Origin: Bifidobacterium sp.
Lineage (GTDB): Bacteria; Actinomycetota; Actinomycetes; Actinomycetales; Bifidobacteriaceae
Direction: 5' to 3'
Length of the DNA: 64,000 nucleotides
Assembly (NCBI GenBank): GCA_022649135.1
Contig: JALCNP010000004.1
Coordinates: 1-64,000, forward strand
A program made the translations under genes and the position numbers. This document shows, in pieces, positions 1 through 64,000 of the stretch. Under the pieces are notes generated by a model, which was not told the DNA's origin, did no database searches, and was given only the letters and a program-made list of their open reading frames with translations. How positions within the stretch are numbered: the first letter of the stretch is position 1; every line of letters starts with the position of its first letter.

Positions 1-2
1 TC

Positions 3-599
3 ACCACAGGGGCAAAGGTCAGGAAACTTGGCATACCCGGTGAGACGGAGTATTCCGGACGAGGGGTATCCTATTGCGCCACCTGCGACGGCTTCTTCTT
101 CAAGGGCAAGCCCATTGTGGTCGTCGGAGGAGGAGACAGCGCCTTCGAGGAGGCGGATTTCCTCAGCAGGTTCGGAACATCGGTCACGCTGATCCACCGC
201 AGAGAGAAGTTCCGTGCATCCAAAATCATGGTGGATCGCGCCAAGGCGAATCCTAAGATCTCCTTCCTTCTCGACTCCGTTGTCGACACAGTCAACGGGT
301 CGGACAACAGCGCCACGTCCGTCGACGTGACAAACGTCAAAACCGGTGCAACCACGACCCTTCCCGCAGATGGAATATTTGTGGCCATTGGATTCACTCC
401 GGCGACCGCATTTCTCGATGGTGCCCTGGAACTGGACGGCAACGGGTATATCGTGGTCGATGGAGCATCCACCAGGACCTCTCTGCCGGGGGTGTTCGCG
501 GCGGGCGATGTGGTCGACAGCGTGTACCGCCAGGCCGTGTCGGCGGCTGGCGCCGGATGCCGGGCGGCCCTTGACGCCCAGGCGTATCTCACCAAATAA
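3..599 (+). CDS. trxB: Thioredoxin reductase, C-terminal part (5' end outside window)
   Basis: Frame open from window start: ...YCATCDGFFFKGKPIVVVGGGDSAFEEADFL..., with the CxxC redox motif, GGGDSA nucleotide-binding motif and C-terminal GVFAAGDV motif. Confidence 0.95.
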   Translation, partial: TTGAKVRKLGIPGETEYSGRGVSYCATCDGFFFKGKPIVVVGGGDSAFEEADFLSRFGTSVTLIHRREKFRASKIMVDRAKANPKISFLLDSVVDTVNGSDNSATSVDVTNVKTGATTTLPADGIFVAIGFTPATAFLDGALELDGNGYIVVDGASTRTSLPGVFAAGDVVDSVYRQAVSAAGAGCRAALDAQAYLTK

Positions 600-659
600 T
601 CGCGTCACCGCTCCTGTGGGAGATACGGACCCCATCAGGCGCGGTGCAGACCATATCGG

Positions 660-716
660 CGTGGCAGCTCGTACATGAATCGTGGAGTACGGGCTGCCAC
701 GCGTACTTTTTGTACC
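660..716 (+). terminator. Putative rho-independent terminator of trxB
   Basis: Inverted repeat CGTGGCAGC..GTAC / GTAC..GGCTGCCACG followed by a T-run (TACTTTTTG). Confidence 0.6.
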
Positions 717-1100
717 GTCACGCGTTTTTCATACCCATCTGACCATGTCTTGCCTCATACCCATGGCATAAGCCGAGATGTCTGCCACATACCGTTTCCG
801 TCCCCATGATTTCACTTGCATAGTGGCGAGCCCGCTGTGTATGTGGTGGAATCAGCTGTATACGCTTCGGACGCCAGCATGATTTTGCGCCATGCAACGC
901 CGCCGAAGGATACCGCTGATGTGCCAAGGAAGGGGTCGTTCGCAGGGTGGAAGGAATCCGCACATGCCCGCCATTTGCAGCGGTACCGCGTGCCACATGA
1001 AATCATGGTTCTGAGCCATTGCGTGTGCGTACCCAACGATCGGGTCCGTGGCTTCATTTCAGAAACAGGGGAATACGGGGGAGTCACGCGTCACAAAAAG

Positions 1101-1127
1101 TATGATTTGTATGATTTGTATGACATA
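1101..1127 (+). repeat. Short direct repeats TATGATTTG x2 plus degenerate TATGACATA, possible operator/promoter
   Basis: Sequence TATGATTTG TATGATTTG TATGACATA about 35 bp upstream of the AbrB-like start codon. Confidence 0.5.
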
Positions 1128-1162
1128 TGGTATTCTCTACTTGGATTACTGGAGGTATCATC

Positions 1163-1375
1163 ATGAAAAAACCGATCGGAAAACTGGCGAATTCAGCGAC
1201 TGTAGGCGAAAAGGGGCAGATAGTCATCCCCAAACAGATGCGGGATATGTTTGGTATCCATCCCGGCGACACACTTCTTTTGCTGGCCGATCAGGAATTG
1301 GGCATCGCCATTCCGCCGAAGAACAGATTGACGGATCTTATGGACGAAATCATGCCGACTGCGGATCGAGGATGA
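1163..1375 (+). CDS. AbrB/MazE/SpoVT-family DNA-binding protein
   Basis: MKKPIGKLANSATVGEKGQIVIPKQMRDMFGIHPGDTLLLL is a typical swapped-hairpin AbrB motif; GGAGG 8 nt upstream of ATG 1163. Confidence 0.85.
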   Translation: MKKPIGKLANSATVGEKGQIVIPKQMRDMFGIHPGDTLLLLADQELGIAIPPKNRLTDLMDEIMPTADRG

Positions 1376-1376
1376 T

Positions 1377-2234
1377 ATGGATGCCCTACGAGTTGAGAAT
1401 CTAAGGAAATCGTTTCCCGGATTCCAGCTGATGAATGTTTCATTCGCAGTGGAACAAGGCCATGTGATGGGTCTTATCGGGCGTAATGGCGCCGGCAAGA
1501 CGACAGTGCTCAAGTCGTTGCTGAATCTTGTTCATCCCGATTCGGGAAGAATCGAATATTGGGGGACGGATATCTCAGAAACCGGGGTGGGGAATCTGCA
1601 GCGCATCGGCTATGCGGCCGGCACCAACACCTACTACAAGAAGAAAACACTGAACGACATCGTATCCGTCACTCGTCGGTTCTACTCGGAATGGAACGAT
1701 TCGGCATGGGAGAAATTCCGACGACTGTTCGCTCTCGATATGAGCAAACGACCGGAGCAGCTCTCTGAAGGAATGAAGGTGAAATTCAATCTCGCCCTTG
1801 CGTTGTCTCACGGCGCGAAAATTCTTATCCTTGACGAGCCGACAAGTGGTCTGGATCCGGTTTCACGAAATGATGTCCTGGAAATACTTCTTACGCTTGC
1901 CCACGCAGGAACGAGCATCCTTTTCTCAACGCACATCATATCTGATCTTGAAAAATGCGCCGATGACATTACCTATCTACGTCATGGCAGGATTGTCTTT
2001 TCAGGAGACGAGCAGGGGTTAACCCGAAGCTATGTCTTGGCGCATGGCCATTGCCTTTCCTCGGGTCAAAGAAAGCTGGTCGTTGGTCATTCCCTCACCA
2101 AGGAGGGAGATGCGTGGCTGATTCCCGTGCCGGTCATCCCCGAATTCCCCGATCATCGCATATCCCAGCCGTCGCTCGAGGAGATCATGGTGAACATGGA
2201 AGGTGACGGTCATGCTGACACTGCTTCTGTATAA
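1377..2234 (+). CDS. ABC transporter ATP-binding protein
   Basis: Walker A GRNGAGKTT, signature LSEGMK, Walker B ILILDEPTSGLD, H-loop STHI. Confidence 0.9.
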   Translation: MDALRVENLRKSFPGFQLMNVSFAVEQGHVMGLIGRNGAGKTTVLKSLLNLVHPDSGRIEYWGTDISETGVGNLQRIGYAAGTNTYYKKKTLNDIVSVTRRFYSEWNDSAWEKFRRLFALDMSKRPEQLSEGMKVKFNLALALSHGAKILILDEPTSGLDPVSRNDVLEILLTLAHAGTSILFSTHIISDLEKCADDITYLRHGRIVFSGDEQGLTRSYVLAHGHCLSSGQRKLVVGHSLTKEGDAWLIPVPVIPEFPDHRISQPSLEEIMVNMEGDGHADTASV

Positions 2235-2868
2235 GGAATATCGACTTGCAACCCCGACGATTACATGGTTCTTCCTGCTTTTTGGCATTATGACACTACT
2301 GCCTGGATATCCGATCCTGATGGGTCCATTTTTCATATGCTTTGGTATTTTTCAGGCATTTCAGTATGCGCGTGAAGCGGATGACATCCTCTATTCGGTT
2401 CTTCTCCCCATACGCAAAAGAGAGGTGGTGACCTCGAAATATCTTGCGGTCCTCGGTGTGCAAACCATGGCTTTGTTCATCATCATCGCCATGACGGCAC
2501 TGCGGATGAGTGTCCTATCAACAGTTTCCGTGTATCGCCGCAACGTGCTGATGCCTGCGAACCTGACCTTTGTGGCTTTCGTATTTCTGATGTATGCCGC
2601 CTTCAACGTACTGTTCGTAGGTGGATACTTTCGAACCGCATATAATCTTGGCGGGCCGTTCCTTGCCTTTATCGTTGCCGCTCTTCTGATTGTCGCCACC
2701 GGGGAGACGCTGCATCATATTCCCGGTCTTGCTTTTCTCGACGCCCTCCACGGTCCGGGACTGATATCTCAGGCTGTACTGCTCATCCTGTGCCTCATGA
2801 CCTATGTCGGAATGACCCTACTTTCTCTGAAGCGCAGCTGGAGCAGATTCGAACGACTGGATATATGA
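2212..2868 (+). CDS. ABC-2 type permease-like membrane protein
   Basis: Hydrophobic protein translationally coupled to the preceding ATPase (overlapping start at 2203/2212). Confidence 0.75.
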   Translation: MLTLLLYKEYRLATPTITWFFLLFGIMTLLPGYPILMGPFFICFGIFQAFQYAREADDILYSVLLPIRKREVVTSKYLAVLGVQTMALFIIIAMTALRMSVLSTVSVYRRNVLMPANLTFVAFVFLMYAAFNVLFVGGYFRTAYNLGGPFLAFIVAALLIVATGETLHHIPGLAFLDALHGPGLISQAVLLILCLMTYVGMTLLSLKRSWSRFERLDI

Positions 2869-3273
2869 ATCCATCCGATATGCACGCGTGTCTGTCGACT
2901 CTTTTCGGCTGAAATGACCGGAGCGGGAAACCGTACGCAATGGGCATATGCATTCGCCCCATGGTAGACATCCGGCCATAGAATGACGAGGGACATGGCA
3001 TGGAAATTCTCATACCGGGTGCAGCTGCCATAATTACTGGCGAAGGCGTCTAAGATCTTTCCAACGGGTTGATCGGATCTTGACACTCACAGCCACTATC
3101 TCCGGGTCGTATCATGCATATGGGGGAATATTTCTCTCATCCTCTCACCTATACCATGATGGGTTCCATCCTGCTTCCTGGAAGTGGGCCGACATGGAGA
3201 CGAGGGGATATTGCGCAGAATCGGGAAATACCACCGGCTCCATGTTTCCAGGGTCAGCACTGCCTCGCAACGT

Positions 3274-3507
3274 CGTAGCGCCCCTCACCGTCACGGCCTC
3301 ACCGTAGCGCCCCTCACCGTCACGGCCTCACCGTCACGGCCTCACCGTCACGGCCTCACCATCACAACCCCACCATCACAACCCCACCATCACAACCCCA
3401 CCATCACAACCCCACCATCACAACCCCACCATCACAACCCCACCATCACAACCCCACCATCACAACCCCACCATCACAACCCCACCGCAGCCCTGACCGC
3501 AGCCCTG
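3274..3507. repeat. GC-rich minisatellite: 14-bp units ACCGTCACGGCCTC (3 contiguous) then ACCATCACAACCCC (9 perfect), plus 12-bp ACCGCAGCCCTG x2 and a 29-bp duplication
   Basis: Read directly: ACCATCACAACCCC repeats exactly from 3358 to 3483 in 14-bp phase with the ACCGTCACGGCCTC units at 3316-3357. Confidence 0.95.
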
Positions 3508-3868
3508 ACCGCAGCGCCCCTCGCCATCCACAGCATGCGGAATGAACCCTGACGCGTACAACCGGACATTTTCAATCTTCCAAGCCAAATCCCAAGGAAA
3601 AGACCGAATACCCAACATCTACGAATCAGTTCACGGTCTCATAGCAGTAGGTTCACGGTCTCAGGCGGTTCAGATGGAACAAGGTCAATAATCCGGACAC
3701 AAGGTATGCGGATCATTCCTCGACACCATCCATGACCATACATGGAAGAACGGAACAGAAGAGGAAAACGCGGTTCACACACCAAGAGCCATACGTCGAG
3801 TCAGCCGACCGTTCTCAGATACGACCCGACAGATATGACCCGACAGCTGTGACCCCACAAGAAGCCAA

Positions 3869-5356
3869 TCACACCCATTCTGAGCCGGCATCTCCGCTAT
3901 CGGGAATGAGCATCTTCACAATTCGCTCCATATCCTCTTCCGAGGAGAACACGATCTCAATGCGACCGTGTTTTTTGCTTCCCTTGATTGACACAGATGT
4001 CTCAAAACGATTTTCAAGACTTTTCATAATCGGTGACTGAGACCACGGATTCGCTCGTGCGATTTTTTTATGTTGATTGTTTTTTCCTTGAAGAGTCTTG
4101 AGGGACACGATTTCCTCAGTGCTCCTCACTGAAAGACCCTCGGCGATGACGCGATTCGCAAGCTTCTCCATATCGCTTTCATTATCCAAGCCCAAAAGAG
4201 CACGGGCATGTCCTGCGGAAAGGACACCGGCGGCGACTTTCTTCTGAACGCTTGCGGGCAGATTCAGCAATCGGAGCATATTGGCAATCTGGGGCCTGGA
4301 TTTGGAGACGGATGTGGACAACTGCGCCTGGGTGAGTCCAAACTCCTCGATCATTTGCTGGTAGGCGGCTGCTTCTTCCAGGGGATTCAGGGCAACACGA
4401 TGCAGATTCTCCAGCAGGGCATCCCGAAGCATTTCGTTATCCATCGTCGTTTTAACGATAGCCGGAATTGTTGATAAACCAGAAAGCTGAGAAGCGCGCC
4501 ACCGGCGTTCTCCCATAATCAGCTCATATTGATCATTGTGGTCGACTGTTGGTGACGAACTTGATGACGTGGATGAAGCCTGTCCGTCAGGGCATTTCCT
4601 CACTACGATGGGCTGCAGAACACCAACCTCGCGAATTGACGCAGCCAGTTCTTTCAGTTCATCCTCATCGAAGATCGTACGCGGCTGCTGGGAATTCGGG
4701 ATAATTTGCTCAAGCTTCAACTCGGCGAGATATCCGCCCGCCACCGGTTCCAGACTCGTCTCTTTCTCCCCCGAGTTGAGTCCCCGATCCGCTTCAGTTC
4801 CTAGCGATGATTGCCGCTTATCCCGAGATGACCGATTGTCGCTTTCGATATGCTCTCGATCTGCGTCGGCGGCCAACGACGAAGACTTGGTCGTGTCAAC
4901 AGACTTCACCACGCTGTCCTTCGTATCCCGGGAAACCGCAGTGATTCCGGACTCCCCATTATGTTCATTTCCGGTGCCGGTAACCTTGGAAGGCGTCTGC
5001 CGTGACGATATACCTGAATCTGCGCCGAAGAAGACGTCGCTTGGATGTGCCAGAACATCCAATGTCGGAATCGACATACGTTTAGCCGCACTCCTTCGCT
5101 TTGTTTCACGTGAAACACGAGACGTTCCACTGCTTTGTGTTTCACGTGAAACATGATCGCCTGTCGCTGATGTCGCTCCTGCGGAGAAGGAATGCTGGGT
5201 TAAGATTCCCTTCTGTGCTTTCCTGTGATTATCGGATTTCACGGTCCCATCGTGTGAAGCGCCGGACATGGTATCAACCCCGTCGATCTCGCCCTCATCG
5301 GGAAGTGCAGGGAACAATGCTCCCAGGCCCTTGCCTAAACGTGATTTCGATGCCAT
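3869..5356 (-). CDS. parB: Chromosome-partitioning protein ParB with a long low-complexity N-terminal region
   Basis: C-terminal half has the ParB/Srx core (LKLEQIIPNSQQPRTIFDEDELKELAASI..., YELIMGERRWRAS); adjacent to parA. Confidence 0.95.
   Translation of the reverse strand: MASKSRLGKGLGALFPALPDEGEIDGVDTMSGASHDGTVKSDNHRKAQKGILTQHSFSAGATSATGDHVSRETQSSGTSRVSRETKRRSAAKRMSIPTLDVLAHPSDVFFGADSGISSRQTPSKVTGTGNEHNGESGITAVSRDTKDSVVKSVDTTKSSSLAADADREHIESDNRSSRDKRQSSLGTEADRGLNSGEKETSLEPVAGGYLAELKLEQIIPNSQQPRTIFDEDELKELAASIREVGVLQPIVVRKCPDGQASSTSSSSSPTVDHNDQYELIMGERRWRASQLSGLSTIPAIVKTTMDNEMLRDALLENLHRVALNPLEEAAAYQQMIEEFGLTQAQLSTSVSKSRPQIANMLRLLNLPASVQKKVAAGVLSAGHARALLGLDNESDMEKLANRVIAEGLSVRSTEEIVSLKTLQGKNNQHKKIARANPWSQSPIMKSLENRFETSVSIKGSKKHGRIEIVFSSEEDMERIVKMLIPDSGDAGSEWV
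5102..5117. promoter_or_regulatory. parS site TGTTTCACGTGAAACA (inside parB)
   Basis: Exact match to the 16-bp consensus parS palindrome. Confidence 0.95.
5138..5153. promoter_or_regulatory. parS site TGTTTCACGTGAAACA (inside parB)
   Basis: Exact match to the 16-bp consensus parS palindrome. Confidence 0.95.
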
Positions 5357-5357
5357 G

Positions 5358-6302
5358 TTATTCCCTTCCTTCTTTGTCTTTCAATGCTCTAATCACAGCC
5401 GGTGCCCGACGGGCAATCTCCAAAGCTGCTTCGCCATACGCAACGGCTCCAATTCCATGTGGATCATAGGAAATCACCGTCTTATTAAAACTTGGTGCTT
5501 CTGAGATTTTCACGGCGCGTGGAATTGTCGTATCGAGAACGATAGAAGGGTAATGTCCTTTTACCTCGTTAAAAACCTCACGACTAAGCAGCGTTCGCCG
5601 ATCGAACATGGTCACCAGCATAGTAGAAACAAGCAGATTCGGATTATAATGCTTCTGAACAAGTCCGATCGTATGAATCAGCTGACCTAAGCCTTCAAGT
5701 GCATAGTATTCTGCCTGAATCGGAATCAACATCTCGGTAACCGCGCACATCGCGTTAATGACAAGTAATCCCAAACTTGGTGGACAATCGACTATCACAT
5801 AATCATAATGACTGTTCGGATCCTTGAGAAATGTATCAACCGCTCGATGAAGCAGATCGTTCCTGTCGTCAACTTGTGCGATCTCCAATTCAGCTCCGCT
5901 CAGTTCGATGGACGCCGGGACCACGTCCAATCTGGGAAAATCAGGGCACTGTTGCATGACGTCATGAATGGACCTGCGCCCTTCCAGAACATCGTATACG
6001 GAATAGTCTTTACTTCCATGTGCTGCACCAAGAGCAGTCGAAGCATTACCCTGAGGGTCCATATCGATGACAAGAACCTTGAGCCCGCCCTTCGACAGGG
6101 CAGCTGCGATATTGACCGCCGTGGTTGTCTTGCCCACCCCGCCTTTCTGATTCGCGACAGCGATACAGCGCGTCCTCGTCGGCTTGGGGAAGCGTGACTT
6201 CGTAAGCCGATCATAGCGAGAAGTTGTTTCAGCGATTTCAGAACCCAATGAATCACTGTCATCCCCAAAGATACGTTTTATCGTTTCCGTGGCAGACTCC
6301 AT
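5358..6302 (-). CDS. parA: Chromosome-partitioning ATPase ParA (Soj)
   Basis: Deviant Walker A QKGGVGKTTTAVNIAAAL; VIVDCPPSLGLL; start at 6302 chosen because AAGGAGGT lies just upstream (ORF extends to 6392). Confidence 0.93.
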   Translation of the reverse strand: MESATETIKRIFGDDSDSLGSEIAETTSRYDRLTKSRFPKPTRTRCIAVANQKGGVGKTTTAVNIAAALSKGGLKVLVIDMDPQGNASTALGAAHGSKDYSVYDVLEGRRSIHDVMQQCPDFPRLDVVPASIELSGAELEIAQVDDRNDLLHRAVDTFLKDPNSHYDYVIVDCPPSLGLLVINAMCAVTEMLIPIQAEYYALEGLGQLIHTIGLVQKHYNPNLLVSTMLVTMFDRRTLLSREVFNEVKGHYPSIVLDTTIPRAVKISEAPSFNKTVISYDPHGIGAVAYGEAALEIARRAPAVIRALKDKEGRE

Positions 6303-6443
6303 AGCTCTCGACCTCCTTGGGTCTGTTTCATCCCTAACCTCACCCTCGAAGTGAACAATCAATGCACAAAATCGGTGATGCTCATTATCCAAGTTTCACT
6401 GTTCAGCTGGACATCTCGAGGGTGAGCACCGCTGAACCAAAAA

Positions 6444-6462
6444 TGTGGATAACTGTGGATAA
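6444..6462 (-). promoter_or_regulatory. Two tandem perfect DnaA boxes (TGTGGATAAC TGTGGATAAC)
   Basis: TGTGGATAA at 6444-6452 and 6454-6462; near-matches TGTGTATAA 6554-6562 and TGTGCATAA 6583-6591. Confidence 0.75.
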
Positions 6463-6696
6463 CTACTGTCTCGTTCACTCCTCACAAATAATGGTCATGT
6501 GAAAAGTCTTGTTTTCCAACCATTTCAGAGGTGCACATATCACGAGCCACAATGTGTATAACATTTTATGGCTCCCAAGAATGTGCATAACTTGTTAATA
6601 GGGGTGACTGGTGCTTGCCGCACATGAACGTTCTTGAATTCATGGACAATCGATGAATAGCTGAACAGTTTCAGGTGATTCCGAACAACACAGCTA

Positions 6697-7383
6697 CTAT
6701 CTTTTATCGATAAGAACGACATGCGTCGACTGAAGCCCTGGACCAACGGGTGCTTCGCATACACGTGGATGGACTCCATGAAAGTGAGAAATCTGTTTGC
6801 TTGCCTTGTCGATTTCATGCTGAGCGGACTGCCCTTTAAGTGCAATCAGCCGACCGTGTCCCTCGACCAAGGGCAGGGTCCAACCCACAAGTCGTGTAAG
6901 CGGGGCAACTGCCCTGCATATGACGACATGGAATAAATCTTCAGGATGGGATTCCTCATGCCGGGAAATAACAAGTTCAGCCCTATCTCTCACTATATGA
7001 ACATTGTTCAGCTTGAGTAACTCCACGCATTCAGCCAGCCACTCGACACGTCTCTCCATCGGCTCCATAAGAGTGAACGGATAATCCGGAAGACAAGCAG
7101 CTGCCACGATTCCAGGGAAACCTCCGCCACTCCCCACGTCAACGACTCTGTTGTTGTGCGAATTCCGCATCGCTTCCTTGATAAATGGCACGACAGCAGC
7201 AGAATTCAGAATATGCCTCTCCCAAAGTATTCCGGCATCCCGCGGACCAATCACTCCGCGCAGCTGGCCTTCGCGTGAAAGTTTCACGTGAAACAAAGAA
7301 AGCTTCTCGGAAGCAGCCCCAAGAACCTCGTTAAGAATAGGTGAACCTTCGAGTGGATCCGCAACGACTTCATCATCACTCAT
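6697..7383 (-). CDS. rsmG: 16S rRNA (guanine-N7) methyltransferase RsmG/GidB
   Basis: [40 protein letters not shown] motif; synteny; start MSDDEVV at 7383. Confidence 0.92.
7280..7295. promoter_or_regulatory. parS site AGTTTCACGTGAAACA (inside rsmG)
   Basis: 15/16 match to TGTTTCACGTGAAACA. Confidence 0.9.
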
Positions 7384-8047
7384 AATCTGACGAGTCGCTC
7401 TCTTTCTCGGAGTTGTCTCTCTCGACGTCCTCTTCTCCACCATCCGTGTCGTTGACATCGTCGTGGTGAGCGACAGCTGCTGCAACCTCCACGTCATCCG
7501 GACCATGAGTATCAGAATCGTGCGAATCCTCTTGCACATCATCGTCGGAATTGGCTTTGAGATATATGCTGACATAGCGATGGGGCTCCTCGCCGTGCGA
7601 ACGCGACTTCAGCCCTTCTTCGCGGACAAGATCATGTATGACCTTTCGCTCAAATGAATTCATGGGTTTAAGATTGACCGGTTCCCCGGTATCCTTGACG
7701 TCATCAATTGCGTCAAGAGCCATGTCTTGTAAGAGCTGACGCCGGCGCTTGAGGAAACCATCCACATCCAGAATAAGATGAGAACGCTCTCCGGTTTTCT
7801 GCTGGACAGCCAGTCGCGTGAGCTGCTGCAAAGCATCGACGACTTGCCCGTTGTCTCCAATAAGATGTTTGATGTCCGCATCATCATCAGCGACGATCTG
7901 CAGCATTGCCCGGTTATTGCGAACACTCATCTCGATGTCGCCGTCGTAATCGGCAATATCGAGCAGACCCTCCAGATAATCCGCTGCTATGTCGGCCTCT
8001 TCGTTGAGTTGATCGACTGTTTTCTCCACGTCCTGAGCCATACCCAC
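7376..8047 (-). CDS. khpB: KH/R3H RNA-binding protein KhpB (Jag/SpoIIIJ-associated)
   Basis: [27 protein letters not shown]3H motif and [17 protein letters not shown]-type motif; located between rsmG and yidC. Confidence 0.88.
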
Positions 8048-8145
8048 TACTCCTTTATGACAATCACTAATTAAGTGTAAACCTTGTTGTTAAACGGGAA
8101 CGAGAATACTTGAATGATACTCCACCGCGGATGGTTTCAGTGAAT

Positions 8146-8161
8146 TGTTTCACGTGAAACA
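8146..8161. promoter_or_regulatory. parS site TGTTTCACGTGAAACA (khpB-yidC intergenic)
   Basis: Exact match to consensus. Confidence 0.95.
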
Positions 8162-8186
8162 GTTCACTGATGCATCAACTGCCGAC

Positions 8187-9194
8187 CTACTTCTTTCTTT
8201 TCTTCCTTTGAGGCTGCCTGCGTTGATATCCTTGATCGACCTTGACCTCGGCAAGCTGCTTCGCTTTTTCAAGTTCTTCCTCTTCCAGTGATATCTCACC
8301 CTCGCGAGCACGACGTCTGTTTTCGGCATCATGGTCTCGAACCTCTTTTTCCTCGGCAGCCGGCGAACCTGGCGTGGGGAATGCATACACCTGCCACATG
8401 GAACGAAGAAGATTGCATATGTTGTTGGTGAGCCAGTAGACAAGAACAGCGAACGGGAAGCTGATACCGGAGAAGATGTACATGATGGGGAAAACCCACG
8501 TCATGGCCTGCTGCATTTTGTACTGTGAGCCCTGCATGGAAGCCCGAGGAAGATTCTTCCTCATATTGTTGAACTGCATGAACCACATCGCGCCGCACAT
8601 CATGGCGATGAAAATGCCCATGACGATTTTTCCGGTGACATCGGCCGTTCCGAAAGTAGAGGTGACATTCACGCCAAAAACCCGCGTCTGTGCAAACTGC
8701 TCGGCCGTGACACGATCAAATGCCCCCAAGGCCGCACGTTTCCCCCTGGCAATATACGGTATCGCCGACAGCATGTAGAACATGCACATGAAAACCGGTC
8801 CCTGAATAAGCATAGGAAGACACGATCCGGCCGGATTGGCGTCATTATCCTGATAGAGCTTCATCATTTCGCGGCTGAGGGCCTCACGACTGGCCTGGTC
8901 CTTCTTGCCTTTGTATTTATTCTGGATATGTTGCATCTGCGGTTGCAGTGCCTGCATTTTTCTCATCGACTTCATTTGTCTGATGTAGATAGGCAGGATG
9001 CACCCATGAACGACAAGGACGAGGAAGATGATCGAAAACACCCAGGAAGCGCCGATGCTTGACATGCCGATCAGGGTAAGAAGCTTATGGAACAGAAACA
9101 TGATCTGAGTCATAAGCCACTCGACGGGCGTCAGGATCTTATATACCCACCCGAATAGACCGTGGTCAAGTACAAATTGGTTTTGGTTATACAT
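8187..9194 (-). CDS. yidC: Membrane protein insertase YidC/Oxa1
   Basis: MLIQGPVFMCMFYMLSAIPYIARG..., multiple TMs, basic C-terminal tail; synteny. Confidence 0.93.
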   Translation of the reverse strand: MYNQNQFVLDHGLFGWVYKILTPVEWLMTQIMFLFHKLLTLIGMSSIGASWVFSIIFLVLVVHGCILPIYIRQMKSMRKMQALQPQMQHIQNKYKGKKDQASREALSREMMKLYQDNDANPAGSCLPMLIQGPVFMCMFYMLSAIPYIARGKRAALGAFDRVTAEQFAQTRVFGVNVTSTFGTADVTGKIVMGIFIAMMCGAMWFMQFNNMRKNLPRASMQGSQYKMQQAMTWVFPIMYIFSGISFPFAVLVYWLTNNICNLLRSMWQVYAFPTPGSPAAEEKEVRDHDAENRRRAREGEISLEEEELEKAKQLAEVKVDQGYQRRQPQRKKRKK

Positions 9195-9196
9195 CG

Positions 9197-9514
9197 TCAG
9201 GCCGTCTCCTTCAAATCCGAGGCGAGTGGTGTAAGCCGCGGCTCCTCATGAGCCTTCGACCATGAAAATCGATAAAAAACCGAGAATCTCTGCGGAACGT
9301 CATCAATTCCGCCTTTGCTCCACGGTCGACACCGTGCAAGCCGCAACGTCGCCAGCGCTCCGCCCTTTACCGCTCCATAGCGTCGCAGCGCCTGCACAGC
9401 ATAGTGGGAACACGTTGGATAGTACTTGCAGCAGGGAGGATTGTTCACCGAAATATGATTCTGATACCAGTGAATTCCTTCGATCATGGCACGGGAAAGT
9501 CGCGATGCTGTCAT
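9197..9514 (-). CDS. yidD: Membrane protein insertion efficiency factor YidD
   Basis: [40 protein letters not shown] is diagnostic of YidD. Confidence 0.95.
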
Positions 9515-9885
9515 CTTGCCTCCGCCATCACCGAAGAACGCTTCCTAACGGCGCGGAACAAACGTTCGAACTGCATGCGCAGCGAAGCGAACGAGGCGTG
9601 TGCCGCACTCGGTTTCGCTCTGACTACGATATCGCAATTCGGGGGCAATTCATCCTCATACAGGCGAAAAAGCACACGAAAGCGTCTTTTCACCGCATTC
9701 CGGGTCACTGCATTTCCCACTGCCTTGGAAACCGCCAACCCTAACCGCCTACCCATCGTCTGACCGGAAGCACGAGAACGGACATCATCACGCATGACAT
9801 AATGCACAACGATGTCCGCATCGGTTACCTTACGGCGACGTTTAAGCACGGCGACGAAAGCGCCGTGACTTCTAAGTCGCTCCAC
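9511..9885 (-). CDS. rnpA: Ribonuclease P protein component
   Basis: [31 protein letters not shown] motif; synteny. Confidence 0.95.
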
Positions 9886-9901
9886 GCTTCACACCAGAAA
9901 A

Positions 9902-10036
9902 CTAGGCTGCAAGCGATTTGCGACCCTTTGCCCGGCGGCCATTGATGATGGCGCGGCCCGCACGGGTACGCATACGTAGGCGGAAGCCATGCTTCATGTG
10001 GCGACGTCGATTATTCGGCTGAAATGTCCTCTTCAT
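9902..10036 (-). CDS. rpmH: 50S ribosomal protein L34
   Basis: Hand translation gives [44 protein letters not shown] (44 aa); absent from the ORF track because of its length. Confidence 0.97.
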
Positions 10037-10227
10037 AATAAAGCTCCTGGTTTTTAGCCATGCAAATGCATGGCTCCTCATGAGTCAAGCTATACCAAAT
10101 TACTCTAACCCTTGACCTTTAGTCAAAACAAGTGTCGATTTTCCTTGCAATGTTCATATATTGAGAACCTCGCGGCACCGCTGAAAAAGCTCAAATCGTT
10201 GCTATTGCAGCCCGCAGCGGGGATAAG

Positions 10228-10292
10228 TTATCCACAAACTACATAATTGTTATTCACATTTCAGTAATTTCAACACGCAAGACGGTGGATAA
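10228..10292. promoter_or_regulatory. DnaA boxes upstream of dnaA
   Basis: TTATCCACA at 10228-10236 (perfect) and GGTGGATAA at 10284-10292 (one mismatch to TGTGGATAA). Confidence 0.7.
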
Positions 10293-10437
10293 CTTAAAAC
10301 AATCGTAGTAAATATAATCTATTGTATTTTATGAGCATCCTGCCTTCGCATGCGTATCGAGCATGAGGGGTCAGAATGCCGCAAAACCGTTCACAATAGC
10401 AGTGCACCGCTGATAAAGGACAATGAAGGGGGCCAAT

Positions 10438-12036
10438 ATGGCACAGGTGCCAAGCGACCCCGTTACCCAGGCGGTATCCATGTGGTCGAACACGCTTGCG
10501 CTTCTCAAACGCAACTCCTCGCTGACCTCGCGGGACAAAGGCTGGCTGGAAGGTGTGGTTCCTGAGGCGATTTTCGGTACCACCATAGTGCTGTGCGTCA
10601 CCAATACCGCAACCCAACAGGCGCTTCAGAACGAACTGAACGAGCCCTTGCTGAAGGCTTTGCGCATCAGTGCGGGACAGGACATGTTCCCGGCATTCAA
10701 GATCGTCCCCTCTCCCGATAATCGTACGGCCGAGACGGCGAAAGAAACCAAGGCGCACCAAGGCGGCAATGACGCTTCGGCACGTCCGCAGAACCCACCC
10801 GATCGTGCCCGTGCAGCCTCTCGGGCCACGCATGACCAGGTGCAGGGATCCAGGACCCAGACCCCGGTGAAATCGCTTCAGGGTTCGCTTCCGATTCCCT
10901 CATCCATACCCGAGGTGGCGATCCCGGAGCAGCCTCCCCTTGCCGACGACCAGGTTTTCCCCGTGGATCAGCACAGGGCGAGTTTGGATCCACAAACACA
11001 CCTGAACAAGAACGCGACCTTCGACACCTTTGTTCCCGGTGATTCCAATCGTTTTGCACGCACCGTGGCCCTGGCGGTCGCTGAGGGCTCCGGAAGGGAC
11101 TTCAATCCGCTGTGCATCTACGGGGGTTCCGGTCTGGGAAAGACCCACCTTCTCAACGCCATCGGAAACTACGCCCTTGTCAAGGACGATTCTCTGAAGG
11201 TTCGCTATGTGACAAGCGAGGAGTTCACCAATGAGTTCATCGAGGCGCTGCAGACGCCTAATCAAAGTCAGGGACAGATAGCGGATTTCAATCGTCGCTA
11301 TCGGGAGGTCGACGTTCTTCTCATCGACGACATCCAGTTTCTCGGAGGCAAGGAAGCCACGCTCGAACAGTTCTTCCACACCTTCAATTCGTTGTATCAG
11401 GCGAACAAGCGGATCGTGATCGCTTCCGACGTGGCCCCCAAAAACCTTAAAGGATTCGAAGCCCGTCTGATCTCCCGCTTCGAATCGGGTCTGACGGTGG
11501 ACGTCAAACCGCCCGATCTGGAGACGCGCATCGCGATTCTTCGCATGATGGCCTCCATGAACGGCACGAACATTCCCAACAACGCGCTTGACCTCATCGC
11601 GGAGCGTTTTACGGAGAACATTCGTGAGCTCGAGGGAGCCCTGACACGGGTCACGGCGGTGGCTTCCCTGAGTAACCAACCGGTCACCCGCGCTCTGGCG
11701 GAGCAGACTCTGCAGGATTTCTTCACCAGCGACGTCGAAGTCAAACCGACGGACATCATCGGTCAGGTCGCCAAGTATTTCCATCTCACCTTCGACGATC
11801 TTGTCGGACGTGCCCGCACCAAGAACGTCGCGCTGGCACGTCAGGTGGCCATGTATCTGGCCCGGGAAATGACGAGCATGAGCCTTGTGGACATCGGTGA
11901 GGTGTTCGGGGGACGTGACCATACGACCGTCATGCATGCGTATACGCGTATAAGCAACGAAATGCAGGAGAAGCAAGAGATATACAACTATGTCATGGAG
12001 CTGACGGTTCGTCTCAAGCAGCATCCTCAGGAATAG
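10438..12036 (+). CDS. dnaA: Chromosomal replication initiator DnaA
   Basis: [18 protein letters not shown] Walker [15 protein letters not shown]-terminal [13 protein letters not shown]-binding signature; start MAQVPSD at 10438. Confidence 0.97.
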
Positions 12037-12389
12037 CGGCTGTAATTCCCGCTGTTTCCGCCGCTGCGTGACAATCCGATCACATCCCGCACGTCCAGGA
12101 GCCCTCATGTGGACGGTGTCATGGAACTGCGGTGCGTGCCTCACATTCATTACGCTGCCGACATCGTCCGGTCGCCGATATCGTCCATGGATGGCCTATT
12201 CACAACCAATCCGCCATGATCACCCGGCTTTCGAACCCGTTCCATTCGCCGCATCATCGCGCAAGAACCATCCATGCGCATCGTTGCGGCGAATTTTTCT
12301 CCCTGTTTTTCCGGGAAATTCGTGTCGACGAATCGAGGGAAACCTATTCATCGTCGAATTCGACACTCCGCTTACCGGCGGTCATAAAT

Positions 12390-12580
12390 AAAAGTTATCC
12401 ACACCGTTATGCACAAATGTGGGTAAATCCTGCGAATAAGTCGTGGATATACCCCTATCGCTGTGTGGAAAAGTCGTGGACTACTCCGTCGCCATTGTGG
12501 ATAAGTATCGGCGCTCATTGTCATTGTGGATAACCTTGGGTTTTATCCACAATTCGCGCAGTAGTTATCCACAGCCTCGT
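12390..12580. other. oriC: DnaA-box cluster between dnaA and dnaN
   Basis: Perfect boxes TTATCCACA at 12395-12403, 12543-12551, 12565-12573 and TGTGGATAA at 12496-12504, 12525-12533. Confidence 0.93.
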
Positions 12581-12770
12581 GTATCCTCAAACCTATTGCG
12601 CCATCTGGTATCCAGACGGTTTTCCACACTATCCACCGTGCTTATTATGACGACTACTTACACTCTCTTACGTTCATCACAGTCGACATAATCATCCGCC
12701 GAGACTGTGAAATCGCCTCCGACCCAGCAGGCTAGAATGATGAAAGATATTGCAGGAAATGAGGGAAGAT

Positions 12771-13895
12771 ATGAAAGTCGAAATTGATTCCGCAGCGCTG
12801 GCAGACGCTGTTGCGTGGACGACTCGCGTTATCGATGCGCGCCCGGCCAACCCGATACTTGCCGGAGTACAACTCGAAGCCATCGACGGTGCTCTCCAGC
12901 TCAGCGCCTTCAATTACGAAATTTCCGCACGCCACCATATTGAGGCCGGCATAGATGAAACAGGCAGCATTCTTGTTCTGGGCAAGCTTCTTGCGGACAT
13001 CACCAAATCGTTGCCTGCGGAAAAAACCTATCTCTCCACCACCGACTCGACGCTGACGATTACATCGGGAAAATCGACCTTCACGTTGCAATTGATGCCT
13101 CAGAGTGAATATCCCGATCTGCCCGTCGTTCCTCCGAAAATCGGACAGGTCGACGCACAGACATTCGCTCAGGCGGTATCCCAGGCGACCGTCGCCGTGT
13201 CCCGTGAGGAAAACAGGCCCGTTCTCACCGGTGTTCGTGTGCAGTTCCAGTCCGACCGGGTGATCATGACATCAACGGACAGATTCCGTCTTTCCCGGTC
13301 GACCTTCACCTGGTCACCGAAAAACGAAGAGGTCGACACCGTCACCCTTGTACGGGGATCCCTGCTCAAGGACGTGGCCCGGGCACTGGACGAGCACCAG
13401 AACGTCATCGTGGACTTCGATTCGGAGACACCATCGCTGCTTGGCTTCGAAAACGCAGGACGCGTGTCCACGTCTCAATTGATCGACGGCGAGTTTCCCG
13501 CGGTCGACCGTCTCTTCGCCGATGAATACCCCATCCAGGCGGTCATCGACAAGCAACTGCTCATAGCCGCAATCAAGCGAGTCGCTCTGGTGGCCGAACG
13601 CAATGCCCCCATTCGCATGGTTTTCTCCGGACAGGAGCTCACGCTCTCCGCCGGCGCTGCGGATGAGGCCCAGGCATCGGAAACACTTGACGTCGATATG
13701 GATGGGGACGACATCACCGTCGCCTTCAACCCCTCGTATCTCATCGAGGGTCTGAGCGCGATCACGGAACCTTTCGTCCGTATGAAAATGACGACCGCGG
13801 TCAAACCGGTCGAGTTCAACGGCCAACAGGAAGCGGATTCCGATGAGTCCCAGGATTACCGATACCTTCTTGTGCCCATGAGATTCAGCAACTAG
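12771..13895 (+). CDS. dnaN: DNA polymerase III beta sliding clamp
   Basis: MKVEIDSAALADAVAWTTRVIDARPANPILAGVQLEA...; ends YLLVPMRFSN; synteny. Confidence 0.95.
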   Translation: MKVEIDSAALADAVAWTTRVIDARPANPILAGVQLEAIDGALQLSAFNYEISARHHIEAGIDETGSILVLGKLLADITKSLPAEKTYLSTTDSTLTITSGKSTFTLQLMPQSEYPDLPVVPPKIGQVDAQTFAQAVSQATVAVSREENRPVLTGVRVQFQSDRVIMTSTDRFRLSRSTFTWSPKNEEVDTVTLVRGSLLKDVARALDEHQNVIVDFDSETPSLLGFENAGRVSTSQLIDGEFPAVDRLFADEYPIQAVIDKQLLIAAIKRVALVAERNAPIRMVFSGQELTLSAGAADEAQASETLDVDMDGDDITVAFNPSYLIEGLSAITEPFVRMKMTTAVKPVEFNGQQEADSDESQDYRYLLVPMRFSN

Positions 13896-13957
13896 TTTTC
13901 CGCTGCCTGCACGCGGCGCCTGCCGAACTGCGGCGAGACAAACGTTCCGAACGTCCA

Positions 13958-15154
13958 ATGGGCCAGGCTTCGCGGTGCGGGCGACGGAAGGCACGGATGA
14001 AAGATGAAAAGGGAAGAGCAATCGTGTATGTCAGTCGGCTTGCGCTTGATCATTTCCGGTCGTGGCGGCAATGCGTTCTGGATTTTTCACCGGATATCAA
14101 CATCCTGCATGGTGCGAACGGCGTGGGGAAAACGAATCTCGTGGAAGCCATCGAGGTCCTCTCCACCGGTTCAAGCCACAGAACGGCCCATGCGCTTCCT
14201 TTGATCGAACATGGAAAGACGGCGGCGACGATTCGTGCGAACGTCGATTACGGCGACACGCGTCCGAACAGAACCTACGAAGCGACCATTGCCGCCCGCG
14301 GCGCGAACCGCGCACGCATTGACGGCGGAAGCTCCCTGTATCTGCGCGACATCGTAGGGCAGATACCCAGCGTGACCTTTTCACCCGAGGATCAGCGTCT
14401 GATTGTGGCGGAGCCTGCGGAGCGAAGGAATTTCCTGGATCAGGCGGGTGCACAGCTCATCGGTGGCTATATGGACACGCTGCAGACCTATACCCGTATC
14501 GCCAGGCAACGTGCGGCGCTGCTGAAGCATATGGGAGAGGACGCAGGATCGACCTCGGCCGTCGAGCTCAATGGTTTGGAAATATGGACGGGGCAGCTGA
14601 TCGAGGCCGGAATCTCGCTGACAAGGAAGCGCGAACAGGTCATCGGTCGACTATCGCCGGCACTGACGGAAAGCTACCAGGACTTCGCGGGCAGCATGCG
14701 CAAGGCCGAGCTCCGCTACGCCCCCTCGTTTTCGGAAGTGTTCGGCGAGGATGATGGCACGATGGCGATCAGCAGACATTTCCAACGCATCTATCAGGGG
14801 GAGCTGGCCCGCGGCCAGAATCTGATCGGACCGCACCGGGACGATATGCTTTTTACACTGGATGGCATGCCGGCGCGCGACTTTGCCTCTAACGGCGAGA
14901 TATGGACGATGGCTCTGGCGATGAAAATCGCGTTGTTCCATGCGATCACGCAGTCTCAGGGGGTGCGTCCCCTGGTGATCCTTGACGATGTATTCGCCCA
15001 GCTCGACGAGGACAGGCGGGACAAGATACTCGCATTCGCCAGACGGCAGGATCAGGTTCTCATCACGGTGGCTGCGGTCGGTGACATACCTCCCATGCAT
15101 GATGAGGCCCACGTCATCGATGTGGGGGACGTCGGCAATGGTGATCCGCAATGA
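13958..15154 (+). CDS. recF: DNA replication/repair protein RecF (true start may be ~14024)
   Basis: LALDHFRSWRQCVLDFSPDINILHGANGVGKTNLVEAIEVLS; LVILDDVFAQLDEDRRDKIL. Confidence 0.93.
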   Translation: MGQASRCGRRKARMKDEKGRAIVYVSRLALDHFRSWRQCVLDFSPDINILHGANGVGKTNLVEAIEVLSTGSSHRTAHALPLIEHGKTAATIRANVDYGDTRPNRTYEATIAARGANRARIDGGSSLYLRDIVGQIPSVTFSPEDQRLIVAEPAERRNFLDQAGAQLIGGYMDTLQTYTRIARQRAALLKHMGEDAGSTSAVELNGLEIWTGQLIEAGISLTRKREQVIGRLSPALTESYQDFAGSMRKAELRYAPSFSEVFGEDDGTMAISRHFQRIYQGELARGQNLIGPHRDDMLFTLDGMPARDFASNGEIWTMALAMKIALFHAITQSQGVRPLVILDDVFAQLDEDRRDKILAFARRQDQVLITVAAVGDIPPMHDEAHVIDVGDVGNGDPQ

Positions 15155-15633
15155 CTCCGCCGATCGCACGCAGGCTGAAGATCGATACACGCAAACTGCC
15201 CGCTCAGGTGTTCGACCGCTGCGTGGCCCGCGCAGGTGCAATCCACAATCGGGCCGAGCGGGAGCAGAAGGCGTGGGACAGCTTTGGCAAGCCGGGGCGT
15301 GATCCGAATCGCCTTAACGGGGTGATGGCGGTGGTCGCGCGCCATGGGCAGTGGATGCCGCATCTGAAGATCGCGCAGCTGCGCAATCATTGGGACCAGG
15401 TCGTCGGACCCGCCATAGCTCAGCATTCGCGTGTTGCTGACTGCACGGATGGGGTGCTGACCATCTGCACCGAATCACCTGTCTGGACGACTCAGCTGAC
15501 CTATCTGGTTCCGCAGCTTACGGATACCATTCGCAAGCGTCTTGATGGGCTGACGATCAACGAAATCAAAGTGACGGGGCCGCAAGCACGCGGTTTTTCC
15601 CGTACCTCGATGAGAAGACGACGAAACTATTAG
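15151..15633 (+). CDS. DUF721 domain-containing protein
   Basis: NHWDQVVGPAIAQHSRVADCTDGVLTICTESPVWTTQLTYLVPQL; sits between recF and gyrB as in actinobacteria. Confidence 0.85.
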   Translation: MTPPIARRLKIDTRKLPAQVFDRCVARAGAIHNRAEREQKAWDSFGKPGRDPNRLNGVMAVVARHGQWMPHLKIAQLRNHWDQVVGPAIAQHSRVADCTDGVLTICTESPVWTTQLTYLVPQLTDTIRKRLDGLTINEIKVTGPQARGFSRTSMRRRRNY

Positions 15634-15745
15634 CAACAGTTCATTTCTGGGCACAAAGTCCTCTGTATCTAGTAGACTACATGCAGTATGGTCAAACGTC
15701 TAGAAGCCCCCGTTATTTGCGTTCTAGAGCGTATAGCCCGCGCAA

Positions 15746-17935
15746 ATGCCTCTCAGTGAAGAGGAATGCAGGAAAGGAACCTTTGTGGCAGACCTTGAAG
15801 TGGATTCAATGAACGACTCAGGTAACGATGAAATACACGAGGATGGAAAGGACTCCGGAAATGAAGCGGACTCCGGGCAGATGAGCGCGGATCAGGAGGG
15901 CTCCGGCCAACTCGACGATGCGCAGCTTGACGACACCCTTGCGCCGGAACATTACGACGCCAGTGATCTGCGGGTTCTCGAGGGACTCGAGGCCGTACGC
16001 ATTCGTCCGGGCATGTACATCGGTTCCACTGGACCTCGCGGACTTCACCATCTAGTGTATGAGATCGTCGACAATTCGGTTGACGAGGCATTGGCGGGCT
16101 TTGCCTCCCACATCGAGGTCACCATCCTTGCCGACAACGGTGTTCGTGTGACCGATGACGGGCGCGGCATCCCGGTCGACGAAGTTCCCGGCGAGGGCGT
16201 CTCCGGGGTGGAGACCGTGATGACCAAGCTGCATGCCGGCGGCAAATTCGGAGGCGGCGGCTATGCGGTCTCCGGAGGTCTTCACGGCGTCGGCATCTCC
16301 GTGGTGAACGCCCTGTCCACCCGGGTCGACATCGAGGTGCGGCGTCAGGGGTTCCACTGGACGCAGACCTATGTGGACCAGCATCCGACGACCCATCTGA
16401 TCAAGGGTGGGCCTCTCGCCGAAGGCGAATCCACCGGGACCACGGTCACATTCTGGCCCGATAAGGCGATATTCGAAAGCACCGTATACGACTTCGAAAC
16501 ATTGCGCTCCCGTTTCCAGCAGATGGCATTCCTGAACAAGGGACTGAAGATCACGCTGACCGACCTGCGCCATACGGACACCGCGGGCGACGAGGTCGCC
16601 GGCGATGGAGACAACGTCGTCGAGGAGCTGCACCAGACCGTCACCTATCAGTATGCCAACGGCATCAAGGACTATGTGGAATATCTCGTCAAGTCGCGCA
16701 AGGCCACGCCGGTCGAGGACAACGTCATCGACTTCGAGGCGGAGGATCTGACCATCGGAATCTCCGCCGAGGTGGCCATGCAGTGGACCACCGCCTATTC
16801 GGAGTCCGTGCACACCTTCGCCAACACGATCTCCACCACCGAGGGGGGAACCCACGAGGAGGGATTCCGCGCGGCCCTGACCTCGCTGGTGAACCGCTAT
16901 GCACGAGACAAGAGTCTGCTGAAGGACAAGGACGACAACCTTTCCGGCGATGACGTGCGTGAAGGCCTGACGGCCGTCGTGTCCGTCAAGCTCACCAATC
17001 CCCAGTTCGAAGGGCAGACCAAGACGAAACTGGGCAATTCCGAGGCCAAGACCTTCGTGCAGCGGGTGATGACCGACAGGCTGGGGGATTGGTTCGATGC
17101 GCATCCCGGCGAGGCCAGAAACATCATTCAGAAGGCGATGGAGGCCTCCCGCGCCCGGATGGCGGCGAAGAAGGCACGGGAGAACACCCGGAGGAAATCC
17201 ATCTTCGAAACCGCGGGAATGCCCGACAAGCTCAAGGATTGCCAGTCGAACAACCCCGAGGAATGCGAGCTTTTCATCGTGGAGGGCGATTCCGCAGGCG
17301 GTTCCGCAATCCAGGGGCGCGACCCCATCACGCAGGCCATACTGCCCTTGCGAGGCAAGATCCTGAACACCGAACGTGCATCCATCGACCGCATGATGAA
17401 ATCCGAGACCATCGAATCCCTCATCACGGCCGTGGGCGGCGGCTACGGGGAGGAATTCAACCTCGACAAGGTTCGCTACCACAAGGTCATCATCATGGCA
17501 GATGCCGATGTCGACGGTGCCCATATCGCAACCCTGAATCTGACGCTGTTCTTCCGCTATATGCGCCCGATGATCACGGCGGGCTATGTCTACGTGGCCA
17601 TGCCGCCTCTGTATCGGCTCAAATGGACGAAAGGCGCTCATGACTTCGTGTATACGGACGCCGAACGCGACCGGGTGCTTGCCCAGGGCAAGGCCGCGGG
17701 TCGTCAGCTGCCCAAGGGTGAGGGAATCCAGCGATACAAGGGGCTGGGTGAGATGAGCTACCAGGAACTGTGGGAGACGACCATGGATCCCGTGCATCGC
17801 GTTCTTAAGCAGATCCACATCGAAGACGCGGCACAGGCCGACGAGACATTCTCCATGCTCATGGGGGACGAGGTGGAACCGCGTCGTCTCTTCATTCAAC
17901 GCAACGCGCGCGATGCCCGGTTCATCGATGCCTAG
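15746..17935 (+). CDS. gyrB: DNA gyrase subunit B (start uncertain)
   Basis: VLEGLEAVRIRPGMYIGSTGPRGLHHLVYEIVDNSVDEALAG; EGDSAGGSA; PLRGKILNTE. Confidence 0.97.
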   Translation: MPLSEEECRKGTFVADLEVDSMNDSGNDEIHEDGKDSGNEADSGQMSADQEGSGQLDDAQLDDTLAPEHYDASDLRVLEGLEAVRIRPGMYIGSTGPRGLHHLVYEIVDNSVDEALAGFASHIEVTILADNGVRVTDDGRGIPVDEVPGEGVSGVETVMTKLHAGGKFGGGGYAVSGGLHGVGISVVNALSTRVDIEVRRQGFHWTQTYVDQHPTTHLIKGGPLAEGESTGTTVTFWPDKAIFESTVYDFETLRSRFQQMAFLNKGLKITLTDLRHTDTAGDEVAGDGDNVVEELHQTVTYQYANGIKDYVEYLVKSRKATPVEDNVIDFEAEDLTIGISAEVAMQWTTAYSESVHTFANTISTTEGGTHEEGFRAALTSLVNRYARDKSLLKDKDDNLSGDDVREGLTAVVSVKLTNPQFEGQTKTKLGNSEAKTFVQRVMTDRLGDWFDAHPGEARNIIQKAMEASRARMAAKKARENTRRKSIFETAGMPDKLKDCQSNNPEECELFIVEGDSAGGSAIQGRDPITQAILPLRGKILNTERASIDRMMKSETIESLITAVGGGYGEEFNLDKVRYHKVIIMADADVDGAHIATLNLTLFFRYMRPMITAGYVYVAMPPLYRLKWTKGAHDFVYTDAERDRVLAQGKAAGRQLPKGEGIQRYKGLGEMSYQELWETTMDPVHRVLKQIHIEDAAQADETFSMLMGDEVEPRRLFIQRNARDARFIDA

Positions 17936-18005
17936 ATGCGACGGCCGCCGAGTGGGACGGCCAACCGCAGATGCGCACAAGCACTTATAAAGCAAAGGGA
18001 TAACA

Positions 18006-20735
18006 GTGGCAGACGAAACGAATAACACCGATGGCACCGGTGAGCGCAACGCTCCCGACGGTTCGCTCGAACCGTTGAGTCCACAGGAAAACGACAATAC
18101 CGACTACGGGCTGCTCAGCGGTGAGCGCGTCAAGCGCATGGATCTGCAGCAGGAGATGCGCGAATCATATCTCGCCTATGCGCTGTCCGTCATCGTCGAA
18201 CGCGCCCTTCCCGACGTGCGCGACGGCATGAAACCGGTGCACCGCCGCGTGATCTACGCGATGTATGACGGAGGCTATCGGCCCGATCGGGGATACAACA
18301 AGTGCTCCCGTGTCGTCGGCGATGTGATGGGCAAGTACCATCCGCACGGCGATTCGGCAATATACGACACCCTGGTGCGCATGGCTCAGTCCTGGTCGAT
18401 GCGGTATCTGCTCGTTGACGGTCAGGGGAACTTCGGCTCCCCGGGCGACGACCCCGCTGCGGCCATGCGGTACACCGAGTGCCGCATGGCACCTCTGGCC
18501 ATGGAGATGGTGCGCGACATCGACAAGGACACGGTCGACTTCGTTCCCAACTACGACGGGAAAACACAGGAGCCGACAGTGCTTCCGGCGCGCTTCCCCA
18601 ACCTGCTGGTGAACGGCTCCTCCGGCATCGCCGTCGGCATGGCCACGAACATTCCCCCGCACAACATGCGCGAGGTCGCGCAAGGCGTGCATTGGGACCT
18701 CGATCACCCTGACGCCAGCAGGGAAGAACTTCTGGAGGCTCTCCTCACCCTGATCAAGGGGCCCGATTTCCCCACGGGTGCCACCATACTGGGGCACAAG
18801 GGAATCGAGCAGGCATACCGCACCGGCCGTGGTCTGATCACCATGCGTGCGGTGGTCAACACGGAGGAGATCAAGGGCCGCATGTGCCTGGTGGTGACGG
18901 AGCTGCCCTATCAGGTGAATCCGGACCGTCTTTCGGTTTCCATTCGCGAGGCGGTGCGTGACGGCAAGATCCAGGGCATCGCGGACATGCGCGATGAGAC
19001 GTCGGGTCGTACCGGGCAGCGTCTGGTGCTTGTGCTCAAACGTGACGCCGTGCCCAAGGTCGTTCTCAACAATCTGTACAAGCATTCCCAGTTGCAGCAG
19101 ACATTCGGTGCGAATATGCTTGCGCTGGTCGACGGGGTTCCGCGAACGCTGTCGTTGGATGCCTTCATCCGCCATTGGGTGGATCATCAGCTCGAAGTCA
19201 TCGAGCGCCGGACCCGCTACCTCAAGAGGGAGGCCGAAGAGCGCGATCACATCCTGCAGGGATATCTCAAGGCGCTCGATATGATCGAGGAGGTCATATC
19301 GCTTATCCGTGCCTCCAAGGACGTCGACACCGCCAGAACCGGTCTTATGAACCTGCTCGACGTCGACGAAACCCAGGCGGACGCCATTCTCGCCATGCAG
19401 CTTCGCCGTCTGGCCGCTTTGGAGCGACAGAAGATCGTCGACGAGCACGAGGAGCTGATGCGCAGAATCTCGGACTACGAGGACATCCTGTCCAGTCCGC
19501 AACGGCAGCGCACCATCGTCGGAGACGAGCTCGACGAAATCGTCGCGAAGTACGGCGATGACCGCCGAACGAAGATCCTGCCATTCTCGGGTGAGATGAA
19601 TGTCGAGGATCTCATCGCGGATGAGAACGTCGTCGTAACCGTGACCCATTCGGGATTCATCAAAAGAACGAAGGCCGACGAATACCGTGCCCAGCATCGC
19701 GGAGGCAAGGGGATTCGGGGGGCGAAACTGCGCGAGGACGACATCGTCGATCATTTCTTCCTCACCTCGACCCATAATTGGCTCCTGTTCTTCACGAACA
19801 AGGGGCGCGTGTACCGGATCAAGGCCTATGAGCTTCCCGAGGGGTCACGCGACTCCAAGGGGCAGCATGTGGCGAATCTTCTCCAGTTCAGTCCCGATGA
19901 GAGCATCCAGGCGGTGCTGTCGATTCCGAATTACGAAGTCTCCACCTATCTTGTTCTTGCCACACGCAGCGGCAAGGTCAAGAAAACGGCGCTGGCCGAA
20001 TACGATTCCCCTCGCCAGGGCGGTCTGATCGCCGTTCGGCTCATGGCGGACGAGGAAACCGGAGAGCCGGCCGACGAGTTGATCGGTGCCGCGCTATGCA
20101 ACGCCGATGATGACATCATTCTCGTGTCCCGCAAGGGCATGAGTCTGAAGTTCCGTGCCGACGACGAGCAGCTGCGCCCCATGGGACGCCAGACCGCAGG
20201 TGTGCAGGGCATGAAGTTCCGTGACGGGGATGAGCTTCTCGCCATGGACGTCGTATCCGGAGAAAGCGTCGAGGACCTTCTTGTGGTGACGAACGAAGGC
20301 TTTGCCAAGCGAACCGCCATCGAGGAATACAGACTTCAGGGCCGCAACGGATTCGGAGTGAAGGCGCTTCAGCTTGCGCAGGGTCGTGGCGCGCTTGTCG
20401 GCGCTCTCGTCGTGACCGGGGACGATCAGGTGATGGCCATCATGAAATCCGGCAAGGTCATTCGCTCCAACGTGAACGAAGTGAAGCGAACCGGCAGAAA
20501 CACCCAGGGCGTCACTCTCGCCAAGCCCGACAAGGGTGATGAGATCATCTCCATCGCGCGCAACGAGGATCGCGACGATGAGGATGATGCCATCGGAGAT
20601 GACGGGAACGACCTTCATGACGGTACGCAGGAGAACGCCGCGCACGATGTGAACGGGGTTTCCGCGCAAGCGGGACCGGACGATGGCTCCGCCGTAGAGA
20701 ACGATACTGTGCAGACCTCGGAGAATAACGAATAA
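18006..20735 (+). CDS. gyrA: DNA gyrase subunit A
   Basis: [36 protein letters not shown]-like region [38 protein letters not shown]. Confidence 0.97.
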
Positions 20736-20796
20736 TCGTCCCTGAACACTGGTAGCCTCGGCTTCATTACCGGTAGAGAATCATCAAGGAGAACCG

Positions 20797-21336
20797 ATGA
20801 GTGACAATCGTGAAGAGAATGTGCGTGAAGGCGACCGACCGGCTGCAATCAGGCCCGAGCACCGGGAGTCGCTGAACGAAGGGCATGCCCCTCGTGTCGC
20901 TCGTTCCGTGCTCAACCAGAGGGCAGAGCACGAAAGGGATCGTTCCCCCCGTTCGCCGAGGCGCGGGACTCCTCGTGCCAGACGGATGAATCTGTCGCTT
21001 ACGCGCCTGGACGCATGGTCGGTCGCCAAGGTGACTTTTCTGCTCGGTGTCGCGGGAGGGATCATCCAGATCGTTGCAGCCGCATTGGTGTGGGCATTGC
21101 TCAACGCGGTGGGCGTGTTCGATCAGGTCACGCAGATAGTCTCGTCGACAGGTTTGGACTCCAGCGGGTTCAACCTTTCCGATGTGTTTTCCATCAGCAC
21201 GGTGCTCAGCGCGGTCACGATTTTTTCGATTATCGAAGTGATACTTTTTACGCTTCTCAGCACCATCATCGCACTGCTGTACAACGTCGTGAGCTCGCTC
21301 GTGGGCGGCGTGCACATGACATTGGGTGATGACTAG
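20797..21336 (+). CDS. DUF3566 transmembrane protein
   Basis: Conserved actinobacterial gene after gyrA; LTRLDAWSVAKVTFLLGVAGGIIQIVAAALVWALLNAVGVF. Confidence 0.85.
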   Translation: MSDNREENVREGDRPAAIRPEHRESLNEGHAPRVARSVLNQRAEHERDRSPRSPRRGTPRARRMNLSLTRLDAWSVAKVTFLLGVAGGIIQIVAAALVWALLNAVGVFDQVTQIVSSTGLDSSGFNLSDVFSISTVLSAVTIFSIIEVILFTLLSTIIALLYNVVSSLVGGVHMTLGDD

Positions 21337-21501
21337 CCTTAGCCTCACAGACGACGGCATCGCCAAGGCCCGCCGGATTCGCCTGCAGATCTGGGGTCTG
21401 TCGTCCAGACGAGCGGATCTGCGCGGGGAGACGAGTGCAGTTTCCCCGTTGCGGTTGCCGATGCCATTGTTTGCGATGCCGATTTCGATACCGGGATAAG
21501 C

Positions 21502-22566
21502 GTGATTTCCTACCTGCGCCTCTTCAGCACCTCGTTCATCATCGCGCTGATCGTATGGCCTTTTCTTTCCGCCGCGCTGACCGTTCCAATTCTGGCTTTT
21601 ATGTTTCACCGCCATCATCGGCTGCGATTCACGGCGGTTCTTGTTTCCTACGTCTGTGTTCTGTATGTCGTCGGCCTGCTGGCCTTCACACTGTACCCCA
21701 TGCCGGACGATCCCGCGGTGTTCTGCGCCGCGACCCATATAACGCCACAGCTTGACCCCCTGCGCTTCATCAGCGACATACGTATCGGAGGGCTGAACGG
21801 CGTACTCCAGCTGATGCTCAACGTCGTCTTCTTCATACCCTGGGGGTTCATGCTTTGCCGGTGGGCGCGTTGGCGATTCCGGATCGTTGTGCCCACGGGC
21901 TTTCTTGTGTCGCTGTTTATTGAGACCTCGCAGCTCACGGGCTTCTGGGGTCTGTATCCCTGTGCCTACCGGCAGTTTGATGTGGACGATCTGATGACGA
22001 ACACCCTGGGCGCGGCCCTGGGGTTTCTCCTTGCCGTGCTTGTCGGAAGGGTTCTTCCCGTGAGGACCACGGAGGGGAGCGACATCAATCGACGTCCCGG
22101 ACTGCTCCATCGGTCGACATCCCTGGTCATCGATCTGGGCTTCGTCGCCCTGGTGCACTTTTCCCTGGGGCTTCTGGTCATGCTTGTCTTCCATACCGCG
22201 GCGCGGCCGCTGCCGGATGGCGATTTTCTCATGGCCGGCATCACGGTGGGCGTCGGGCTGCGCGATGCCGCCGTCAGAGTCGTCGGAGTGCTCTCGTTCC
22301 TGGTCTTCGAACTGTGGATTCCCGCAACCCACCATGGACAGACATTGGGTGGGATGTTCACTCATATGAGCGTGGAGACGAAGCGACGCACGGGCAGGGT
22401 CCGCGGTGCCTTCTACGTGGCCCGGGCGGTGGCTCTGTATTGCCTCACCATGCTTGGCGGCACGTCCTTCGAGCGCTACTCTCTTTTGTTCGCGCTGTTT
22501 CTTGCCGTGTTCTGGGCAGTCAGAAAAGAGATGCCCTACGACATGATCGCGGGCTCGCAGCCGTAA
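21502..22566 (+). CDS. VanZ-family plus RDD-family fusion membrane protein
   Basis: N-terminal VanZ-like (LMLNVVFFIPWGFMLCRW...SLFIETSQLTGFWG...FDVDDLMTNTLGAALGF) and C-terminal RDD-like (RPGLLHRSTSLVIDLGFVALVHF...GQTLGGMFTHMSVE). Confidence 0.8.
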   Translation: MISYLRLFSTSFIIALIVWPFLSAALTVPILAFMFHRHHRLRFTAVLVSYVCVLYVVGLLAFTLYPMPDDPAVFCAATHITPQLDPLRFISDIRIGGLNGVLQLMLNVVFFIPWGFMLCRWARWRFRIVVPTGFLVSLFIETSQLTGFWGLYPCAYRQFDVDDLMTNTLGAALGFLLAVLVGRVLPVRTTEGSDINRRPGLLHRSTSLVIDLGFVALVHFSLGLLVMLVFHTAARPLPDGDFLMAGITVGVGLRDAAVRVVGVLSFLVFELWIPATHHGQTLGGMFTHMSVETKRRTGRVRGAFYVARAVALYCLTMLGGTSFERYSLLFALFLAVFWAVRKEMPYDMIAGSQP

Positions 22567-22701
22567 CCGGGGATCACGTGGCATGATGCGCACCATGGCG
22601 AAAAGTGAGAGGGACATTACGTTACATAAGCTCCACAATCGCTTCATCTCGCTGTATGGTAGTCATGGAGGACATTGTTTCATTATTCTGAAGGAGAAGT
22701 C

Positions 22702-23133
22702 ATGTTCGAAGGTTTCAAGAAATTCATCGCCCGCGGAAACATGATCGACATGGCCGTCGGCGTCGTTATGGGCGCCGCCGTGACGGCAGTGGTGACCGCG
22801 ATCGTAAAGAACCTCATCAATCCGCTGATATCCATGATCTTCGGCAAAACCGATCTTGACGGTGTGTTGACGTTCACCATCAACAACGCCCATTTCTCGA
22901 TCGGCGCGATTCTCGGTGCGTTGCTCAACTTCCTCATCATCGCCGTCGCCGTCTATTTCTGCATTCTTGTACCGATCAACAAGTTCCGCGACATGTCGTC
23001 CGCGATGATGACCCGCAAAAAGGGCTCATCGCAGGAGGAGGACGAGGTCGAACTCAGCCCCGAGGAGCAGACGGTGGTGCTGCTCCAGCAGATCAAGGAC
23101 GAATTGGCGGGGCGCGGCGAAGCGAAAGTCTGA
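22702..23133 (+). CDS. mscL: Large-conductance mechanosensitive channel MscL
   Basis: MFEGFKKFIARGNMIDMAVGVVMGAAVTAVVTAIVKNLINPLI. Confidence 0.95.
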   Translation: MFEGFKKFIARGNMIDMAVGVVMGAAVTAVVTAIVKNLINPLISMIFGKTDLDGVLTFTINNAHFSIGAILGALLNFLIIAVAVYFCILVPINKFRDMSSAMMTRKKGSSQEEDEVELSPEEQTVVLLQQIKDELAGRGEAKV

Positions 23134-23150
23134 CCCGCGTCCTTTCGACG

Positions 23151-23203
23151 AACGGCATGGTCCCGAGGAGGTGAGACATCACCATTCTCGCGATCATGCC
23201 GTT
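23151..23203. terminator. Possible bidirectional terminator between convergent mscL and lacI-type gene
   Basis: AACGGCATG (23151-23159) pairs with CATGCCGTT (23195-23203), enclosing an inner GGTGA/TCACC hairpin. Confidence 0.4.
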
Positions 23204-24260
23204 AATCGGACATACGGTGATAGATGAACTGGGCCGAGTCCCGCTCCACGATTGAGCAATGGCTGACGACGCGGCGCACGGGCCCGTCATAGCCGTTCAT
23301 TCTTTCGATCAGCATATCCACCGCCGACTGTATGTAGTGGTCCATATCCGGGTCGATGGTCGTGAGCGTCGGCGTGCAATATCGGGATTCAGGCACGTTG
23401 TCGAAGCCGGTGACCTGGATGTCCTGCGGGACTCTCAGCCCCTTTCTTTGCAGTTCATGTATGGCGGCAAGCGCCAACGCGTCGTTCATGCACATTATCG
23501 CATCGGGATAGTCATGTGCCGCCAAAAAGCTCCGAAGAGCCTCGGTGCCGTCCTTCTCCCTCCATTTCTTGCAGGGGATGAACAATGAGGGGTCGATCGG
23601 TTTGCCAATTTCCTCACAAGCCTGGTAATACCCTTTCATTCTCAGCCAGACACTTCCCTCGGACACGGTTCGAAGCTGTTCGCCGGTGAAATCCTCCAAG
23701 GGCGACCCAAGAACGGCGATGGATGAGCACCCTGAATCGATGAGTCTGTGAGTGAGCAGCCGGAAGGGTTCCGAATTCTCCATCGTCACGGAATCGACCT
23801 TGTCGTAGACCAGATAATCGCCGGTGGCGACCAGCGGATACGATTGGTCAAGAAGAAGGCCGTGATTGCTTAGGGGCTGTTCGTTGAAGTAGATCCAGCC
23901 GCCCGCCGGAAGCTGTGAGTTTCTTTCGATGAGCCGGGTCAATCCGGTTTTGTTCTGCTCATAGGTGCTGATGATGACGCCGTAGCCCCGCTGCTCGGCG
24001 ATGTCTATGACCTTGTCGGCGAAATATGGCGCAAACGGCTGTCCGAAATCGAAAATGCCCAGACCGATGATGTTGCTGAACCCCGTTTTGAGTGTGCGCG
24101 CGGAAACGTTGACATTGTAGCCAAGCTTCTTCATGACGGTGGTGACGCGTTCGCGTGTCTCCGGCCTCATGCTTCCCGAATGGTTGACCACGTTCGACAC
24201 CGTTTTTATGGAGACATCGGCTTCGCGCGCCACGTCCTTGATCGTCGTTCTACGCTTCAC
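23202..24260 (-). CDS. LacI-family transcriptional regulator
   Basis: N-terminal TIKDVAREADVSIKTVSNVVNHSGSMRPETRERV HTH and periplasmic-binding-protein-like domain. Confidence 0.92.
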   Translation of the reverse strand: MKRRTTIKDVAREADVSIKTVSNVVNHSGSMRPETRERVTTVMKKLGYNVNVSARTLKTGFSNIIGLGIFDFGQPFAPYFADKVIDIAEQRGYGVIISTYEQNKTGLTRLIERNSQLPAGGWIYFNEQPLSNHGLLLDQSYPLVATGDYLVYDKVDSVTMENSEPFRLLTHRLIDSGCSSIAVLGSPLEDFTGEQLRTVSEGSVWLRMKGYYQACEEIGKPIDPSLFIPCKKWREKDGTEALRSFLAAHDYPDAIMCMNDALALAAIHELQRKGLRVPQDIQVTGFDNVPESRYCTPTLTTIDPDMDHYIQSAVDMLIERMNGYDGPVRRVVSHCSIVERDSAQFIYHRMSD

Positions 24261-24347
24261 GTCTCCCCCTCGACTTGATTGCCGTGCGGTTTCGGCGCCG
24301 CATGAGGCTGGTCGTATCAGCGATCATGCGGTCCTCTTATGTGGTGC

Positions 24348-24389
24348 TGGTATCCATGGGCGTGGATTCCACTGCGCCGATGGATACCA
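24348..24389. promoter_or_regulatory. Inverted repeat TGGTATCCAT...ATGGATACCA upstream of the LacI gene
   Basis: Perfect 10-bp arms plus inner GGCG/CGCC pairing; no T-run on the minus strand, so operator or mRNA structure rather than a clear terminator. Confidence 0.5.
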
Positions 24390-24418
24390 ACAATATTAAT
24401 AAGGGCCGATAACATTCC

Positions 24419-25318
24419 TTATGATTTTACCGAACCGGCGGTAAGTCCACCGACCCAATATCTCTGCAGGAAGATGAAGGCGATGACCATGGGAATCACC
24501 GAAACAAACGCCCCTGATGTCAGCAGGTTCCAGATCTGCTCCGATGCGGAACCCGCCGAGCTTCTGACCTGCCATTGCGAAAGGCCGACGGTCACCGGGA
24601 AAAGATTCGGGTTCGTCAACACGACGGAGGGAAGGAAGAAGTTGTTCCAGGCACCTACGACCGACAGGAGAAGAACGGTGGTGATCGCCGGCGTCATAAT
24701 CGGCAGGGACACCTGAACGAAGGTTCTGAACTCCCCCGCGCCATCGACCCGGGCTGCTTCGATCATCTCGTCGGGAAGCGACTCCGAACAGTAGATCCTC
24801 ATAAGATAGACCCTGAACGGATTGAGCAGAACCGGAAGAAGAACCGCCCAGTAGGTGTCGGTCATGTTTATCTTGGACATGAGGAGGAAGGTCGGAATCA
24901 CCAATGCCGTGGCCGGAATCATCAAGGCGCCGAGCACTATGTTGAAATACGTCTTTTTCCCGTGGAAGGCGAACTTCGCGAACCCATATCCCGCCATCAC
25001 CGATATGATCGTGGCTCCCAGACCGCCGACCAGTGCATAGAGGAAGGAGTTGACGATCCACCGCCAGTAGATCCCGTCCTGGTAGGTGCCCAGCTGTTTG
25101 AGGTTGCTGAAGAAGGCGATGGTGGAGTCAAACCACATCGAACCATGGGCTCCGTTGAACAATCCGCTGTTCGTCTTGGTGGAGGCCATGAGCAGCCACC
25201 AGACGGGCATGAGGAAATACACGCAGCACAGGATGAGCACGACGTAGGTGAAGACCCGAGGGTTTCCTTTGATATGGTTTATTCCGCCAGCGTTCGCTGG
25301 CCGTGCTTGTGATGACAT
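24419..25318 (-). CDS. Carbohydrate ABC transporter permease (MalG/AraQ type)
   Basis: EAA-type loop EAARVDGAGEFRTFVQVSLPIMTPAI. Confidence 0.92.
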   Translation of the reverse strand: MSSQARPANAGGINHIKGNPRVFTYVVLILCCVYFLMPVWWLLMASTKTNSGLFNGAHGSMWFDSTIAFFSNLKQLGTYQDGIYWRWIVNSFLYALVGGLGATIISVMAGYGFAKFAFHGKKTYFNIVLGALMIPATALVIPTFLLMSKINMTDTYWAVLLPVLLNPFRVYLMRIYCSESLPDEMIEAARVDGAGEFRTFVQVSLPIMTPAITTVLLLSVVGAWNNFFLPSVVLTNPNLFPVTVGLSQWQVRSSAGSASEQIWNLLTSGAFVSVIPMVIAFIFLQRYWVGGLTAGSVKS

Positions 25319-25319
25319 G

Positions 25320-26309
25320 CTAATTCTCCAATCCGTTGGAACGTCTGGTTAATCTCATGAAGATGACCGAGAAGACGACCACGATAAGCCCCAGGGCAAA
25401 GGACACGGTTGCAGAGTAATTCGTCTGGTTGTATCCGAAGGCCAGGGCCTGGGCGTACATGTTCGGCGTGTACTCGGCCGGTATCACCGACGGGGCCTGG
25501 TTCCTGAGGATGGTTGGCTCGGTGAAGAACTGAAGCGTGCCGATCAGGGAGAAGATGGTGCACATGATAAGCGATCCGGCGACCATCGGGATTTTGATGT
25601 GCGTGGCGATTTTGAATTCGCTGGCCCCGTCGATCCGCGCGGATTCATAGAGTTCCGACGGTATCGACTGCAGTGCGGAATACAGAATCACCATGTAGTA
25701 GCCGGTCCACTGCCAGGTGACGACGTTGACCAGGGATCCGAAGATTCCGTTGGTGCTCAGAAAATCGGGTGGCTTCAGACCGAAAAGCTGGAAGATGGAG
25801 GTGAAGGGACCCATCATCTTCGAATACATGAAGCCCCACATCAGAGCGCCGATCACGGCGGGGATCGCATAGGGGAGGAATATGATCACCCGTGAGACGG
25901 AGGCGAACTTCTTCTTGAAGGAGTCAAGCAGCAGGGCGAGAAACAAGGCAAGACCCAGCTGGATGGGCACCATGACCACGGTGTACAGCATGACCAGCAG
26001 CAGGCCGTTTCTAAACGTCGTGTCCGTGAGAACCCTGGCGTAGTTCGCCAACCCTGAAAAATGCTCTCCGAATACCTGCGTGTACGTGAACAGGGACATG
26101 TAGAAGGCGTATATGAGCGGGACGACCAGAAAAACCAGAAAAACCACGGCGAATGGTCCGGTGAACACCCATCCCCATAGATTCTGCCTGCCGATGCTGG
26201 CGGGCCGTCTGACTCCATTGTTGTTTTTCGACATAGAAAACTCCTTATGACGGGGGAGCACGGCAGTGGTTGTCATGCCGCGCTCCCCCACGTGTTCATA
26301 GAGCGTCAC
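25320..26309 (-). CDS. Carbohydrate ABC transporter permease (MalF type; start probably 26235)
   Basis: ESARIDGASEFKIATHIKIPMVAGSL EAA loop; multiple TMs. Confidence 0.92.
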   Translation of the reverse strand: MTLYEHVGERGMTTTAVLPRHKEFSMSKNNNGVRRPASIGRQNLWGWVFTGPFAVVFLVFLVVPLIYAFYMSLFTYTQVFGEHFSGLANYARVLTDTTFRNGLLLVMLYTVVMVPIQLGLALFLALLLDSFKKKFASVSRVIIFLPYAIPAVIGALMWGFMYSKMMGPFTSIFQLFGLKPPDFLSTNGIFGSLVNVVTWQWTGYYMVILYSALQSIPSELYESARIDGASEFKIATHIKIPMVAGSLIMCTIFSLIGTLQFFTEPTILRNQAPSVIPAEYTPNMYAQALAFGYNQTNYSATVSFALGLIVVVFSVIFMRLTRRSNGLEN

Positions 26310-27697
26310 TTAACGGACACGACTGTGAATCCCTGCTGCTTCGCATAGCTCTGCAGCGAGGATGTGAGTTTTGCCACGCCGGAATCGACCGATGTTCCGG
26401 ATTTGACGATGGAGGCGAACGCTTTTTGCTGCGCGTCGTAGGCATAGGTCTGGAACGGCAGGAACTGATCGCCGCTCCATCCCTTGGCCACAGGTGCGAT
26501 GACCTGATTGGCCTTTTCGTTTTCAAGGTACGGATACGTCTGGTTGATGAAACTCGACGAGGCGAGGGTCGACGTCCATGTCGGGAACAGGCCGCCGTCG
26601 GTGACTCCGCTGTTGCGTGAATAGTTGTCCCCGTACAGTTCTCGGGCCACCTCCGCCGATGCCTTCGTGTCCTTGGCCTGGTAGGTCACCGCGAAGGCCG
26701 AGCCGCCCTGGTTGACGTCGGGCGAGGAGCTGCTCCACTTGGGTGCGGTGTAGATCTTGAACGGCGAGGATTCCGCTGTCTTGAAGGCACCCTTGACGTA
26801 ATACCCCATGAACCACGACGCCTGAACATAGGTTGCGTACAGACCGGCACCGAATTTCTTCATGGTGTCCGTCGAGCTTTGGTCGGCCGTGTCGATCAGT
26901 CCTTCCTTGGCGAGTTTCTGCCAATACGCAAGCACATCCTTGACCGAGCTTTGGTTGAAGTCGATGCCCACCTTGGTCGGATCATTGGCCGAATACTTGT
27001 AGACCTTCGCGCCCTTCTGCGCGAACAGCGCGATGTTCACGGCCGTTCCATCGGTCTGCCAATTGGTGAGCATACCCTGGTAGCCCTTTGCCTTGAGCTG
27101 CTTGCCCGCTTCCTCGAACTGGCTCCAGGTTGTCGGCACCGACACACCATACTTGTCGAACACCGCCTGATTCACGTACATGACGAAGGGTCCCGCGTCC
27201 ACGGGAACCGCGTACACCGAACTCGAGCTGCCGAAGGTGACGGAGTTCCATGCGCCCGACGTGTAATCCGACTTGTGGGAATTCAGACCGTACTTGCCCA
27301 GATCGACGAGGTATTTCTTCTGTCCGGCAAGGAATTGGGGCATCGCCTCATATTCAAGCTGGATGACGTCAGGGGCTCCCTTGCCCGCCTTGATCGTGTT
27401 CTGGAAGTGCGTGTATTCCGCCCCTCCCTGTCCGCCGTTGTTCCAGCACACCTGAATGTCGCTGTGGGTGTTGTTGAAATGGTCGACGATTTTGTCGAAT
27501 GCCGGATACCACGCCCAGACCGTCACCTTTTCGGCATTGGGATGGACGAGTTTGTTGGTGCATGAAGCACTGTCGTTCGCGTGCTTGTCCGAATTCCCCG
27601 AATTCGTCGCTCCTGAGCTTCCGCTTGAGCATGCGGCAAGGGAGAGTACGGTCGCCGCGGCGGCAAGTACAGATAGAATCTTCTTTGATTGCAACAT
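26306..27697 (-). CDS. Carbohydrate ABC transporter substrate-binding lipoprotein
   Basis: Lipobox LSLAACSSGSSG; VTVWAWYPAFDKIVDHFNNTHSDIQV family 1 SBP pattern. Confidence 0.92.
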   Translation of the reverse strand: MLQSKKILSVLAAAATVLSLAACSSGSSGATNSGNSDKHANDSASCTNKLVHPNAEKVTVWAWYPAFDKIVDHFNNTHSDIQVCWNNGGQGGAEYTHFQNTIKAGKGAPDVIQLEYEAMPQFLAGQKKYLVDLGKYGLNSHKSDYTSGAWNSVTFGSSSSVYAVPVDAGPFVMYVNQAVFDKYGVSVPTTWSQFEEAGKQLKAKGYQGMLTNWQTDGTAVNIALFAQKGAKVYKYSANDPTKVGIDFNQSSVKDVLAYWQKLAKEGLIDTADQSSTDTMKKFGAGLYATYVQASWFMGYYVKGAFKTAESSPFKIYTAPKWSSSSPDVNQGGSAFAVTYQAKDTKASAEVARELYGDNYSRNSGVTDGGLFPTWTSTLASSSFINQTYPYLENEKANQVIAPVAKGWSGDQFLPFQTYAYDAQQKAFASIVKSGTSVDSGVAKLTSSLQSYAKQQGFTVVSVK

Positions 27698-27785
27698 CTT
27701 TCTTTACTCCTCTTATATGCGTGATTGCTTATTGTCCATGTGTCAATATCATTGTGGATATCCTAAAATGCTTTGCTTCCTCCTT

Positions 27786-29303
27786 TTATTTGCGTATGTG
27801 AATCACCGACCATGAAACCGCCGGGAGTATGACGTGGACGGTGTCTCCTTCCAGGGTGGCGTCCGTGTTGGTTTGGGGGGACACCCTCATCTGGTCGTCC
27901 ACCGTGTTCGCCGCCGACATGTCGTCGTCGTGAAGGGTGGAGACGTCGACTCGGGTGAAGTCCGAGCTGGGAAGCGTGACGGTGAAATCGGCCGCGCTGT
28001 CAAGGGATCGATTGACGACGAACACGGCAAGCGAATCGTCCCGGGTTCTCACGGCCACCGAGTCCACGGAATCCACCCAGCCGTATTTGTCCGTCTCATG
28101 GCGTGTGGATCTTTGCTGTGTCTCATAGACCTCCGCGTCCTTCGCCAGTTCGGCGGTGAGGGCGAAGGGGAAGAAGGTCGTTTGCCGCCATGCCGGCCCG
28201 TTGGGTTCGGTCATGATGGGCGCGATGACGTTGACGAGCTGTGCCAGAGATGCGGCCTGCACCCTGTCCGCATTCTTCAGCAGCGTGATGAGAAGATCCC
28301 CGAAGACGACCGCGTCGAGAACGCTGTATGAATCTTCCAGCAGACGAGGCGCCTGGGGCCAGTTTCCGATGCCTTCCGGGGTTTTCGATGGTTCGCTGTC
28401 CTGATACCAGACATTCCACTCGTCAAAGGAGATGGCCACCTGATGAGTGGATTTCAGCTCCGCTGCCGTTGCGTCTATCACCGCGGCAACGTCATGAATG
28501 AACGAGTTCATATCGACGCCCGAGGCGAGGAAGCTGTTGATGTCGCCGTCTTCCGGGTGGTAGTACGCGTGGCAGGAGATGAAATCGACATCGTTGAAGG
28601 TTTCCTTGAGCACCGTGTGCTCCCAGCTGGCAAAGGTCGGCATGCCATGTGAGGACGAGCCGCACACGACCAGCTCGAGATCCGGGTCGATCTGCTTCAT
28701 CGCGCATGCGGTTATCTCGGCGAGTCGAGCGTATTCCCGGGCGGTTTTGTGTCCAAGCTGCCAGGGGCCGTCCATTTCGTTTCCCAGACACCACATGCGT
28801 ATGCCGAAGGGGTCCCGTGCGCCATTGCGGATTCGTCTTTCGGACAGGGCCGTTCCTTGCGGTATGTTGGCGTACTCCAGCAGATCCAGCGCCTCGCTTG
28901 TTCCGCGCGTCCCCAGATTCACGGCCTCCATCAGTTCGTTCCCACCGACAGCCGTAAGCCAGTGAGCCATTTCATGAAGCCCGAACTCGTTGGTCTCCGT
29001 GGAGTGCCAGGCGGTGTCCAGCCTCCTGGGGCGGTCGTCGCCGACCCCGTCCTCCCAGCGGTAGCCCGAGACGAAATTGCCTCCCGGGTATCGGATGGTC
29101 GTCACCCCCAACTCCTTGACGAGGTCGATGACGTCCTGCCGGAAACCGTGCGAGTCGGCGGTCGGGTGGTGCGGTTCGTAGATTCCCGTATAGACGCATC
29201 GCCCGAGATGCTCGACGAAGGACCCGAACATTCGCGGATTGATCCGGGCCTTGACAAAAGCGCCCTCTATCGCAAGCTGTGCCTGAACTTGTGTGTCTGA
29301 CAT
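27786..29303 (-). CDS. GH51 alpha-L-arabinofuranosidase
   Basis: INPRMFGSFVEHLGRCVYTGIYEP...; RYPGGNFVSGYRWEDGVG; WCLGNEMDGPWQLGHKTA; FDEWNVWY. Confidence 0.95.
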   Translation of the reverse strand: MSDTQVQAQLAIEGAFVKARINPRMFGSFVEHLGRCVYTGIYEPHHPTADSHGFRQDVIDLVKELGVTTIRYPGGNFVSGYRWEDGVGDDRPRRLDTAWHSTETNEFGLHEMAHWLTAVGGNELMEAVNLGTRGTSEALDLLEYANIPQGTALSERRIRNGARDPFGIRMWCLGNEMDGPWQLGHKTAREYARLAEITACAMKQIDPDLELVVCGSSSHGMPTFASWEHTVLKETFNDVDFISCHAYYHPEDGDINSFLASGVDMNSFIHDVAAVIDATAAELKSTHQVAISFDEWNVWYQDSEPSKTPEGIGNWPQAPRLLEDSYSVLDAVVFGDLLITLLKNADRVQAASLAQLVNVIAPIMTEPNGPAWRQTTFFPFALTAELAKDAEVYETQQRSTRHETDKYGWVDSVDSVAVRTRDDSLAVFVVNRSLDSAADFTVTLPSSDFTRVDVSTLHDDDMSAANTVDDQMRVSPQTNTDATLEGDTVHVILPAVSWSVIHIRK

Positions 29304-29329
29304 GGGTGGATCTCAGCTTTCCTTGATAT

Positions 29330-29416
29330 ACGTTGTGGCTAGTACAACGTTGTTCTAATATGGGTAAAAAAATCCATAACTTTCTTTATATTTATTGACG
29401 TACAACTTTGTAACGA
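29330..29416. promoter_or_regulatory. Candidate LacI-family operators upstream of the GH51 gene
   Basis: Palindrome ACAACGTTGT at 29344-29353, nearby CGTTGT half at 29331, and a related GTACAACTTTGTAACG at about 29400-29415. Confidence 0.5.
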
Positions 29417-29469
29417 AATGATTATATATCACATCAATGAGCAGATGCAAATAGCGGTGCGGATCATCA

Positions 29470-29504
29470 AAAAAGGCTTGCCGGACCAACGGGTCCGGCA
29501 AGCC
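29470..29504 (-). terminator. Rho-independent terminator of the TDT-transporter gene
   Basis: Perfect 13-bp stem GGCTTGCCGGACC/GGTCCGGCAAGCC with 4-nt loop and a TTTTTT run on the minus strand. Confidence 0.9.
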
Positions 29505-29543
29505 TGCGGGGTTGCGTTTCGGAGATTCGCGGCGAAGACAGTC

Positions 29544-30596
29544 CTAGTCCGCGCCAGCCTGACGCCACTGCCTCCGTGCGTGGGCGATGAACAGAATGAG
29601 CACGTAAAGCACGATTGCACAGGACAGTGCCGCTTCCGCGCCCTGAAGAACATATAGCCATGCGGGAACCCTCCACCCCGCCGCCGCGAACAGATTCAGC
29701 GACTTGAGCAGTGCCGTCGCGGTGATGACGAAGGGGAAGGTGAATGCGGCGTAGGAGGGCGAGAACGCCACGCGCAGGAGCGAGGGCATCGCGGCCAGAA
29801 CCGCGGCGAACAGAAGTTGGGCGCATATCAGCATGACGAGCACGAAGTAGACGTTCGGATGGGCCTCGGCCGTGGTGTACCCTGCGATCGACAGGCTCAT
29901 GGGGGCCGTGTATATGGCGAGGCTTGGCTTCGCGGCATCCGGGATCTCGATGGTCGCCGAGCGTATGCTCACCAGAACGAAGGTCACCATGTACAGCGCG
30001 AAGCCGATCCAGAAGATGAGCAGACCCAGGGGCTGCTGGCCGACCGCGGACGAGGTGGCCGAGGCCACGACGATGCCCACGAATCCCACGAACCATGTCG
30101 GGAAAACCTGTGACAGCGCGAATCCCTTCACGATGAAACGGCTGGTGACGTGCACCATGAGGATGAGGTTGCAGCTGACGGCAAAGTACCACAAAGACAC
30201 GGCCAGCATGTGCGCACCGTCGCCATAGGGCGCCATATAGGTGGAGAACTGCATCAGGGACATGAAGACGGTTGCCGAGACCGGCGCGACGACGGGGTTC
30301 GACATGTCCTCGGAAAGTACGATGCGCGGGTGGACCAGGCATTTTCCGATGATGGTGATGAACAGGAGCAGGGCCACGCCCGCGAAGACCGCCCGGACGA
30401 CGTCCGGCGACCCGACGTTCATGGCGATCAGGAGATTTCCCAGGGCGAGGATGCCCAGCGTAAGACCGCCCTTCGGGAGGGGAACGGTCATATAGTATCG
30501 GATGAGCCTCGAATCGTTGCTGCTGCTTTCGAAGGCCTGGAGGGATTGAGGGGGTGCGCTTGCCGGGGCAGAGGCGATTTCTATGTGTTCTGACAC
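29544..30596 (-). CDS. TDT (TehA/SLAC1-like) family transporter
   Basis: PLPKGGLTLGILALGNLLI...FSTYMAPYGDGAHMLAVSLWYFAVSCNLILMVHVTSRF; about ten predicted TM segments. Confidence 0.75.
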   Translation of the reverse strand: MSEHIEIASAPASAPPQSLQAFESSSNDSRLIRYYMTVPLPKGGLTLGILALGNLLIAMNVGSPDVVRAVFAGVALLLFITIIGKCLVHPRIVLSEDMSNPVVAPVSATVFMSLMQFSTYMAPYGDGAHMLAVSLWYFAVSCNLILMVHVTSRFIVKGFALSQVFPTWFVGFVGIVVASATSSAVGQQPLGLLIFWIGFALYMVTFVLVSIRSATIEIPDAAKPSLAIYTAPMSLSIAGYTTAEAHPNVYFVLVMLICAQLLFAAVLAAMPSLLRVAFSPSYAAFTFPFVITATALLKSLNLFAAAGWRVPAWLYVLQGAEAALSCAIVLYVLILFIAHARRQWRQAGAD

Positions 30597-30826
30597 GTGC
30601 CCACGGTAAGACCTGCGCGGCTATTCTACAAATGCATGTTTTTCATAAATGACATTCCGTTATGGAATAATTCGATATGTCGCACTCGCGGTCCGTTTGT
30701 CTGAAGGCTGCGGGCACGCATGGTGCCATCCACACGGCACACGGATGCGCATGACGATGCGGTCCGCGTCACCGGGCAGCGATTCGGCGGTGATCCGATC
30801 CACGAGCGGTTCGGCCTGCCGGTTGG

Positions 30827-30858
30827 CGGTGGCGCGGATTAACGGTGGCGCGGATTAA
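30827..30858. repeat. 16-bp tandem duplication CGGTGGCGCGGATTAA x2
   Basis: Read directly just upstream of and overlapping the LysR ORF start. Confidence 0.8.
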
Positions 30859-31789
30859 CGGTGGCCGGCGTGGCGTCGAACCGGTGTGTCGGTGGCACGG
30901 GACAATGACATACGACGACTTTGCGAGGAGAACAATGGGCGCACCTGACGACGTGAATCTCGAAGTGCTGTCCACCCTGATCGCGGTTTTCGAAACGGGT
31001 CAGTTCACCGCGGCGGCCGCGGAACTGCGAATCTCCCAGCCCACCGTCTCCAAAAGGATAGCGACGCTTGAGCACATGATGGGCGTCCCCCTTTTCACTC
31101 GCCACGTGGCGGGGGATGTGGTGGCGACCCATGCGGGACGTCAGGTCTACGATGCCGCCGTGTCGATATGCGCGACATGGTCGGATCTCATGTCCACGGC
31201 ATCGCGGGGGCTGCTCACGCCAACCTCGTTCACGCTTCTGCTTTCCCATACGGCTTCGAGCACGTTGCTGCCGGGCATCGTCGAGGGGCTTCAGCCCGAA
31301 TTCCCCTCCATGGACTTCCGCGTCAGGACGATGAACTCCGACAGCATCGCGCAGGCGATCATCGGCAAGCAGGCGCAGATGGGCATCGTCGAGAAGACGA
31401 TAGACACCGATTCGGTCGATCTGACGGCATTGCGTGAGGATCGGCTGACGCTCGCGGGGTGCCTGGATCTTGAATACGCACGCGACACCGTGTGGCTCGT
31501 CCGCGAACCCGGATCGGGAGTGCGGTACTACACCGACCTGTTCCTGAGAATATCCGGTCTGCATCCACGTGCCACGATCGAGCTTGACAGCAACGAAAAG
31601 ATCTGCGCGGTGCTCGCCGAGGGAATCGGCTGCAGCGTAATCTCCCAGGATTCGGTGCCCCCGGGGGTTCCCACCAGCGGGCTCGGCAGTGAATTCGTTC
31701 GCCATTTCTATGCCTTGACGCCCAAAACCGGCTTGAACTCCACGCAGAAGCTGCTGTCCCGCACCATCATGGGGTTGCTCCGGCGATAG
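30845..31789 (+). CDS. LysR-family transcriptional regulator (start may be internal, ~30905-30935)
   Basis: LEVLSTLIAVFETGQFTAAAAELRISQPTVSKRIATLEHMMGVPLFTR. Confidence 0.9.
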   Translation: MARINGGRRGVEPVCRWHGTMTYDDFARRTMGAPDDVNLEVLSTLIAVFETGQFTAAAAELRISQPTVSKRIATLEHMMGVPLFTRHVAGDVVATHAGRQVYDAAVSICATWSDLMSTASRGLLTPTSFTLLLSHTASSTLLPGIVEGLQPEFPSMDFRVRTMNSDSIAQAIIGKQAQMGIVEKTIDTDSVDLTALREDRLTLAGCLDLEYARDTVWLVREPGSGVRYYTDLFLRISGLHPRATIELDSNEKICAVLAEGIGCSVISQDSVPPGVPTSGLGSEFVRHFYALTPKTGLNSTQKLLSRTIMGLLRR

Positions 31790-31809
31790 TGTTCCCGCTT
31801 CGCGGGCAG

Positions 31810-31831
31810 ATGTCCTCCATATGGAGGACAT
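31810..31831. promoter_or_regulatory. Perfect 22-bp palindrome ATGTCCTCCATATGGAGGACAT
   Basis: Read directly; lies between the LysR stop and the DHA2 exporter start. Confidence 0.8.
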
Positions 31832-31934
31832 GGCGGTGACCGGTTGGATGGCCCGGTTCCACCTCGAATGACCCTAGGGTGAATAGCGTTATCGCGGTAT
31901 GGTCAGGTACCGCCCCCTGAAGGAAGGTTCTTTC

Positions 31935-33608
31935 ATGCTTTCAACTGCAACGGCTGCCGCAGCCGCCGATGGCGCCGTCACGGCCAAGGCGAGCGGGAAA
32001 AGCTCCCGGGTCATTCTGATCGGGCTTATCGTGGCGGTGTCGATGAGTTCCATCGATCAGACCATCGTCTCGTTGTCCTCCCAGGCCATTCAATCGGGAC
32101 TGGGATTGACGGCGAGCGGGGTCGAATGGGTGGTCAATGCCTATCTGCTCGCTGCCGCGGCGGCGTTCCCCCTGGCGGGTCGGTTGTCCGACATGGTCGG
32201 ATACAAGCGTCTCATGCTTCTGGGCGTGGTCGTTTTCGGTGCGGGAAGCCTGCTGTGCGGCCTCGCCCCCGCAGGCTCCCAGGCCTTCGTGTGGATGGTG
32301 GCATCCCGCGTCGTTCAGGGACTTGGCCTCGCCCTCATGTTCCCCTCGGCGATCGGCATCGTGTTCAGCTACTCCCCCGTAAACCGTCGGGCAAGCTCGA
32401 TGGCCACCTTCTTCGCCATCACCGGCGCCATGACCGCCGTCGGCCCCATTGCCGGATCGTACTTCATCAAGCTCTCATGGCGTTATGTGTTCTTCATCAA
32501 TCTTCCCCTGGCGGTGGCGGCTGTTGTGCTTGTCGCACTGCTCGTTCCCGCCGACAGGCATGCGGACTTCCTCCAGACGCTGCGCCGCCTCGACTGGCCA
32601 GGTGCCGTCATGGCGGCCGCCGCAATGGTGGCCCTGATCGTGCCGCTGCAGCAGGGCAATGCGGTCGGGTGGTCGGATCCCCGAATCATCGGCAGCCTGG
32701 TGGCGAGCGTTGCGTTGTTCGCGGTTTTTGCCCTTATCGAGATTCGTGTGGACAATCCCATCCTCAATGTGCGCGTGTTTTCGAATCTGCGTTTTTCCCT
32801 GTCGTCGCTGGCGAATCTCGTCGCTTCCATCTCCTTCATCCCGATCATGTATTTTCTCAGTGTCTATGGGCAGCTGGGCCTTGCGCAGAGCGTCTCCGAC
32901 ACCAGTTTGATGTTTCTTTACTTCTTCCTCGGATTCCTGGTCGCCTCCAAGTTCGGGGCGGCACTGTTCTCCAAGCGAGGCATCCGGAGTGTGCTGGTGG
33001 TCGCCGGAATCGTCACGGTTCTGGGCTTCGCGTGGCTGTCGCGCAGCGTCGGCGGCCCTGACGTCCTGCATGGGCTGGGTCTTGATGGAAGTCTCGGCGC
33101 GGTTCTCGGCGGAACGAGCCCCACGAGTGTCGGCTCGCTGTCTGCCGTGCTCATCGTCAGCGGAGCGGGCATCGGATTCATGTTCAGCCCCACGTCCACC
33201 GACATGGTCAACCGGGGTGTCGGTTCCTCCTACGGCGAGGTGACCGCGTTGACGCAGATGCTGAAGAACTTCGGAGGAGCCCTCGGCATGGCCGTATTCT
33301 CCAGCCTGTGCTCCACGGTGTTTGCGAATAGGGTCTTCACCGGGCTGCACTCATATGGCGTAACCCATCAGATGGCCAAGGATATCGCCGCCTCGGTGGG
33401 TTCGGGAAGCCGCTCGGGCGCATCGACGCATATGACCGCGATTCCGGCAAGTGCACGGGCGTCGATTATGGCCACGGTGCGTGGAGCCTATTCCACGGCA
33501 GCGGGAACGGTGTTCCTGGCTATGGCGGCGGCAGGGGTCGTCTTCCTGGTTCTTGCGGTGATGTATCCACGGGAGAAGGCCATGCATGAAGAGTCAGATG
33601 CGGCGTGA
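31935..33608 (+). CDS. MFS transporter, DHA2 (EmrB/QacA) family drug exporter
   Basis: MSSIDQTIVSLSSQAIQSGLGLTASGVEWVVNAYLLAAAAAFPLAGRLSDMVGYKR; about 14 TMs. Confidence 0.9.
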   Translation: MLSTATAAAAADGAVTAKASGKSSRVILIGLIVAVSMSSIDQTIVSLSSQAIQSGLGLTASGVEWVVNAYLLAAAAAFPLAGRLSDMVGYKRLMLLGVVVFGAGSLLCGLAPAGSQAFVWMVASRVVQGLGLALMFPSAIGIVFSYSPVNRRASSMATFFAITGAMTAVGPIAGSYFIKLSWRYVFFINLPLAVAAVVLVALLVPADRHADFLQTLRRLDWPGAVMAAAAMVALIVPLQQGNAVGWSDPRIIGSLVASVALFAVFALIEIRVDNPILNVRVFSNLRFSLSSLANLVASISFIPIMYFLSVYGQLGLAQSVSDTSLMFLYFFLGFLVASKFGAALFSKRGIRSVLVVAGIVTVLGFAWLSRSVGGPDVLHGLGLDGSLGAVLGGTSPTSVGSLSAVLIVSGAGIGFMFSPTSTDMVNRGVGSSYGEVTALTQMLKNFGGALGMAVFSSLCSTVFANRVFTGLHSYGVTHQMAKDIAASVGSGSRSGASTHMTAIPASARASIMATVRGAYSTAAGTVFLAMAAAGVVFLVLAVMYPREKAMHEESDAA

Positions 33609-33672
33609 CCGGAATTCGTGGCATGGACGCTGATGCGGCGGGAGGTACGGTGACTGGCGGTAAGGTGGCAGT

Positions 33673-35097
33673 ATGAATGGATCCCTCGTCAATCGCGCTC
33701 GGGAATTCGCCCGTCACGGTCTTTCGCTCCGAGGGTGGTGGAACCTGTATGTCATCACCGCCACCCCCTTGCTGTGCGTGGTTCTGTTCGCTTTCTCCTC
33801 GGCGCCGATATACCGGCGTTTCGAGGTCGTCGCATTGATGACGGTGACGATGCTCGCATATTTTGCGCTTGCCTATATCCGGCACCGGGAACATGGCATC
33901 GCCCCCTACGAGTCCAAGGGCGGGCCATGGCCTTGGCTGTTCGCGGCCATGGTGCTGGCATGTCTATGGGCCGCCGCCGGCATCGACCTGAATTCCTTTT
34001 CCGCATCATTCATCATCGTTCCCGAGCTGTTCATCGTCTTCGACTATCTGCCCGCCTTGCTTACGGTGACCCTGCTGAATGCGGGCTTCGCCGTGGTCAG
34101 TATCCTGCGCAGCGTATCACCGGGAGCGGAAGATGTCAGAGCCGCCCTTTCCGAAGCGGCCATCTCGGTTTTCTTCAGCGCCATGATCGGGTGGGCGATC
34201 GATCGACTGGATGAAACGAACAAGCGCAATGCGCAACTGGTGGCCAGCCTTGAAAGGCAGCAGCGGACGATCCGGAAGATGAGCCGTCAGGAGGGGATCA
34301 ATGCAGAGCGTCAGCGCATGGCCGGGGAGCTGCATGACACGATCGCGCAATCCCTGGCGTCGATACTGGCACTTGGCAGAGCCGCGGTCGCTGAGATCGA
34401 GGGAGAGGAGCCCACGGCGGCCCTGCAGCATCTGGCCATGATCGTCGACGCCTCGCAGGAGGGCCTGGACGACACCCGGAGGCTTATCGCGAACATGGCC
34501 CCGTCTCGTCTGCAGTCCGACGGATTGCTCAGGACGGTGAACCACATCGTGCAGACCACGCGTGACGGCGCAGGACTCGATATCGATCTCGATTGCGACC
34601 GCGACCTTCCGATTCTGAATCAGCAGGCTCAGGTGGCGGTGGTGCGCATCGTCCAGGAGGCGCTGGTGAACGTGACGAGGCACGCGAAGGCGACCAGAGT
34701 GCGCATCGGGATTCATGCGGTGTCTCAGGAGGCGAATGACGGTAAAGGGAACGGTAACGAGGAGGGGAAGACCGCATGGATTCGGGTGAGCATCGGCGAC
34801 GATGGCCGCGGATTCGACACCGCTTCTTTGGATGACGCCGCGTTCGGCATCACCGGCCATGGCTACGGGTGCGTCGACATGCGGCGGAGGACCCGGCAGC
34901 TCGGGGGCGTCTTCGACATCACCTCGCAGCCGGGACAGGGTACAACGGTGACGGCATGCCTGCCCTATGACCATGTCGTGCTACAGCAGGACCCTGCCGG
35001 GACGCCGTTGACGACCGGACCGGGGAGGGAAGCCGGGATTGAGGGGAATCGGCACGGTGCAGACGCTGATGTAGATGCTATGGAGGAGGAACAATGA
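33673..35097 (+). CDS. Sensor histidine kinase (NarL-system type, HisKA_3)
   Basis: ERQRMAGELHDTIAQSLASILALGRAAVAEIEG; HATPase GDDGRGFD. Confidence 0.93.
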   Translation: MNGSLVNRAREFARHGLSLRGWWNLYVITATPLLCVVLFAFSSAPIYRRFEVVALMTVTMLAYFALAYIRHREHGIAPYESKGGPWPWLFAAMVLACLWAAAGIDLNSFSASFIIVPELFIVFDYLPALLTVTLLNAGFAVVSILRSVSPGAEDVRAALSEAAISVFFSAMIGWAIDRLDETNKRNAQLVASLERQQRTIRKMSRQEGINAERQRMAGELHDTIAQSLASILALGRAAVAEIEGEEPTAALQHLAMIVDASQEGLDDTRRLIANMAPSRLQSDGLLRTVNHIVQTTRDGAGLDIDLDCDRDLPILNQQAQVAVVRIVQEALVNVTRHAKATRVRIGIHAVSQEANDGKGNGNEEGKTAWIRVSIGDDGRGFDTASLDDAAFGITGHGYGCVDMRRRTRQLGGVFDITSQPGQGTTVTACLPYDHVVLQQDPAGTPLTTGPGREAGIEGNRHGADADVDAMEEEQ

Positions 35098-35714
35098 TCC
35101 GCATCGTCATCGCAGACGATCATCCATTGGTGCGTGAGGGCATCAGCAGCATGCTGGCCAGGCATGCCGACCTCGACATCGTCGGTGAGGCCTCCACCGG
35201 AAGCGAAGCGATCCGCGAGGTGGGCGCCGTCCGTCCGGATCTGCTTCTGCTTGACCTGCGCATGCCCGACATGAACGGTCCGGAGGTGACGCGCACGGTG
35301 CTCGGACGCTGGCCGGGAACCAAGGTGCTGATACTGACGACCTATGACACCGATTCGGACATTCTGCCCGCGATCGAGGCCGGAGCGCACGGCTATCTGC
35401 TCAAGGACGTCCAGCCGTCCGTTTTGGCCCAGGCGATTCGGGATACGGTCGCGGGGCAGACCGTCCTCGATCCGCAAGCCGCACAGGCTGTGGCCCGGCA
35501 GATCCAGCCCCACGCGGAGGCGGAGCTGTCCCGTCAGGAAAGAAGGGTTCTGCTGCTCGCCGCTGATGGGAAAACCAATCGACAGATAGCCAGAGCGATG
35601 TATATCAGCGAGACGACGGTGAAAACCTATTTCAACCGCATCTTCGTCAAACTTGGCGTGACGGACCGGACGTCCGCGGTCGCCGCCATGCTGCGCGAGG
35701 GTGACTGGTCCTGA
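35094..35714 (+). CDS. LuxR/NarL-family response regulator
   Basis: IRIVIADDHPLVREGISSML; C-terminal LAADGKTNRQIARAMYISETTVKTYFNRIFVKLGV. Confidence 0.95.
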   Translation: MIRIVIADDHPLVREGISSMLARHADLDIVGEASTGSEAIREVGAVRPDLLLLDLRMPDMNGPEVTRTVLGRWPGTKVLILTTYDTDSDILPAIEAGAHGYLLKDVQPSVLAQAIRDTVAGQTVLDPQAAQAVARQIQPHAEAELSRQERRVLLLAADGKTNRQIARAMYISETTVKTYFNRIFVKLGVTDRTSAVAAMLREGDWS

Positions 35715-35734
35715 GCCCGCGGGACCGGGGTCCG

Positions 35735-36637
35735 TCACCCCCGCGTCGACTGCCCGTCTTCTGAGTGCCCCTGCGATGCGGGGGCTGGCATGAGGGTGTG
35801 CGTCGGCTCGGACGACCGCCTGAATTCCTTGGGTGGCAGACCGGTGTGCCGCCTGAATTGAGTGGAGAAGTAGTGCTCGTCCGCATAGTGCAGCCGTGCC
35901 GCGATGTCGCTGATCCGCATTCCCGTGTTGCGCAGCAGGGAGCACGCCAGCGCGATGCGCTGCGAAAGATAGTACCGGTAGGGTGTTTGCGCGTAGGCCC
36001 GCGTGAACGAGCGCGACAGCTGCGAGAGGGACATGCCGAGATCATGGGCGGCCTTGCCCAGGCGGATGTTGCCCTCCACATGCAGATCCAGGTATTCGCG
36101 TATGGCGGTGGCGTACGGCTGTTGGGCGGAGGGGGAGAATCGCTCGGGTATGGCGCTGAGCGTGCTGAGGATCTCATGAAGTGTCAGCGACAGGCGGCGC
36201 GAGAGGAACACGGGGTTCGATCTGTCGTTCTCGCAGGTCGACAGGAACGAGTCAAACAGCGGACGGACGTTGGCGTTGACGCCGCCGTTGCCGGGGAACA
36301 GCAATGTTCCCTCCAATGCGTATTCGCGGTAGAGGCAGTCGCACAGCGTTCCATTGACGTTCATCCAGATTTTACGGTATGGGTTCGAAGGCATCGCGCG
36401 GTAGTCATGGCGGACCCCGGGGGGAAGCAGGTAGACGTCCCCGGCGCGGGGAAAGAAGTGCTGGCCCGCGCAGCGGACCTCGCCCATGCCGGCGAGCACG
36501 TATTCGATGCAGTACAGATCGGAGTGCTCGCGCGTGATGCGGTAGGAACGGTCGGGATAGGTGATGCCGGCCATGAGGACCTGGAAGCGGTCCTCATGGG
36601 GAAGCTGGCCGGGAACAAAGCTAACGATATGCTCCAT
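35735..36637 (-). CDS. AraC-family transcriptional regulator
   Basis: C-terminal double HTH ...RISDIAARLHYADEHYFSTQFRRHTGLPPKEFRR; cupin-like N-terminus. Confidence 0.93.
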   Translation of the reverse strand: MEHIVSFVPGQLPHEDRFQVLMAGITYPDRSYRITREHSDLYCIEYVLAGMGEVRCAGQHFFPRAGDVYLLPPGVRHDYRAMPSNPYRKIWMNVNGTLCDCLYREYALEGTLLFPGNGGVNANVRPLFDSFLSTCENDRSNPVFLSRRLSLTLHEILSTLSAIPERFSPSAQQPYATAIREYLDLHVEGNIRLGKAAHDLGMSLSQLSRSFTRAYAQTPYRYYLSQRIALACSLLRNTGMRISDIAARLHYADEHYFSTQFRRHTGLPPKEFRRSSEPTHTLMPAPASQGHSEDGQSTRG

Positions 36638-36828
36638 AAGACACGATTCCTCACTTTTTTGACTTGATTTTTAATCATTTCACCTATTTTTGCACCGATA
36701 ACTCAAGTATAAAGAATCATAGCCGTCATACGAGCGGTGACGCATCAGCCGCAAGCACTACGACAACGATGCGGGAACGCCGCCGGAGGATCGAAGAGGC
36801 GGCGATATCGCGCCCGAAGGAGAGCACT

Positions 36829-38661
36829 ATGCCCAGTAATGCCATGCCCAGTAGCACCATGTCTGCTGACGCCGTGCCCGGCAGCGTCATGCCGAGCGGA
36901 CCCGCACCCGGCAACCCCCCGTCCGGGGGCATTCCACGCCCCGAACACCCGAATCCCCAGTTCAGGCGCTCGACGTGGCGCAACCTCAACGGACCGTGGG
37001 AATTCGATCTGGATCTTTCCGTCAGCGGCACCGATCGACGGTGGTTCGAGAAGCACTCTTTCACCCGCACGATCACCGTGCCCTTCTGTCCGGAAAGCGC
37101 GCTGAGCACCATAGGGTTCACCGATTTCATACCCTGCTGCTGGTATCGCAGATCCTTCGACCTGAGCGACGAGGACAGGGCGGGGGATGTCATCGTCCAT
37201 TTCGGCGCGGTCGACTATGAGGCCCACGTGTACGTCAACGGCGTGCACGCAGGCGCGCACAAGGGAGGCTACACGCCGTTCAGCATCGACATTTCGGCAC
37301 TTGTCCATTCCGGGACGAACGAGATCGTCGTCAGCGCGACCGACGACACCCGCGGCCGCATGCAGCCCACCGGCAAACAGTGCGACCGGTATGACTCCTA
37401 CTCCTGCCTCTATACCCGCACCACAGGAATATGGCAGACCGTATGGCTCGAGTTTGTTCCGCAGGTGCGCATCGACCGGGTGCGCTACCGTACGGACATC
37501 CACGATGCGACGGTCAGCATGGAGGCGCAGCTGCAGGGAAGCGGCACGCTGAAGGTGTCCGCCTCGTTTAAGGGATCGCCCTGCGGCGAGGCCAGCGTCC
37601 ATAGCGACGGCGGACTGACCATGCTCACCCTGCCGCTTTGCGAGACCCACCTGTGGCAGCCCGGAGAGGGGAACATATACGACCTCACGCTCACATTCGG
37701 GCCCGACGTGGTCCACAGCTATGTGGGACTGCGGCAGATACGGCTGGACGGCTACCGTTTCCTCATCAACGGACGATCCGTGTTCCAGCGTCTGGTCCTC
37801 GACCAGGGGTTCTACCCCGAGGGGATATACACCGCACCCAGCGCGGCGGATATGGAGCGGGACATCCTTCTCTCGCAGGCTGCCGGCTTCAACGGCGCCC
37901 GACTGCATGAAAAGGCATTCGAGCCCCTGTACCTCTACTACTGCGACATCCACGGCTATCTCGCATGGGGTGAAATGGCCACGTGGGGGTTCGACATCAG
38001 CCAGCCCACCGGCTACGAGATCTTCATTCCCGAATGGATGGAGGCGATCCAACGCGATGTGAACCATCCGGCCATCATCGGATGGTGTCCGTTCAACGAG
38101 ACCTGGGACTTCGAAGGCCGACGGCAGCTGGACGGCCTGCTGCGCATGGCCTATCGCCTCACCAAGGCCTACGATCCGGAACGCCCCTGCATCGACACCA
38201 GCGGACACTACCATGTGGAGACCGACATCTATGACCTGCATGACTACGAACAGAGCGTCGAGAACTTTGCCGGACGCTACGAGGCATGGGGAAGGGGCGA
38301 CGCCCCGACACCCGAACTCTATCCCGACCGTCAGCGCTGCACCGGCGTCAAGCCGTTCTTCATCAGCGAATACGGCGGGATCAAGTGGGACCCCACCCGC
38401 ACCCAATCTTCGGATTCATGGGGTTATGGGCAGCAGGCGAACAGCGAGAAGGAATTCGTCGAACGCTACCGGGGACTGACCGAGGCGCTGCTGGGCAATC
38501 CGAGGATGTTCGGCTTCTGCTACACGCAGCTGTACGACGTCGAACAGGAGCAGAACGGGATCTACGACTACCATCGCAGACCCAAGGTCGACATCGAGGA
38601 AATACGACGAATCAATACGGCGATCGCCGCCATAGAGAGGGACGACGCCTCGGCCGCCTGA
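36829..38661 (+). CDS. Glycoside hydrolase family 2 protein (beta-galactosidase/glucuronidase-like)
   Basis: WRNLNGPWEFDLDLS...GVDY/ARVYVNG-like AVDYEAHVYVNGVHAG; VRRDVNHPAIIGWCPFNETWD acid/base region; FFISEYGGIKWDP. Confidence 0.9.
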   Translation: MPSNAMPSSTMSADAVPGSVMPSGPAPGNPPSGGIPRPEHPNPQFRRSTWRNLNGPWEFDLDLSVSGTDRRWFEKHSFTRTITVPFCPESALSTIGFTDFIPCCWYRRSFDLSDEDRAGDVIVHFGAVDYEAHVYVNGVHAGAHKGGYTPFSIDISALVHSGTNEIVVSATDDTRGRMQPTGKQCDRYDSYSCLYTRTTGIWQTVWLEFVPQVRIDRVRYRTDIHDATVSMEAQLQGSGTLKVSASFKGSPCGEASVHSDGGLTMLTLPLCETHLWQPGEGNIYDLTLTFGPDVVHSYVGLRQIRLDGYRFLINGRSVFQRLVLDQGFYPEGIYTAPSAADMERDILLSQAAGFNGARLHEKAFEPLYLYYCDIHGYLAWGEMATWGFDISQPTGYEIFIPEWMEAIQRDVNHPAIIGWCPFNETWDFEGRRQLDGLLRMAYRLTKAYDPERPCIDTSGHYHVETDIYDLHDYEQSVENFAGRYEAWGRGDAPTPELYPDRQRCTGVKPFFISEYGGIKWDPTRTQSSDSWGYGQQANSEKEFVERYRGLTEALLGNPRMFGFCYTQLYDVEQEQNGIYDYHRRPKVDIEEIRRINTAIAAIERDDASAA

Positions 38662-38712
38662 GCAGAACCGCCTCCCCAGCGGCGGCAGAACGATGGGTGC
38701 TGCAGCCGCCGG

Positions 38713-38742
38713 GGAGTGCACGGCGCAGGAGTGCACGGCGCC
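38713..38742. repeat. 15-bp tandem duplication GGAGTGCACGGCGC(A/C) x2
   Basis: Read directly downstream of the GH2 gene. Confidence 0.8.
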
Positions 38743-38841
38743 GGGCCGGATAACGTCGGACCGCACAATGGCGCATTACGAGCAGGATCACACAATGCTG
38801 TATCGCAGTGCCGAATCACACCAGAGAAGACAGGAGACATC

Positions 38842-39678
38842 ATGCATATCGGAATAGGCACAACCTTGCCCCACAACACCCCCGGGAAGTGGGCCGCGAC
38901 CCTGCAGTCATGGGGGTGCACCGCCGCCGTGTGCCCGATAGACCATACGGCACCGGCGGATCTGCGCAAGGACTATCTCGACGCCGCGTCGGCGGCAGGA
39001 CTGAGCATCACCGAGGTCGGGGTATGGAAGAACGTCATGTCGCCCGACGAGGACCACAGGCGCAAGGCCATCGAATACGCCGAGGCGCAGCTTGCGCTCG
39101 CCGATGAGATCGGCGCCCGCTGCTGCGTCAACATCGCCGGGAACGCCGGTCCAGGAGGATGGGACCAATACTCCCCGCAGAACTACAGCGGGGAGGCATA
39201 CGAGAGGATTGTGGACACCACCCGTGAGATCATCGATGCGGTGCGACCCGTGCGGACCCGTTACGCACTCGAATGCATGCCATGGATGCTTCCCGATTCG
39301 CCGGAAAGCTATCTGAAGCTTCTCAAGGATGTCGACAGGGACCATATGGGGGTTCATCTGGACTATACGAATATGATCAACGGCATGGGACGCTGGAGGA
39401 CGATGCGCAGCTTCATCGATTCCTGTTTCAGCATCTTGGGCGGGCGCATTCTCAGCATCCATGCCAAGGATGTAAGGCTCATGCCCGGGCTCCCGACCTC
39501 CATCGTGGAGACCGAGCCGGGAACCGGAGCCGTCGACTACGCACAGGTGCTTTCCCTGGCGGCCCGGTTCGCCCCCCGGGCGAGCGTGTTCACCGAGCAT
39601 CTTGACACGCCGAGGCAGTATCGCGATGCCGTTGCCTACCTGCTTGACACTGCCGGGCGCGTGGGGGCCGCGCGGTAA
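38842..39678 (+). CDS. Sugar phosphate isomerase/epimerase (xylose isomerase-like TIM barrel)
   Basis: MHIGIGTTLPHNTPGKWAATLQSWGCTAAVCPID...; GVHLDYTNMINGMGRW...ILSIHAKDVRL; AGGAG upstream of ATG 38842. Confidence 0.88.
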   Translation: MHIGIGTTLPHNTPGKWAATLQSWGCTAAVCPIDHTAPADLRKDYLDAASAAGLSITEVGVWKNVMSPDEDHRRKAIEYAEAQLALADEIGARCCVNIAGNAGPGGWDQYSPQNYSGEAYERIVDTTREIIDAVRPVRTRYALECMPWMLPDSPESYLKLLKDVDRDHMGVHLDYTNMINGMGRWRTMRSFIDSCFSILGGRILSIHAKDVRLMPGLPTSIVETEPGTGAVDYAQVLSLAARFAPRASVFTEHLDTPRQYRDAVAYLLDTAGRVGAAR

Positions 39679-39786
39679 ATGGAGGTGCGGAGGCGGCTGC
39701 GAGGGAGAGGGACGCGGAGTACGGTGACGCGGGAAATGCGTCGCGTGGGGAGGACGGACCATCCGGTGCCGTTCCCGGCCTCTGCG

Positions 39787-40647
39787 TCACGCGTCCTGGG
39801 CGGCCGCGAACGTTTGCGCAAGCAGATTCTGCGTCTCGTCGGGGTGCAGGCGGGCGACACCCATGAAAAGGACGTCCACGATTACCAGTTGCGCCATTCT
39901 GCTGGGCATGGCGGCATAACGGAATCGTGTCTCCTTCGACACGGTGGTGATGACGCAGTCCGCCTCCTTCGTGATGGGGGAGTCCCGATAATTCGTCACC
40001 ACCACGGTGAACGCCCCGCTGTCATGTGCCGTCCGCAGGGCCCGGATCGTTTCCTTCGTCTGCCCGGAATGGGAGAAGCCCACCGCCACGGCACCCCGGG
40101 GCAGGGCTGCGGCGCTCATCAGTGCGAGATGGGGGTCGGACCATGCGTTGATCTGATATCCGATCCTGCTGAGCTTCTGTTGCAGATCCTGGGCGGAGAG
40201 GCCGCTTGAGGCCTGCCCGTACGTGTCGATACGAGAGGCGCCGTCCAGGGCGGTGACCGCCGTCTCAACGGCCCGGTAATCGAGCATGTTGATGGTGTCT
40301 TCGATGGTCTGGGCCTCTTCGAACGCCAGTTTCCGGTAGACGGATGTGGCCGAATCCGTCAGGTCGATGTCTCCGTTGGACACACCGAAATTGATTCGTT
40401 TTCCCTGATCCGATACGGCGGCCACCGTCAGAGCCTGGCGGAACCCCCGATATCCGTCAAAGCCGGCCTTTTTGCACAGGCGGATCACCGTGGCCAATGA
40501 GGTTCCACAGTCATTCGCAAGTTCGTTGATGGTGAGCTTGCAGGCCTGCAGCGGCTGTTCGAGCACGCGGTTCGCGACCCGGGTTTCGCTGGGGCGCAAA
40601 GTGGGCAGCAGCTGCTTGAGACGCATAAGAAGATCCTCCGCCATCAC
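39787..40647 (-). CDS. RpiR/MurR-family transcriptional regulator (SIS domain)
   Basis: LRPSETRVANRVLEQPLQACKLTINELANDCGTSLATVIRLCKKAGFDGYRGFRQAL; SIS domain GASRIDTYGQASSGLSAQDLQQKLSRIGY. Confidence 0.92.
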   Translation of the reverse strand: MMAEDLLMRLKQLLPTLRPSETRVANRVLEQPLQACKLTINELANDCGTSLATVIRLCKKAGFDGYRGFRQALTVAAVSDQGKRINFGVSNGDIDLTDSATSVYRKLAFEEAQTIEDTINMLDYRAVETAVTALDGASRIDTYGQASSGLSAQDLQQKLSRIGYQINAWSDPHLALMSAAALPRGAVAVGFSHSGQTKETIRALRTAHDSGAFTVVVTNYRDSPITKEADCVITTVSKETRFRYAAMPSRMAQLVIVDVLFMGVARLHPDETQNLLAQTFAAAQDA

Positions 40648-40668
40648 CGTCTCCCTTCCTCATCGTTG

Positions 40669-42216
40669 TCATCGGTTCCCGGGGATCCCGAGAAGAGCCA
40701 TGGCCGCCGCCCGCGCGCACGGCAAGGAATCGCCGTACGTGCGTATCCGATGATCGGCGACGTCATCCCCGGCGGGCCAGCCCGTCTGTATCACTATAGT
40801 TCGTGGGTTCGTCGCGAGAATCCGCCGCACGAAAAGCGATTCCCCGCTTCCGGGGAGCAGCTGTCCCGCAATGGCGACCACTCTGAGCGATCCATCGGCG
40901 ATGTGGCTTATAAGAGCGTCTTGCCCGGTGTCGTCTCCGCTGAAGCTCGGCGTCGACACGGATATCCCCGCTTCGGTGAGCGCGCGAAAGAAGCGATGCG
41001 CCCCGCGGCTCCCGGAATCCTCCCCGACGACCGGCGACTGCGATGCGCGGGCATCGACGAGCAGGACGGGTTCGCGTGGCTCCCCCAGCCGCACGTCGCC
41101 GCGAACCTCCATGGCGGCGCGGGCCAGACGGAGCTGTTCTCCATCGGCGGAGGAGACCGGCCGCGCATCGAGTCCGTGGCTTGCGCAGGAACGGCTCCAC
41201 GCCCTCAGCCGTGCGAGACGTTGTTGCGCCTGCTCTAGTGTGCGTATCGGAAGAGATCCCTCATCCAGAGCATCAAAGATCCCATCACGGACCTGTGCGA
41301 AACCGTCTTCATCCCGCCCCCGTTTATCGGCGGGATTGCCGATGCACAACAGGTCGTTGCCGGCGAGAAGCGCCTTCGCCCCCGCATGGCGCAGATCGGT
41401 CGTGCGGCTGACAGCTCCCATGTCCAGAGCGTCGCAGATCACCACGCCCTCGAACCCCAGCTCTTCCCTGAGAGGCTGCAGGGCTTGCGGGTTGAGCGTT
41501 GCCACGGGACCCGGGATGTAGGGAACGGGTATATGCGCGGCCATGACGCACTGCGCGCCGGCCCGTATGGCGGCGGCGAACGGAGGCAGGTGAATCGAGC
41601 GGGTCTGGCGGCGCGTGCGATGGACCACGGGGATGTCGTGGTGCGGATCGGCCACGACATCCCCGTATCCCGGGAAATGCTTGATGCAGCAGGCGACGCC
41701 CTCTTCCTGAATTCCGCGGACCATGGCGCTCGCATGTCTGCAGACGAGCAGTGGATCGGAGCCGAAGGAACGTACTGCGATGACGGGGTTGCGCGCGTCG
41801 CTGTTCACATCGACCACCGGCGCCAGATCGATGTCGATGCCTGCCTGAGCCACCAGCGAACCTATCCGCCGTCCCGAACGGTAGGTGGCTCCCGTGTCGT
41901 CGATTCTTCCAAGAACGGCATTTCCGGGCTCCTGCGATCCTTCCCCGGACTGCAGTCGCGTGACGATGCCTCCTTCCTCGTCGACGCCCAGCAGGGCATC
42001 CGGTGCCATGCCGTGGATGGTTCGCGACAGCAGACCGGGCTGCCCCGGATCGTCGGCATCGAAATTCTGCGAAAAATACAGGGCTCCGGCAAGTCCCTCC
42101 TCCAGTGCGAAGGCAAGCCAGGACGGTACGGTGGTGCCGTTGAACCCCGGCCACAGCACCTGATGAACCAATCGACGCAGGGCGGGATCCCGACGGCTGT
42201 TGACGGATGACATCAT
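40669..42216 (-). CDS. GH3 beta-N-acetylhexosaminidase (NagZ-like)
   Basis: LLGVDEEGGIVTRL; CCIKHFPGYGDVVADPHHDIPVV catalytic loop typical of GH3 NagZ. Confidence 0.92.
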   Translation of the reverse strand: MMSSVNSRRDPALRRLVHQVLWPGFNGTTVPSWLAFALEEGLAGALYFSQNFDADDPGQPGLLSRTIHGMAPDALLGVDEEGGIVTRLQSGEGSQEPGNAVLGRIDDTGATYRSGRRIGSLVAQAGIDIDLAPVVDVNSDARNPVIAVRSFGSDPLLVCRHASAMVRGIQEEGVACCIKHFPGYGDVVADPHHDIPVVHRTRRQTRSIHLPPFAAAIRAGAQCVMAAHIPVPYIPGPVATLNPQALQPLREELGFEGVVICDALDMGAVSRTTDLRHAGAKALLAGNDLLCIGNPADKRGRDEDGFAQVRDGIFDALDEGSLPIRTLEQAQQRLARLRAWSRSCASHGLDARPVSSADGEQLRLARAAMEVRGDVRLGEPREPVLLVDARASQSPVVGEDSGSRGAHRFFRALTEAGISVSTPSFSGDDTGQDALISHIADGSLRVVAIAGQLLPGSGESLFVRRILATNPRTIVIQTGWPAGDDVADHRIRTYGDSLPCARAAAMALLGIPGNR

Positions 42217-42861
42217 CTATACCTCCTTGTCGGTGCCGATGCACAGCTGCAAGGGGTTGTCGCGGGTTGTGGGCAGGGGGCGGAACCCGATGTGCTCATA
42301 GAATCGGCGTGCGCGGTGATTGCTTTCCCCCACGCCGAGCTGGACTCCGGTGACGCCCCTCATCCGCAATTGGGAGAGCAGTCTGCGGATGAGAAGCCGG
42401 CCGAGACCCCGTCCTTGGGCCATGGGAAGAAGGTCGATGTGCATATGCGCGGGGAAAAGGTCCTGATCGGGGCCCAGAAAACCCTCGGGATGGTAGCCCG
42501 TCCGTGTCAGTCTGTTTGCGGCGGTCCGGGGAGGTTCGACCAGAGGGTGCGCTGCGCGGAACCGGGGAAGCCAGTGCTCCCTGTACCATGCGACGAACGC
42601 TGCGGTGTCGCCGACTGCGACGATGTAGCCGCAGGGCCCGTGGGGGCCGTCCACCACGGTCGCAAGATCCGGTGCATACCGAACGTAGGGGGAAAGATAG
42701 ATGTCGGGAAGCAGTCCGCCGGGAATCCAATCGGTCGCATCCCCTCCCGATTTTCCGGTTTTCACGCACACGCTGCGAAGCGCGGGCTCGTCCTCGTCGC
42801 GGTAGCGTCGTATGACGTATCGACTTGTTTCATCGTGCCGCGTATCCGGCATTGCGATCAC
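42217..42861 (-). CDS. GNAT-family N-acetyltransferase
   Basis: HMHIDLLPMAQGRGLGRLLIRRLLSQLRMRGVTGVQLGVGESNHRARRFYEHIGFRPL. Confidence 0.9.
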   Translation of the reverse strand: MIAMPDTRHDETSRYVIRRYRDEDEPALRSVCVKTGKSGGDATDWIPGGLLPDIYLSPYVRYAPDLATVVDGPHGPCGYIVAVGDTAAFVAWYREHWLPRFRAAHPLVEPPRTAANRLTRTGYHPEGFLGPDQDLFPAHMHIDLLPMAQGRGLGRLLIRRLLSQLRMRGVTGVQLGVGESNHRARRFYEHIGFRPLPTTRDNPLQLCIGTDKEV

Positions 42862-43950
42862 CTTCCCGTGATGTCCGTCCTATAGGGGATTACCTTACGG
42901 CGCGTTGGATGCCAGCAGGCGACTCTGTGCCCGCCCGTGCCTGCATTGCGGAACGTGTGCGGGTGCGGGTCGAGGTTTGTGTTCGGATTCGGAGCGGTCG
43001 CGCATCCGCTTTCCGATATGCGGTCCAGCGACGGCCGCCGCTGTCGGCACTCGTGCGTGGCAAAGGGGCAGCGCGGGGCGAAAAGACAGCCGGCGTCATC
43101 GTTGCCCTCCTCAAGGATCCCTGTCGGAACCACCTGTTCCGCCGCCTTGTGCTCCAGTCCGCGCAGCAGGGGGATGGAGGACAGCAGAGCCTGTGTGTAG
43201 GGGTGTTCGGGGGCCTGGGAGATAACGCTTTCCGAGGGACCCTGCTCCACGACGGAGCCTCGGTACAGCACGGCGACCGTGCTGTTGTCGCCGATATACC
43301 GGGCAGATGCCAGATCGTGGGTGATGAACACGACGGATATGCCCAGGTCGTTGCGCAGCCTTCTCAGCAGTCCGAGAATCCCCAGTCGCAGGGAGACGTC
43401 GATCATGGACACGGCCTCGTCGGCGACAAGAACCTTCGGCTCCACCGCAAGCGCCCTGGCGATGACGATTCTCTGACGCATTCCGCCCGAAAGCTGATGG
43501 GGATATCGCGGCAGAACATAACCTGGATCCAGACCCACCAGGTCGAGGATGGCGGGTAGGTGCCGATCCACCCAATGAGAATCCTTGCCCGACTCCCGCG
43601 CATGCAGCCGCAGCACATCCATGAGGATCTCGTCAATGGTTCTCACCGGATTGAGCGCGGAGTAAGGATCCTGGTGAATCATCTGGATGCCGCGGAGGAA
43701 TTCCCTTCTCCGGCCGGCGTTCCACTTCGTGATGTCGGTGCCGTCACACAGTATCGTCCCGGATGTGGGCTGTTCGATTCCCGCGATGATTCGTCCAAGC
43801 GTGGACTTCCCGCATCCTGACTCTCCGATGATGGATATGGCCGAGCCGTCCGGGATGTCCAGATCCACACCGCGCAGAGCATGGACGGATTCCCCGCGCT
43901 TGCCGCCACGGACGCGGTAGGTTTTTTCTATGCCGACGAGTCTAATCATG
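42858..43950 (-). CDS. Oligopeptide-type ABC transporter ATP-binding protein (OppF/DppF type)
   Basis: GESGCGKSTLGRIIAGIEQPTSG; QLSGGMRQRIVIARAL; C-terminal CLFAPRCPFATHEC oligopeptide-ABC motif; start MIRLVGIEKTY at ~43950. Confidence 0.93.
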
Positions 43951-45111
43951 AGGGTGTCCTTGCACTGCGGGAGATGGTGGAATCCGGCGAAAACCCGTGC
44001 CACCGGCGGTGGAATCGTGCACGGTGGCGACCGCGGTGACCGCGGAGCCGTCTTCGGTACCAATGAAATGGCATGCCGCCAGACCCGAGGAGGAGCCGTG
44101 CTCCCTCATCGGCGGCGTCTGCTCCTCGCACCGGGCCGGATGGTCGCGCAGGAAGATCGGGCAGCGGTCCCTGAAGATGCAGCCTTTCCGCGCAATGGTG
44201 GTGAGTGTCGGCGGTCGGCCCGCGAGGGGCCGGGCCGCAGCGATGTCCCCGGTCAGTCGCGGCAGCGCCTGTATGAGACCGCGAGTGTAGGGGTGGGCGG
44301 GGTGCTGCAGTATCTCGACGGTGTCACCCACCTCGACCAGATGCCCGCCATAGAGAACCGCTATACGGTCTGCGATGTCCGCCACGACGCCGATGTCATG
44401 GGTCACCAGCAGTGTCGTGAGCCCCTGGGACCGGTGCACGCTTCGTATGATGTCGAGGATGTTCGCCTGCGTGATCATGTCGAGCGCTGTTGTCGGCTCG
44501 TCAAGCACGAGCACGTGGGGGCGCAGCACCAGGGCGAATGCGATCTCAACCCGTTGGCGCATTCCCCCGGAGAGCTGATGCTGATAGGATGTCAGGATTC
44601 TTTTCGCGGGCAGCCCCATGTGAGTGAGGATGTCGCTGAAGAAGTGCAGCAGCTCCTTCAGATCACCGACCTTGTGGGACCGGCCGAGATCCAGAACCTG
44701 CCTGCCTATTTTCTCCAGCGGGTTGAGTGAATTCTGGGCCGCCTGAAAAACGTACCCGATCTGAGCTCCCCGAATGGTGTTGAGTCGCTTCCGGTCGAAG
44801 GTGAGGACATCCCCTATCCCTTCGATGTCTATGGACCCTTCCGTGATGCGCCCGGGGGGCTGCACCGCGTTGACGGTGGCCATGGCGAGGGTGGATTTTC
44901 CCGACCCGGATTCGCCCACCAGGCCCGTGATGGTGCCTGGTTCGAGGGTGAGCGACACATGGTGGACGGCGGGAAGGAGAGTCTGGTTCACCGCATAGGC
45001 GACCGTGAGGTCGCGGATTTCGACGCCGGGCGCCGCGTCGGTGGCCGAGGGCGGCGTGGATGGCGCCTGCCGTCCGGTGCGGGGTGTGGTGGTCATGGGT
45101 TCGCCTTTCAT
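43942..45111 (-). CDS. Oligopeptide-type ABC transporter ATP-binding protein (OppD/DppD type)
   Basis: GESGSGKSTLAMATVNAV; HQLSGGMRQRVEIAFAL; CIFRDRCPIFLRDHPARC; start at 45111. Confidence 0.93.
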   Translation of the reverse strand: MKGEPMTTTPRTGRQAPSTPPSATDAAPGVEIRDLTVAYAVNQTLLPAVHHVSLTLEPGTITGLVGESGSGKSTLAMATVNAVQPPGRITEGSIDIEGIGDVLTFDRKRLNTIRGAQIGYVFQAAQNSLNPLEKIGRQVLDLGRSHKVGDLKELLHFFSDILTHMGLPAKRILTSYQHQLSGGMRQRVEIAFALVLRPHVLVLDEPTTALDMITQANILDIIRSVHRSQGLTTLLVTHDIGVVADIADRIAVLYGGHLVEVGDTVEILQHPAHPYTRGLIQALPRLTGDIAAARPLAGRPPTLTTIARKGCIFRDRCPIFLRDHPARCEEQTPPMREHGSSSGLAACHFIGTEDGSAVTAVATVHDSTAGGTGFRRIPPSPAVQGHPHD

Positions 45112-46004
45112 GAATTCTCCCTCAGGCGGGGGTTGAACACTTCGTCGAGGGCGTCGATGAGAAGCACCACCCCGAGGGTGAGCAGAAGTATGGCGATCAG
45201 TGGCGAAAGCAGATAGGACAGGCCGACTCCGGTGAGCGTGACCCCGTTGTTCACGGCAAGCTGGATCATCACGCCCCAATTGGATGAGGTGAACGGGAGA
45301 ACTCCCAGATAGAACAGCCCGACCTGGGAGTAGATGGAGTTCGTTATGCCCATGAGAAGATTCATGGCGACGAAAGGCGCCATATTCGGGAGCAGCTCCT
45401 TGAAGACGATATATCGGACCGGGAAGCCGAGCCCCCGGGCCGCCTCCACGAACCCGCGGCTTCGCAGCGACATGGTCTGGGCTCGGATCGCGCGCGCCAG
45501 ACCGCCCCACCCGGTGATTCCGAGCACGATCCCCATGGTCCAGGGGGAACCGAACTTCCAGACGATGGAGAGCACGAGAAGGAGGGGGAAGTTGGGTATG
45601 GTCAGTATGATGTCCGTGACCCGCATCAGCGCCGAATCGGTGAAGCCCTGACGGAAGCCCGCATAAAGGCCGATGGTCACACCGATGACCACGGTGATGA
45701 GGGAGGCTATCGCCGCCGAAAGAAGCACGTACTGTGTGCCTGTCATGAGAAGGGCCAGGACGTCCACTCCCTGAAAATCCGTTCCCAGGGGATGGCTGAG
45801 GCTGGGTGGCCCGAAAAGGTTGTTCGCGTCAACGGGAAGCGTCCCGCGGTACAGGAGTCTTCCGAAAACCGCAAAGAACGTGTAGATCACGACGATGACG
45901 GCCCCGAACATCCTGCCCGGCTTGTGTTTCAGCGATTTCCAGAGGATGCGGGGGAAGTTGTTGCGGCCTGTGTGGCGGTCGAATCGTGGCTTGTCGTCGA
46001 TCAT
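45108..46004 (-). CDS. Oligopeptide-type ABC transporter permease (DppC type)
   Basis: HPLGTDFQGVDVLALLMTGTQYVLLSAAIASLITVVIGVTIGLYAGF. Confidence 0.93.
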   Translation of the reverse strand: MIDDKPRFDRHTGRNNFPRILWKSLKHKPGRMFGAVIVVIYTFFAVFGRLLYRGTLPVDANNLFGPPSLSHPLGTDFQGVDVLALLMTGTQYVLLSAAIASLITVVIGVTIGLYAGFRQGFTDSALMRVTDIILTIPNFPLLLVLSIVWKFGSPWTMGIVLGITGWGGLARAIRAQTMSLRSRGFVEAARGLGFPVRYIVFKELLPNMAPFVAMNLLMGITNSIYSQVGLFYLGVLPFTSSNWGVMIQLAVNNGVTLTGVGLSYLLSPLIAILLLTLGVVLLIDALDEVFNPRLRENS

Positions 46005-47011
46005 ATTCTTTCTCCCCCTCTGCGCACGCGAGGATCAATGGCCGTGTACAGCAGGTCGGCCAGAAGATTCGCCACGATGACGGCCACGGTGATGAGCAGG
46101 AACGCGCCGTTCATGACGGGGTAGTCCCGCTGTCCCACGCTGCTGATGAGTAGCTGGCCCATTCCCGGGTAGTTGAATGCGTTCTCGATGAAAACCGATC
46201 CGCCGAACATGAATCCCAGGGACAGCGTAAGGACCGTGAACAGGGGGAGGACCGCATTGTGGGCGATGTAGGTGAAGATCCTGCGCCGCGACAGGCCCCT
46301 GACTTCCGCTGCCAGGATGAAATCGTCGCCCATGACGGAGACGACCGAGGATTTCATCGTCAGCAGGTAGCCGCCGAAGCTGGACAGGGCGAAGGCGGAT
46401 GCCGGGAGGACGGCGTGGGAGAGAAGCGATGCCACATAGGGCGCGTTGAATCCTGGTTCGAGGGTCCCGTCGACGGGACCGGTGGAGAAGAGCGGGAACT
46501 TGACCGTGAGGAACGTCACCAGGATCAGGGCCATCACATACTGGGGAATGCCATGCAGCACAGATCCGAGGATGGTCAGACCGCTGCCCAGACGGGTGTC
46601 GCGTCTGATGGCGGCGATGACACCCAGGACCACCCCCAGGGCGGCGCTGGTCAGCACCCCCGCGAGGACCAGGCCCACCGTCCATGAGACGGCGGAGCCC
46701 AGTTCCCTGCTCACGGGTATGCCTTCGGCGGTGATCGACGTTCCGAAATTCCCGTGAACCAGTTGGATGAGGTAGTCCCCGTACTGCTGGAGCAGGGAGC
46801 CGTTGGGCATGAAACCGTAGATGCTGGCCGTCAGCGCCCTGGCCTGCTGGGGGGTCTTCCCCTGCATGAGGAGGTTCTCGTAGGCGGTCTCCAAGGGGTC
46901 GCCCGGCATGAGCTTGATCAGGAAGAAGGTGAATGTGCACACCACCCAGATGGTGAGGAAGGCCCTCAGAAGGCTGGTTGCCAGATACCGCAGGTTCGCC
47001 ATCATGCGCAT
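46001..47011 (-). CDS. Oligopeptide-type ABC transporter permease (DppB type)
   Basis: LIKLMPGDPLETAYENL...; SVFIENAFNYPGMGQLLISSVGQRDYPVMNGAFLL. Confidence 0.93.
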   Translation of the reverse strand: MRMMANLRYLATSLLRAFLTIWVVCTFTFFLIKLMPGDPLETAYENLLMQGKTPQQARALTASIYGFMPNGSLLQQYGDYLIQLVHGNFGTSITAEGIPVSRELGSAVSWTVGLVLAGVLTSAALGVVLGVIAAIRRDTRLGSGLTILGSVLHGIPQYVMALILVTFLTVKFPLFSTGPVDGTLEPGFNAPYVASLLSHAVLPASAFALSSFGGYLLTMKSSVVSVMGDDFILAAEVRGLSRRRIFTYIAHNAVLPLFTVLTLSLGFMFGGSVFIENAFNYPGMGQLLISSVGQRDYPVMNGAFLLITVAVIVANLLADLLYTAIDPRVRRGGERI

Positions 47012-47041
47012 CGCCCGGCCCGCCGGCCGCGTCTGTCCGGG

Positions 47042-48853
47042 CTATTTCTTCGTGATGTAGCCATATTGCATCCAGACTCCAGGCTGGTTGTGCAGAAGCC
47101 AGCTGTCGTTCTTCGGGAAGTTGGAGAATCGTGACGTGTTGACGAACTGCAGGTTCTTGTAGTCCCAGATCTGGAATATCGGCAGCTGATCGTTGGTCAG
47201 TCCCGCCAGTTTCCTGACAGTGTCGGACTTCGTCGCCCCGGTGGTGGTCTGCAGTGTTGCTGCGAGCTCTCCGGGGTCGATGCTGCTCCCGTCGTACTGC
47301 TCGTGTTCCGGACTCGCCATCCAGTTGCCGTTCTTTCCCGCGGCCGAGTGGACGGCGCCGCTGCCGGATGCCGTCCATCCGTTGGATGTCCCGTAGACGC
47401 GCTGATAGGCGTTGTAGGCGTCGGGGCCCAAGGCCGCGAGCCAGAAGGCCACCGGGAATTTGCCCTGCGCCAGATCGGACAGGTATGTTGCGTAGTCCGC
47501 TGAGGTGTTGAGCTGGGAGGACACTCCGACCGCCGTCAGATCGCTGGTGATGCTTTTGCCCGCCGCCACCCAGTCGGAGAAGCCGTTGGCCACTTGTATG
47601 TTCACGGTGAGCGGCTTGCCGTCCGTCGTCCTCCATATGCCGTCGACCTTCTTCAGCCCGGCCTTCGAGAAGCATTCGGCAGCCTTGCTGGGGCTGTATG
47701 CGTAATCGTTCAGATGCGCCCCCTTGAGGTAAAGGTCGTTGACCTTCGAAACCATGCCGGTGGTCGTATCCGATGCGGTTCCACTGGTGCTTTCGCCGAT
47801 TTTCGTGGCTGTCGCGCGGTTGATCGCATAGGCGACGCCCCTGCGGACCCAGACGTTGTCGAAGGGCTTGACGTTTTGGTTGAAGGCAAGCGCCGCGCTG
47901 ACGAAGCTGACTCCCTCGACGGTGGAATTGCCGTGCACGGCAAGGATGCTTTTCAGCATGCTCGCCGATGTCGCGGTGTAGGGGGCCACGTCAAGTTGCC
48001 CGGATTTGAGGTAGGTCCAGATCTGCTGATTGCTGTTGTAGCTTTTCAGGACCACCTGCGTGGGGGCTATGCGGGAGGAGTCGAAGAAGTTCGGGTTCTT
48101 GGCGAGGATGGCCTCGCTGGGATTGACGCGTGTGAGGGAGAAGGGTCCGCAGGAGATGTCTTTTTTAGGTCCGAGGGACGTCATTTTTTTACCAAAGGCG
48201 GCGATGTCCGCGGATGCCTGTTTCTTCTGGGCTTCCGTCGCCGTGGCCGAGGTCTCTAGGGAGACCTCGTTCCAGAAGTTCTTGGGAATCTTGGCGTTCC
48301 AGAATGAGGAGGGCACCACTATCGTGGTCAGCACGTTCGAAAGGAAGGTACTGGCTTGGGCGTCCGTGTTCTGGGTGACCGATATGGTCGTGGCGCCCGC
48401 CGTCTTTGCTGTCATGGCGGAGGTGCCGTTGGCTATGGAGAGGGCCAGGGATGCCTTGACGTCGTCGGAGGTCACGGCCGCCCCGTTCGACCATGCGGCC
48501 TTGGGGTTGATGTGCACCGTCACCGTGTGCCCGTCCGCGCTGAGGTTCCAGCTTGTCGCGATGTTCGGGGCGTAGGCTGTCGGGTCGGAGATCGAATACT
48601 TTGACCAGGCGAGCTGTTCCTTGTTGTATCCGGTGAACATGTTCGCCACCTGGTTGTAGGGGTTGATGGGGGCATTGACGTTGATCGACTGGTTTTCGTC
48701 GATGGTGGTGAACGTCCGGGAGGATGCCCCGGCCGAGGCGGATCCGCCGCAGCCGGAAAGCAGCATCGCCGCCCCGACCATGGCGGCGACGACCGGTGAC
48801 TTTGCCAGATTGCGTGGATGTGGACCGCAGTGTTTCAGACTGTGCAGATGCAT
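47042..48853 (-). CDS. Family 5 extracellular solute-binding lipoprotein (Opp/Dpp type)
   Basis: Lipobox LLSGCGGSASAG; YSISDPTAYAPNIATSWNLSADGHTVTVHINPKAAWSNGAAVTSDDV; start MHLHSLKH at 48853. Confidence 0.92.
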   Translation of the reverse strand: MHLHSLKHCGPHPRNLAKSPVVAAMVGAAMLLSGCGGSASAGASSRTFTTIDENQSINVNAPINPYNQVANMFTGYNKEQLAWSKYSISDPTAYAPNIATSWNLSADGHTVTVHINPKAAWSNGAAVTSDDVKASLALSIANGTSAMTAKTAGATTISVTQNTDAQASTFLSNVLTTIVVPSSFWNAKIPKNFWNEVSLETSATATEAQKKQASADIAAFGKKMTSLGPKKDISCGPFSLTRVNPSEAILAKNPNFFDSSRIAPTQVVLKSYNSNQQIWTYLKSGQLDVAPYTATSASMLKSILAVHGNSTVEGVSFVSAALAFNQNVKPFDNVWVRRGVAYAINRATATKIGESTSGTASDTTTGMVSKVNDLYLKGAHLNDYAYSPSKAAECFSKAGLKKVDGIWRTTDGKPLTVNIQVANGFSDWVAAGKSITSDLTAVGVSSQLNTSADYATYLSDLAQGKFPVAFWLAALGPDAYNAYQRVYGTSNGWTASGSGAVHSAAGKNGNWMASPEHEQYDGSSIDPGELAATLQTTTGATKSDTVRKLAGLTNDQLPIFQIWDYKNLQFVNTSRFSNFPKNDSWLLHNQPGVWMQYGYITKK

Positions 48854-48929
48854 GATACCCTCCCCGGATGTGTGGTGTGCGGTGTTAGAAAGCACAGTAT
48901 TCCTGCATTTCGTGCGCTGTGTTAATTTA

Positions 48930-48955
48930 TTCCAAGAATATGTAACATCTTGGAA
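48930..48955. promoter_or_regulatory. Inverted repeat TTCCAAGA-N10-TCTTGGAA upstream of the solute-binding protein gene
   Basis: Perfect 8-bp arms in an AT-rich stretch about 80 bp upstream of the start codon at 48853. Confidence 0.55.
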
Positions 48956-49105
48956 ACTTTTATCATCCATGGGAGGAAAGAACCGGATGCCGCCCACGCG
49001 GGTGGGTGCGCGCGCATCCTGTTGATGGCGGCCATGGGGGATGCGTTGCGCGCGCGGGCAGGGAAGCCAGCCCGCATCTGAGGTGCGGGCATGGTATGCG
49101 GTGGG

Positions 49106-50281
49106 TCAGTCAGCCGTGAAGATGTCCGGAGGGTAGATTTCGGCGGGGATCCTGGTCTCCTCCACCGCGAGGGGTGTCACATCGTCGCCGGCGGCAATGA
49201 CGCGCCTGAGCCTATCGCTTCCCCACAGGAGGTCAATCGTGTGCCGTCCTCCCGGCGATGAGGAGGGAAGTATAGAGAAGTCCTTCGGGTAGAGCTCGCG
49301 CAGGCCCGACAGCACCGCCAACCCCGTGCGCACCGGTCGAAAGGCCGTCGGGTCGACAACGTGCAGATAGGCCCCATGGCATACGTCCCCCGCATGCTTG
49401 CTGAACGAAGGCATGAACGACACGGCTCTGAAGAGGGCCCCGGGCAGTGCGAGAGATGTCAGGTAGGCCGCCAGGCGATCGTCGGCCCAGGGCGCTCCGA
49501 ACATTTCGAAGGGATGGGTCGTTCCGCGTCCCTCAGAGCAGTTGGTCCCCTCCAGAAGCCCCATCCCGGGGTAGACGCGTGCGGTTCCTATGGTGGCCAG
49601 ATTGGGGGAGGGAGGAAGCCATGCCGTCGGTTCGCCCATGAAACCGCTGGGTGGGCAGAAGGCGTGGATCACCCGCAGGTCAGCCGTTCGCAGGCCGTCG
49701 CGTGCATCATGGCTGACCGTCAACCGTGCCATCTGCCCCAGTGTCAGACCGTGACGAATCGGTATCGGCACACGCCCGACGAAACTTTCGTACCGTTCGT
49801 CGAGCAGGGGACCCTCCACCGCCTCCCGACCCAGCGGATTGGGGCGGTCGAGCACGACAAAGGGCAGACCCAGCCTTCCTGCGGCTCGCAGGGCGTCGAT
49901 CATGGTCGAGGAGTAAGTCCAGAATCGGGTGCCGACATCCTGAAGGTCGAAGACGAGCATATCCGCATGCGTCTCCGCCACGGCTTCATCCATAAGGTCT
50001 CGCGAGAGAGCATAAAGGTCGATGATGGGAAGGCCCGTCCGGGGATCCGTGGTGGAGCGCTCGCCATGCCCCGCCTGAGCGGTGCCGTTCATTCCATGTT
50101 CCGGGCTGAACAGTGCCACCACCCTTATGCCCGATGCGATCAACGCATCCACTGCCCGGTGATAATCGCGAGTCACCGACGTGAAATTCGTGATCAGTCC
50201 GATGTGGCGGGCCCCGATGGCGCGTGCGCGCAGATCGTGGTCCAGGACGATGCGCTCAAGACCGGTTACCGGTGATTCCAT
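49106..50281 (-). CDS. DUF1343 family protein, NamZ-like exo-beta-N-acetylmuramidase
   Basis: GLITNFTSVTRDYHRAVDALIASGIRVVALFSPEHGMNGTAQAG; LVFDLQDVGTRFWTYSSTM; VLDRPNPLGREAVEGP are hallmarks of DUF1343/NamZ. Confidence 0.92.
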   Translation of the reverse strand: MESPVTGLERIVLDHDLRARAIGARHIGLITNFTSVTRDYHRAVDALIASGIRVVALFSPEHGMNGTAQAGHGERSTTDPRTGLPIIDLYALSRDLMDEAVAETHADMLVFDLQDVGTRFWTYSSTMIDALRAAGRLGLPFVVLDRPNPLGREAVEGPLLDERYESFVGRVPIPIRHGLTLGQMARLTVSHDARDGLRTADLRVIHAFCPPSGFMGEPTAWLPPSPNLATIGTARVYPGMGLLEGTNCSEGRGTTHPFEMFGAPWADDRLAAYLTSLALPGALFRAVSFMPSFSKHAGDVCHGAYLHVVDPTAFRPVRTGLAVLSGLRELYPKDFSILPSSSPGGRHTIDLLWGSDRLRRVIAAGDDVTPLAVEETRIPAEIYPPDIFTAD

Positions 50282-51480
50282 GGCCCGTTCCCTGTGCCCC
50301 GCCTCGTGGTGTTGTCCTTCTGGTCCACCCATGCGAAGGCGGCTTCGGCCACCGCCGGGCGCAGGGCCGTGACCAGGTTGCGGGAGCGTGAGGGGTGGAC
50401 GCGGTTGGTCAGCAGAACGATGGTGAGGGCTCTCCGGCGGTCGATCTGGAAGGACGTTCCCGTGAACCCGGTGTGCCCGCGCGATTCGCCCCCGTGGACG
50501 CCCATCCAATGGGTGGCGCCGATCTGCAGGCCGAGGCTGGCACCGTTAAGGGAGTTCTCCTCAAACGGGACGGCTCTTTTCACGATGCGCGCAAGTTCGT
50601 CGTCCCAGAGCAGATGCGACGCCGGTTCACAGGCCCCGATGCGCAGGGTCTCCGCGAAGTCGGCCACGGCCCGGGCCGTGGCGAACAGCCCGGCATTGGC
50701 GCATTCGCCGCCCATCGCCCATGAGGTTTCGTCGTGGACGTCACCCTGTATCATGCCTCGATGCAGTTCCGGCGCGTATTCCGTGCATGCTGTGAGTTTC
50801 GGATCGGGATGGAAGGTGACCTGGTCAAGCCCCAGCGGTTCGAGGGTGTATGCGCGCACCAGCTCGGGCCACTGCCGGCCTGTGACCCGCTCCGCCAGCA
50901 CCATCGCCGTGTTGAAGCTCACGTCGGAATACCTTCTGCGCTGTCCGGGCTCGGAGTCGAGGGGTGTGGAGAGGAGATCCTCCTCCAGTTCGTTTTTCAT
51001 GGAGGCGATGGGACTGGTCGTGAGCCGTTCGGGCCCGCCTGCGCGTAGGGTGGCGAGAAGGGGCGTGCGCCAGCCGTACCAGCTCGGCGGCAGCCCGGCG
51101 GTGTGGGTGAGCAGATGCCGCAGCGTGGCCTTTCTCTTCCCCGGTTCTGCCCATGGGGCAAGCGTCCTTCCGACGGGTTCGTCCAGGTCGAGGATCCCCT
51201 CGCGAACCATGGACAGCAGCGTGTATGCGGAGAACGTCTTGGTCAGCGATGCCAGATCGAACATGGTCGAGGGTGTGGCGTTGACCCGGTCATGCTCATC
51301 CAGCTGTGCGCCGTCGTTCCCGTACGTGGCCAGGACACCGGTGGTGAGGTCGACCAGGACCTCCCCGTGCTGGAGTATCAGGCATTGGGCGGCACTGAAC
51401 GCTCCCTCGGCACGCTGGGTCTCGATCATGGCCCGGACTGTCCCGGTCAGAGACGATTGAGGTTCGAATACGGTTGGCAT
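50266..51480 (-). CDS. Serine hydrolase, class C beta-lactamase/AmiE-like (start may be 51513)
   Basis: FDLASLTKTF (SxxK), YSDVSF (YxN-like), GHTGFTG (KTG-like); gene neighbourhood. Confidence 0.88.
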   Translation of the reverse strand: MPTVFEPQSSLTGTVRAMIETQRAEGAFSAAQCLILQHGEVLVDLTTGVLATYGNDGAQLDEHDRVNATPSTMFDLASLTKTFSAYTLLSMVREGILDLDEPVGRTLAPWAEPGKRKATLRHLLTHTAGLPPSWYGWRTPLLATLRAGGPERLTTSPIASMKNELEEDLLSTPLDSEPGQRRRYSDVSFNTAMVLAERVTGRQWPELVRAYTLEPLGLDQVTFHPDPKLTACTEYAPELHRGMIQGDVHDETSWAMGGECANAGLFATARAVADFAETLRIGACEPASHLLWDDELARIVKRAVPFEENSLNGASLGLQIGATHWMGVHGGESRGHTGFTGTSFQIDRRRALTIVLLTNRVHPSRSRNLVTALRPAVAEAAFAWVDQKDNTTRRGTGNGPWNHR

Positions 51481-51509
51481 GCCACCGCTCCTTTTCGCGC
51501 AATGTGTGG

Positions 51510-52550
51510 TCATAGATCCTGCTGTATCGCGCTCCATGCCCAGGAATCCTTCCCGAGTGAGAGCGCAGGGGATTCCGCGGAGGCAAGCGCCTGGTTTGCG
51601 GCAAGAAGGGCGGCTCCGTCCAGGGGGGTCCCTTCGGGTTCCGTAATCCGGGCGTCTCGGTGACGAGCACGCACCGCGGCGATGAACGCCGTGCGGATGG
51701 GGGCGCAGCGTGTCAGGATTCCTCCCGCATAGGAGATTCGGAGGGGAAGGCCCGCTACCCAGGCCGTGCATGCGGTGGCAGCGATTTCGGTTCCCGCGCG
51801 GCGAAGAAGCTTGCGGGCGGTGGAATCCTCGTCGGCGCAGGCGGTAACGAGGGGGACGAAGGATGCGAGGATTCGGGCGCGGTCCGCATGAGGGTAGATT
51901 TTCCCCGGCCAGGTGTCCGGCTCGCCGAAATGCCCTAAGGCCGCGTGAAGCAGCGCTCGGGACTGCTCCCCGGGTCTGTCCTCATAGGTGTTCAGCGCTA
52001 TGTGCAGGGCGTGTCTCCCGATCCAGGACCCTGATCCGCGGTCGCCCAGAAGATATCCCCATCCGTCGCTTCTGCGCCAGATTCGGCGGTAGTCGGTTCC
52101 CAGCGCGATAACCCCGGTTCCGGCGGCGACCACCACTCCCGGCCTTCCCGACAGGGCCCCGGCGTGTGCGGCGACCGAGTCCGGCACGAGCATCGCATGC
52201 CGCGCCCCAAGAATGAGGGCCGTGTCGGCGCACAGTCTCTCGGGGTTTGCGCACAGGGAGGCTATGCCCGCGCACCCCAGGCAGACGGTGTGGATCGATG
52301 TGGCCTGATTGCCGAACCGTGTTCGCAGCATCGCACGGATGTCGGTGAGAAGCTCCCTGATGTTCAGTCCTTGCGGGCCGCTGGTGATTCCCCGGGGCAG
52401 GCGCAGGTCCGGCCCCAGGGAACGCGACCGGGCGGTTCCGGCGCCGGTGGCGGGCTGTGCCGAGCCGAGCCGTATCCGACATCCCGAGCCTCCTATGTCG
52501 ATCGCGCATATGACGGCCGTCTGCCGCCGTGTTCCTTCGGTGCGTGTCAT
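51510..52550 (-). CDS. N-acetylglucosamine/MurNAc kinase-like (BadF/BadG/BcrA/BcrD ATPase family)
   Basis: AVICAIDIGGSGCRIRLGS; VVVAAGTGVIALGTD; GDRGSGSWIGRHALH. Confidence 0.88.
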   Translation of the reverse strand: MTRTEGTRRQTAVICAIDIGGSGCRIRLGSAQPATGAGTARSRSLGPDLRLPRGITSGPQGLNIRELLTDIRAMLRTRFGNQATSIHTVCLGCAGIASLCANPERLCADTALILGARHAMLVPDSVAAHAGALSGRPGVVVAAGTGVIALGTDYRRIWRRSDGWGYLLGDRGSGSWIGRHALHIALNTYEDRPGEQSRALLHAALGHFGEPDTWPGKIYPHADRARILASFVPLVTACADEDSTARKLLRRAGTEIAATACTAWVAGLPLRISYAGGILTRCAPIRTAFIAAVRARHRDARITEPEGTPLDGAALLAANQALASAESPALSLGKDSWAWSAIQQDL

Positions 52551-53530
52551 CGGCGGCCGTTGTCCGTTTTCTGCCGCGGACGGGTGCCGAGCGCTCGGGT
52601 GTCGCCGGCGTCTGCGTTGACGGCATAGGTGACCGACCACTGATGCTCGGCCAGACGGGCCCGAGCGGCATCGGCATCGATGGAGGCGAAGTGGCTGACC
52701 AGGGCCACGCGGAGGTCGCCGCTGGCCCTGAGCAGGGACGCGTCGGCCTCGGCCTCGTCGAGCCCCGTCGCCTCGCGCATGATTCGGCGTGCCCGGTCGC
52801 GCAGCTTGTCGTTGGTGGCGTTGAGGCACACCATGAGGTTCGACCACGTCTTGCCGCATTGAACCATCACCGCCGTCGAGAAACTGTTCAACGCCAGTTT
52901 TTCCGCCGTTCCCGCTTTCAGACGCGTCGAGCCGGTGATGAACTCCTCGCCGGTGTCGAGCACGACTGTCAGGTCGGCGTCTCGTGAGCATGGTGGATGG
53001 GGATTGCAGCATATCAGTGCTGTTGCGGCGGACTTGCCTCGTGCCGATTGCAGGGCCGCCGCCACGTACGGCGTGGCCCCCGATGCCGTGATGCCGATGA
53101 CGAGATCCCCCTTCTCGACGGCGTCCTCGTCGTCGGGGCTGAGGGTCGTGGCGTCTTCGGCGTTCTCCATCGCATTGGTCAGGGCGTCCATGCCTCCGGC
53201 GATGTGGCCGATGACGGTGCCCGGTGCCGTGTTGAAGGTCGGGTACAGCTCGGCGGCGTCCAGCACGCCGAGGCGGCCCGATGTTCCTGCGCCGAAGTAG
53301 TGGATGTGGTGGCCGTTCCTCACCGTCTGCGTTCCCATCCGCACCAATTCCGCGAGGTCTGTGATCGCCTTGTGCACGGCATGCACCGCGCGTAGGTCCT
53401 GCCGGTTCATGGCGCGGAGCATGGTTTCCGTGTCCATGTCGTCAAGTCCCATCGATTCGGGCAGTCGTCTTTCCGTGGGCGGGAGGGGGGCTGGCGTCCC
53501 ATCCCGTTGCGTTGTGGTTTCCATTGGCAC
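52547..53530 (-). CDS. murQ: N-acetylmuramic acid 6-phosphate etherase
   Basis: YFGAGTSGRLGVLDAAELYPTF; HIAGGMDALTNAMENAED; ITASGATPYVAAALQSARGKSAATALI; LMVCLNATNDKLRDRARRI. Confidence 0.95.
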   Translation of the reverse strand: MPMETTTQRDGTPAPLPPTERRLPESMGLDDMDTETMLRAMNRQDLRAVHAVHKAITDLAELVRMGTQTVRNGHHIHYFGAGTSGRLGVLDAAELYPTFNTAPGTVIGHIAGGMDALTNAMENAEDATTLSPDDEDAVEKGDLVIGITASGATPYVAAALQSARGKSAATALICCNPHPPCSRDADLTVVLDTGEEFITGSTRLKAGTAEKLALNSFSTAVMVQCGKTWSNLMVCLNATNDKLRDRARRIMREATGLDEAEADASLLRASGDLRVALVSHFASIDADAARARLAEHQWSVTYAVNADAGDTRALGTRPRQKTDNGRR

Positions 53531-53883
53531 GCACCTTTGTTGTCGGTCATACGCATTATAGAGGAAAATAAATTACAACATTATATATGAATGTGAAAGT
53601 TATTTACAAATCACGACTTAGGTGCCAGTGCTGACGTTCGGGGAAAGGAGTGTTCGCTATGCGCGCGGACGATGCCTACCGCATAGGGCGTTGACCATCG
53701 GTGTCGGCGTAATCCGCCTGCGGCGAATGTAATCCCCGTCCGGGGGCAAAGCAGCGCGTTGTGTTGAGTATCATCAGGATTCCTGATCGTCGGCACGGCG
53801 ACTTTTCCGCGCCTGGTAATGACATTGCTCTAGAATGGGTCACTTCATGAGAGACATCACGGTGATCGAAATGGGGAGCGGCC

Positions 53884-54800
53884 ATGAGCACTGCAGCCAC
53901 CGAGCTATGGATTAAGATGAGCGAATTCCTTCAGCAGGGGGATTGCGAGCTGGTTCGCGACCTTCAGGAGCGCTGCTCCGGTGAGGACCACGTCACCCTC
54001 AAGCTCGAACTCGACTACAGGCGCAGCGACGCCGAGCAGCGAGCGAACACGATCGACATCCACGCCATCAATGAATTCCTGTGTTTCCGTGGCGCGCAAC
54101 TGGTGGCGTATGTTGGCATATCCGCCTTCGGGGGCGAATCCGAACCGTTCGAGGTCACCGGGATGGTGCATCCGGATTATCGCCGGCATGGGATTTTCAC
54201 GCGGCTTCTCGGTCTGGCTCGTGAAGAGTGCAGGCGGAGAAAGCCGAACGGCATTCTTCTCTTGTGCGACAGGGAATCCGCTGCCGGCCATGCGTTGATG
54301 GAAAGGGTCGGCGCCGCGTATGGCTTCTCCGAATACGAGATGTATCTCAACGGCGGTTCTGCTGAGGGCGGCGCACGGCGGCTGTGCGACGTCGGCCTCG
54401 AAAGGCCACCAATGAGGATGCCCGCGAGGTGGCCCGTCAGGATGCGATGTATTGCGGCCATGATCCGCAGGAGACCGATGAGGGGATTCCACTTCCCGAA
54501 GATGAGGAAAAAAGAGGCATGACCATATATCTTGCACAGGTGGACAGCCGAATCGTCGGAAAGGTCAATCTGCAGTTGGTGAACGGCCTTGGGGGAATCT
54601 ACGGGCTGGGTGTGCTGCCGGAGCATCGCGGCAAGGGACTGGGAAGGGCGATTCTGGTGGAGGCCATAGAAAAGCTCCAGGCCGCAGGGGCGGCCCGAAT
54701 CATGCTTCAGGTTGAAGCGGGGAATGCAACGGCCCTCAACCTCTACACATCGTGCGGGTTCCGCGCAACGTCGGTGATGGACTATTGGGCGGTGGAATGA
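53884..54800 (+). pseudogene. Two-domain GNAT acetyltransferase interrupted by a frameshift (N half 53884-~54395 frame 1, C half ~54395-54800 frame 3)
   Basis: N half: VTGMVHPDYRRHGIFTRLLGLAREECRRR; C half: KATNEDAREVARQDAMYCG...GIYGLGVLPEHRGKGLGRAILVEAIEKL. Frame change is consistent with a 1-nt deletion near 54385-54402. Confidence 0.75.
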
Positions 54801-54880
54801 TGTCGTGTTGCCGGGTACGCCCCCTATGAGGGGCCTCGGGGCTGCCCCTCGCAACTGCCTGGGTGCGGGCGTGAGGTCGA

Positions 54881-54905
54881 GGGGGGGCGTCCGCGTTCAC
54901 GTCGC
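54881..54905. repeat. Left copy of imperfect direct repeat GGGGGGGCGTCCGCGTTCACGTCGC
   Basis: 22/25 identical to 58589-58613; the pair brackets the secreted protein/ABC locus. Confidence 0.7.
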
Positions 54906-55017
54906 AATGGCGAGTTTGTGAAATTCCATGCAGATAGCTGCAGGGATTCTCGACCTTCTTGCGCGGTATACGTAACGTAAGTTTTGCGTTAATGCACTTA
55001 TGTCAAGGAGGAAAATA

Positions 55018-55434
55018 ATGTTTTCTAAACATATTGCGAGGAAAATCATGGGCGTCATTGGAGCTCTCGCAGCCATGCTGTGCCTTTCTTCTCCCGCTTT
55101 TGCGAACAATCACGCAGATTCCGGATGGAGCGCATATTTAGCAGGATGGCAAACGGTGGATACTCCGAATAGACAAAAACAGGATGCGTCTTCCGGCTAT
55201 ATTGCGGCGCACAATATTTCGGGTGGCAGACAAATCAGAGCATGGATGCTTGGGTATCATAACGAAGATGTTCATTCCCAAACTGTTTATTTAAGAGCAG
55301 GTCAGTGGTCATATGTCACCAATAACACATACGAATGGTTCGGAAGAAAGCAAGTGCACATGAGAATACAAAATATACAACTCAGCAATGGTGCTACGAG
55401 CGCTTCTGGTGTGTGGAGCCCTGATTCGGTTTGA
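55018..55434 (+). CDS. Small secreted protein (Sec signal peptide, Cys-free mature region), possibly DUF2712/lactococcin-972-like
   Basis: MFSKHIARKIMGVIGALAAMLCLSSPAFA|NNHADSGWSAYL...; strong AAGGAGG RBS; visibly more AT-rich than surroundings; precedes an ABC locus. Confidence 0.75.
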   Translation: MFSKHIARKIMGVIGALAAMLCLSSPAFANNHADSGWSAYLAGWQTVDTPNRQKQDASSGYIAAHNISGGRQIRAWMLGYHNEDVHSQTVYLRAGQWSYVTNNTYEWFGRKQVHMRIQNIQLSNGATSASGVWSPDSV

Positions 55435-55500
55435 TCTTTTGCGGTGTGCGGCAGCGGTCATTGCCTCCGCACACCGCCGTGATATGGATGGGATATTATT

Positions 55501-56343
55501 GTGAACTGGCCGTTGCTAAAATATCAGGTAGGGAGCAACCTTCGTAGTTTTCGAGTGCTGGCAATACTCGGAATGTCATGTGTTCTGATGTTCGTGCAAT
55601 ACTGGACCGTCCATCATGCGGCGTATCGATTGTTCGACAGCGAGCCGACATTTTTGCGCGAGACGATGCTTTTCAGCAGGGATGGTACGGGATCGGGATT
55701 TTATCTGCTGCTGCTTCCCTTCATTGCGGCTCTTCTCGGCGGTAGTGTCGTGGCGTCGGAGCGGCACAGCGGACGAATGAAGGGGCTGATGGCGCGTGAG
55801 GGGCGGAATAGGATTCTGTGCACTTCCATGGTCTCCGGTTTTCTTCTGGGCGGGATCGGGGGCATCGCTCCCCTCATGCTGAATCTTCTTGTGGCCGCCG
55901 CGGTAAATCCTCATTTAAGTTTCATCAACGGTGTCGCTTTTGATAGCTCTGGCCAGGTTCTTCCCCGATACGTTCTCATCGACTCGCTGTCATGGGCTTA
56001 TCCGCTCTACCAGAGCAGCCAAGAGTTGCTCATTATGGTAATTGTTCTTATGCTGTTTGCTCTTTCCGGGCTGTTCTCCATGGTGGCTGTGGGGGCGTCT
56101 CTTTTCACGACTCGCCGTTATGTGGAACTTCTTATCCCGTTTGTGCTCAATCTGCTCTGGTGGATGCTTCCCACGTTGACCTATGGCCTTGTGCCTGACG
56201 AATGGAGCGAAATCAATTTTCTGTTTTTCTCGGCCTCCGAGTACGCCTCCAAAGCGTTTACGGGCATGGGTCTGACATTTCTTGGTTTGGCGGCCGTTTC
56301 GGGGTCATTGGCGCTGACGGGACGAGTGAAAGATGCACTATAG
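55501..56343 (+). CDS. ABC-2-like multi-pass membrane protein (GTG start)
   Basis: Hydrophobic; YLLLLPFIAALLGGSVVASERHSGRMKGLMAREGRNR is typical of ABC-2 permeases. Confidence 0.75.
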   Translation: MNWPLLKYQVGSNLRSFRVLAILGMSCVLMFVQYWTVHHAAYRLFDSEPTFLRETMLFSRDGTGSGFYLLLLPFIAALLGGSVVASERHSGRMKGLMAREGRNRILCTSMVSGFLLGGIGGIAPLMLNLLVAAAVNPHLSFINGVAFDSSGQVLPRYVLIDSLSWAYPLYQSSQELLIMVIVLMLFALSGLFSMVAVGASLFTTRRYVELLIPFVLNLLWWMLPTLTYGLVPDEWSEINFLFFSASEYASKAFTGMGLTFLGLAAVSGSLALTGRVKDAL

Positions 56344-57040
56344 TGCTGTGGATCTTGTAACGGGACTGAGGCGTTCCTCCCCGGCGATGAAATGGGGTGT
56401 GGCCCTGATTTCAGTGTTTGCTGTCGTGTATTGCGTTGTTTTATTGCATATGAACTCCGATGATCCTTTCGAATTCAATTACGCCGGGTTTATGAGAAGC
56501 TGCGCCTCCACTGGCGTGCTTCCTTCGTTCCTGCTTTTCCTGCAGGCAGGAAGTATACGGTGCAAGGCCTTTGACAGGGTACGACGGGATCCGCGCTGGG
56601 AATTGCTGGCAAATACGCTATGGATGATGGCCGCGAACCTCGTAGCCGCCTTCGTGGGCACGTTCCTCTTCGCATTTATGGAGTGTGTGCTGATGCGGCA
56701 GACGATGACACCCGCGCATGTATCACTGCTCGTCATGATGTTTGTCCAGCTGATGATGATGAACGGCTCCGTCGCTCTCATCATATTGTTCCTGGTTAAT
56801 TGCGGGTTGTCGTTCGGCCAGGTCACCCCCGTGGCCATCGCCTTCTACACAGTCGGGAACTGGCTTTTGACATCCCTTCGCGGAGATGCAGAAAGAATCA
56901 TCTTCTATTTCTGGTATCCCATCAGTCCCCTGTGGTCGATCGTGTTTGTGAAACAAGTCGTCCCCTTCATAGGCTACTGCGTTCTGATGGCGATGGTCAT
57001 CGTCATCGCTTTCGAGCGCACCGATCGTTTGGATGCGTGA
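56333..57040 (+). CDS. Multi-pass membrane protein of the same ABC locus
   Basis: Hydrophobic throughout; overlaps the preceding ORF by 11 bp. Confidence 0.7.
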   Translation: MHYSAVDLVTGLRRSSPAMKWGVALISVFAVVYCVVLLHMNSDDPFEFNYAGFMRSCASTGVLPSFLLFLQAGSIRCKAFDRVRRDPRWELLANTLWMMAANLVAAFVGTFLFAFMECVLMRQTMTPAHVSLLVMMFVQLMMMNGSVALIILFLVNCGLSFGQVTPVAIAFYTVGNWLLTSLRGDAERIIFYFWYPISPLWSIVFVKQVVPFIGYCVLMAMVIVIAFERTDRLDA

Positions 57041-57043
57041 CAT

Positions 57044-57709
57044 ATGCACGCACTGCGTAATCTGATGCAATCTCTTCACGGCAGGAATGGTCTGCGGGCC
57101 CTTATCCTTGTCATCTATGCCGCGCTAACGTTCAACTTTTATACCAGCGCGGCACCGACTGGCATATTCATGGGAATGTTCCGCATGTCGTCCGATCCCG
57201 GGACGCCGAATCTCATGGCCAACGTATACTCTCTCGGCTACATGATATGTGGAATGGCTTTGCCACTTGAACGGTTTTCCGAATATCTGAGCATGCCCGA
57301 CAGCATGGTGTATGTGCGTCGTCGCAGGGGGGGCGCTCAGTTCGCCCGCTATCTGGCCCTTAATGTCGTGTATTGCTGTGTCTTCACCCTTGCGCAAACG
57401 GCTGTGGCGTTTGCCGTATCCCCTCAGATCCACTGGATTCAGCTGCTGTCGACCAGTGTCTGCGCGGCATGGATGCTTCTGTGCCTTCTGTTGATTGCAA
57501 ACTGCGGGTATCTTCTTTCCGTCAGAGGGGCGGGTTATGCCGCGTCTGTTGGGGCGTATGCATTGCTGTTGTCCATAGGGTCGGCGGCCCAATGGTTTGC
57601 TTCTGGCTGGTGGGGGCCGGTGCCCGCATGGTCCCTCACGCTGCTTGTCTGTACGGGCATTTTGTGCCTTCTGAATCTTATGGTGTTCGACCGTGTGCAG
57701 ATCCTATAG
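57044..57709 (+). CDS. Multi-pass membrane protein of the same ABC locus
   Basis: Hydrophobic; begins 4 bp after the preceding stop. Confidence 0.7.
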   Translation: MHALRNLMQSLHGRNGLRALILVIYAALTFNFYTSAAPTGIFMGMFRMSSDPGTPNLMANVYSLGYMICGMALPLERFSEYLSMPDSMVYVRRRRGGAQFARYLALNVVYCCVFTLAQTAVAFAVSPQIHWIQLLSTSVCAAWMLLCLLLIANCGYLLSVRGAGYAASVGAYALLLSIGSAAQWFASGWWGPVPAWSLTLLVCTGILCLLNLMVFDRVQIL

Positions 57710-57756
57710 ATTACAAAACAACCTTCCCGTATCACTTAATAGCTAAGGAGAATGCC

Positions 57757-58395
57757 ATGTACGTACAGGTTACGGATCTGTCCAAGACGATCAGGAAGAA
57801 GCCGGTGCTCCGAGACGTTAATGTGGGTTTCGAACAGGGCGAAATCCATGCCGTGGTCGGCCCCAACGGTTCAGGCAAGACCATGCTTTTACGGGCGATT
57901 TGCGGATTCATCAGACCGGATCAGGGCGGGGTGACCATTGGCGGCAAGCCAGTTGAATTCAATAGAAAGCTTCCCGAATCCGTCGGCGTGATCATTGAGA
58001 ACCCGGGGTTCGTGCTGAGCGAAACCGGTATGGGGAATCTTACGTACCTGGCTGGTATCAATCACGCCTTCGATCGCGAGGAGACGGATAGGCTGCTGAC
58101 AATTTTCAACCTGCGTGATCATGCGGATGAGAAGGTCAAATCCTACTCGCTGGGCATGCGTCAGAAACTTGCCATCGTTCAAGCGCTTATGGAGCACCAG
58201 CGCCTTGTTCTGCTCGATGAGCCGACGAATGGCCTCGACGAGGATTCCGTGAGTGTCTTTCTCGAGGAAATGAGGCATCAACGGGAACATGGAACAACCA
58301 TCATCATCGCGAGCCATCACAGTGACGAGCTTGATCAGATCGCTGATCGCTTTTATCAGATAGCCGATGGGCAGCTGCACAAGGCACGCGACTAG
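57757..58395 (+). CDS. ABC transporter ATP-binding protein
   Basis: VGPNGSGKTMLLRAICGF Walker A, YSLGMRQKLAIVQAL signature, LVLLDEPTNGLD Walker B, ASHHSDEL H-loop; AAGGAG RBS before ATG 57757. Confidence 0.92.
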   Translation: MYVQVTDLSKTIRKKPVLRDVNVGFEQGEIHAVVGPNGSGKTMLLRAICGFIRPDQGGVTIGGKPVEFNRKLPESVGVIIENPGFVLSETGMGNLTYLAGINHAFDREETDRLLTIFNLRDHADEKVKSYSLGMRQKLAIVQALMEHQRLVLLDEPTNGLDEDSVSVFLEEMRHQREHGTTIIIASHHSDELDQIADRFYQIADGQLHKARD

Positions 58396-58497
58396 GCGTT
58401 CATCCGCGCCTGGACGGTGCCGTCTTGGGCCCAGGAATGGTGCCGCTATGCCCTACACAGACGTTTCGGTTGAGCAAGGGAGACTGTATGTGGTCGA

Positions 58498-58508
58498 GGG
58501 GGGGGGGG
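58498..58508. repeat. G11 homopolymer tract
   Basis: Read directly; about 230 bp upstream of the BASS gene. Confidence 0.85.
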
Positions 58509-58588
58509 CGTCAGCGGCTCCGTAATCCTCTGCTTTGACCACGATTCCGGCATCCGACAGGCCGGCGATGTGCACGGGATGATATGTA

Positions 58589-58613
58589 GGAGGGGCGTCC
58601 GCGCTCACATCGC
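58589..58613. repeat. Right copy of imperfect direct repeat GGAGGGGCGTCCGCGCTCACATCGC
   Basis: 22/25 identical to 54881-54905. Confidence 0.7.
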
Positions 58614-58736
58614 CTCCTCGGTTGTTCCCACCAGGACGTATGGTAGGGAACCGTCACCCGACGTGCGCTCCACAAGATCACCGTGCCAAGGGGTTTGCAG
58701 TTTACGCGAATCTGAGCGTCAAAGGTCTTTTCTCCC

Positions 58737-59756
58737 ATGAATGCAGTGAAATCAATAAGCCGTGGTCTCTCCCGATATTTTACCCTGTTCGTCATAGTCG
58801 TGGCGGTGTTCTCCTTCTTCGTCCCGCAGGTCGGCACGGCGGTGGCCCATTACACGTCCTACCTGCTGATGGTCGTCATTTTCGGCATGGGCCTGAACCT
58901 CACCATCGATGATTTCAAGCGCATAGGCAAGCACCCCCTCCCGGTCATTCTGGGAACTGTCGCGCACTATGTGATCATGCCGCTTATCGCACTTCTGCTC
59001 GTCACCATCTTCCACCTTGACGGTGCGGCCGCCGCAGGAGTGATCCTCGTTGGCTGCTGCCCCTCCGGAACATCCTCCAACGTCATGGCGTTCCTCGCCG
59101 GCGGTGACGTCGCGCTCGACGTCTCCATCGGCATTCTGTCGACGCTTCTGGCACCGATCATGCTGCCGCTACTCGTGTCCGTGCTCGCCGGCAAGTACGT
59201 GGACGTGCCTTTCGCATCGATGTTTCTCAACACAGCGGAGATCGTGCTGATCCCCATCATGCTCGGCGTGCTCATTCACACGTTCTTCAAAGACAGAGTC
59301 GACAAAGTGCGCGAGGCCACACCCCTGGTGTCTCAGGTGGCGATTCTGATCATCATCATGGCCGTGTTTGCTGCCAATTCGTCCGAGTTCCTCAAGCCGG
59401 AGACTCTGCTCATCATCCCTGTGGTGATGCTGCACAACCTGTGCGGGTACGGGTTGGGCTTCCTTTTCGCCAAGGCCATCAGACTCGACTATCGTCAGCA
59501 GAAGGCCATCACCTTCGAGGTCGGCATGCAGGATTCGGCGTTGGGGGCCACGCTGGCTCTGAGGTTCTTCACGCCGCAGGCGGCCATCGCCTCGACCATA
59601 TTCTCCGTATGGCACAACATTTCGGGGTCGGTGCTTTCGTCGTGGTGGGCGAACCGTGTCTCGAATGCTGCCGCGAACGGTGCCGATTCTAAGGCGGAGG
59701 GCGACAGGGTCCCCGCGGAGGCCGGCGGGAAGGTAGGCGAATCCGCATCCGTCTGA
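58737..59756 (+). CDS. Bile acid:sodium symporter (BASS) family transporter
   Basis: VILVGCCPSGTSSNVMAFLAGGDVALDVSIGILSTLLAPIMLPLL; ITFEVGMQDSALGATLALRFF. Confidence 0.93.
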   Translation: MNAVKSISRGLSRYFTLFVIVVAVFSFFVPQVGTAVAHYTSYLLMVVIFGMGLNLTIDDFKRIGKHPLPVILGTVAHYVIMPLIALLLVTIFHLDGAAAAGVILVGCCPSGTSSNVMAFLAGGDVALDVSIGILSTLLAPIMLPLLVSVLAGKYVDVPFASMFLNTAEIVLIPIMLGVLIHTFFKDRVDKVREATPLVSQVAILIIIMAVFAANSSEFLKPETLLIIPVVMLHNLCGYGLGFLFAKAIRLDYRQQKAITFEVGMQDSALGATLALRFFTPQAAIASTIFSVWHNISGSVLSSWWANRVSNAAANGADSKAEGDRVPAEAGGKVGESASV

Positions 59757-59968
59757 CCTGGTGGCGCATGTGTGATTGCGCGGGGGATCGTGGCGCGTAG
59801 CGTATACGCACCCGCGTGCGTTACAGATTCGCGGGTGTCGGACAGGGCCGAGAAGTGGACAGATCCCGTGCTTTTTTCGGAGTGGGTCGAGGATCAGGGG
59901 GGCGTCCCCGGTAGTGCGACTACTGTTCGGATGTGGGACGTCCGATGTCGAGACGGGTTCCGCAGGCA

Positions 59969-60118
59969 TCGATGACGGTGTGGTCGTGCGTGGTCATCGC
60001 CACCCACGACGACATGTTGAGCGAGAGCTGCGACGAGACTTTTGACGTGGAGGAGCACAGCACCAATCGCCGGCGCCTGGACCTGGAACAGTATCTCAAC
60101 ACGTTGCAACACCAATAG
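59969..60118 (+). pseudogene. Possible 3' remnant of an ABC ATPase gene
   Basis: In-frame VVIATHDDMLSESCDETFDVEE resembles an H-loop region of MacB/LolD-type ATPases; no Walker A/B found upstream. Confidence 0.35.
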
Positions 60119-60704
60119 GACGACGCCGGCAAGAGTGTCGACCTACGATCGGCTATTGCGTGTAAATCCGCTCATTTCACCATTTCGGATATGACTTCGG
60201 ACGGCCTCTTTGCCGGGGCTCCCACAATTATCTTCGAACGGCCTCGACGGCATCAACTGATTAAGTTGTGTGCTCTGACGTTTTAAAACCGCCTGGAATG
60301 GACTTTACCCTCCCCGGGCTTGTTTCCAGAAGCACGTGCTTCCAGACACATGTGCCTTCCGCGCTGCCAAGGCGTTACTTCCCATCAGTGGATTCCAACT
60401 CCGCATTTCCGTCGCGGAGTGCGGCTCGGGCGTGTGCTCTTCGGCGGTTGGCTCGGGCAAGGGCCTGAGCTCCGGGTTTCGCTGTTCTCGTCAGTGTCCT
60501 GGGATGTTCTCTCACCGGCTGAGCGGTAGGGAATGAAAGGGCTATCACAACCGATGAAATCATCCATTTCTGATTGTTTTCAGTGGCTTCATGATGCCCT
60601 TATTCCCATTTCGAACGCCTGTCGGCGCTGACGAATCTACAGCGGAAAACAGCCCTAAAAGCCGTTGTTTTGACTGAGATACAGCAGGGAGCCGTAGTGG
60701 GCTT

Positions 60705-61172
60705 GTGCATATGGGTGTAATGCAGAATGAGAATGGCAGGAAAATAACAGAACCCGACCAAAATGAGGCACTGCCCAGACATCATGCCACCACATTTATT
60801 CTGGTCAACATAGTACAAATAATCCTGGTACTCGGCACAGGTATGTGGCTTGCCTACACATGGTCATGGCTGTCCATCGTCATATGCGTAGTGCTGCTGC
60901 TACTCGTCGCTTTCCTCTTGAAAGTAACCGGCACCTACAAGTACTCCGATATCGGTTCAGGCGAGGTCGGCAACGTGAGTTTCCCCTATCGCTGGAGACG
61001 AGTGATGATTCTGCTATCATTCCTGCTTGTGGCATACGCAGCCGGAAGAAGCGGGATGCCCAGCGGATTATCCACTACAGGCACAGGCCTAGGATGGATG
61101 AGCGTCATCTCAGGCATCCTAGGCGCAATATCGAACATCCCACTCATCATCACGGCAGCCAAAGCCAAATAA
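60705..61172 (+). CDS. Hypothetical membrane protein (about 4 TM)
   Basis: Hydrophobic segments FILVNIVQIILVLGTGMWL, WLSIVICVVLLLLVAFLL etc.; start could be 60720. Confidence 0.65.
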   Translation: MHMGVMQNENGRKITEPDQNEALPRHHATTFILVNIVQIILVLGTGMWLAYTWSWLSIVICVVLLLLVAFLLKVTGTYKYSDIGSGEVGNVSFPYRWRRVMILLSFLLVAYAAGRSGMPSGLSTTGTGLGWMSVISGILGAISNIPLIITAAKAK

Positions 61173-61444
61173 ATTACCATTAAGTTTTTCGGTGTACCAT
61201 TTACGCTGAAAACGTTATTAACAAGCCAGTAGATTTATCAGTGCACGATCGGATAGTGCACGGCACGATGATGTATTCCCTGTTGGTGTCTCTGACTTTC
61301 TTGACTGCCAATCGGCGGCGGCACTGGTGTGTCCGGCTTCTCTGCTCGCATCTTCCATGGTCATGCTCCGGAAGACAAGAGTCTTCATGGTGATGACATA
61401 GGTGCCTGGTTATATGGTTGATATATTTATGGAGGGGGGGAAAT

Positions 61445-61936
61445 ATGATTGGGGAAAGACGTGGGCCTCACCGGGTCATCGTAATCGTTCTCATACTAGT
61501 GATCGCCTTGTTCTCGGGCGTGATGCTGTATCCGAGGGTGTACGAGAACATGACCGGATACACACTGTTCCAGCCCGCGGTGGACACCGCGCACACCGAT
61601 ATACGGATACCCGACTCGTCCCTGTTCAGCCGACGCCTCCTGGACCGCGGAGCCAGGCATATAGAAAACGATGTCTCGTTCATGCGGGGCTGCGCAATCA
61701 CCCGCATCAGTTATTCCGGAGACGATTTCGCCGGGAGTCGGGCCTCCGGAGGGAAACGGATTCTGGATAGGCGTGGCAGCGAGGCGAAGTTCCTCATGTC
61801 ATACCGGTGCTCCACCTTCAACGAGCGAACATCTTCAATGTCGCCATCTGACACCTATGTGTATCTATTGACATACGATCCACAACAATCACAGGATGGC
61901 ACCGGCTGGGTCACCACCGATCACGGCAACGGATGA
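61445..61936 (+). CDS. Hypothetical membrane-anchored protein
   Basis: MIGERRGPHRVIVIVLILVIALFSGVMLYP N-terminal TM; GGAGGGGGG upstream of ATG 61445. Confidence 0.55.
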   Translation: MIGERRGPHRVIVIVLILVIALFSGVMLYPRVYENMTGYTLFQPAVDTAHTDIRIPDSSLFSRRLLDRGARHIENDVSFMRGCAITRISYSGDDFAGSRASGGKRILDRRGSEAKFLMSYRCSTFNERTSSMSPSDTYVYLLTYDPQQSQDGTGWVTTDHGNG

Positions 61937-62120
61937 GCTTGTCGCGAAGCCCATCGGGCATAACCTCATCGTCGATGACGACACCACGTTTCTGAAGATT
62001 GTTCAGGCCGGTTGGCCCGCGATGGAGCCGGCGATCGGATCATTTCGAGGGTTCGTGGCAAAGGGTTCGTGGATTGCATGAGTTCGGGAGCAATGGTGCC
62101 GCGATGCTCAGCGGCTCTTC

Positions 62121-62540
62121 TTGAGCACATGGGTTCCTGACGCCGTCAGGGAGCGGGTCCTCAAGGAGATCGTCGACTACGCAAAGGATGCCGACGCGCC
62201 GACTATGGAAGACGCCATCCGCTACGCATTGAGCAAGGACTACGCGTTCGCTGATGAGGGCTTCCGGCTCTTCATCGACGCGCATGTCGACGTGGCACTG
62301 GTGATCGACGCGCTGGGCCCGAGTTGCGAGAGCATGGGTGTATCCAGGGTCGAGACGATTCTGAACATGCTCCCCGACGAGTATGCGGGTTTGACGACGG
62401 CAGGCAGGGACCACCCGAAGCTGTCGGATACACGAGGCAACCTTATTCTTCTGGAGTATCGAGAAAAACATGGGAAAGTGACCTCATTCACCGTAAAAGG
62501 AAATACGATACGTGTGAACAAGCACTACCCGCCCCGGTGA
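62121..62540 (+). CDS. Hypothetical protein
   Basis: Soluble, compositionally protein-like (VPDAVRERVLKEIVDYAKDADAPTMEDAIRYALSKDYAF...); start uncertain, same frame open back to 62082 after a stop. Confidence 0.5.
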   Translation: MSTWVPDAVRERVLKEIVDYAKDADAPTMEDAIRYALSKDYAFADEGFRLFIDAHVDVALVIDALGPSCESMGVSRVETILNMLPDEYAGLTTAGRDHPKLSDTRGNLILLEYREKHGKVTSFTVKGNTIRVNKHYPPR

Positions 62541-62747
62541 GAAAAGCAGTGGACGACCGTTCCCCGGACCGACAGCGCTCTTGCATGGCTTGGATGAGTC
62601 TTCCTCGACATCGGAGAGCCGAGCGGCATACTCTTGCCATATGGCCCCGTAGGTAAATAGGGCGGTATGCACGGTGGCGGTAGATCGTTGCGCGCACATG
62701 GCCGCCGCAAAATGTTCGTTGATTATTACATTCTTAGTATGTTGCGA

Positions 62748-62790
62748 TATCATTACACTGATACGATGTTAGGATATTGAAACATTCTAA
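62748..62790. promoter_or_regulatory. Candidate HipB operators
   Basis: TATCA-N6-TGATA at 62748-62763 (perfect) and TTAGGAT-N8-ATTCTAA at 62769-62790 (one mismatch between arms), immediately upstream of hipB. Confidence 0.65.
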
Positions 62791-62812
62791 GGAAATATGG
62801 GAGGGAGGCCTT

Positions 62813-63229
62813 ATGGAACAGTTTGCCTCGCGGATCTTCAGCATCCATCAGATCGCCACGGTCATCAAGGACGCGCGGAACGCCCGTGGGTGGACGCAGG
62901 AGGAGCTGGCGGCGCAAACCGGTTTTTCCAGGGTCTGGATCAACCGTTTTGAGCAATCCGCTATCTCCGACCCCAGTTTCCGGCGCATCCTCACGATGTG
63001 CGATGTGCTGAGCATCGATCTGTCCGCGTCATATGCGCCGGGGAAGCAGGTACTTCCCATTAGACGGCACAGTCAACAACGTGCCAAAGGCAGCGCGTCA
63101 ACGGCCTTGGAGAGCGAGGAGCGGACTATACGGCCGCAGACCGTCAGGGAGGCAGCTGCGATTCTTGAGTCCCTTGCGCGGCGTACGGAGAATGGCACTG
63201 TGACTTCCAATGAGGAGAATAGCTTATGA
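62813..63229 (+). CDS. HipB-like HTH antitoxin
   Basis: IATVIKDARNARGWTQEELAAQTGFSRVWINRFEQSAISDPSFRRILTMCDVL; coupled to hipA. Confidence 0.88.
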   Translation: MEQFASRIFSIHQIATVIKDARNARGWTQEELAAQTGFSRVWINRFEQSAISDPSFRRILTMCDVLSIDLSASYAPGKQVLPIRRHSQQRAKGSASTALESEERTIRPQTVREAAAILESLARRTENGTVTSNEENSL

Positions 63230-64000
63230 AACCCAAGGAACTTGTCGTGTTTCTCGAAGGCAAGCGCATCGGTGTGCTGAGCGAGGATAGCTATGGAAAA
63301 CATGTTTTCACCTATGACAAGGATGCCGAGATCGATGCACCACTGTCGCTGTCCCTGCCCCGTCGCGTGGCACCCTGGCGGGGAAAGCCGGTGGAGGCGT
63401 TCGTCGATGGCGTGCTACCCGACGACCAGGCCATGCGGCAACGCATCGCCCGCCGGTATGATGTCAATGCAGGCAACCCGTTCTCCCTGTTGACCGCCAT
63501 CGGCCTTGACTGTGCCGGGGGAGCGCAATTCGTGCCGCCGGCAGACGTGGATTCTTTTGACAAGCAAGCTTCATTACGGCCGATAACACAAGCTGAAATC
63601 AGACAGCGACTGGTATCAATTTCCGACGATCGGCAGGCGAGCTGGCAGGGCGTTGACGAGCACTGGTCATTGAACGGCGCTCAGGACAAGATCGCGTTGC
63701 GCTTTCAGAACGGCCAATGGTACGAGGCGCACGGTTCGGCCGCTACCACGCACATCATCAAACCGGGCATCCTCAGGCTGCATGAACAGGCGTTCAACGA
63801 GTACGTGTGTTTACAAGCGATAGCAGCACTGCACCTACCAGTATCCGCTTGCGAGTTCCGGGATTTCGATGGACTCCCAGCATTGGTCAGTGAGCGGTGG
63901 GACCGGAAATGGGTGACGAATCAGGACGGTGATACGGAGGTCATCCGAATCCATCAGGAGGATCTCTGTCAGGCGACGGGGCATCCGACGGCTGAGAAAT
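63226..64000 (+). CDS. HipA-like serine/threonine kinase toxin (truncated by window end)
   Basis: Hand translation MKPKELVVFLEGKRIGVLSEDSYGKHVFTYDKDAE...PLSLSLPRR...AFVDGVLPD...SLNGAQDKIALRF...THIIKPG; ATGA overlap with hipB stop. Confidence 0.92.
   Translation, partial: MKPKELVVFLEGKRIGVLSEDSYGKHVFTYDKDAEIDAPLSLSLPRRVAPWRGKPVEAFVDGVLPDDQAMRQRIARRYDVNAGNPFSLLTAIGLDCAGGAQFVPPADVDSFDKQASLRPITQAEIRQRLVSISDDRQASWQGVDEHWSLNGAQDKIALRFQNGQWYEAHGSAATTHIIKPGILRLHEQAFNEYVCLQAIAALHLPVSACEFRDFDGLPALVSERWDRKWVTNQDGDTEVIRIHQEDLCQATGHPTAEK

Follow-up and report, generated by a model that had tools for sequence, protein, structure and literature searches.

A candidate operon for muropeptide salvage through an Opp-type ABC importer in Bifidobacterium

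How might a bacterium whose MurNAc salvage genes include no MurNAc phosphotransferase system (PTS) take up cell-wall fragments, and where would it digest them? The question is raised by twelve co-directional genes on the minus strand, from murQ (first) to a MurR/RpiR regulator (last), at 39787–53524 of a 64,000-nucleotide stretch of Bifidobacterium sp. DNA (hereafter the window). In the Bacillus subtilis ybb cluster (murQ-murR-murP-amiE-nagZ-namZ), MurNAc is taken up by the MurP PTS, and AmiE and NagZ are extracellular (PMC5061867). The window cluster shares MurQ, MurR, a PF00144 serine hydrolase, GH3 NagZ, and NamZ with the ybb cluster, but its importer is an Opp-type ABC system accompanied by a kinase, and it has neither a MurP PTS nor, as judged by a hydropathy heuristic rather than SignalP, secreted NagZ, AmiE, or NamZ. 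The twelve genes probably constitute a MurNAc/muropeptide salvage operon, in which Opp-type import is followed by cytoplasmic digestion, phosphorylation by the kinase, and MurQ.

Gene content, layout, and distribution of the cluster

A preliminary description of this DNA had listed the twelve genes in this order on a single strand, mostly overlapping or closely spaced, and it is borne out on each point. All twelve genes are present on the minus strand and have a Pfam assignment (12/12), with NCBIfam in agreement for those scanned (Table 1). MurQ, NamZ, SBP_bac_5, the ABC components, GH3, and RpiR are unambiguous by Pfam or NCBIfam, and most motifs of the cluster proteins are present. Most neighboring genes overlap or abut, including 4-base ATGA overlaps at the murQ/kinase, kinase/serine hydrolase, and OppC/ATPase junctions, and the sole intergenic gap longer than 100 bases is the 252 bases from NamZ to the solute-binding protein (SBP) gene. 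A consensus scan placed a weak promoter-like site inside this gap as well as the candidate ahead of murQ, where TTGTAA-18-TATAAT overlaps one of the two TGTAAWTWWYTTTCM repeats. A third copy of TGTAAWTWWYTTTCM lies ahead of murQ in a congener (L038:6043), and the repeat is only a lead for a MurR operator because the pattern was written after the copies had been seen.

Table 1. Features of the cluster and its upstream region (window coordinates, with refined gene starts)
Feature	Position	Strand	Evidence
murQ, MurNAc-6-phosphate etherase	52547..53524	-	NF003915 342.5 bits vs cut-off 168; GKRP_SIS_N + SIS
BadF/BcrA-type sugar kinase, MurK/NagK-like	51510..52550	-	PF01869 53 bits; 8zo3 E 3e-14; DIGGS, Asp124
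Serine hydrolase, PF00144/PBP4B/AmiE kind, without signal peptide	50266..51513	-	PF00144 176 bits; SLTK
NamZ, exo-beta-N-acetylmuramidase (DUF1343), without signal peptide	49106..50281	-	NamZ_N 204 bits, NamZ_C 148 bits
Family-5 solute-binding lipoprotein, proposed muropeptide receptor	47042..48853	-	SBP_bac_5 158 bits; lipobox LSGC; SBP clade
OppB-type permease	46001..47011	-	BPD_transp_1 116 bits
OppC-type permease	45108..46004	-	BPD_transp_1 97 bits
OppD-type ATPase	43942..45111	-	ABC_tran + oligo_HPY; Walker A GESGSGKS
OppF-type ATPase	42858..43949	-	ABC_tran + oligo_HPY; Walker A GESGCGKS
GNAT acetyltransferase, proposed glucosaminide N-acetyltransferase	42217..42861	-	4bmh E 9e-36; 3zj0 E 5e-31
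GH3 NagZ-like beta-N-acetylglucosaminidase, without signal peptide	40669..42216	-	PF00933 206 bits; 6k5j E 1e-51; 3bmx E 3e-45
MurR/RpiR-family regulator	39787..40644	-	HTH_6 PF01418 + SIS PF01380
Candidate promoter-like TTGTAA-18-TATAAT upstream of murQ	53580..53609	-	consensus scan
Two TGTAAWTWWYTTTCM copies, 31 bases apart, candidate MurR operator	53563..53608	-	pattern defined after copies seen

The arrangement is not unique to the window genome. The congener G093 (L038) keeps the gene order, with 66% identity in MurQ and 74% in the SBP. The cluster is nevertheless rare, found in two of 112 genomes of the genus, and NamZ was detected only in the window genome and G093 among 189 genomes of the family. 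Matches to murQ occur in four of the 112 genomes, two of them diverged or broken (L035 in G060; L036/L037 in G108, where the copy lies in two pieces in different frames). Both cluster-bearing genomes contain an XFP phosphoketolase, as would be expected of Bifidobacteriaceae. Chance clustering of the twelve genes was considered and rejected, given the order kept in G093 and the linkage in 19 SBP orthologues.

Several other genes flank the operon in the window. A GH2-family glycosidase and a xylose-isomerase-like TIM-barrel gene (36664–39678, plus strand) adjoin its 3' end, near which an AraC regulator is also found (35735–36637), and two more GNAT genes lie just past murQ (53884–54800, plus strand).

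The binding protein and the Opp-type importer

The importer has the composition of an Opp-type ABC system, with an SBP_bac_5 lipoprotein, two BPD_transp_1 permeases, and two ABC_tran + oligo_HPY ATPases, both of which contain Walker A and LSGG. A search of 346 genomes of the class for SBP orthologues returned 19 places in other genomes at 407–535 bits, the next best scoring 87 bits. Within 20 kb around each SBP, OppBCDF adjoins the SBP gene in all 19 orthologue loci, 15 loci contain MurQ, and the remaining four contain a NagZ-like gene. Among 20 control loci of weaker family-5 SBPs, one of them in the window genome, MurQ was found in a single locus. The corresponding Fisher p-values, 2e-6 for MurQ and 3e-10 for MurQ or NagZ, are too small because the genomes compared are related to one another and so not independent. 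In some relatives, the kinase, GNAT, or NamZ is missing from the 20 kb. A quick tree grouped the window SBP with 22 others into a clade (23 rows, support 100). By its sequence and neighborhood, the cluster SBP belongs to a discrete actinobacterial clade of SBPs linked to peptidoglycan salvage, which is present, for example, in Nonomuraea.

NamZ is also paired with Opp in other Actinomycetota, in Chloroflexota, and in Lachnospiraceae, and it lies beside Opp genes in an Anaerolineae MAG, a Thermoflexales MAG, and a Lachnospiraceae MAG with NagZ and a kinase (L094, L096, L128). In other genomes of the order (L041–L054), the SBPs of the NamZ-Opp clusters form a separate clade in the quick tree. 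The separate SBP clades, together with the distant NamZ-Opp pairings, suggest that Opp importers may have been recruited to NamZ clusters more than once, with uncertainty arising from the long deep branches of the SBP tree. Several of the L041–L054 loci contain a long open frame that seemingly joins a permease and an ATPase.

Hydrolases, kinase, and the site of digestion

NamZ contains the conserved motifs PEHG and SEGRGTT alongside the NamZ_N and NamZ_C domains, in keeping with an exo-beta-N-acetylmuramidase, and the NagZ Asp-His loop KHFPGYGDVVADPHH and nucleophile motif ICDALDM were both evident when NagZ was aligned with B. subtilis YbbD (3bmx). The serine hydrolase is divergent from characterised members, its best NCBIfam match, PBP4B, reaching 94.5 bits against a curated cut-off of 385. 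None of the three has a hydrophobic h-region in its first 45 residues, the MurQ and GNAT N-termini likewise have no strongly hydrophobic segment, and the SBP N-terminus has a hydrophobic segment with the lipobox, the mature SBP being predicted to start at Cys35. Signal-like segments were called by a heuristic, a 13-residue hydropathy window with a threshold of 2.0, and not by SignalP.

With this heuristic, loci with an Opp-type OppB (Opp-linked) were compared with the other clustered loci (PTS or other). Signal-like segments were found in 1/28 NamZ, 0/20 NagZ, and 0/19 serine hydrolases of Opp-linked loci vs 17/35, 14/32, and 10/17, respectively, in the other clustered loci, a contrast that is likely understated since many Tat-like signals of the non-Opp group fall below the threshold. 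The lone Opp-linked NamZ exception (L175) probably has its start set too far upstream. The contrast is visible even within one genus, Nonomuraea: the enzymes of N. montanisoli (L077), which has Opp, show no signals, whereas signal-like segments are present in N. maritima (L095) and N. aridisoli (L101), whose loci lack Opp. Hydrolases that are unsignalled in Opp-linked loci and often signalled elsewhere indicate that cell-wall fragments appear to be digested inside the cell where the importer is of Opp type.

NamZ and NagZ of B. subtilis act on peptide-free or disaccharide ends, and the serine hydrolase would accordingly remove the peptide before or between the glycosidic steps. In G093, the kinase (residues 84–399) and the serine hydrolase (474–848) lie in one 850-codon open frame (L038:6854–9406), which is either a fusion or a stop missed through sequence error.

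MurQ scores above its NCBIfam cut-off, as expected for MurQ-dependent MurNAc catabolism. The kinase is a member of the BcrAD_BadFG family with the fold and motifs of the MurK type (DIGGS, Asp124). Its closest solved relative, the MurNAc/GlcNAc kinase 8zo3, is a weak match, and it scores well under the NCBIfam equivalog cut-off NagK_SO3507, which places it as divergent from characterised members. The Pfam scan of the cluster genes detected no EIIC inside the operon, and no MurP-type PTS was found in the genome, where the sole EIIC match is of the beta-glucoside IIABC type (452 bits) and reaches 114 bits against the MurP model (cut-off 516). No AnmK was found in the genome either; neither absence is absolute, since the assembly is 95.7% complete. 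Two Glucosamine_iso proteins are present. Given the lack of a MurP-type PTS and of AnmK, the cluster kinase is the likely source of MurNAc-6P. These results support the interpretation offered in the preliminary description. It had remarked on missing signal peptides in NamZ, NagZ, and the serine hydrolase, which have no h-region and are likewise unsignalled in Opp-linked relatives. Its reading of an Opp importer plus a kinase in place of a PTS fits an SBP clade tied to MurQ or NagZ (19/19 vs 1/20 controls) and a genome with only a beta-glucoside-type EIIABC and without AnmK.

The GNAT was included in that description's gene list without interpretation. Besides its nearest solved relatives, 4bmh and 3zj0, it matches the HAT domains of O-GlcNAcases more weakly (E 2e-9 and weaker). 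Its relatives include Streptomyces sviceus SsAT and the O-GlcNAcase HAT domain (PMC3919268). According to PMC4680927, which cites Reith and Mayer (2011), bacterial glucosamine N-acetyltransferases act on peptidoglycan fragments ahead of GlcNAcase cleavage, acetylating GlcN at the non-reducing ends. The cluster GNAT may similarly re-acetylate glucosamine before cleavage by NagZ. In a related locus, the gene between NamZ and the SBP (L046:11432–12412) encodes 326 residues that include two GNAT stretches; the window has no such gene at this position.

Proposed pathway, alternatives, and known systems

The substrates, step order, and regulation of the following pathway are inferred from the gene families. 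The lipoprotein SBP would capture peptidoglycan fragments (GlcNAc-MurNAc, MurNAc-GlcNAc, or peptide-bearing forms), which OppBCDF would import. In the cytoplasm, the serine hydrolase would strip the peptide from MurNAc, the GNAT would re-acetylate terminal glucosamine, and NagZ and NamZ, acting at non-reducing ends, would liberate GlcNAc and MurNAc. MurNAc-6P, perhaps also GlcNAc-6P, would then be formed by the BadF kinase, and MurQ would convert MurNAc-6P to GlcNAc-6P and D-lactate, the GlcNAc-6P entering NagA/NagB. MurR may repress the operon until MurNAc-6P accumulates.

The main rival concerns the cargo, because chitin-oligosaccharide receptors and OppA are about equally good matches to the SBP (1zty, E 6e-13; 4gl8, E 4e-13). 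SBP_bac_5 includes receptors of chitin oligosaccharides and other sugars, and glycosidic ends are the target of both NamZ and NagZ; the SBP could then be a sugar receptor, the cargo mainly peptide-free amino sugars (MurNAc-GlcNAc or GlcNAc-MurNAc disaccharides, free MurNAc), and peptide removal marginal. This reading is rather unlikely, however, as the operon holds an unsignalled PF00144 hydrolase of the PBP4B/AmiE kind, in one frame with the kinase in G093, which suggests peptide-bearing substrates.

The importer could also be a general oligopeptide importer present in the operon by happenstance, with MurNAc entering via an unlinked route, and the permeases and ATPases do match general Opp/Dpp/Nik models, none above its cut-off. 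The linkage of the SBP clade to MurQ and NagZ (19/19 orthologues vs 1/20 controls), the gene order kept in G093, and a genome without MurP nevertheless render such a coincidence highly improbable. Hardly any credence is given to a cluster for another N-acetylhexosamine conjugate, such as host- or chitin-derived sugars, with MurQ incidental: relatives of the kinase and the GNAT act on GlcNAc or GlcN, and chito-oligosaccharides can be GH3 substrates, but MurQ and NamZ are muramic-acid-specific families that recur with the cluster SBP clade.

The preferred reading, uptake of muropeptides by an Opp-type importer, has partial precedents. Muropeptides are carried by YejBEF-YepA of Agrobacterium tumefaciens, a peptide-type ABC importer (PMC9790009). 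The window system resembles it in combining such an importer with a dedicated SBP, the muropeptide cargo here being proposed; it differs in that YepA is an alphaproteobacterial SBP, and the MurNAc obtained is processed by AnmK/MupP/AmgK/MurU, not by a kinase and MurQ. In Clostridium acetobutylicum, a nagZ + opp locus presumably lies beside the MurK and glucosaminide N-acetyltransferase genes; if so, this layout has been seen before. C. acetobutylicum MurK is a MurNAc/GlcNAc kinase (cited in PMC10465942), and this species recovers peptidoglycan sugars with such a kinase and a GNAT, as might apply to the window (Reith and Mayer 2011, cited in PMC4680927; PMC10465942). The window kinase itself is only weakly similar to 8zo3 (E 3e-14). 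MurT of Tannerella forsythia is not known to be an Opp-type ABC importer. The T. forsythia MurT-MurK-MurQ route is similar in that uptake occurs without phosphorylation and is followed by MurK and MurQ, with free MurNAc as the substrate (PMC10465942).

The enzymes of the cluster and muropeptide import by an ABC system, as in YejBEF-YepA, are of known kinds; no paper describing the cluster SBP clade was found in the open-access literature. The balance tips slightly towards a broader proposal, namely that the SBP clade and OppBCDF form a dedicated actinobacterial muropeptide importer, that Opp was paired with NamZ more than once, and that the digestion site follows the transporter type. MurP is absent from Streptomyces coelicolor, which has MurQ (PMC5061867), and from the mycobacteria tested in PMC13041923, and the SBP clade offers a concrete, testable candidate for muramic acid uptake in actinobacteria without MurP. 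If the proposal is true, peptide-bearing or disaccharide wall fragments would be taken in whole, and the amount of extracellular muropeptide left for neighbors or the host to sense would also be affected.

Other uptake genes accompany these enzymes elsewhere. The Bacillus-type loci L088 and L115 (MurQ-MurR-serine hydrolase-NagZ-NamZ) encode an EIIBC scoring 320–334 bits with the MurP model. Three Bacillaceae loci (L133, L099, and L075) contain MurQ, a BadF-type kinase, and apparent CUT1-type sugar ABC genes, which were confirmed by Pfam in L133 only (SBP_bac_1/8 + BPD_transp_1), and may represent a third uptake solution. In L075, NamZ carries a signal-like segment, and that of the serine hydrolase falls just under the threshold.
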